From a virus, in IMG/VR virus record IMGVR_UViG_3300020450_000852, positions 1 to 25,318 of that record: a DNA stretch of 25,318 bases; one strand, given 5' to 3'. Numbering within the stretch: position 1 is the first letter of the stretch; each line of letters starts with the position of its first letter. The position numbers and the translations under genes were made by a program. The notes beneath the pieces are model-generated. The model did not search any database and was not told the origin of the DNA. It saw nothing but the letters and a program-made list of their open reading frames with translations. Shown here piece by piece: positions 1 through 25,318 of the stretch.

Positions 1-373
1 GGAAGTCTTGTGGATCATAACTACCTGCATGCCAGAGACCACCAATAGTGATGTCAACACCCAATAGTTCTGCCATATAACGCAGTTGAATAACTGTAGG
101 ATTCCAGGCATCGGTATAGAGAAAATAATCACCATCTTCAACAGATCCATCACAGAACATTGCTCCTATTTTTTCAAGTTGTTTTGATTTGTAAACATTA
201 GTACCACCAAAGTTCAGGAAAGCACCAGGCGTTGTAGCCTGCGGTGTTTCCCCTCCACTAATTACTTTTACATCTTCGTTTGTAGCACGTTGCAGTTGTG
301 GTGGAAGATAATCTTTCCATTGTTTTGTGTATCTTGTATCTACTGCTTCAATGTCTACTATATGAATAGTCAT
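1..373 (-). CDS. Glycosyltransferase-like phage protein (3' end beyond window)
   Basis: The start is the ATG at 373-371, which shares one base with the stop of the upstream gene (TAATG). 124 residues are visible and the reading frame runs off the window edge. It opens with a beta-strand-like MTIHIVDIEAV and later has GDYFLYTDAWNPTVIQLRYM and GGLWHAGSYDPQDF. I associate these segments with a protein of T4-like marine phages that is usually called a glycosyltransferase; this comes from memory of the family, not a search. It could glycosylate modified DNA or a surface structure. It is the last visible gene of the operon headed by the QueD-like gene, so a role next to nucleotide modification is possible. 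The gene is certain; the function is moderate to weak. Confidence 0.5.
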   Translation of the reverse strand, partial: MTIHIVDIEAVDTRYTKQWKDYLPPQLQRATNEDVKVISGGETPQATTPGAFLNFGGTNVYKSKQLEKIGAMFCDGSVEDGDYFLYTDAWNPTVIQLRYMAELLGVDITIGGLWHAGSYDPQDF

Positions 374-585
374 TAATTTCTCCGAGAATGAAACTTTCTG
401 CTGGAGTTACGAGCCTTGGCACGTAACCAACCTGCATGTTTTTGATACGCCTGCCAAACAGGAGCATCGGATTTATACAAGTCTTTTTCATTAAAGATCT
501 TGCCTTCAAAGCGACAGTAGTCGCGGAACTTATCCAAGTCGTTAAATACCTTTGTATACGCTTCACGATTGAATTTGATTGCCAT
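373..585 (-). CDS. Conserved small phage protein, function unknown
   Basis: 70 aa, starting at ATG 585 with an AAAGGA-type ribosome binding site, and ending in a TAATG overlap with the next gene. The sequence is hydrophilic and mixed-charge (MAIKFNREAYTKVFNDLDKF at the N-terminus, a basic Arg/Lys-rich C-terminus, Trp/Tyr-rich middle), with no membrane segment or signal peptide. It resembles small hypothetical proteins of T4-like marine phages. It is translationally coupled to the glycosyltransferase-like gene and follows the QueD-like gene. I do not recognise a domain. A longer frame over the same bases (348-611) lacks sensible composition and is treated as a shadow. Confidence 0.75.
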   Translation of the reverse strand: MAIKFNREAYTKVFNDLDKFRDYCRFEGKIFNEKDLYKSDAPVWQAYQKHAGWLRAKARNSSRKFHSRRN

Positions 586-611
586 TGTAATTTTTCCTTT
601 ATCACTAGCAT

Positions 612-1100
612 TTATGGTTTGGGGTAATATATTGAACAGCCGTTTTCGCCATCTTCGGCAACATCAATCTCAACAAATCGGCCTGGGTATTTTGCTGAAA
701 TCTTTTCGTACAGTTCATCTGCAATCATTTCGCAGGACCTGTGATTTAAAACGAGCACCTCACCGTCGGAAGTACTTTCTCCGTTATATAGCCTCTCCAT
801 CCATCTTTTGAATTGGATGAATTCGATATCCCTATCGTTGTGGAACACCTCGATACGCACCCTGAAATGGAAAATATGACGATGAGCAACACCAAGAAAC
901 GAAACATCGTCCCAATCACCTGTTGCCAATTTTGGATCACTATCTGCCCCCGGATACATATGAACACCTTCTTTTCTAAAGGTTACCCATATACTTCTTG
1001 CCGCCTTATTTATTACATTTTCTTGTGCCATTATTGCATCTTCCTCTCTAGATCTACGCATCATATAATCGTAATATCTTTCATCTGTTATTTTATTCAT
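612..1100 (-). CDS. QueD/6-pyruvoyl-tetrahydropterin synthase-like protein
   Basis: Up to 162 aa. Seen: an HRH motif in VAHRHIFHFRVRIEV (about residues 73-85), IEFIQFKRWMERL (like the 'DF..LK' strand-helix of the family), VLNHRSCEMIADELY (in the position of the 'pTaEnla' helix) and IDVAEDGENGCSIYY near the end. This order and spacing fit the T-fold of QueD, which makes 6-carboxy-tetrahydropterin on the route to 7-deazaguanines. Zinc ligands are only partly evident, so it could be a diverged homologue with another role. A sigma70 promoter's -10 box overlaps the ATG at 1100, so transcripts from it would begin inside the frame. The in-frame ATG at 1031, after a GAGGAAG box, would then be the start (139 aa, MAQENVINKA). 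Read-through transcripts could still use 1100. Confidence 0.55.
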   Translation of the reverse strand: MNKITDERYYDYMMRRSREEDAIMAQENVINKAARSIWVTFRKEGVHMYPGADSDPKLATGDWDDVSFLGVAHRHIFHFRVRIEVFHNDRDIEFIQFKRWMERLYNGESTSDGEVLVLNHRSCEMIADELYEKISAKYPGRFVEIDVAEDGENGCSIYYPKP

Positions 1101-1127
1101 TATATACTCACTCTACAACTTTGTCAA
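1099..1127 (-). promoter_or_regulatory. Sigma70-type promoter upstream of the QueD-like gene
   Basis: On the minus strand TTGACA (1122-1127) is followed by a 17-bp spacer and TATAAT (1099-1104), matching both consensus hexamers. It lies across the 3' end of the preceding gene. The last bases of the -10 box coincide with the annotated ATG at 1100, so the transcript would begin near 1092, inside the reading frame. Confidence 0.75.
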
Positions 1128-1620
1128 GGCCATACTTTGTCCAATCAGTAAATTTATTTCTATCTAATAAATCGTGCAAACTATGACACCAAACACCAGG
1201 ATTAGTTGCCTTAAAGTCTTTATCGTCAATCTTCAACATAGTGTTGTAGTTCCACTGTTTTACGTAAGGCAACGGAATACGTAGTTGTGGAATAAAGTTT
1301 TCATATTCAGTTAGACCACTTTCGAGAAAGTCTTCTGCGTAATTAATTGGAATATCCAAACTACACAATTTGCCAGCAGTTAAGAATGCCTTTATCATTC
1401 TTTCCCATCTGATCCATTCATCTTCATTTAATGGCTCGAAAGAATGATTAGCACCAAAGAATATATGCTGTCTATCTTCTAGTTTTTCTTGTATAACATC
1501 ACAAGATTGTAAACCTGTAACAAATAATGTATCCATACCATGTGCAGGAGTTTTTTCTACTTCTATTCCTGTAAAGAATTCAACATTATCTTTTATACCT
1601 GATTCGTATTTTCTTTTCAT
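1108..1620 (-). CDS. Conserved phage protein of unknown function
   Basis: 170 aa, starting at the ATG that overlaps the upstream stop (ATGA at 1617-1620). No signal peptide or membrane helix. The sequence is rich in aromatic and acidic residues; notable stretches are HIFFGANHSFEPLNEDEW, IPQLRIPLPYVKQWNYNTML and KIDDKDFKATNPGVWCHSLH. Three cysteines are scattered and do not form a radical-SAM CxxxCxxC, and there is no SGGxDS or CEHH motif. It is therefore not an obvious QueE, QueC or FolE despite its place between the DpdA-like and QueD-like genes. I recognise the general type as a hypothetical protein of marine T4-like phages but no fold. A link to DNA modification is inferred from position only. 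Confidence 0.7.
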   Translation of the reverse strand: MKRKYESGIKDNVEFFTGIEVEKTPAHGMDTLFVTGLQSCDVIQEKLEDRQHIFFGANHSFEPLNEDEWIRWERMIKAFLTAGKLCSLDIPINYAEDFLESGLTEYENFIPQLRIPLPYVKQWNYNTMLKIDDKDFKATNPGVWCHSLHDLLDRNKFTDWTKYGLDKVVE

Positions 1621-1805
1621 TTACCTAAAAACCTCTTTGCAACATTGATTGGATTTTTTAATCCTTCATAAGTTTTGTCAATAAAACCTATGTGTTTATT
1701 AAGTTTAACACTTAAATCATCTAAAGTCAACTGTAATTTGACCATCTTCTTATCCAATTCATCAATTTTTTTGTTTAGCATTTCGTTTTTAATAGTCATC
1801 ATCAT
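1617..1805 (-). CDS. Small coiled-coil protein, unknown function
   Basis: 62 aa, beginning with three consecutive ATG codons after an AAAGAG box, so the exact start is uncertain by two residues. The body (KIDELDKKMVKLQLTLDDLS) shows heptad-like Leu/Ile/Val spacing typical of a short coiled coil, followed by a basic tail ending in RFLGK. No membrane segment. It overlaps the upstream 51-aa gene by 17 nt and the downstream gene by 4 nt (ATGA), which supports it as a real, coupled gene. No function can be assigned. Confidence 0.65.
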   Translation of the reverse strand: MMMTIKNEMLNKKIDELDKKMVKLQLTLDDLSVKLNKHIGFIDKTYEGLKNPINVAKRFLGK

Positions 1806-1944
1806 CTCTTTTAATATGTTTGTAGTCTAGGTACTGTGAGCACCATTCATAAAAAGCACGATCCGTATTAGGCCAGCACTCGGCAAACACTGGATCTTTT
1901 CTATGTTCTTTATATTCTGCTCTTACTTCTTTCTCACTCAGCAT
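1789..1944 (-). CDS. Small acidic/aromatic protein (51 aa), unknown function
   Basis: A short frame in what otherwise looks like a 128-nt gap. It starts MLSEKEVRAEYKEHRKDP and continues with FAECWPNTDRAFYEWCSQYL, ending in an acidic DDDDY tail. The composition (Trp, Cys, Tyr, charged residues) is that of a folded small protein rather than random translation. It overlaps the PsiE-like gene upstream by 11 nt and the coiled-coil gene downstream by 17 nt, as elsewhere in this operon. I recognise no domain. Confidence 0.65.
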   Translation of the reverse strand: MLSEKEVRAEYKEHRKDPVFAECWPNTDRAFYEWCSQYLDYKHIKRDDDDY

Positions 1945-2344
1945 TTTGTTCTTTTATTTTTTTCTTTTCTAAACTTAGTTTTTCTTTAGCACTCATGGCA
2001 TAGGCCGCTCCTGCTAATAAAACAATAGCACCTGCTTCTGCTATCAATACCCAAGGATCAGCATCTTTACTGTGTAATATAATTAATCTACACAATGCCG
2101 TCATTGCAATAATAATTGGTAGTGTTACTGGTATCCTATTACTAATATAATAAGCACCAACCATGCCTACAATTTCTGTATAAATGAATAACAAAAACAA
2201 ATCAGCAAGTGCAATATTTTTGTTTTGCCACATGCCGTACACTTCTAATAGTGCGGCTACTACGGTTAACGCACCAATGCCGCCAAGCATTAGTTTTTCT
2301 GTAACTGTTGTAGTCCAATGTAAACGTTGATTTAATTTACTCAT
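1934..2344 (-). CDS. psiE: PsiE-family membrane protein
   Basis: 136 aa with four predicted membrane helices: about residues 19-36, 46-67, 72-90 and 98-116. The stretch LFIYTEIVGMVGAYYISNR followed by IPVTLPIIIAMTALCRLIIL is highly typical of PsiE, the phosphate-starvation-inducible membrane protein of the bacterial Pho regulon, whose biochemical role is unclear. The C-terminus is charged and Lys/Glu-rich, probably cytoplasmic. The start ATG overlaps the stop of the DUF465-like gene (ATGA). In a phage this may be an auxiliary metabolic gene linked to host phosphate stress (inference). No Pho box is evident at the gene itself; it appears to be transcribed from the sliding-clamp operon. Confidence 0.8.
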   Translation of the reverse strand: MSKLNQRLHWTTTVTEKLMLGGIGALTVVAALLEVYGMWQNKNIALADLFLLFIYTEIVGMVGAYYISNRIPVTLPIIIAMTALCRLIILHSKDADPWVLIAEAGAIVLLAGAAYAMSAKEKLSLEKKKIKEQNAE

Positions 2345-2544
2345 CCTAAAGCCTTTAATTCATTTTCTATTCTGTGTATTTCATCTTTCAACCAAAGTTT
2401 CTTTGTTTTCAAAAGATTAAGTTCATGATTTTCTACAAATTGATTATACAAAACCTTTATTTCTTGATCTAGTGATCTATGACGTTTATATAATTCTTGC
2501 AAGTGTGTTGCAAGTTTATCGTGTTTGTCCGTGTAGTTGCTCAT
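2341..2544 (-). CDS. DUF465 (YdcH-like) helical hairpin protein
   Basis: 67 aa and all-alpha. HKDLA-type repeats are absent, but the signature order 'L..HRSLDQEIKVL ... LLKTKKLWLKDEIHRIE' matches the small DUF465/YdcH family: a Leu-rich helix, a loop, then L-K-x-K-x-L-x-LKDEI. Family function is unknown. The gene overlaps the end of the transglycosylase-like gene by 29 nt and overlaps the PsiE gene by 4 nt. Confidence 0.7.
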   Translation of the reverse strand: MSNYTDKHDKLATHLQELYKRHRSLDQEIKVLYNQFVENHELNLLKTKKLWLKDEIHRIENELKALG

Positions 2545-4078
2545 CTTCTAGTTCCTCCAATTTGGTTTCATCTAGTTCCTCTTCATCAGTTTGCTCTTGA
2601 GTTTGATCTACATCAAACAAAGCATCAAAAAAAGTACTACTGTTTACTGTCTTTTTACCAACAGCACCTCTAGTACCAGGTATAGCCATCCAAAACTTAT
2701 TATACTTTTCAATAACTTCTAATGACTGTTCTTTTGTATTCTTTGAGAATATTTCTTCCACAACATCTCTGAATAGAATCCTGTCAAATTGCTCTTGTAC
2801 AAGCATTTTAGGAATAATTCCAGCGTCATACTGTCTGTTTGCTTCTTGAACTGCATTTATGTGACTCCACACGTTATGACCCATCTGGATCGCATAAGAA
2901 AAACTATCCCACGATGTTTTTCCTTCTTTACCTATTTTGTTTAAGTCCCCAGGCTTATAAACACAGATATCTTTTACAAGCATTCCATCTGTTACAGGAC
3001 TGTCTTCAAAGTTTTTAAAAATACCATCTTGTAATACAGCATCTTTAAATGTGCGTGTATCCGTAGCATATTTTTTATCATCTATACTCGGCACCATTCT
3101 ATATGTCCATTTTCCTCTATCAGGAGTTTCATTTTGTATGTAAACTTGTCCGTTAGCAGTTGCTAAGAAAGGACTTGCACAATCGAATGTAATCATAAAA
3201 TTAGGGTTATAATATTTTCTTACTGCTCTTTGTATATCAGTCAACAACGTAGCCCATTCTAATTTAGATGTTCCTAAGAAGTGCATTACATCATGCACAC
3301 CTTGTTGTAATAGATTATCATAATACAATGCAACAAGACGTTTAAGAACCAAATGTACATCACACATGTTCTGTCCACCCATTGACCAACCATTAAAATG
3401 TGTGTCAGGATACTTAACAGGATCACAGTAATCTTTCATTTGATCATACCAGTCATCTGCGTCTGCATGATTCTCGCCTTGTAAAACATTTAAAAATTTA
3501 CAAGCACCAGTTCTATTTTTCATAAAGTAATCGTTATTAATGCGTGTTGCCTTTACTGCTTCTTGATAGGTACTAATACCTGTTGCTTTTGCACCTGCTG
3601 GCGAACGTGATACCCAGGCTGGAATATCAAGTATCATACCATAGTCCATATATGCGTCCATCCATTTCAGAACGCCATCACGTTTCTTTTGTGCTTTAGG
3701 ACAGTTAGGATCTTTCCAGTCGCCTTCCCAAACACCTTTACCAATTTGGAATCCGCCTGAATCGCCTAGTAACCAAGTATTATCTCGGTCTCTATTACGA
3801 ACCATATCTTCTTTTGGAACAACTTTAGTTGTATCTAAATCAGCATGACCTGCACTATACAATGACCACTTGTAAGTAAATGCTCCCTGTTGTTTGTTAA
3901 GATAGTTAAGGCTTTCTACATTGCTATTCCAATTAGCAGGAATACGCGAGTCTTCAATGTAAGGACCTTTAACAGGATCAGGAAAGCGTTGTTTGCCTAC
4001 ATATGTTGCATAGAAGCCGCTTAATGCTGGCAAAAAATGTGCGTAGTCGTTCTGTGTCGCTGTTAAGTCTTTATTCAT
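2516..4078 (-). CDS. TGT-fold transglycosylase, DpdA-like (7-deazaguanine DNA modification candidate)
   Basis: 520 aa. Motifs in TGT order and spacing: GDSGGFQ (residues 105-111), LQGENH (199-204, the 'VQGG' position), FNGWSMGGQ (228-236, the 'GyAiGGl' position), HFLGTS (266-271, the 'YLmGvG' position) and ITFDCASPF with the expected nucleophile Asp at about 299. A GHNVWSHINAVQEANR helix corresponds to the terminal HNL helix of TGT. TGT exchanges guanine for a 7-deazaguanine in tRNA; DpdA does the same in DNA and is known from phages. The CxCxxC zinc motif of tRNA-type TGT is not visible, which argues against a plain tRNA enzyme. The C-terminus is very acidic. A QueD-like gene lies downstream. 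The fold is confident; the DNA substrate is inferred. Confidence 0.72.
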   Translation of the reverse strand: MNKDLTATQNDYAHFLPALSGFYATYVGKQRFPDPVKGPYIEDSRIPANWNSNVESLNYLNKQQGAFTYKWSLYSAGHADLDTTKVVPKEDMVRNRDRDNTWLLGDSGGFQIGKGVWEGDWKDPNCPKAQKKRDGVLKWMDAYMDYGMILDIPAWVSRSPAGAKATGISTYQEAVKATRINNDYFMKNRTGACKFLNVLQGENHADADDWYDQMKDYCDPVKYPDTHFNGWSMGGQNMCDVHLVLKRLVALYYDNLLQQGVHDVMHFLGTSKLEWATLLTDIQRAVRKYYNPNFMITFDCASPFLATANGQVYIQNETPDRGKWTYRMVPSIDDKKYATDTRTFKDAVLQDGIFKNFEDSPVTDGMLVKDICVYKPGDLNKIGKEGKTSWDSFSYAIQMGHNVWSHINAVQEANRQYDAGIIPKMLVQEQFDRILFRDVVEEIFSKNTKEQSLEVIEKYNKFWMAIPGTRGAVGKKTVNSSTFFDALFDVDQTQEQTDEEELDETKLEELEDEQLHGQTR

Positions 4079-4212
4079 TACTGTTTTAGTTCCTTACGTA
4101 ATTCAGCACCTTCAAAGTTCTGCATAGCAAGATACTTTGCAAGTACAGGATTATCAATACTATCAAGTTTTACAATCTCTTTTGCAAAATCATTGATCAT
4201 ATCATAATCCAT
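4078..4212 (-). CDS. Small protein (44 aa), unknown function
   Basis: It begins MDYDMINDFAKEIVKLDSID and ends in LRKELKQ; the TAA stop shares a base with the ATG of the transglycosylase-like gene (TAATG). It is amphipathic-helical with no Cys or Trp. No strong ribosome binding site is seen (upstream is A-rich). It fills an otherwise unexplained 160-nt gap and its translational overlap supports expression. No domain recognised. Confidence 0.55.
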   Translation of the reverse strand: MDYDMINDFAKEIVKLDSIDNPVLAKYLAMQNFEGAELRKELKQ

Positions 4213-4239
4213 TTTTGTTTTTATATGTTTTCCCATATA

Positions 4240-4437
4240 CTATATGTCCGTCCTTACAATATGTTTCCTAAGGGCTCTAACAAGTTCTTCAATTTTGTCT
4301 ATTACAGATATCATATCTTTGTCTGTAATATACTTTTGTTTTTCTCTCAACTTGTCATACTCCTTAAGAGGTATGGTTACTGTACTTTGTTCATTTTCAA
4401 ATGTTTTGTCATCGTCATTAATATCAACACTTGTCAT
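4240..4437 (-). CDS. Small charged protein (65 aa), unknown function
   Basis: I place the start at the ATG at 4437 (MTSVDINDDDKTFENEQ), after an AGGAG box lying just beyond the stop of the clamp gene. A longer frame upstream (to 4500) would run inside the clamp gene. The N-terminus is acidic and the rest, STVTIPLKEYDKLREKQ then a Leu/Ile-rich helix, looks like a strand followed by a coiled coil. It is cotranscribed with the sliding clamp; no function can be assigned. Confidence 0.65.
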   Translation of the reverse strand: MTSVDINDDDKTFENEQSTVTIPLKEYDKLREKQKYITDKDMISVIDKIEELVRALRKHIVRTDI

Positions 4438-4444
4438 AAAACTC

Positions 4445-5173
4445 CTATTTAGATTGTGCAGGTAGTATATAATCATATTTGACCATACCACTATCAACAC
4501 TAATCATCATTGCACCTTGATCTGAAATGCTCATCGAAGCATCACCATCTAAGTTTAAAATTGCTTGTACTTGGGCAACAGGCCAACTCCATGTATGTGC
4601 AAGTGTGCCTTCAATACTATGTTGGAATACAAATTCACCTGCATGTGTACTTTGATCACCAAAACTAAAAACTAAATTTCCATCTTTAGTCATTACGTTA
4701 AATGTTGGTTCTTCTGCGTGTGCCGCACTCATAAGTTTCATACGTGCAATACTTGCCATACTTGGTTGGAATGTTACACTCCAAGCCGCACCTTTAAATT
4801 TAACTGTCTTAAGTTTTTCTTCTATAATTGCTTTGTTCATAAAGCGATAGTCATTTTGGAAATCACCTGCCGCATTTTCAAAATGTATATGTGTTGGGAT
4901 TGTTTCTCCGTTGCGTTCTGCTTTTACAACTTCGATCTTTGCATCTTTTTGATACTCAGGATTTTTTAAATGCAAACTAAGTTTATCTAAGTTTGGCATT
5001 CCAAAGGTTCCTTCAAACTCTGCTACTGGCGAATGTGTACTACCTGATAAAATTACTGAACGGTCTTCAGCCATTGCATCGATAGTTGTGCCTTCGTCAT
5101 TGCTTACTTTCACTAGTGCTAAAAAGCCTAATGCGTGTGTATGGGCAACAACGTCTTGTAGAATGTCTTTCAT
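4445..5173 (-). CDS. 45: Sliding clamp, DNA polymerase processivity factor (gp45-like)
   Basis: 242 aa, near the 228 aa of T4 gp45. FEGTFGMPNLDKLSLHL near residue 55 is the recognisable gp45-type motif. Further regions follow the pattern of a two-domain clamp subunit that would trimerise round DNA: WSVTFQPSMASIARMKLM mid-protein and LAHTWSWPVAQVQAILNL later. The clamp tethers the phage polymerase and, in T4, activates late transcription. The start ATG overlaps the epimerase stop (ATGA), after an ATAGGAG box with 7-nt spacing. It has its own sigma70 promoter inside the end of the epimerase gene. The clamp loader genes that follow 45 in T4 are not here; a small-protein and DpdA-like block follows instead. 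Confidence 0.88.
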   Translation of the reverse strand: MKDILQDVVAHTHALGFLALVKVSNDEGTTIDAMAEDRSVILSGSTHSPVAEFEGTFGMPNLDKLSLHLKNPEYQKDAKIEVVKAERNGETIPTHIHFENAAGDFQNDYRFMNKAIIEEKLKTVKFKGAAWSVTFQPSMASIARMKLMSAAHAEEPTFNVMTKDGNLVFSFGDQSTHAGEFVFQHSIEGTLAHTWSWPVAQVQAILNLDGDASMSISDQGAMMISVDSGMVKYDYILPAQSK

Positions 5174-5919
5174 GTAGTTTCTCCTATTTCAAGTTTTATT
5201 ATATTATCTTTTGGCGAATTTGTCAAGAGTTTTTCGATACTATGTTTAGGTTTAAACCCTAGACTTTTCATTTTGTCCATGTTTGCACATGTCCATTGCC
5301 TTTCATTTGGGGTATTTAGGCGGATAGGCAAATCTTCTGCAAAATCACGGATCCTAAACGGCACTCCTGTGCCTATGTCGACAGTACCAGTATAAGTGGA
5401 TCGTATTAACAATTCAATAGCGTCACATAAATCATCTACGTGTATAAAATCTCTATAGTGATTAGTAACGTATTCTAGTTCGCCGTCAATTAGTTTTTGT
5501 ATAAACATACCTTGTCTTGGATTATGATCATACACTGTATGGAATCTCATTCCTAATGTGTTAGTATTTCTCTCTGCGGCTTCTTCTACACAATATTTGC
5601 TTGCCGCATATGGATTAAGATCAGGTTCATATGCTGAACTAGAACTTGCATACATTATTCTAGTGTTAGGATAACGTGCAAATAATCTTTTACTTACTTC
5701 TACATTGTTACGCCAATATAGTCCTGGGTCTTTAATACTATCTCTTACACCACTTTGACCTGCTAAATGAATAATCAAATCAAATTCTTCATTGAATTCG
5801 CATGTTATTAGATCCTGGCCATCTACTAAATCAAATCCAACAACACTATTTTCTTTTGTAAGACGTTTTAACAAATGAGAACCTATGTATCCTCTATGTC
5901 CAGTTAGCATTATACGCAT
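5170..5919 (-). CDS. NAD-dependent sugar epimerase/dehydratase (extended SDR)
   Basis: 249 aa from ATG 5919, chosen because GGGAG lies 9 nt upstream and the Rossmann motif follows at once: MRIMLTGHRGYIGSHLL contains the GxxGxxG dinucleotide loop. Other family marks: IIHLAGQSGVRDS, YASSSSAYEP, and the catalytic YAASK (YxxxK) with upstream Ser. RDFIHVDDLCDAIELL near residue 160 is the usual 'DFvhVdD' of sugar-nucleotide epimerases. It is shorter than the usual 310-340 aa, so the substrate-binding lobe is reduced. It overlaps the phosphomannomutase-like gene by 10 nt and ends the sugar cassette. The likely role is tailoring a nucleotide sugar; the exact sugar is not deducible. Confidence 0.82.
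   Translation of the reverse strand: MRIMLTGHRGYIGSHLLKRLTKENSVVGFDLVDGQDLITCEFNEEFDLIIHLAGQSGVRDSIKDPGLYWRNNVEVSKRLFARYPNTRIMYASSSSAYEPDLNPYAASKYCVEEAAERNTNTLGMRFHTVYDHNPRQGMFIQKLIDGELEYVTNHYRDFIHVDDLCDAIELLIRSTYTGTVDIGTGVPFRIRDFAEDLPIRLNTPNERQWTCANMDKMKSLGFKPKHSIEKLLTNSPKDNIIKLEIGETT
5198..5226 (-). promoter_or_regulatory. Consensus sigma70 promoter for the sliding clamp operon
   Basis: Minus strand TTGACA (5221-5226), 17-bp spacer, TATAAT (5198-5203): both hexamers match the consensus. It lies inside the last codons of the epimerase gene. Transcription would start near 5191, leaving a leader of about 18 nt that contains the AGGAG of the clamp gene. Confidence 0.85.
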
Positions 5920-6611
5920 TTTAATTTCTCCCAAGTATCTTGCCAACCGTTAACTTGTATCGCTAAACCTAAGTCGTTATCAATAATAACTTTTTTCAAA
6001 GGGTAATCATTGCCTTGTGAATCCATCCTATCACCAAAAAAGTGTAGAGTATCATTTTGATGGAAATCATAAATGATTTGACTTTTGTCTTTGCCTTTAG
6101 GTGATATATCTATTCCTGTTTCACCTCCTGGCCTTGCAACTAAATCAATAAACTCTTTATTAAATAAATCTGCTATATAGTTACGTTCGTTATGTTCTTT
6201 ATCATATTTTACGTAAAGTTTGCGTTCACCTATTGTTGCATTACGTCCTACAACACTAAAGTTAATCATACCTACTCGTTCTTCGATATGTAAACCTGTT
6301 CGTAAAGGAAATTTACTTTCTTCCAACTTTTCTAAAAGCCAAGTCTTAACATGATATGGAATTTTCCAATCATTAGTTTTAATTCTTTTATTACCTTCCC
6401 ATACTTCACTACCTGAACAATTATATACACGTTTGGCCATACCATAAAGATCTTCGCCTATTTGTTCGACTGTTTTAGGTTTATCACTTCCAGTAACAAG
6501 ATAAACATTATTATTACTACAAAATTCTACAAAGAATTTTTTAAAATCATCATCAATCTTACCTCGACTTGGTGTAAGTGTTCCGTCTACATCAAATATA
6601 AAATTATGCAC
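5910..6611 (-). CDS. Phosphomannomutase-like HAD phosphatase/mutase
   Basis: 233 aa from a GTG start at 6611 with GGAG about 9 nt upstream. Motif I is FDVDGTLTPSR, the double-Asp HAD signature; VTGSDKPKTVEQIGEDL fits motif II. GMINFSVVGRNATIGER resembles the 'GMlNvSPiGR' substrate segment, and HFFGDRMDSQGNDYPL is motif IV. This set matches the alpha-phosphomannomutase (HAD-IIB) family best known from eukaryotes (about 245 aa), which converts mannose-6-P to mannose-1-P. Next to a nucleotidyltransferase and an epimerase, it should supply a hexose-1-phosphate for activation. It may act as a sugar phosphatase instead. It overlaps both neighbours by 8-10 nt. Confidence 0.8.
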   Translation of the reverse strand: MHNFIFDVDGTLTPSRGKIDDDFKKFFVEFCSNNNVYLVTGSDKPKTVEQIGEDLYGMAKRVYNCSGSEVWEGNKRIKTNDWKIPYHVKTWLLEKLEESKFPLRTGLHIEERVGMINFSVVGRNATIGERKLYVKYDKEHNERNYIADLFNKEFIDLVARPGGETGIDISPKGKDKSQIIYDFHQNDTLHFFGDRMDSQGNDYPLKKVIIDNDLGLAIQVNGWQDTWEKLKCV

Positions 6612-7008
6612 AAACTCTTCTCCTTAGATCACTTGAACTAAAACGGTGATCTCTTTTATTAAAATGTATATCAATATCACGTTTACGACAAATATCTTTT
6701 CCTGTAAAATCTTTGTCGCGATATTCTTCTCCTAATATACGTACATTGATAGGGTACATAGAAAGAATATCTTCTAAATCTTCTTCTGTACCGTATGGAA
6801 TAATTTCATCTACATATTCTACACCTTTTAATTGAGTGTAGCGTTCAACTACAGTTTGTATAGGTGCATTCTTTTCTGCTCTATCTATACTTGGATCAAC
6901 CTGTAATCCACAAATAAGATAATCACATTGTTCTTTTGCTTCACGTAACATTATTATATGTCCAGCATGTAATAAGTCAAATGTTGAACAAGTAAAACCT
7001 ACTTTCAT
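6604..7008 (-). CDS. Cytidylyltransferase (TagD/GCT-like nucleotidyltransferase)
   Basis: 134 aa. The N-terminus MKVGFTCSTFDLLHAGHIIM has the HxGH (HAGH) nucleotide-binding motif of the cytidylyltransferase superfamily. The C-terminus has RFSSSDLRRRV, in the place of the 'ISSTxxR' motif. Length and layout fit glycerol-3-phosphate cytidylyltransferase and sugar-phosphate cytidylyltransferases, which transfer CMP from CTP to a phosphorylated substrate. The start ATG shares a base with the stop of the cupin gene. In this cassette it probably activates a sugar or polyol phosphate made by its neighbours (inference). Confidence 0.85.
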   Translation of the reverse strand: MKVGFTCSTFDLLHAGHIIMLREAKEQCDYLICGLQVDPSIDRAEKNAPIQTVVERYTQLKGVEYVDEIIPYGTEEDLEDILSMYPINVRILGEEYRDKDFTGKDICRKRDIDIHFNKRDHRFSSSDLRRRVCA

Positions 7009-7349
7009 TAGTGACTCCTCTTTCCATCAAACACACAAACAAAATATAAACTTTCATCTTTACCTTGATACATATCAGATTCAACCCTATGATGTACACC
7101 ATCTTCTATAAGGACTACATCACCAGGGCCTACTTGCATAGGTACATCATTTAAATACATTGTTCCTTTTCCGCTAATAAAAAAATAAACTTCTTCTTGA
7201 CCTTTGTGGATATGTCCTGATGTTGATTTTCCAGGTTTCATTGTTGTACTGCTTAACACTAAATTTTTTAAGAATGTATTGTCTTTGACGATATATCTAT
7301 CATCTTCTTTAGCAATGTTCCCACCAATGTCGTTGATGTTTATTTTCAT
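7008..7349 (-). CDS. Single-domain cupin (sugar isomerase/epimerase-like)
   Basis: 113 aa. Cupin motif 1 is GHIHKGQEEVYFFISGKG with the metal-type His, His and Glu; motif 2 is PGDVVLIEDGVHHRV with the later His. This is a compact beta-barrel metal-binding protein of the kind found in mannose-6-phosphate isomerase-like and sugar-tailoring cupins. It starts with an ATG overlapping the coiled-coil gene upstream (ATGA-type) and is followed at once by the cytidylyltransferase. The reaction cannot be deduced from sequence; position implies sugar-phosphate chemistry. Confidence 0.8.
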   Translation of the reverse strand: MKININDIGGNIAKEDDRYIVKDNTFLKNLVLSSTTMKPGKSTSGHIHKGQEEVYFFISGKGTMYLNDVPMQVGPGDVVLIEDGVHHRVESDMYQGKDESLYFVCVFDGKRSH

Positions 7350-7600
7350 TTATTTTCCTTTGGTAATTCTATAATGTTTTGTTCATTGTCTAACATATTT
7401 TCTTTTATGTCATACACTTGCTCAGTCTTAATCATATTAATAATTGTATTAGTAAGACTAACTTCGCTTCGTAAATAACCTATTTTACGTTGCAACTCTT
7501 CTAACTCTTTCAAATAATATTCTAATTCTTTTTCCTTACGTAACTTTTGTTCTATAAAGTCTGTGATTAAAATCAGTTTCTGTTCTTCGCTCAATTTCAT
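7346..7600 (-). CDS. Coiled-coil protein (84 aa), unknown function
   Basis: The sequence is almost entirely helical and charged: KLSEEQKLILITDFIEQKL, then KELEYYLKELEELQRKIGYL with clear heptad Leu/Ile spacing, then a less ordered acidic tail. No membrane segment or Cys. It overlaps the end of the DNA polymerase gene by 4 nt (ATGA) and the cupin gene by 4 nt, so it is coupled to both. It could be a structural adaptor or regulator; no family recognised. Confidence 0.65.
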   Translation of the reverse strand: MKLSEEQKLILITDFIEQKLRKEKELEYYLKELEELQRKIGYLRSEVSLTNTIINMIKTEQVYDIKENMLDNEQNIIELPKENK

Positions 7601-10287
7601 TGTTCTCCAAAATCAAATAGGCTGTTAAATGTATTGTGTTGCTTAGTATCTTGTAATGGATAGTTAAGCACACCAATTAAGTTGTCTAGTTTGTTATCGA
7701 TAATTGTTTCTGCCATTGCGTCATCATCAAATGGCAGTTCTTTAAACCAATCTGGTATACGTAGTTCATCTGTTGGATACGCAACACTTGTATAACCTAA
7801 CGGATTCTGTTTTAGTTTACACACAATAACTTTCATACCGTCTACAATCTCTTGCGAATACTTGTCGCCATTCATACGTTTAAGTGTATTCCAGTTGATG
7901 CTTGCTCTTACGTGTCCAGGCATGTTTGCTTTGCCTTGCTTTTCTTCTAGTCGTTGATAGTGTCCAATCTTGTTTGCACGTTTAGGAGATCCTTTCTCCC
8001 AACCTGGACGTTCTGAAAACTCTTTACGGAACTGTGTAATACGTTCTAGTACATCTGCTTGTGGTTTATCAGTAAGTACCATTAATAATAGTTCGCTTAA
8101 GAACTGTTGCATAAACACAGGAGTATCTGATCTACGTAAATCTAATCCCATTGCTTTTACTTTACCAGGCTTTCCATCTACATCACTTCTAAAGCCTTCA
8201 ATATCATATACTAATGCCGCATAACGTTTCTTTGTAATATACAAGCCTGACTCTGCAACAATTTCTCTTGCCGCCGCAATTACATCTGAACGTGACTTAG
8301 GACAATGAAATGCATTTAGCATAAACTTTGGAAATGTTTCATTAGCCGCTTCACATACTTGATCATAAAGTTTAATTACGTTATCTTTACCCCAAGGCAC
8401 TTGTCCTTTGTCTATTTGTTCTTTCAATACAGGATATCCACTGAAGTAACATGAATCTGTATCACCATATATCATTGCTTCACCTACGTGATCATATTTG
8501 CCTGTTATAACTTTGTTTACTTCTGCTGACATGTGTTTAACAATAGTACGACCTGTAAGTGTTGTTGACTGACCAATACGTTTATCAAAAAATCTACAAC
8601 CTGGATTAAGAATAGCACCATATAAACTATTTAGGTTAATCTTTTTAACTAATTGTCTTTTGTCCCAATATTCAATTTCTATTTTATTGCCAGCATCTTT
8701 TGCTTTTTTAAGTTGTGCTTGTAATTCTTGACGTTCAGTATACCAGCGTTCAAGTATACCTGGAATAACACCTTCAAACTCTGTTGTAAAGATTGTTCCA
8801 TTAGATGAAAGCATCCAAGGCATATTACTATCATAAATTAATTTGTAAATTTCTGCACCACTCAACACATCACTTGTTGCACCTGCAGGTGACTTTCCTT
8901 CTTCCCAATCAACAGTAAGTGATATATCTCTGCGTTGTTCCATTACTGCTTCATATTCTTCTGTACTAAAACGTCCCTCCCAAGATCCTGCAAAACTCTT
9001 CTTTTTAAGCGTCATATCTTCGTGTATACGTGCTTCGCTAATAGTTGGGCGTATTTGTCCTATGATTGTTTCGGGTGCCATATTTAATGCACGAATCACA
9101 CTAGGATATAGACTGTTCAAGTCCATTGATCCAATCCATTTGTGTAATCCTTTTTTAGGAAATGCTACATAAGCACCTGCCGCGGCTGTGCTTTCATCGT
9201 CATATTTTGATCTGTTTGGAACTTGAAGTCCTCTGTGATGTGCTTCGTTTACAATCGCTTGTTCTGTAACTGCAACTGCACCCATTGTGGTCTGTAGCAA
9301 AACAGTATTTGCATGAGCCAGTTCATTACTAAGATCAATAAATCTTAGTTTTTTGTCCAACTTGTCCAGTAGTGCGGTATCTTGTATGTTGTATTCGATG
9401 AACTTTCTAAAGTCATTGTTGTACAACTGGTCCAAAGTGCCTTCATAAGGGACTTTGTTTTCACCAACTTCAACTTCACCAATGGCATCAAGTCTGTAAC
9501 TGTGTCTTTCTTCATATGTGTATTTACGATATAAATTCAAACTATCTAAATGCACTCTGCCTACTAGGTCATAGGTTTCCGCTGATTTACCATACTTCTC
9601 GTATTCTCTTTTCTTAGGAAGTTGTTGCCATAAACAAAAACGTCTTGTGTCATCTTTTGAAAGTACACGGCTTGTTCTATTTACAATGTAAGGAATATCA
9701 TAACCTTCACTGTTCCAACCTGATAATACATCAGCATCTTCAATTAGTGTTAAGAAAGTGTCAATCATTTCACCTTCTTTCTCAAATAGCATAACGTTTT
9801 CTATACCCTCAAGTTCTTTTTTTGCTTGATCCATTGTAAGTGTCTTTGGAGGAACTGCTAAACATACCATTGTTTCTAGCCACTGTAGATATACAGATAC
9901 AGATGTAATTGGCATAAAAGGATCACTAGGATCAGCAAAGCCTCGCTCTGGATCAAAGTCAGTTTCAATATCAAAAAATGCAATGTTTAGTTTTGGAGCA
10001 TCTTGGTTAAGATAATTTTCACTTAGGCATTGGAATATAGGATTAATGTCGCTTTCGAATAATTGTTTGCTTTTGTTAATAGCAACTTCTTTACGAAAGT
10101 CTTTTGTGTTTTTACATACGATACGTTGGAGAGGATCACCATAGACACTTTTATACTTGCCTCGCTGGTCTTTATAATAGAATGTATATTTTGCTTGATA
10201 TTCGTGGAAATGCCTTTTTCCATCTTTACGCTCTACAACTCTGATTATATCAGAATCGCGATCAAAATGTGCGTCTACGTAACTCAA
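7597..10287 (-). CDS. 43: Family B DNA polymerase, T4 gp43-like
   Basis: 896 aa from TTG 10287 (T4 gp43 has 898). Exonuclease: FFDIETD (Asp 106, Glu 108), GWNSEGYDIPYI (Asp 197), YNIQDTALL (Asp 303). Polymerase: motif A DLNSLYPSVI (Asp 389), motif B KKINLNSLYGAI, motif C IYGDTDS (Asp 609 and 611). All catalytic residues expected for proofreading and synthesis are present. The C-terminus NSLFDFGEQ resembles the gp43 clamp-binding peptide. I chose TTG 10287 because GAGGAG lies 6 nt upstream and the protein then begins near the first beta strand as in gp43. The longer TTG start at 10314 has no Shine-Dalgarno and falls inside a hairpin. It is expressed from a sigma70 promoter and probably under translational control. 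Confidence 0.95.
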   Translation of the reverse strand: MSYVDAHFDRDSDIIRVVERKDGKRHFHEYQAKYTFYYKDQRGKYKSVYGDPLQRIVCKNTKDFRKEVAINKSKQLFESDINPIFQCLSENYLNQDAPKLNIAFFDIETDFDPERGFADPSDPFMPITSVSVYLQWLETMVCLAVPPKTLTMDQAKKELEGIENVMLFEKEGEMIDTFLTLIEDADVLSGWNSEGYDIPYIVNRTSRVLSKDDTRRFCLWQQLPKKREYEKYGKSAETYDLVGRVHLDSLNLYRKYTYEERHSYRLDAIGEVEVGENKVPYEGTLDQLYNNDFRKFIEYNIQDTALLDKLDKKLRFIDLSNELAHANTVLLQTTMGAVAVTEQAIVNEAHHRGLQVPNRSKYDDESTAAAGAYVAFPKKGLHKWIGSMDLNSLYPSVIRALNMAPETIIGQIRPTISEARIHEDMTLKKKSFAGSWEGRFSTEEYEAVMEQRRDISLTVDWEEGKSPAGATSDVLSGAEIYKLIYDSNMPWMLSSNGTIFTTEFEGVIPGILERWYTERQELQAQLKKAKDAGNKIEIEYWDKRQLVKKINLNSLYGAILNPGCRFFDKRIGQSTTLTGRTIVKHMSAEVNKVITGKYDHVGEAMIYGDTDSCYFSGYPVLKEQIDKGQVPWGKDNVIKLYDQVCEAANETFPKFMLNAFHCPKSRSDVIAAAREIVAESGLYITKKRYAALVYDIEGFRSDVDGKPGKVKAMGLDLRRSDTPVFMQQFLSELLLMVLTDKPQADVLERITQFRKEFSERPGWEKGSPKRANKIGHYQRLEEKQGKANMPGHVRASINWNTLKRMNGDKYSQEIVDGMKVIVCKLKQNPLGYTSVAYPTDELRIPDWFKELPFDDDAMAETIIDNKLDNLIGVLNYPLQDTKQHNTFNSLFDFGEQ

Positions 10288-10289
10288 CT

Positions 10290-10322
10290 CTATCTCCTCG
10301 TTGCTTGTGGCCAACGGACCAT
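10290..10322 (-). CDS. Candidate upstream ORF (10 codons) in the polymerase leader
   Basis: MVRWPQATRR then TAG. The ATG at 10322-10320 has AGAGG 7 nt upstream (10330-10334), and the stop ends 2 nt before the polymerase TTG. Ribosomes translating it would pass through the hairpin that masks the polymerase ribosome binding site and stop on top of the start. An in-frame ATG two codons upstream (10328) is too close to the AGAGG. It is too short to prove from one sequence. Confidence 0.35.
   Translation of the reverse strand: MVRWPQATRR
10299..10316 (-). promoter_or_regulatory. Hairpin at the polymerase ribosome binding site, possible gp43 operator
   Basis: In the RNA sense CGTTG-GCCACAAG-CAACG forms a 5-bp stem with an 8-nt loop, abutting GAGGAG (10294-10299) of the polymerase start. 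T4 gp43 represses its own translation by binding a hairpin of the same geometry (5-bp stem, 8-nt loop) just 5' of its Shine-Dalgarno. The loop sequence differs from T4. Confidence 0.5.
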
Positions 10323-10347
10323 CTGCATGCCTCTTGGGCGTATTATA

Positions 10348-10376
10348 ATATTAGCATAGTTTATTGATTTTGTCAA
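10348..10376 (-). promoter_or_regulatory. Sigma70 promoter for the DNA polymerase operon
   Basis: Minus strand TTGACA (10371-10376), 17-bp spacer, TAATAT (10348-10353) with an extended TGC directly before it. A perfect TATAAT follows immediately (10342-10347) but at 23-bp spacing. It lies in the 3' end of the SGNH gene. The start of transcription would be about 10335-10341, just ahead of the upstream ORF. Confidence 0.7.
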
Positions 10377-10929
10377 CAACAATATCATATATTTTTTGGT
10401 TGCCTGTAATGTTATAGTGGTTTTCTGTGCCTTTGTGTGATTGCCAAAATTCGCTGAAATCTAAATGATTATCTTCGTGTATAAAAAGTTTTGCTACCTC
10501 TACATGTGACATACTAAGATACTTTTTTTCTGCTAATATAGTGTTTATCTCTTTTCTTAGCAAACTATATACAGTCTGGTAGTACTTGTCATCATAGTGG
10601 TATTTAAAATAATCTTTAGCGGCCTTTAGGCTTGCATTAAAAAAACTGATGCGATTAATATCGTTAAAAATTAAATCACAGTCTTTATGAAGTCCTTCTT
10701 TGTGTAAAGGGTGTTTGGGTGTATGTACTCTACTTAGACTTGTATGACTTACAATTATGAAATCATATTCATCTAAGTTTGCAGTTTGTATTTGTTGTAG
10801 TATTTTATATTCACTTACGCCTGCTTGTGCAACATTTGTTACATCATAATCTCTTGCGAGAAGTTTGACCCAGCCATTTAAGCCAGGCCATTCAGCCGCA
10901 AAACTATCTCCTGCAATGAGTACATTCAA
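10351..10929 (-). CDS. SGNH/GDSL-type hydrolase
   Basis: 192 aa from a TTG start at 10929, supported by a 4-nt overlap (TTGA) with the stop of the upstream gene and AGGA 8 nt upstream. Block I is MNVLIAGDSFAAEW (GDS, nucleophile Ser); block II Gly is in NVAQAGVSEYKIL; block III appears as SHTSLSRVH, where the usual Asn is not obvious; the terminal His is in ENHYNITGNQKIYD. Members remove acyl groups from lipids or carbohydrates. It ends a short operon of membrane proteins and could modify host surface sugars or lipids (inference). Activity is uncertain because the block III residue is not clear. Confidence 0.7.
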   Translation of the reverse strand: MNVLIAGDSFAAEWPGLNGWVKLLARDYDVTNVAQAGVSEYKILQQIQTANLDEYDFIIVSHTSLSRVHTPKHPLHKEGLHKDCDLIFNDINRISFFNASLKAAKDYFKYHYDDKYYQTVYSLLRKEINTILAEKKYLSMSHVEVAKLFIHEDNHLDFSEFWQSHKGTENHYNITGNQKIYDIVVDKINKLC

Positions 10930-11144
10930 AGTATTAATCCTACAATATATATAACTGTAAGTCCTGCATTAAGAACAACAAGACTACGTTCTTTCCAAAG
11001 TAATCCTATAATTACCCATAAAGTATTACTTCCAATAAATGCAAATATATACCAAGGGTAAATGTTAAATGCCGCAAGTGTTGCGGCTATCAGTAAACAA
11101 CCTGTACTGATCCAGGCCAAAGGTTGATAAGGTTTTACCACCAT
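10926..11144 (-). CDS. Small membrane protein (72 aa), two or three helices
   Basis: I use ATG 11144 (MVVKPYQPLAWISTGCLLIA) because GGAG precedes it and it overlaps the end of the upstream gene by 10 nt; a longer frame to 11210 would lie inside that gene. Hydrophobic segments: about residues 11-25, 28-45 and 54-71. The residues WYIFAFIGSNTLWVIIGLLW suggest a membrane hairpin. The neighbour upstream is also a membrane protein, so the two may form a pair. No family assigned. Confidence 0.65.
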   Translation of the reverse strand: MVVKPYQPLAWISTGCLLIAATLAAFNIYPWYIFAFIGSNTLWVIIGLLWKERSLVVLNAGLTVIYIVGLIL

Positions 11145-11416
11145 AAAGCGGCAACTCCAAATCCAAACACATTGATACATGCAAAGTATCCTGTTAATAA
11201 AGTTACCCAAGCCGCTCCTCTTCTAATACAAGCATAACATTGTGTTACACTTCCAACAAAAAAGAATGGATATATGACTAACATATTAGGATCTACTGCT
11301 GTTAGAGCAAGTGTTAAACTCGCTATCACTGTAAAAACAAAACTAACAAGTTCAAATGCAAATGCAACCTTGTCGCTTTGATAACTATTAATCCAAAAGT
11401 TTTTGATTTTTTGCAC
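11135..11416 (-). CDS. Small membrane protein (93 aa), three helices
   Basis: GTG start at 11416, sharing one base with the TAG of the upstream gene (TAGTG). Hydrophobic segments: about residues 18-41 (FAFELVSFVFTVIASLTLAL), 46-62 (MLVIYPFFFVGSVTQCY) and 70-91. The three-helix, about 90-residue layout is reminiscent of SemiSWEET-size transporters, but I see no diagnostic Pro-Gln motif, so this is only a size analogy. It is coupled to the next membrane protein gene. Confidence 0.65.
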   Translation of the reverse strand: MQKIKNFWINSYQSDKVAFAFELVSFVFTVIASLTLALTAVDPNMLVIYPFFFVGSVTQCYACIRRGAAWVTLLTGYFACINVFGFGVAALWW

Positions 11417-11676
11417 TACTTGTCCTTGCCAACTGTAACAACAAGTGTTTCTAAATCATCAAACTCTTCTGAAACTTTATGCCATTCGCCTTTTTGAGCA
11501 ATCTTAATTGCTTTGTTAATAAGACTTGGCTTAATGTCCAGTTCTTCTGCAACAGACTTAACTGTTTCTTTTAGACCAGAATTTAGGTCTTCTACTTCTT
11601 GAAGAACAGTAACACCTTCGTTTACTAGTCTTTCAAGTTTCGCTTTTTCTTCTGCACCATAGGTACGTGAACTCAT
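11416..11676 (-). CDS. DsbA-like dsDNA-binding / late-transcription protein
   Basis: 86 aa and all-helical. The core LKETVKSVAEELDIKPSLIN followed by KAIKIAQKGEWHKVSEEFDD has the same order as T4 DsbA (helix, 'ELG/ELDI', 'mFNrll/LINKAI', basic helix, acidic C-terminal helix). T4 DsbA (89 aa) binds DNA upstream of late promoters and helps their use. The match is made by eye. It has an AGGAG ribosome binding site and its own fully consensus sigma70 promoter, as expected for a protein needed before late transcription. It could also be a general nucleoid-type protein. Confidence 0.6.
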   Translation of the reverse strand: MSSRTYGAEEKAKLERLVNEGVTVLQEVEDLNSGLKETVKSVAEELDIKPSLINKAIKIAQKGEWHKVSEEFDDLETLVVTVGKDK

Positions 11677-11706
11677 GATAATCTCCTAATTAAAAGTATT
11701 CAGTAT

Positions 11707-11735
11707 ATTATACTTTGTATTTAGGTATTTGTCAA
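11707..11735 (-). promoter_or_regulatory. Fully consensus sigma70 promoter for the DsbA-like operon
   Basis: Minus strand TTGACA (11730-11735), 17-bp spacer, TATAAT (11707-11712): a perfect match in both hexamers. It sits in a 79-nt intergenic gap, one of the few in the window. The predicted start near 11700 gives a 24-nt leader with TTAGGAG before the ATG. Confidence 0.88.
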
Positions 11736-11755
11736 GTAAATTATTGGATTTTTGG

Positions 11756-12562
11756 TTAGGCTTTGACGCAGTTATCTACAGTTTTACCATTTTTCTTCTT
11801 AGTGCCCATACGTTTGTAGCCTTTCCAGCATACTTTGCCGTCGACACCTTTTTGTTTTTCTTCTGGTAATGTTGTATAACTTTTTTTACCGCATTCTGGA
11901 CATAAACTTGCAGTTTCTTCTATTTCTTCAAGTGCTTCTTGTAGTTTATTTCTTATTGATTCTTTATAATCTTCGCCCATGTTTGCATGTTTTGCCGCCA
12001 TATGTTTTTTGTACTTCTTAGAACCTTTTTTGTGTGGTGATTTGCCTTCAGGAATACTAGTATCGTTACAATTACAATGTTCACAATCAGGAGAACATTT
12101 ACAGTCTTCTCTTTTAACATTAGACCCACAGCATTTATCTGAGCAGTGTGTGTCTCTTTGTCCTTCGGTTACTTCTACACCTTCAAATTTGTTTTCGTAA
12201 TCCATTGCATGATAAACTGATCCCATGTAGTCAGCCGCTTTTGTAATTTTTGATTGTTGCCAACCTTGCATGCCTTCTGTTTCAGTTACGCCCTTTAGCA
12301 TTTCATGTAACTTAATAGCATACTTGGCTATTTTGTATAAATCAGCACGAGCCATTTGTACTTCGTGATCTCTTTCAGCAACACCTGCTAATTCAGCCAA
12401 GCCTTCATTAGTACTTTCTTTCGCAGTCTTAGCCGCATTTTTCCAGTCTTGATCAGTTGGTGCACCTTTTGCACCTTTCTTTCTGCTGGTTCCGGCTTTT
12501 TTACGTTTGTTAACGTTATAATACAAGCCTTTGGATTTTTCTAATAACTCACTTTGCTTCAT
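11756..12562 (-). CDS. Cys-rich putative virion/prohead protein
   Basis: 268 aa. N-terminus MKQSELLEKSKGLYYNVNKR with a possible gp21-type site (LLE, residues 6-8), then a basic segment. The middle segment HEMLKGVTETEGMQGWQQSK and following MGSVYHAMDYE resembles parts of marine T4-like virion proteins. A Cys cluster at about residues 138-166 (CSDKCC, CKC, CEHCNC) and a later CPECG suggest metal binding. The C-terminus, VCWKGYKRMGTKKKNGKTVD then NCVKA, is a basic tail of a type I recall at the ends of several such proteins. A late-promoter-like box and GGAG precede it. A structural or cargo role is an inference from neighbours and composition. Confidence 0.6.
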   Translation of the reverse strand: MKQSELLEKSKGLYYNVNKRKKAGTSRKKGAKGAPTDQDWKNAAKTAKESTNEGLAELAGVAERDHEVQMARADLYKIAKYAIKLHEMLKGVTETEGMQGWQQSKITKAADYMGSVYHAMDYENKFEGVEVTEGQRDTHCSDKCCGSNVKREDCKCSPDCEHCNCNDTSIPEGKSPHKKGSKKYKKHMAAKHANMGEDYKESIRNKLQEALEEIEETASLCPECGKKSYTTLPEEKQKGVDGKVCWKGYKRMGTKKKNGKTVDNCVKA

Positions 12563-12584
12563 TGTGTTACTCCGAATTACAGTA

Positions 12585-12594
12585 GTATTTATCC
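12585..12594 (-). promoter_or_regulatory. T4-type late promoter box (GGATAAATAC)
   Basis: Minus strand GGATAAATAC ends 22 nt before the ATG of the Cys-rich gene, leaving room for a short leader with GGAG. It resembles the T4 late box TATAAATA and the looser NATAAATA form of marine relatives. Confidence 0.6.
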
Positions 12595-12860
12595 TACTTT
12601 TTCTTTTTTAGGTACTTGTCTTTAATAGCACCTTTTTGTTCTTCACTTGCACCTTCTCTGCCTGCTTTTTGTAGTGCTTCAAAACCTTTTTTACCGTATT
12701 TTTTAATACCTGTATAGCGTTGTAATCCGCTTTCTTTTGTTTTAGTGTCTTTTTTCTTCTTTTTAGATCCTGTTCTTGATTGAACAGCACCTATTGGCAT
12801 TGATACAGCCGCTACACTGCCTGCTGAAGTCGTTTCTGACATGAACTCTTTAGCCTTCAT
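12594..12860 (-). CDS. Small basic putative prohead protein
   Basis: 88 aa from ATG 12860: GGAGG lies 6 nt upstream, while the ATG two codons earlier directly abuts GGAGG. It starts MKAKEFMSETTSAGSVAAVS, like a short capsid-targeting peptide with a cleavage-like MSE at residues 7-9. It continues with a Lys-rich linker (KKKKKD) and ends in KDKYLKKKK. It has no Cys or membrane helix. Lys content and location between virion genes suggest a DNA-contacting internal protein (inference). Confidence 0.6.
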   Translation of the reverse strand: MKAKEFMSETTSAGSVAAVSMPIGAVQSRTGSKKKKKDTKTKESGLQRYTGIKKYGKKGFEALQKAGREGASEEQKGAIKDKYLKKKK

Positions 12861-13029
12861 TTTCATCCTCCGTAGGCGCAAATATGCCTATTTGTTTACG
12901 TTGTTGATTACTTTCGAAATCCTCAACAATTAGTTTAGTTTCTGTAATGTATTTATGCGGACACATAAGAGTTACCCATAATCCATCTTCATAAGGATTA
13001 GGTTGTGTGTATACACCATTAATAATCAT
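12850..13029 (-). CDS. Small protein (59 aa), unknown function
   Basis: Start ATG 13029 (MIINGVYTQPNPYEDGLWVT), supported by AAGGA 8 nt upstream and a 4-nt overlap with the upstream membrane gene; a longer frame to 13119 would lie inside that gene. It looks beta-rich (VTLMCPHKYITETKLIVEDF) with an acidic C-terminus (TEDENEG). The last 11 nt overlap the next gene. No family recognised. Confidence 0.65.
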   Translation of the reverse strand: MIINGVYTQPNPYEDGLWVTLMCPHKYITETKLIVEDFESNQQRKQIGIFAPTEDENEG

Positions 13030-13316
13030 CGCAAAATCCTTTTTATTAGCATAGGCAAGTATACAACTATACCAACTAATCCCCAAAATACACCTAACAC
13101 TGTTGCATAAAATTTCCAATTAGCAAAGTCTAATACTATTCCTAAACCTACGCCACCTATCCATACATAATCAAGTGTTGCATGAAAACGTTTCCAGTTA
13201 CTACCGTACTTGGCCATAAGTGCTTCACGTTTACGTGCAAACCAAGGATGTACATGTCGCATTATAACGAACCCTTCGTTTAATACCATGACTGTAAATC
13301 CTAACCAAAATATCAT
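13026..13316 (-). CDS. Small membrane protein (96 aa)
   Basis: Hydrophobic segments at about residues 2-18 (FWLGFTVMVLNEGFVIM), 50-62 (WIGGVGLGIVLDF) and 68-89 (FYATVLGVFWGLVGIVVYL), with a basic loop (RKREALMAKYGSNWKR) and basic C-terminus. The ATG overlaps the stop of the oxygenase gene by 4 nt (ATGA). Unlike the virion-type neighbours it has no targeting-like N-terminus. It may be an inner-membrane protein made during infection; no family assigned. Confidence 0.65.
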   Translation of the reverse strand: MIFWLGFTVMVLNEGFVIMRHVHPWFARKREALMAKYGSNWKRFHATLDYVWIGGVGLGIVLDFANWKFYATVLGVFWGLVGIVVYLPMLIKRILR

Positions 13317-13879
13317 ATAAGCAATTCCCCCTTTTCGTATAGTTCTTTTATATGTCCTACTTTGAAATCATCTTTGAAAGTTATGCCTAATATAAATCTA
13401 TCTTCTTTCGTTTGGTTTGTTACGCCATGTGGCACTCTTGTATCAAAGCATATAGGAGTTGTATAATTTATTTGTGTTTCTATTTCGCTGTGTGGGAAAA
13501 AACGACTTTCTTCTTCAACTGATAAGTCTTGATCTGGACTCATTACACTTATAGGATTTGTCCATTCATATGCATCTAGGCTACTGTTTGCAAAGTCACC
13601 GCAAATTGGAATATTAATTGTGCAACCTCTACCGTAATCTGTGTGTGGGCCAATTATATTATTTGCCTTTACCCGGTTAAAGAGTACTTTAGTTACAATA
13701 TCTCCTGCATTTTTAAAAGTATTATCTAAATAATCTAGTGTTTCATCATCAGGCATTCCGGAATAAAATTTGAACCTACCGGTTCCAAAATGTCCCCAAG
13801 ATTCACACTGTTCTTTAACTTTATTTGAGAATAGTTCTTTGTCTATTTTAAGATCTGGCAGTAAAAAATATTCTAGCAT
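13313..13879 (-). CDS. 2-oxoglutarate/Fe(II) oxygenase-like protein
   Basis: 188 aa from ATG 13879 with GGAG upstream. The iron motif HxD appears in IGPHTDYGRGCTINIP, the distal His in TRVPHGVTNQTKEDR, and the 2-oxoglutarate-binding Arg follows in EDRFILGITF. This is the double-stranded beta-helix pattern of small 2OG-Fe(II) oxygenases, common in marine T4-like phages, which hydroxylate proteins or nucleobases. The substrate is unknown; its place among virion genes could mean modification of a structural protein. All three metal-type residues look intact, so it is probably active. Confidence 0.8.
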   Translation of the reverse strand: MLEYFLLPDLKIDKELFSNKVKEQCESWGHFGTGRFKFYSGMPDDETLDYLDNTFKNAGDIVTKVLFNRVKANNIIGPHTDYGRGCTINIPICGDFANSSLDAYEWTNPISVMSPDQDLSVEEESRFFPHSEIETQINYTTPICFDTRVPHGVTNQTKEDRFILGITFKDDFKVGHIKELYEKGELLI

Positions 13880-13901
13880 TGGTGCTCCTTTGCTATATTT
13901 A

Positions 13902-15854
13902 CTACTTCTTTTTGTTACCTGACTTCATATTGGCACACCAATGATACATCTTAGCACGTTCGCCGCTGTATTTTTTTGCCATTTTACGTAACTTTGTAAC
14001 TGATCCGTTACAACTAGCACCAGATTTCTTTACTCTACCTGGCTTACTTTTGCCCTTTTTTTTACCGTCTGCAAAGTTTTCATTCAATTCTGGATGGTAT
14101 TTCCAATGTACTTTCTTTGCATCTTTGCTTACAGATTTACCGTCAACTTCAATTTCAATTGGATATTTCTTTTTAGGATCATTATACCAATAGTATGAAT
14201 CATAACTTCCATCATCATTACTACGTATAACAAGTCCTCTTGTATGCTTGTCATCATCTGCTTGTAAAATTATATCTTTTCCGCTTGGTAATTTTAAATC
14301 TGCATCAAATTTTACTTTTTTTATATCGCCACTATGTGCATCTTCTGCTAATGTTTCTTTTACATGTACATCTATCATTCTTACAGTTGCATACTCTTCG
14401 CCCATTAAACGCAGTGCATCATAACGATGATGTCCGTTTACAATATGTCCGTGTTTGTCAACTGTAATAGGTGACATAGTATTTTCACCCATACGTTTTA
14501 GTTGGTTAAATAATTTTTTAAATTTACGTTTTTTATGTACTGGACGCATTTTACTAATTTTTAAACGTCCTAGTTTTCCTTCGTTTTTTACTTGTGGCGG
14601 TTCTTCTCCACCTGTTGCTTTATCATCATAGTGTGCATCTTGATAACCGTCAGCATCTTGTACCTTATAACCTAATCTCTTTAATTCTTTTTGTAGGTAT
14701 TTCATTTCTTTTTTACCTGCATATGGAGAAATCATTATATCAGGTTCGTCATAATTACTAACCCCTGTTGGCATACTTTTCAAGTTAGCCATGTTAGTAC
14801 CTATTTTAATAAAGTCATAGGCAGTATCTGCTTTAGTAACGAATGCATTTTTAGGATTAGGTATGTGTTTGCCTTCTTTTGCAAGTTTTGTTGCAGTTGC
14901 GTACATTACTGCATCAGCATCTTTACCATAGCGATCTTTAAAGTCGCCTTTTTTCTTCTTCATACCTTTTACAATACGTTCTTTTTCTTTTTCTTCACCT
15001 TTTGTAAGTTCTCTTTCAGTTGCAGGTTGTTGCAAATGTTGTTGTAACTCTTTTGCAGTGCGTTCAAACTTATGATCTTTATATTTAAAACCTTCGCCTC
15101 CTGCGGCTTCCCAAGCATTTACGTTTTTGCCAAAATCATCAATTAATATATTAGGTGTACCGTCTGATTGTGTGGCATACTTTGCTTTATCACTTGTAAT
15201 AATAACATTTTTAGGTGGAAAGAAACTTAAATTCTTTTTAATCCATTCACGCTTGTGTGGCTCTGATCTAGGATCATCAGCAAGAGGAGAACTACAAATT
15301 GTATAACTGCCTTTTATCTTTTTTATTAATGCAAGTAATTGTTTTGCTTGTGGAAGTAAAGGAAGTTTTAACCAAAACTCATCTGTATCTCTAATTTTTT
15401 GTAATGCATCGTTAATATCTACATTGTCGATTTTTGAATAATGATCTACTTTCATTATCTTTGCCCACTCGCCGAAGAAGTCTGCAAGCACACCGTCCAT
15501 GTCTACATATATTTCGCTTGCCTTAGATAATTCGCCTACTTTTGCCTCTAACATTACGTATTGTAACATATCTGGGTCCGGTTTGTCAACCTTTTCTTTA
15601 ACCATTCCTAGATTGTATAATACATTTGTTTTAGAACCTTTTACTTTCTTTGAATGTTGCTTAGGTTTACCTTTACCTAACCCAAGTTTTTTTACATTCA
15701 TGTATTCGCCACCAACAGGAACATCTTTAGTAGCATTTTGTTTTGTTATAATACCTACACCTGCGGCTTCTTCTTGCATTTTTCGTAAGGTATGTTTGAA
15801 ACTTCCTTTTCTAGGAATAAAATTGTCAATGTCTTTTAAACTTCTAAACTTCAT
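13902..15854 (-). CDS. Multidomain virion-type protein: HAD deoxyribonucleotidase plus ParB-like domain
   Basis: 650 aa. N-terminus with GVGIITKQNATKDVPVGGEY (about 32-51), a segment I recall from marine T4-like phage proteins. HAD domain about 114-255: YVDMDGVLADF (Asp 118 and 120), TICSSPL and LIDDFG, as in 5'(3')-deoxyribonucleotidase. A GDFKDRYGK...VMYATATKLAKE helix lies at about 303-326. A ParB/sulfiredoxin-like fold at 435-500 has NGHHRYDALRLMG. The C-terminus has a SCNGSVTKLRKMAKKYSG and YHWCANMKSGNKKK tail. The enzyme could release nucleosides from host dNMPs, or be packaged and act on entry. The combination is unusual; domain calls are by motif only. Confidence 0.7.
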   Translation of the reverse strand: MKFRSLKDIDNFIPRKGSFKHTLRKMQEEAAGVGIITKQNATKDVPVGGEYMNVKKLGLGKGKPKQHSKKVKGSKTNVLYNLGMVKEKVDKPDPDMLQYVMLEAKVGELSKASEIYVDMDGVLADFFGEWAKIMKVDHYSKIDNVDINDALQKIRDTDEFWLKLPLLPQAKQLLALIKKIKGSYTICSSPLADDPRSEPHKREWIKKNLSFFPPKNVIITSDKAKYATQSDGTPNILIDDFGKNVNAWEAAGGEGFKYKDHKFERTAKELQQHLQQPATERELTKGEEKEKERIVKGMKKKKGDFKDRYGKDADAVMYATATKLAKEGKHIPNPKNAFVTKADTAYDFIKIGTNMANLKSMPTGVSNYDEPDIMISPYAGKKEMKYLQKELKRLGYKVQDADGYQDAHYDDKATGGEEPPQVKNEGKLGRLKISKMRPVHKKRKFKKLFNQLKRMGENTMSPITVDKHGHIVNGHHRYDALRLMGEEYATVRMIDVHVKETLAEDAHSGDIKKVKFDADLKLPSGKDIILQADDDKHTRGLVIRSNDDGSYDSYYWYNDPKKKYPIEIEVDGKSVSKDAKKVHWKYHPELNENFADGKKKGKSKPGRVKKSGASCNGSVTKLRKMAKKYSGERAKMYHWCANMKSGNKKK

Positions 15855-16063
15855 TTTCTTCCTCTAAACCCTTTTGGTGCTCCAGACATATAAGGTAAAC
15901 TAAACCATAACTTAAACCAATCTTTATCGCCAGGCTTTAAACCTAATTTCTTTTCTTTTTTCTTAAGTGCAGTAGCAGTTTGGCTCATATCCTCTAAAGT
16001 GTAAGGAGTATAGCCTTTGAATTCGTGTATACCTGCAAGTTTTTGTAAAGTTGCAATATCCAT
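15851..16063 (-). CDS. Small basic virion-associated protein
   Basis: 70 aa. N-terminus MDIATLQKLAGIHEFKG has a gp21-like IHE at residues 12-14. The rest, ATALKKKEKKLGLKPGDKDW and FKLWFSLPYMSGAPKGFRGRK, matches a segment I remember as recurring in virion proteins of T4-like marine phages. The C-terminus is basic (GFRGRK). The ATG overlaps no gene but starts 2 nt after the upstream stop, and the end overlaps the multidomain gene by 4 nt. A capsid-interior role is inferred. Confidence 0.6.
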   Translation of the reverse strand: MDIATLQKLAGIHEFKGYTPYTLEDMSQTATALKKKEKKLGLKPGDKDWFKLWFSLPYMSGAPKGFRGRK

Positions 16064-16064
16064 T

Positions 16065-17441
16065 TTATTCTGCCCGTCTTACATCGTGTTTGATACCTAA
16101 GTTTGTAAACAACTTAGAACTTGTTTCAATATTTGTAAGTGCTTTTTTAATCCTATCTGCGTGTTCAGGATTGTTTTCTACTTTTTGTCTAAACTTTTTA
16201 GCGGCATCAGGCTTAATAAACAAAAGTCTACCACTCCATGCGGCACCTTTTCTATAAAAACTTAAAAAATGTTCTTTGCCATCTGTTCTATCTGCAATCC
16301 AATCTAATACTTTCATTTTATTTGGATCTTGTTCTTTAACACTTGCATTGTTTGTGCCTTTAAATAAATTAAATTCATTTACATCTTCGTCTGCTATTGC
16401 GGCTTCTAGTTCTTTTTCAATATCTGCTAGTTCTTTTTGGTCTGGTTGAAAACTTCTAATCATTTTATCTAGTTCACGCTCATTTTTTATTTGTATTAGT
16501 TCGTCATATAGTTTTTTACCACCGTATAGTGCAACAGCAATTCCTATTGCTGGTAAACCATATTTTGACATAGCACGTACAATTGGATTATCTAAATATT
16601 TCTTAACAAAGTCAATAGCATCAGACATCCAATCAATAGTTTTCCATGCACCTACAAAGAATGTAATAGCCCATTTGTTATTCCATAGCCATTTAGCAAT
16701 TTGAAAAGAATATTTTCCGCCTTTAAGAGCAGGTCCTACCCATTCTTTTGCAAAACTAGAACCACCTGCCCAATCTCCTTGCATTTTACTTGCCGCCGCA
16801 TTGACTTCTGGTGATGTTGTGGTTGCTTTCAATTGAGTGCCTAATGCACCGTCTAATAATTTTGCGGCTTCAATGCCTTTGCCTGGATACATTTGTTCCG
16901 CGGCTTTTCTTTTATCTTCTGGATCCATTGAAGGCCATGCTTTTCTTAGTTCGCTTGCACTTTTAATATCAACACCACTAAATTGAAAGTTTATAGTTGG
17001 ACCGTAAGTCATGTATCCTGAAGTTGTATGATCTTCTAAGTCTTTTCCATCCTTGTAACTTTTTAAGTAACCAGGTGTACCATCTTTTTTAATTTTATCT
17101 GGCTGTGGTTGTTCATCACGATCCTTTTCACTGCGTACAAATATTAATGCAGTACCGTCTTGAAGTAACCCTCCGTAACTGTTTAAGTTGAAAGGTGATT
17201 TTACTTGAATAAAATTAGTTGGAGGAACGCCTGCAAAACTTGCTAGTTGTTTCTTTACATCAAACGGAAAAGGTCTTGCTTCTTGATTGTTTGTTGCGGC
17301 TACATATACGTTAGTTTGACCAAAAGTTTTCACTGCCCAGTCATATAAACTTTTATGTCCTGGATGAAAAGGATGGAATCCTCCTGGCATAACTGCTACT
17401 ACCTTACGTGCAGGTGCTTCGTATAGTTGCCTTAGTTTCAT
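16065..17441 (-). CDS. Nucleotidyltransferase-domain virion-type protein with membrane segments
   Basis: 458 aa. N-terminus MKLRQLYEAP carries a gp21-like LYE (residues 6-8). Residues about 13-170 are a HxGH nucleotidyltransferase: VVAVMPGGFHPFHPGHKSLY, then FSGVDIKSASELRKAW in the place of the 'ISGTxxR' motif, as in the phage proteins often named cytidylyltransferase. The middle has hydrophobic stretches (NNKWAITFFVGAWKTIDWM and YGLPAIGIAVALYG). The C-terminal part is charged and helical, ending KHDVRRAE. If packaged, it could act on host nucleotides or lipids at entry; alternatively it may serve assembly. The substrate is unknown. It overlaps the upstream gene by 4 nt. Confidence 0.68.
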   Translation of the reverse strand: MKLRQLYEAPARKVVAVMPGGFHPFHPGHKSLYDWAVKTFGQTNVYVAATNNQEARPFPFDVKKQLASFAGVPPTNFIQVKSPFNLNSYGGLLQDGTALIFVRSEKDRDEQPQPDKIKKDGTPGYLKSYKDGKDLEDHTTSGYMTYGPTINFQFSGVDIKSASELRKAWPSMDPEDKRKAAEQMYPGKGIEAAKLLDGALGTQLKATTTSPEVNAAASKMQGDWAGGSSFAKEWVGPALKGGKYSFQIAKWLWNNKWAITFFVGAWKTIDWMSDAIDFVKKYLDNPIVRAMSKYGLPAIGIAVALYGGKKLYDELIQIKNERELDKMIRSFQPDQKELADIEKELEAAIADEDVNEFNLFKGTNNASVKEQDPNKMKVLDWIADRTDGKEHFLSFYRKGAAWSGRLLFIKPDAAKKFRQKVENNPEHADRIKKALTNIETSSKLFTNLGIKHDVRRAE

Positions 17442-19177
17442 TTATATACGCCTTTTTTAATTAACGGTATTTCTTCTGTATAAATCTTTTTTACAAGTGT
17501 TTTTACATCTTCGTCAGTAATTAAATCACCTACTTTTTCAACAAGATTATATTGCTTATTATATGCTTCCATACAATCTTTAATAACAGGCATCATAATT
17601 TTCTTTGCATTAATTTTTTTACCTGCTTGTAATTGTTCTTGCATTGCACATAGCATAGGAAAGTATTTTTTTCTATACATAGTATCGTTATTACGCATAT
17701 AAACATGCAAATCGTCTACTACATTATAGTTAGGCCCAAAGTCTTGTGTTGGCTTCATCATATTTTCTTTTACAGGTTTATTTTTTCTCACAGTTGTTAT
17801 CTCCTTGAAGTAGTCTCCCTTTTCAATTAGGTTTGTTATCTTAGCAGGATTATACTTACTTCTAATTCTTAGGAACAATTTCCCATCAACTATATTTACA
17901 AAATCTATACGTGGCCATTTTGTTCCGTCGCCGCTATTAGTATAAGTTACTCTTACACCCATGTCTAGTTTATCTCTATCTAATAATCTATCTAGTTTTT
18001 GAAAATCTAATACAAAATATTTTGATTTTTCAAACTGTGCTAGTTGTACATTAGGGTCATTATAAGTACCGTGATTCTTGATATTTAAAACAAATTGCTT
18101 TAACCATGCTTTTTCTGCATTATCGTCATTGCCTGCAAGTTCTTCTTTGAATTTTGTGTATGCTTCATTGTAAACAATGTCTATTGCTTGTTCTATACCT
18201 GTTGCATTTAAATAAGCATTACCTACTGCACTAACATCTACACCAAAGTCGCTAAAAATTTTCTTGTATGCGGCCCAACCATATTCACTGTGTGCTTTTT
18301 TCTTACTAGTAGCATGATCCGAGCCTACTGCGGCTTGTCCAAATTGGTTAGTTGTGCCTGCTTTCAAACTTAGATCAAATCTTTTAGTTTGTTTTTCGCC
18401 GTTTTCATCTGTGTATGTCATAAAAATATCTGTTTTACGACCACTCATATCTGATACACCGTCTGCTATCACAGAAACATTGTCTGCTTTGCCATTAGAT
18501 TCAAACATTTTTGCATAACGATCTACAATACCTGCTTCATTCACATAAGCAATAGACTGTCTTATAAATCCAGCCATAGATTTATCTGCCATCATAAAAT
18601 CATAATCAACAAAATCTGCATAATTCTTTGCTGGTAGTTTAACAGTTAATGAAAATGTATCAGTTGTTTTTGCTTGTTCTTCTGGAGCCTTGACACTTAT
18701 AGTTCCGCCTGTTCCTTGAGTGCCTGCTTGCTTACCAAAATCTGTAATTATTCTTTTTAGGTCTACTTCTGACACTCTTCTACTTGGTCTTACGGTTAAT
18801 CTTGCTAGTGCAAGTGCTCCTAGAACACCTTCTAGTGTGTTTCCTCTATTTGCAAGTATACGTTCGCCTGTCTTACTTTGACCTACGCCACCAAACTCTC
18901 CAGTTTTGGCTAATTGATTCATCTTAATTTCTGTTCCGTCTGTAGTTTTTAAATTAGGAACGCCTTTGGCATTAGGAATTAAGATTTCATTTTTTAATCT
19001 TTCTATTTCACTTTTATCTATTATAACTTCTTTTCCATCAATAGTAGGAAATTTTGCACCTTGAGAAATTTTATTTAAAAATGCAGGAATTCTGTCATTA
19101 GATTTCCCCAAATACTTAACAACCTCTGAAGGTCTTAAGTCTGCATACTCAAAAAGAAATTCTTTAAAGGCTACCAT
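17438..19177 (-). CDS. Large virion-type protein with PD-(D/E)XK-like nuclease features
   Basis: 579 aa. N-terminus MVAFKEFLFEYADLRPSEVV has a targeting-like start with LFE at 8-10. Around residues 245-290, RKTDIFMTYTDENGEKQTKR is followed by FDLSLKAGTTNQFGQAAVG. The order Asp, then (D)xSLKAG with the catalytic-type Lys, then a GQ helix, is that of many PD-(D/E)XK nucleases. Later parts are beta-rich (KLFLRIRSKYNPAKITNL) and helical. No Cys cluster or membrane helix. It could be a packaged nuclease or a structural protein with a decayed fold; the nuclease call rests on one motif. It overlaps the gene upstream by 7 nt. Confidence 0.5.
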   Translation of the reverse strand: MVAFKEFLFEYADLRPSEVVKYLGKSNDRIPAFLNKISQGAKFPTIDGKEVIIDKSEIERLKNEILIPNAKGVPNLKTTDGTEIKMNQLAKTGEFGGVGQSKTGERILANRGNTLEGVLGALALARLTVRPSRRVSEVDLKRIITDFGKQAGTQGTGGTISVKAPEEQAKTTDTFSLTVKLPAKNYADFVDYDFMMADKSMAGFIRQSIAYVNEAGIVDRYAKMFESNGKADNVSVIADGVSDMSGRKTDIFMTYTDENGEKQTKRFDLSLKAGTTNQFGQAAVGSDHATSKKKAHSEYGWAAYKKIFSDFGVDVSAVGNAYLNATGIEQAIDIVYNEAYTKFKEELAGNDDNAEKAWLKQFVLNIKNHGTYNDPNVQLAQFEKSKYFVLDFQKLDRLLDRDKLDMGVRVTYTNSGDGTKWPRIDFVNIVDGKLFLRIRSKYNPAKITNLIEKGDYFKEITTVRKNKPVKENMMKPTQDFGPNYNVVDDLHVYMRNNDTMYRKKYFPMLCAMQEQLQAGKKINAKKIMMPVIKDCMEAYNKQYNLVEKVGDLITDEDVKTLVKKIYTEEIPLIKKGVYK

Positions 19178-19743
19178 TTACGACAACTCCAGTACCTTGC
19201 TTTTGTTCTAGGTCCTGGATTGTCACAGTTGTGTCTTGCACGGAAACTTCTGCGTCTCGCAGGATTAGATTTTTTAATCTTCATGTTAGGATCACCAAAG
19301 TTTACTTTTTTAACATTTTTAGTCTTTGGATCTTTGACGTATACTTTAAACTTTTTAACATCACCTTGCATAGGCTTACCAAGTTTAACTTTACGTCCTT
19401 GATATTCTGCTTCGTCTAAACCATCTTCATCGTTAAACCACATAACACCATACTCATGGAAGAAGTCATCTCCGTCCCAAGTTTCTTCATCTAAATCTTC
19501 TGCTTCGTCATCACATGAACACTCAATATCAAAATCATCATAACCTTGTTTAGTCATATACTCTACAAGTCTATCTGCAAAGTCATCTGATTCTTGTTCT
19601 GATAATGCTTTCGGAAGTGGTATATGAAATACTGTTGCTCCTTGCTCAGTTTCCATAAGTTCACTACCAGGAAATACAGTATCATTAAGACCTTCGCTTA
19701 ATTCTTCTTGTTTTTCCATTACAATTCTAATAAAATGTTCCAT
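19171..19743 (-). CDS. Putative prohead/virion protein with conserved basic C-terminus
   Basis: 190 aa from ATG 19743 with GAGG upstream. N-terminus MEHFIRIVMEKQEELSEGLN has a gp21-like LSE at 15-17. The centre is acidic (CSCDDEAEDLDEETWDGDDF). The C-terminus starts at EYQGRKVKLGKPMQGDVKKF, then KVNFGDPNMKIKKSNP, then RARHNCDNPGPRTKARYWSC before RKW. I recall this tail as widespread in marine T4-like phages. The acid middle and basic end, with a Cys/His pair (HNC ... WSC), suggest an assembly or core protein, possibly metal-binding. The function is not established. Confidence 0.62.
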   Translation of the reverse strand: MEHFIRIVMEKQEELSEGLNDTVFPGSELMETEQGATVFHIPLPKALSEQESDDFADRLVEYMTKQGYDDFDIECSCDDEAEDLDEETWDGDDFFHEYGVMWFNDEDGLDEAEYQGRKVKLGKPMQGDVKKFKVYVKDPKTKNVKKVNFGDPNMKIKKSNPARRRSFRARHNCDNPGPRTKARYWSCRKW

Positions 19744-19752
19744 ATTTTTACC

Positions 19753-20094
19753 TCAATGATTAAGCACAACACTTGATACACTACCTGCAGTGTATACTAA
19801 TTTGGCTCTTATCCATACATAATTGCCTGTAAAATTTGCAACTTTAGTACCCGAAGCACTAGTTTCTATGTACGTTTGTACATCAAACCAGTCAGTTGCA
19901 GTAGGTGTTGTTGCTAGGGTTCCTTGTATAGTTATAGTCCCTTGTAGGTCTGTAAAACTGTATTGAACAGTGTGAATACCGTCACTACGACCGTAGTATC
20001 CGTCACCTTTTACTTCTGTACCCGTAACAGTCTGTACAGTACTGTCTGCTGGGTGTGTTTGTGTCGTTAATAATGTTTCGCTATTACTTGGCAT
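19753..20094 (-). CDS. Small beta-rich virion structural protein
   Basis: 113 aa. Thr/Ser/Val-rich with beta-strand alternation: HTVQYSFTDLQGTITIQGTL, then FDVQTYIETSASGTKVANF and YVWIRAKLVYTAGSVSSVVL. No Cys, few charged residues. This is the composition of tail, decoration or fibre-associated beta-sandwich proteins, and the GTITIQGTLATTPT pattern is familiar from marine T4-like phages. A late-promoter-like box ends 3 nt before the ATG and no Shine-Dalgarno is seen, so the message could be leaderless. Confidence 0.65.
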   Translation of the reverse strand: MPSNSETLLTTQTHPADSTVQTVTGTEVKGDGYYGRSDGIHTVQYSFTDLQGTITIQGTLATTPTATDWFDVQTYIETSASGTKVANFTGNYVWIRAKLVYTAGSVSSVVLNH

Positions 20095-20097
20095 ATT

Positions 20098-20107
20098 GTA
20101 TTTATCA
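20098..20107 (-). promoter_or_regulatory. Late promoter box (TGATAAATAC) directly before the virion gene
   Basis: Minus strand TGATAAATAC ends three bases before the ATG at 20094. If used like T4 late promoters, RNA would begin at about the ATG. It overlaps the last codons of the upstream gene. Confidence 0.5.
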
Positions 20108-20773
20108 ACTTAATGCAGAGTTGATAAACTTGTCGACACGTTTGATATTACCACCTATGATGATCTGTATAAGTTGTAATACCTTTTCGTCCCGTACATA
20201 AAAGTACATACCATTAACATAACCGTTATTTTTAACTTCTTGTAAGAACTTATTTCCTGCTTTACATTTATCAGGATTAGCAGTAATCCAATCACCCAAT
20301 CCGCTAGATACTTGATTACCTACTGTTACTTTATATTCAAATTCGATAGGGTTTTCTTTAGTAATGATTACTTTAGGCTTGAGATTGTTTATATCTTCAA
20401 GATTAGGTTGCGTAAAACTTTCTATACTCAAATTACGAGTTTTTAAACTTTCTATCCAATGTATGTCATTTGAATAAATGTTTAAGAAAGGATGTTCACA
20501 TCTAAGTTTGTAATTATCATGTCCTTGTGCAGTAAATTCAGCAAGTAGAAATTGTGCAGTAATTAAAGCATCTCTTGTAACAGGTACAGTATATCTTAAT
20601 GATCTTTTCCAATTGATATCATCTCCTGTTTCTGCTTGTTGTTGTAATGAATCTAAAATACTTCTAGCATAAGACAGATTTTTGTCTCTAAAAATTACAC
20701 CTAGGTTGTGCTGGACAACCAACCTGTACATATACTGATCGTAAAACAGTTTTGTAGTCTTAAGTGCTTGCAA
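20105..20773 (-). CDS. Conserved phage protein of unknown function, coupled to clpA
   Basis: 222 aa from TTG 20773, with AGAGG 6 nt upstream; it overlaps the end of the ClpA gene by 14 nt. The N-terminus MQALKTTKLFYDQYMYRLVV is basic-aromatic, and the sequence is mixed alpha/beta without membrane helices, Cys clusters or nucleotide motifs. Its place directly after clpA allows a role as adaptor or substrate-selecting partner, but nothing in the sequence proves it. I recall similar hypothetical proteins in T4-like marine phages. An ATG at codon 15 is the only alternative close start and has no better ribosome binding site. Confidence 0.7.
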   Translation of the reverse strand: MQALKTTKLFYDQYMYRLVVQHNLGVIFRDKNLSYARSILDSLQQQAETGDDINWKRSLRYTVPVTRDALITAQFLLAEFTAQGHDNYKLRCEHPFLNIYSNDIHWIESLKTRNLSIESFTQPNLEDINNLKPKVIITKENPIEFEYKVTVGNQVSSGLGDWITANPDKCKAGNKFLQEVKNNGYVNGMYFYVRDEKVLQLIQIIIGGNIKRVDKFINSALS

Positions 20774-23003
20774 CGACGACCTCTTTCTCGGTAGCCTCCA
20801 AAGTAAACTCTTTATTGTCGTTTACATTAATTGTTACTATACCGCCATTTTTCAATTTGCCAAATAACATTTCTCTTGATAAAGGACGTTTTATTTCTTT
20901 ATCAATTACACGTTGCAATGGTCTAGCACCCATCTTAGGATTAAATCCTTTATCAACTAATACATCAAGTGCTTTATCGTCAATTTTAATAGTAATACCT
21001 TTTGCATGTACCATGTCTCTAAGTTCAACAAGGAACTTACCTACAATTTTCATCATAATTTCTTTTGATAATTTACCAAAAGTAATTGTGCCATCTAATC
21101 TATTACGGAATTCTGGAGCAAAGAATTTTTTAAGTTCTGTATCTTCATACGTTCCTTCCCATTCGCTACTAAATCCGATAGTATTTTTCTCTGCTTCTGT
21201 TGCACCTAAGTTAGTTGTAAGAATTAGTACGCAATTACGTGCATCTGCTTCTTTACCATTACTACCCATTAGTTTACCATTGTCCATAACTTGTAACAAA
21301 ATTTGGGAAACATCTGGGTGTGCTTTTTCAATCTCATCTAATAGTAAAACACAATTAGGATGTTCTTGTAATTTAGTAATTAACAATCCTGCACTATCTT
21401 CGTAACCTACATAACCTGGTGGTGAACCAATTAGTTTTGCAACTGCATGTTTTTCTTGATATTCTGACATATCAAAACGTACAAGTTGTACACCTAGTTG
21501 TTTTGCAAGTTGTTTTGCAGTTTCAGTTTTACCTACACCAGTTGGCCCCATGAATACAAAAGAACCAATAGGCTTGTTGTCTGGTTTCAGTCCTGCTTGT
21601 GCAACAAGAATTTTATCTACAATACCTTCAATTGCAGGATCTTGCCCGTAAACTGACTTTTTAAGATTGCTTTCTAAGTTTGCTAGGTTTTCTGTTTCTT
21701 TTTCAGCAACTTGCTCTTCAGGTAATTTAATAATTTTAGCAAGTTCAAATTGTATTTCTTCACTACCTACAATTTTATCACCTTTAACTTCTTTTAAATT
21801 AAATCTACTACAAGCAACATCAATTAAGTCAATTGCTTTATCAGGTAATTTTTTGTCTGTTTGATACTTAACACTTAGTTTGATTGCTTCTTCAATTGCT
21901 TCTTCAGTAATAATTGTATTATGATAACCTTCGTAATATTTTTTAATACCACGTAAGATATCTGTTGTAACTTCTTTGCTTGGTTCGTCGACTGTTACAC
22001 GTTGGAATCTACGCATTAATGCTCTGTCATTTTCAAAGAACTTTCTGTATTCTTCCCAAGTAGTTGATGCAACAACTTTTAAGTCGCCTTTTGTAAGAGC
22101 AGGCTTTAACATATTTGCTAAATCATTAGAACTATTTGCTCCTCCTGCACCAGCACCATTCATCATGTGTGCTTCATCAACAAACATAATTGTTTTGCCT
22201 TTTTTCTTTAGAGCGGCAAGAACCAATTTAAATCTTTCTTCAAAATCACCTCTATACTTACTACCAGCAAGCATTGAACCAATGTCTAAATTATAAACTT
22301 CATATTCTTTAAGAAATTCTGGTACGTTTCCTGATACAATATTAAACGCCATTCCTTCTGCAATAGCAGTTTTACCAACACCAGGATCACCTACAAGTAA
22401 AACATTATTTTTGCTTCTACGTCCTAATGCAAGTGAAATGCTTTCAAGTTCTTCTGATCTTCCTATTACAGGATCTACACGTTCTTTTTTAACTTCATCA
22501 TTTAAATTAGTAGTAAATGCTCGTAATGCTCTCTGAGCCTCACCACTCATTGCTTCGTCATCTACATTTTCGTATTCGCTATTCACATAATCACTAAATG
22601 CTGGCTTGGCAATTCCTGCTTTTTCTATATAATATTTGCTGACACATTTATCTTCAGCCATAATACTAATTAAGACGTCAGTAAGTTCTATATGACTACG
22701 TCCACTAAACAATACCTGTGTAAATGCTCTATTTAAAATTCTTTCAACAGTTTGCGTTTTTTTAGGCTTGTATTTTTCTAGATCTATCTTTAATTCATCA
22801 CAGTTCTTTTTTAAGTGATGCTCTAAATTAGATTTTAAGTATTCTACATCTGCTCCAAAACCTTGTAATGTTTTAAAGAAATTTTCTTCACACATCATTG
22901 CAAACAATAAGTGCTCCACGGTTACATATTCGTGGTTCAGCCTACGAGCATCTTTTATTGCTTTATCAAAAACTAGTTGTAATGTTTCACTTGGTTCTAC
23001 CAT
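20760..23003 (-). CDS. clpA: ClpA-like AAA+ unfoldase with two ATPase modules
   Basis: 747 aa, close to E. coli ClpA (758). N-domain about 1-145 of the Clp_N type (HEYVTVEHLLFAMM). First AAA module: Walker A GDPGVGKT at 205-212, Walker B IMFVDEAHM. Second module: Walker A GPTGVGKTETAKQL, Walker B LLLDEIEKAH, sensor region APEFRNRLDG, and GARPLQRVIDKEIKRPL near the end. There is no ClpB-type long middle domain. An IGF tripeptide at 609-611 sits where ClpA has its ClpP-docking IGL loop, so it may dock host ClpP; no clpP is in the window. It would unfold host or phage proteins for degradation, or act in assembly. A strong sigma70 promoter lies upstream. Confidence 0.92.
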   Translation of the reverse strand: MVEPSETLQLVFDKAIKDARRLNHEYVTVEHLLFAMMCEENFFKTLQGFGADVEYLKSNLEHHLKKNCDELKIDLEKYKPKKTQTVERILNRAFTQVLFSGRSHIELTDVLISIMAEDKCVSKYYIEKAGIAKPAFSDYVNSEYENVDDEAMSGEAQRALRAFTTNLNDEVKKERVDPVIGRSEELESISLALGRRSKNNVLLVGDPGVGKTAIAEGMAFNIVSGNVPEFLKEYEVYNLDIGSMLAGSKYRGDFEERFKLVLAALKKKGKTIMFVDEAHMMNGAGAGGANSSNDLANMLKPALTKGDLKVVASTTWEEYRKFFENDRALMRRFQRVTVDEPSKEVTTDILRGIKKYYEGYHNTIITEEAIEEAIKLSVKYQTDKKLPDKAIDLIDVACSRFNLKEVKGDKIVGSEEIQFELAKIIKLPEEQVAEKETENLANLESNLKKSVYGQDPAIEGIVDKILVAQAGLKPDNKPIGSFVFMGPTGVGKTETAKQLAKQLGVQLVRFDMSEYQEKHAVAKLIGSPPGYVGYEDSAGLLITKLQEHPNCVLLLDEIEKAHPDVSQILLQVMDNGKLMGSNGKEADARNCVLILTTNLGATEAEKNTIGFSSEWEGTYEDTELKKFFAPEFRNRLDGTITFGKLSKEIMMKIVGKFLVELRDMVHAKGITIKIDDKALDVLVDKGFNPKMGARPLQRVIDKEIKRPLSREMLFGKLKNGGIVTINVNDNKEFTLEATEKEVVVAST

Positions 23004-23145
23004 TTTTTTCCAATTCCTTTACAAGTCCATTAAGTAAATCAATGAACTCATATACTTTTTCTTTTTTAATATCTTCATTAGCACTACTATGAACTGTTGC
23101 TAAAAGTTTCGGATATTCACTATTTAACTTTTCATTAATGCTCAT
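22987..23145 (-). CDS. Small protein (52 aa) ahead of clpA
   Basis: It begins MSINEKLNSEYPKLLATVHS and continues with helical KVYEFIDLLNGLVKELEKN, ending 17 nt inside clpA in another frame. The ATG is only 6 nt downstream of a perfect TATAAT, so it would be read from a leaderless message if the promoter acts as predicted. The helical, charged composition is plausible for a real protein. The alternative is a non-coding clpA leader. No domain recognised. Confidence 0.5.
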   Translation of the reverse strand: MSINEKLNSEYPKLLATVHSSANEDIKKEKVYEFIDLLNGLVKELEKNGRTK

Positions 23146-23151
23146 GATGTT

Positions 23152-23180
23152 ATTATAACAGTATTTTCTTTAAGAGTCAA
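23152..23180 (-). promoter_or_regulatory. Extended -10 sigma70 promoter for the clpA operon
   Basis: Minus strand TTGACT (23175-23180), 17-bp spacer, TATAAT (23152-23157), with TGT immediately before the -10 (extended -10). It overlaps the final codons of the DnaJ gene. The start site would fall at about 23145, on the ATG of the 52-aa ORF. Confidence 0.82.
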
Positions 23181-24006
23181 CACCTTTTTTATCCAATCTC
23201 TTCCTAAGTTTCTGCAATGTGACTATTTCATCTTGCGATAGGTTTTTTGGTACAATTCCTTCTATAGTTACATATAAATTTCCCTTGCGTCCAGTCCTCA
23301 GATCTGGCATTCCATACCCATGAATACTAAATTTTGTATTTGGATTGGTTCCTGCTGGTATATTGACTTTAACTTTGCCTCCATCTATTGTATTAATAAG
23401 CACATTTCCGCCAATTATAAAATCAAATATATTAGCCTTTGAAGTACAATGTAAATTTATGCCATCTACACCAAATATACTATGCGGAACAACTTGTATT
23501 TTTACATGCAAATTGCCTCTAGGACCTGCAACACCTTCTTCACCAAAACCTTCATAGCGTATTGTATTACCATGTTTTGCACCTGGTGGCACTTTAATTT
23601 CTACTACTTCTTCTTTGCCTGTTCTTAGCCTGTAACTTGCAACCATTACTTTGCCTGTATATGCTTCTTCTAATGTTATACGTGCGGCTATAGTTATATC
23701 TGGGTTTACTTGTTGTTGTCTACCTCTTACATTGAATCCAAAATTTGCAAATAAATCTTCAAACCCTCCCATGCCTTGAAATCCACCAGGTCCAAAACCT
23801 TGTGCAAATTGAGGTTGAGGATTATCATACTCTTGACGCTTTTGAGGATCCTTTAATGTTGAATAGGCTTCGTTGATTTGTTTGAATTTTTCTTCACTAC
23901 CACCATTGCGATCAGGATGGTGTTGCATACTTTGTTTCTTGTATGCTTTCTTTAATTCATCTTGTGAAGCGTTTCGAGAAACACCAAGCGTTTCGTAATA
24001 GTCCAT
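23170..24006 (-). CDS. DnaJ/CbpA-type co-chaperone
   Basis: 278 aa. J domain about 1-62 with the HPD motif in QHHPDRNGG and the usual YYETLGVSRNASQDELKKAY start. A short Gly/Phe region follows (FAQGFGPGGFQGMGGFEDLF), then two C-terminal beta domains (KVPPGAKHGNTIRYEGFGEE and later NIPAGTNPNTKFSIHGYGMP). The Cys-rich zinc finger is absent, so it is a type II, CbpA-like protein. It would stimulate host DnaK, for example in capsid or replisome assembly. Next to clpA it suggests a phage proteostasis set. No good Shine-Dalgarno is visible before the ATG. Confidence 0.93.
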   Translation of the reverse strand: MDYYETLGVSRNASQDELKKAYKKQSMQHHPDRNGGSEEKFKQINEAYSTLKDPQKRQEYDNPQPQFAQGFGPGGFQGMGGFEDLFANFGFNVRGRQQQVNPDITIAARITLEEAYTGKVMVASYRLRTGKEEVVEIKVPPGAKHGNTIRYEGFGEEGVAGPRGNLHVKIQVVPHSIFGVDGINLHCTSKANIFDFIIGGNVLINTIDGGKVKVNIPAGTNPNTKFSIHGYGMPDLRTGRKGNLYVTIEGIVPKNLSQDEIVTLQKLRKRLDKKGVDS

Positions 24007-24023
24007 ACTATTACTTATTTTAA

Positions 24024-24404
24024 CTATTTCCTAGACTTGTCAGTTCCGGTATATAAGCCAAACCATGCCGCGCCTGCGCCAACTACAATACTAATCAAAC
24101 CACTTTGTTCCATTGTAGGGTCTGCTAAATTCATATACCAAATTACACATCGGTAAAGTAGTATAATATAAACAGTTAAAAATAAGCGTGGAAAAATTCT
24201 CCATGCATCTACTGCTCTTGCCATGTGTATAATTTTAGCATATGGATTAGGTCCCATATCTTTTACACTTGTATCTACTTCTAGGTCTAGTTTTACTTTG
24301 CGTGTTGTTTTATCTTCAGTAGCAACTACTACAGCATCAGCCTTTTTTTCTTCTTTTGCTGGTTCTGGTTTTGCTTCTAATTCATCAAGACTTTTTCTTG
24401 GCAT
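24024..24404 (-). CDS. Holin-like membrane protein (two helices)
   Basis: 126 aa. A charged, Lys/Glu-rich N-terminal 60 residues (EAKPEPAKEEKKADAVVVAT) is followed by two membrane helices: about 74-94 (FPRLFLTVYIILLYRCVIWYM) and 101-118 (SGLISIVVGAGAAWFGLY), then a basic TDKSRK tail. This is the layout of holin-type proteins in T4-like marine phages. Placed two genes after a peptidoglycan hydrolase, it probably takes part in membrane permeabilisation. It overlaps the 98-aa gene by 20 nt. A structural membrane protein is the alternative. Confidence 0.65.
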   Translation of the reverse strand: MPRKSLDELEAKPEPAKEEKKADAVVVATEDKTTRKVKLDLEVDTSVKDMGPNPYAKIIHMARAVDAWRIFPRLFLTVYIILLYRCVIWYMNLADPTMEQSGLISIVVGAGAAWFGLYTGTDKSRK

Positions 24405-24681
24405 TTTTACCCTCCAGTTTTTGTAATCTTGTTTCTAATTCATCTATCTTTGATGTAATCTTAGGATATTTTACTCTCCATGCATTAGGATCATTTTGGA
24501 ACCAAGTCCACCCCCAACGTACTGCTAGATATTCTAAAAAAGCATCAAATTTTCGTACAGCCCATGTTGCCATTCTTGTGTCTTTGAACCAGAACAAAAA
24601 TGCGGCACCAAACAAAGAGCCTGCTAGAGCCGTGTAAATCCACAGTCTATCGGATGCCATTCTTTCTATCATTTCCCACAT
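24385..24681 (-). CDS. Small single-helix membrane protein, lysis cassette
   Basis: 98 aa from ATG 24681; GAGGGG lies 5-6 nt upstream, so I keep this over the later MASDR start. One hydrophobic segment at about 13-33 (WIYTALAGSLFGAAFLFWF), followed by an amphipathic Trp-rich region (EYLAVRWGWTWFQNDPNAW) and a coiled-coil, Lys-rich C-terminus (LETRLQKLEGKNAKKKS). It lies between the hydrolase and the holin-like gene, after a late-promoter-like box. It could be an antiholin, pinholin-like or spanin-like component; the sequence does not decide. Confidence 0.6.
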   Translation of the reverse strand: MWEMIERMASDRLWIYTALAGSLFGAAFLFWFKDTRMATWAVRKFDAFLEYLAVRWGWTWFQNDPNAWRVKYPKITSKIDELETRLQKLEGKNAKKKS

Positions 24682-24705
24682 AATATCCCCTCGGTTATAT
24701 TATAT

Positions 24706-24715
24706 GTATTTATTC
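24706..24715 (-). promoter_or_regulatory. Late promoter-like box (GAATAAATAC)
   Basis: Minus strand GAATAAATAC lies about 24 nt before the ATG of the 98-aa membrane protein and overlaps the last codons of the hydrolase. It resembles the boxes at 12585 and 20098 and would give a short leader containing GAGGGG. Confidence 0.5.
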
Positions 24716-25207
24716 AATAGGTTGGCGTAAAGTATGGCGTCTTATACCTAGTACTTGGCTTGGTTGATATAGGTCATATTGGACTTTATTGTTTTGATTT
24801 CCACCTAAGATTATCCAACGACCGTCTTCAACTTTATCAAAAAAGAACCCAACGTGACCCTGCCATTGACTATTACCTCTTGGAAATATAACTATATCGC
24901 CTCTTTGTACATCTTCTTTCTTTACATTATTACCCCAATGTAAGAAACTACGTGCAACTAGAGGGTGTGGATGATTTATATCATGAAGTGTAGGTACATC
25001 ATTAAGTTCTAATACAAAATTAACAAAAGCCGCACACCATTCTGTAGTTACAGGATCCACACCGATAATCTCTTTTATTACGTATCTGTCTTTAACTTCT
25101 TCTAAATTAATGAATTTGCTTGCAGTATCCGTGAGAGCGTGACCTTGTAAATTAAGGGTACAACCAACCGTAGTTAGTACAAACGATATGAAAAATAAAA
25201 GTCTTAT
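24710..25207 (-). CDS. Lipoprotein-type NlpC/P60 (TIGR02594-like) cell-wall hydrolase, apparent ATA start
   Basis: 165 aa if read from ATA at 25207. A lipoprotein signal follows at once: RLLFFISFVLTTVGC, a basic residue, a hydrophobic run, then the lipobox TVGC. The catalytic domain has the Cys in TTEWCAAFVNFVLELN, a His-Pro segment NHPHPLVARSF, VQRGDIVIFPRG and the His in GHVGFFF, as in TIGR02594 NlpC/P60-type peptidases that cut wall peptides. There is no ATG, GTG or TTG in frame before the signal; the next usable GTG (25060) would remove the lipobox and start only 8 residues before the catalytic Cys. ATAA with the upstream stop mimics the ATGA overlaps common here. The domain is confident, the start unusual. 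Confidence 0.75.
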   Translation of the reverse strand: MRLLFFISFVLTTVGCTLNLQGHALTDTASKFINLEEVKDRYVIKEIIGVDPVTTEWCAAFVNFVLELNDVPTLHDINHPHPLVARSFLHWGNNVKKEDVQRGDIVIFPRGNSQWQGHVGFFFDKVEDGRWIILGGNQNNKVQYDLYQPSQVLGIRRHTLRQPIE

Positions 25208-25318
25208 TTGAACGGATTAATCTTATCTATTACTGATTCTTTAGGCGTATTATTTTGCTTATCTACTTCTTCTTGTGCGCCTTCGATTTGACTATTAGCA
25301 TTTTCTAATGCTTGTTCT
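25204..25318 (-). CDS. C-terminal end of an unknown gene (starts beyond window)
   Basis: 37 residues are visible, then TAA: a Glu/Gln/Asn-rich helix (EQALENANSQIEGAQEEVDK) followed by a short tail ending INPFK. It overlaps the hydrolase start. Composition suggests a coiled coil. Nothing can be said of the rest; a lysis or structural protein is possible by position. Confidence 0.6.
   Translation of the reverse strand, partial: EQALENANSQIEGAQEEVDKQNNTPKESVIDKINPFK

Follow-up and report, generated by a model that had tools for sequence, protein, structure and literature searches.

A DpdA2-like transglycosylase and a QueD-like T-fold gene in a viral DNA fragment: a putative 7-deazaguanine modification module leaving the preQ0 route at CDG

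Gene content of the locus

The window, i.e., the whole stretch of DNA that was analysed, is the 25,318-base viral fragment IMGVR_UViG_3300020450_000852 and represents the entire available genome. All features described here are encoded on the minus strand. They include a DpdA2-like guanine transglycosylase of 520 aa (2516..4078) and, 1.4 kb further downstream, a T-fold protein of 162 aa (612..1100; phrog_17812). An initial annotation had pointed out both genes and called the smaller one QueD-like; its position and direction are confirmed, and the likeness is real at the level of the fold. Of the 181 loci with room for it, which are not independent, 179 have the T-fold gene on the downstream side of the transglycosylase. 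Between the two genes, a conserved 170-aa protein is encoded (1108..1620), which recurs in 176 of the 181 loci that extend far enough.

Upstream of the transglycosylase, a conserved 242-aa neighbour (4445..5173; phrog_12062) was assigned by its PHROG match and synteny. It is followed by three candidate sugar-donor genes, namely an SDR nucleotide-sugar epimerase/dehydratase-like gene (5170..5946; Pfam Epimerase 1.5e-22, GDP_Man_Dehyd 1.3e-17), a phosphomannomutase-type HAD protein (5910..6611; PF03332, E 9e-25), and a cytidylyltransferase-like nucleotidyltransferase (6604..7008; Pfam CTP_transf_like 2.1e-14). These occur upstream in 41, 45, and 47 of 51 loci, respectively. A family B (T4 gp43-like) DNA polymerase (7597..10314) matches phrog_262 with an E-value of 1.3e-196, the best phage match being Phosso (45%), and provides the context for a replication-linked module.

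At the other end of the fragment, the window cuts a glycosyltransferase gene (2..373; hmmsearch E 5e-73), of which the 5' part with about 124 of about 349 codons remains. This partner was missed by the initial annotation; the whole gene is found in a related locus (L001:14279-15325). Past the window edge, the module of the relatives comprises this glycosyltransferase, a phosphoribosyltransferase, FolE, and QueE. QueE was found downstream of the transglycosylase in 28 of 28 loci and FolE in 26 of 30, again not independent. A search of the 25,318 bases returned none of FolE, QueE, and QueC, in agreement with the initial annotation. The module is incomplete in the window because the contig ends inside the set; in relatives, FolE and QueE follow within the next few kb.

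The same module is present in a distant phage, the Pseudomonas jumbo phage PA5oct (MK797984), from EST35_0313 to EST35_0325, where most of its genes are annotated as hypothetical. Polymerase, a homologue of the 242-aa protein directly upstream of the transglycosylase, transglycosylase, glycosyltransferase, T-fold gene, phosphoribosyltransferase, QueE, and an RNase H-like gene form one run. Compared with the window, the glycosyltransferase and T-fold genes are in swapped order, and the two transglycosylases are only 33% identical. No report of 7-deazaguanine in PA5oct, Paride, or Callisto was found in the literature searched. These phages of Pseudomonas aeruginosa PAO1 constitute a cultured group in which the base could be measured at once.

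Assignment of the transglycosylase

The 520-aa protein contains the motifs DSGGFQ (residue 106), LDIP (150), LQGE (199), MGGQ (233), LGTS (268), and FDC (298), the last of which resembles that of tRNA TGTs. The columns D106 to Q111, D151, G201, G235, H266, L268, G269, and D299 are unchanged down to 32% identity, which indicates that the motif pattern did not arise by chance. Catalysis is predicted to depend on the aspartates D106 and D299. A CxCxxC zinc site is absent from the protein and from all 47 aligned sequences, so that both the TGT motif order and the missing zinc site described in the initial annotation are verified. The structure prediction suggested there was carried out as well: in a Foldseek comparison of the AF2 model with the PDB, the 20 best matches were all TGTs. 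By its model, the protein is a TGT-fold transglycosylase of the TGT superfamily, with two catalytic aspartates and motifs of the DSGG and FDC type.

Direct family searches (Pfam, PHROGs, NCBIfam, PADLOC, and the PDB by sequence) gave no match, and the clade, which has at least 599 matches in IMG/VR, is recognised by no family library. The enzyme was therefore placed by profile–profile comparison and structure. In hhalign, its profile matched DpdA2 with 96.5% (E 7e-10), while controls reached at most 0.5%. Affinity to DpdA1 or to DpdA3-like enzymes was rejected, as hhalign gave only 0.1% and 16%, respectively. BLAST against the DpdA2 of nt-1 and KVP40 yielded an E-value of 0.15, i.e., no similarity at BLAST level, and the identity to TGT of about 13% is too low for a trustworthy cross-clade alignment. 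The clade thus appears to be a sister to DpdA2 rather than a member of it.

DpdA2 of the Vibrio phages nt-1 and KVP40 was described by Hutinet et al. 2019 (PMC6884629). It has in common with the window enzyme the TGT fold, the DSGG motif, a late catalytic Asp, and the lack of a Pfam TGT match, while the C-terminal part differs. As with DpdA2 in these phages, the clade adjoins 7-deazaguanine genes, with FolE and QueE in the relatives' module. Unlike the module of the window clade, nt-1 and KVP40 contain QueC and have neither a T-fold gene nor a glycosyltransferase.

The profile comparison and the missing zinc site support a position outside the tRNA TGTs and ArcTGTs. Firm placement within the tRNA TGTs, the counter-scenario named in the initial annotation, was not seen. 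A divergent tRNA enzyme that acts on host or viral tRNA and leaves DNA untouched would explain the TGT fold and the FDC motif, but is highly improbable: PF01702 gave no match in the protein although all 14 control genomes gave one, the zinc site is missing, the profile match is limited to DpdA2, and the gene sits among polymerase and replication genes. The earlier proposal of a phage DpdA-type transglycosylase in a 7-deazaguanine locus is borne out by the fold, the DpdA2 profile, and the FolE and QueE genes of the relatives.

The T-fold protein and the absence of QueC

The AF2 model of the T-fold protein has a mean pLDDT of 88.9, and its best PDB matches in Foldseek are E. coli QueD with a probability of 1.00. 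No Pfam model, PF01242 included, and no NCBIfam model matches the protein. When three profiles of the module were searched against PDB sequences, only chance matches were obtained, except for PTPS at an E-value of 1 with the T-fold profile. H47, H73, and H75 are invariant histidines of the zinc type. According to our own reading of the alignment with E. coli QueD (4ntk), the protein shares three histidines at the zinc-ligand positions and a late Glu. The catalytic Cys of QueD, in contrast, is replaced by Leu in all sequences, and the Asp-His pair with its loop is missing, whereas H-x-D-R-D-x-E and SCE appear as new invariant motifs. The protein was rejected as a QueD on account of the absent catalytic residues and its coexistence with a genuine QueD, and is regarded as a QueD paralogue.

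In the named phages, QueC and the T-fold gene are mutually exclusive. Full-length QueC was found in none of the 11 named phages carrying the T-fold gene, in which QueC is absent save for one partial match, and all six named transglycosylase phages with QueC lack the T-fold gene. A weak, nearly full-length PF06508 match in G016 counts against this exclusion. In the first survey, each of the seven named phages with the T-fold gene also encoded a separate, genuine QueD. Since QueC is absent where the T-fold gene occurs and QueD coexists with it, the T-fold protein probably replaces QueC and acts on the QueE product 7-carboxy-7-deazaguanine (CDG). In terms of gene content, the protein takes the place of QueC (PF06508), after FolE, QueD, and QueE, but the folds are unrelated, and the ATP-binding SGGxDS motif of QueC is not found in it. 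Gene content and the exclusion of QueC make decarboxylation of CDG to 7-deazaguanine the most likely reaction of this candidate CDG decarboxylase. A predicted CDG decarboxylase, DpdL, was reportedly put forward by Cui et al. in 2023; the step predicted for the T-fold protein would be the same.

The small gene had initially been taken to supply the QueD step, with the rest of the set completed elsewhere or by the host. The first idea is not upheld: the residues needed for QueD catalysis are gone, a genuine QueD is encoded alongside the gene in other phages, and the gene turns up where there is no QueC. The second stands for FolE and QueE, which follow downstream in relatives, but is probably wrong for the missing QueC; the occurrence of the T-fold gene where QueC is missing suggests a module built to work without it. 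It appears quite unlikely that this is a DpdA system of the preQ0 type whose phage QueD is the small gene, with QueC coming from the host and dPreQ0 or a derivative in virion DNA. The QueD-like T-fold agrees with such a system, no other QueD was seen in most of 17 marine contigs, and hosts can supply steps of the 7-deazaguanine pathway (PMC6884629). However, the invariant Leu in place of the catalytic Cys, the missing Asp-His loop, and the separate QueD in seven of seven phages oppose it, and the T-fold gene tracks with strict absence of QueC, not of QueD.

Bacterial loci with the T-fold gene were also observed. Amycolatopsis contains a phage-like operon, dpdA1-Tfold-queD-queE-folE, in line with a branch at CDG. 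In two Streptomyces loci (L279 and L280), the gene occurs with QueD and FolE, and neither QueE nor a transglycosylase is found within 8 kb; these loci count against an explanation by a branch at CDG.

Proposed pathway and possible glycosylation

The folds, the conserved residues, the linkage of the genes, and the finding that QueC and the T-fold gene exclude each other make it rather likely that the window contains a section of a viral module for 7-deazaguanine modification of DNA, which branches off the preQ0 route at CDG. GTP would be converted to CDG by FolE and QueE, whose genes lie downstream in relatives, together with a QueD supplied by either the phage or the host. CDG, otherwise the substrate of QueC, would then be taken up by the T-fold protein, most likely a zinc-dependent decarboxylase that releases 7-deazaguanine; its metal would be bound by the three histidines, and E149 would recognise the edge of the guanine, as in QueD. 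Subsequently, the DpdA2-like transglycosylase would swap guanines in replicated viral DNA, which we infer to be its substrate, for 7-deazaguanine via a covalent Asp299-deoxyribose intermediate. The released guanine could be recycled by the conserved phosphoribosyltransferase, a sugar may be added to the inserted base by the conserved glycosyltransferase, and the modified DNA would be protected from host nucleases. The module points to a pathway branch at CDG that bypasses QueC, and the predicted range of DNA 7-deazaguanine modification now includes a group of marine viruses that is very common.

The glycosyltransferase family remained below the cut-off against Glycos_transf_1 (E 2.5e-4 to 1e-3). 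Its residues R202, E206, K207, and E262 are invariant, and the motif, sought as the R-x4-K and EX7E of retaining GT-B enzymes (group 1 or GT4-like), was read by eye. A product without a C7 substituent offers no obvious attachment atom for this enzyme, which counts against the proposed pathway. If the T-fold protein instead passed on or otherwise prepared CDG without decarboxylation, dCDG would be inserted, and its carboxylate would serve as a handle for the glycosyltransferase or for another group. This attachment point and the adjoining glycosyltransferase and T-fold genes are in line with such a route, which is nevertheless rather unlikely: no glycosyltransferase was seen in the phages and prophage whose T-fold gene accompanies a DpdA1- or DpdA3-like enzyme, so that a role for the T-fold step does not require one.

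We only tentatively suggest that the T-fold enzyme prepares a CDG-derived base, and that this base, once inserted into DNA by the transglycosylase, is glycosylated by the conserved glycosyltransferase, with the sugar provided through the neighbouring genes for the phosphomannomutase, the nucleotidyltransferase, and the epimerase. If so, glycosylated 7-deazaguanine would add a new type to the hypermodified bases of DNA and would be common among marine T4-like viruses and Pseudomonas jumbo phages of the PA5oct type. Such a new class of DNA hypermodification would affect restriction and CRISPR as well as bias in the sequencing of marine viromes. Mannosyl- and galactosyl-queuosine in tRNA and the glucosylated hmC of T4 are parallels to a glycosylated base in DNA.

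The transglycosylase and its clade

The initial annotation described a 520-aa DpdA-like transglycosylase and a QueD-like gene between 612 and 4078 of the window. Both ORFs were recovered there, at 2516-4078 (520 aa, minus strand) and at 612-1100 (162 aa, minus strand). The TGT motif order it described in the 520-aa ORF was borne out, with D106 and D299 as the predicted catalytic aspartates, as was the absence of CxCxxC, which occurs neither in this ORF nor in any of 47 aligned sequences. The protein has no sequence match in Pfam, PHROG, NCBIfam, PADLOC or PDB, and PF01702 misses it, though TGTs were detected in 14 of 14 control genomes. Its AF2 model, based on the 47-sequence alignment (pLDDT 79.7; low confidence from residue 471 on), has bacterial, archaeal and murine TGTs as its 20 best PDB matches out of 20 (E 9e-7 to 1e-3, ~13% identity). 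A BFVD search with this model led to R9TGF0 of Vibrio phage nt-1 (464 aa, E 9e-10), which has the length of nt-1 DpdA2. In profile comparison, the transglycosylase matched the phage DNA transglycosylase DpdA2 at 96.5% (E 7e-10), versus 16% for the DpdA3-like set, 0.1% for DpdA1 and at most 0.5% for five unrelated control families; plain BLAST did not link it with DpdA2 of nt-1 (E 0.15). "DpdA2-like sister clade" describes it best. This clade has at least 599 matching stretches in IMG/VR, and named phages in it include Vibrio phage 2.275.O, Sinorhizobium phage Phosso (26%) and Pseudomonas jumbo phages of the PA5oct type (33%).

A T-fold protein distinct from QueD

The 162-aa protein is encoded 1.4 kb downstream of the transglycosylase ORF on the same strand. 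Its model (pLDDT 88.9) runs strand-strand-helix-helix-strand-strand and finds E. coli QueD with a probability of 1.00; profile comparison with QueD gives 64-74% (controls at most 0.2%). In alignments read by eye, H47, H73 and H75 line up with the zinc ligands of QueD, and E149 lines up with its substrate Glu; none of the four varies across alignments of 57 and 22 sequences. While the fold, the zinc-type His and the late Glu are common to both, Leu invariably takes the place of the QueD catalytic Cys in these alignments, and the loop that carries the Asp-His pair is absent. The QueD likeness noted initially holds for the fold, and the residues speak against a QueD assignment. Conserved new motifs are H87-x-D-R-D-x-E93 and S122-C-E. 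In Vibrio phage Bakedbeans (L253:6272-7420) and Chryseobacterium phage MA9V-3 (L256:6398-7276), a longer protein carries the T-fold domain as its C-terminal half, and Pfam matches nothing in the N-terminal part.

Mutual exclusion of the T-fold gene and QueC

FolE, QueD and QueE make 7-carboxy-7-deazaguanine (CDG), which QueC turns into preQ0 (PMC13329287). Co-occurrence was surveyed in 30 records, comprising 17 large IMG/VR contigs of the transglycosylase clade and 13 named phages. FolE is present in 28, QueE in 29 and the T-fold gene in 24; the six records lacking the latter are exactly the QueC carriers, namely Vibrio phage 2.275.O, nt-1, KVP40, 9g, pf16 and Moby. QueC is also absent from three of four further T-fold phages tested; the fourth, D479, has only a 69-residue match, which lies ~100 kb from the module and resembles the second PF06508 match of KVP40. 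Taken over 17 named phages, this exclusion yields a nominal p of 8e-5 (1e-3 with D479 scored as QueC-positive), a value that is only indicative, as the sample is non-random. Contig G016 gives a weak, nearly full-length PF06508 match (2e-5), and contig G007 and phage X1 give partial ones.

All seven named T-fold phages of the first survey also encode a canonical QueD. It was found in only four of 17 marine contigs, so in the others the host may supply this step. Two Amycolatopsis loci show the order dpdA1-type, T-fold, queD, queE, folE, followed in one of them by terminase and portal genes. The QueC exclusion, the coexistence with QueD and this gene order together place the T-fold gene in QueC's slot, past the steps making CDG.

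Vibrio phage 2.275.O is a natural control for this link: its transglycosylase belongs to the same clade as that of the window, yet the phage carries QueC and an annotated QueF and lacks both the T-fold gene and the glycosyltransferase. The T-fold gene is also paired with a small DpdA3-like protein in phiST, MA9V-3, D479 and Ahp1 (a kinase gene adjoins in phiST and D479) and with a DpdA1-like enzyme in Amycolatopsis. Given these several transglycosylase types and the absence from 2.275.O, the common factor of T-fold carriers is CDG without QueC, not a single insertase.

Unannotated 260-290-aa proteins adjoin the T-fold gene at L085:6882-7658, L254:7444-8313, L255:7686-8540 and L256:7752-8543. 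Judged by their motifs (LDNGAGD or MDNSxFE, HFLG-like, STDSCF or WDTSSA), they are likely DpdA3-type transglycosylases. In Streptomyces sp. NEAU-Y11 (L279, L280), the T-fold gene is followed by QueD, FolE, deaminase-like and FAD-oxidase-like genes, and neither QueE nor a transglycosylase lies within 8 kb; the T-fold enzyme perhaps serves secondary metabolism there. On long bacterial contigs of Magnetospirillum (L265-L269), glycosyltransferase, T-fold, transglycosylase and QueD genes stand in a row, either as a prophage or as a host island.

Proposed route and module organisation

In phage CAjan, 7-deazaguanine in DNA requires DpdA, and such bases guard DNA against restriction enzymes (PMC6884629). 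The core idea of the initial annotation, a DNA modification set of this kind, stands by a changed route, with the T-fold gene in QueC's slot. Alongside the observed folds, invariant residues, gene linkage and QueC exclusion, we give even to slightly better than even chances to the T-fold protein removing the carboxyl group from CDG. The transglycosylase would then swap guanine in DNA for the product, and a phosphoribosyltransferase could salvage the guanine freed by base exchange. Both dDG and dCDG have reportedly been found in phage DNA by Cui et al. in 2023, who are also said to have predicted a CDG decarboxylase, named DpdL. If DpdL is the T-fold family, the T-fold step was already predicted; the novelty would then lie in the clade of the transglycosylase and its abundance, and in the glycosyltransferase partner.

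The window is a 25.3-kb viral fragment, and gene content past its ends is read from relatives. The usual marine order is DNA polymerase, nucleotidyltransferase, phosphomannomutase (PMM)-type HAD, SDR, 242-aa protein, transglycosylase, 170-aa protein, T-fold, glycosyltransferase, phosphoribosyltransferase, (HIT), FolE, QueE and RNase H-like. Among loci with enough sequence, the T-fold gene is present in 179/181, the glycosyltransferase in 149/151, the phosphoribosyltransferase in 89/97, FolE in 26/30 and QueE in 28/28, counts that are not independent because some contigs entered more than once. The distant version in PA5oct retains the polymerase, 242-aa homologue, transglycosylase, glycosyltransferase, T-fold, phosphoribosyltransferase, QueE and RNase H-like genes. 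In the closest relative, L001 (98%), the distance from the transglycosylase gene to the downstream QueE is 6.9 kb, and a search of the 182-kb contig turned up neither FolE nor QueD.

The first 124 codons of the glycosyltransferase lie at 2-373 (minus strand) in the window. Pfam gives only a weak group-1 glycosyltransferase match, and eight divergent members of the family all share R202, E206, K207 and E262. The family occurs in 17 of 17 marine contigs as well as PA5oct, Phosso, ACP17, X1 and BUCT-ZZ01, and wherever it occurs in the 30 records the T-fold gene is there too. The glycosyltransferase is missing from phiST, from RHph_I1_18 and from each QueC phage of that survey, and a search of the four further T-fold phages did not find it either. 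Between the polymerase and the transglycosylase, a sugar-nucleotide-like cassette (5170-7349, minus strand) encodes an SDR, a phosphomannomutase-type HAD, a cytidylyltransferase-like protein and a cupin, and is conserved in most marine relatives. The HAD (PF03332, E 9e-25), the nucleotidyltransferase and the GDP-mannose-dehydratase-like SDR, just upstream in the window, are each conserved in 41 to 47 of 51 loci. With the glycosyltransferase and these upstream genes both conserved, its addition of a sugar to the inserted base, the putative acceptor, is a serious possibility.

The phosphoribosyltransferase gene has an intact PRPP motif and is a member of the module (L001:15938-16477; L091:2736-3197); in Synechococcus phage BUCT-ZZ01 it lies beside QueE and is annotated as xanthine-guanine phosphoribosyltransferase. 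In the nearest relatives the module includes a gene for a PsiE-family membrane protein (window 1934-2344, minus strand; L001:11735-12705), which in others sits elsewhere in the vicinity; in L001 a GcvT-like gene follows it. At 20760-24006 (minus strand) in the window, a ClpB-like AAA+ protein adjoins a full DnaJ homologue in the phage genome.
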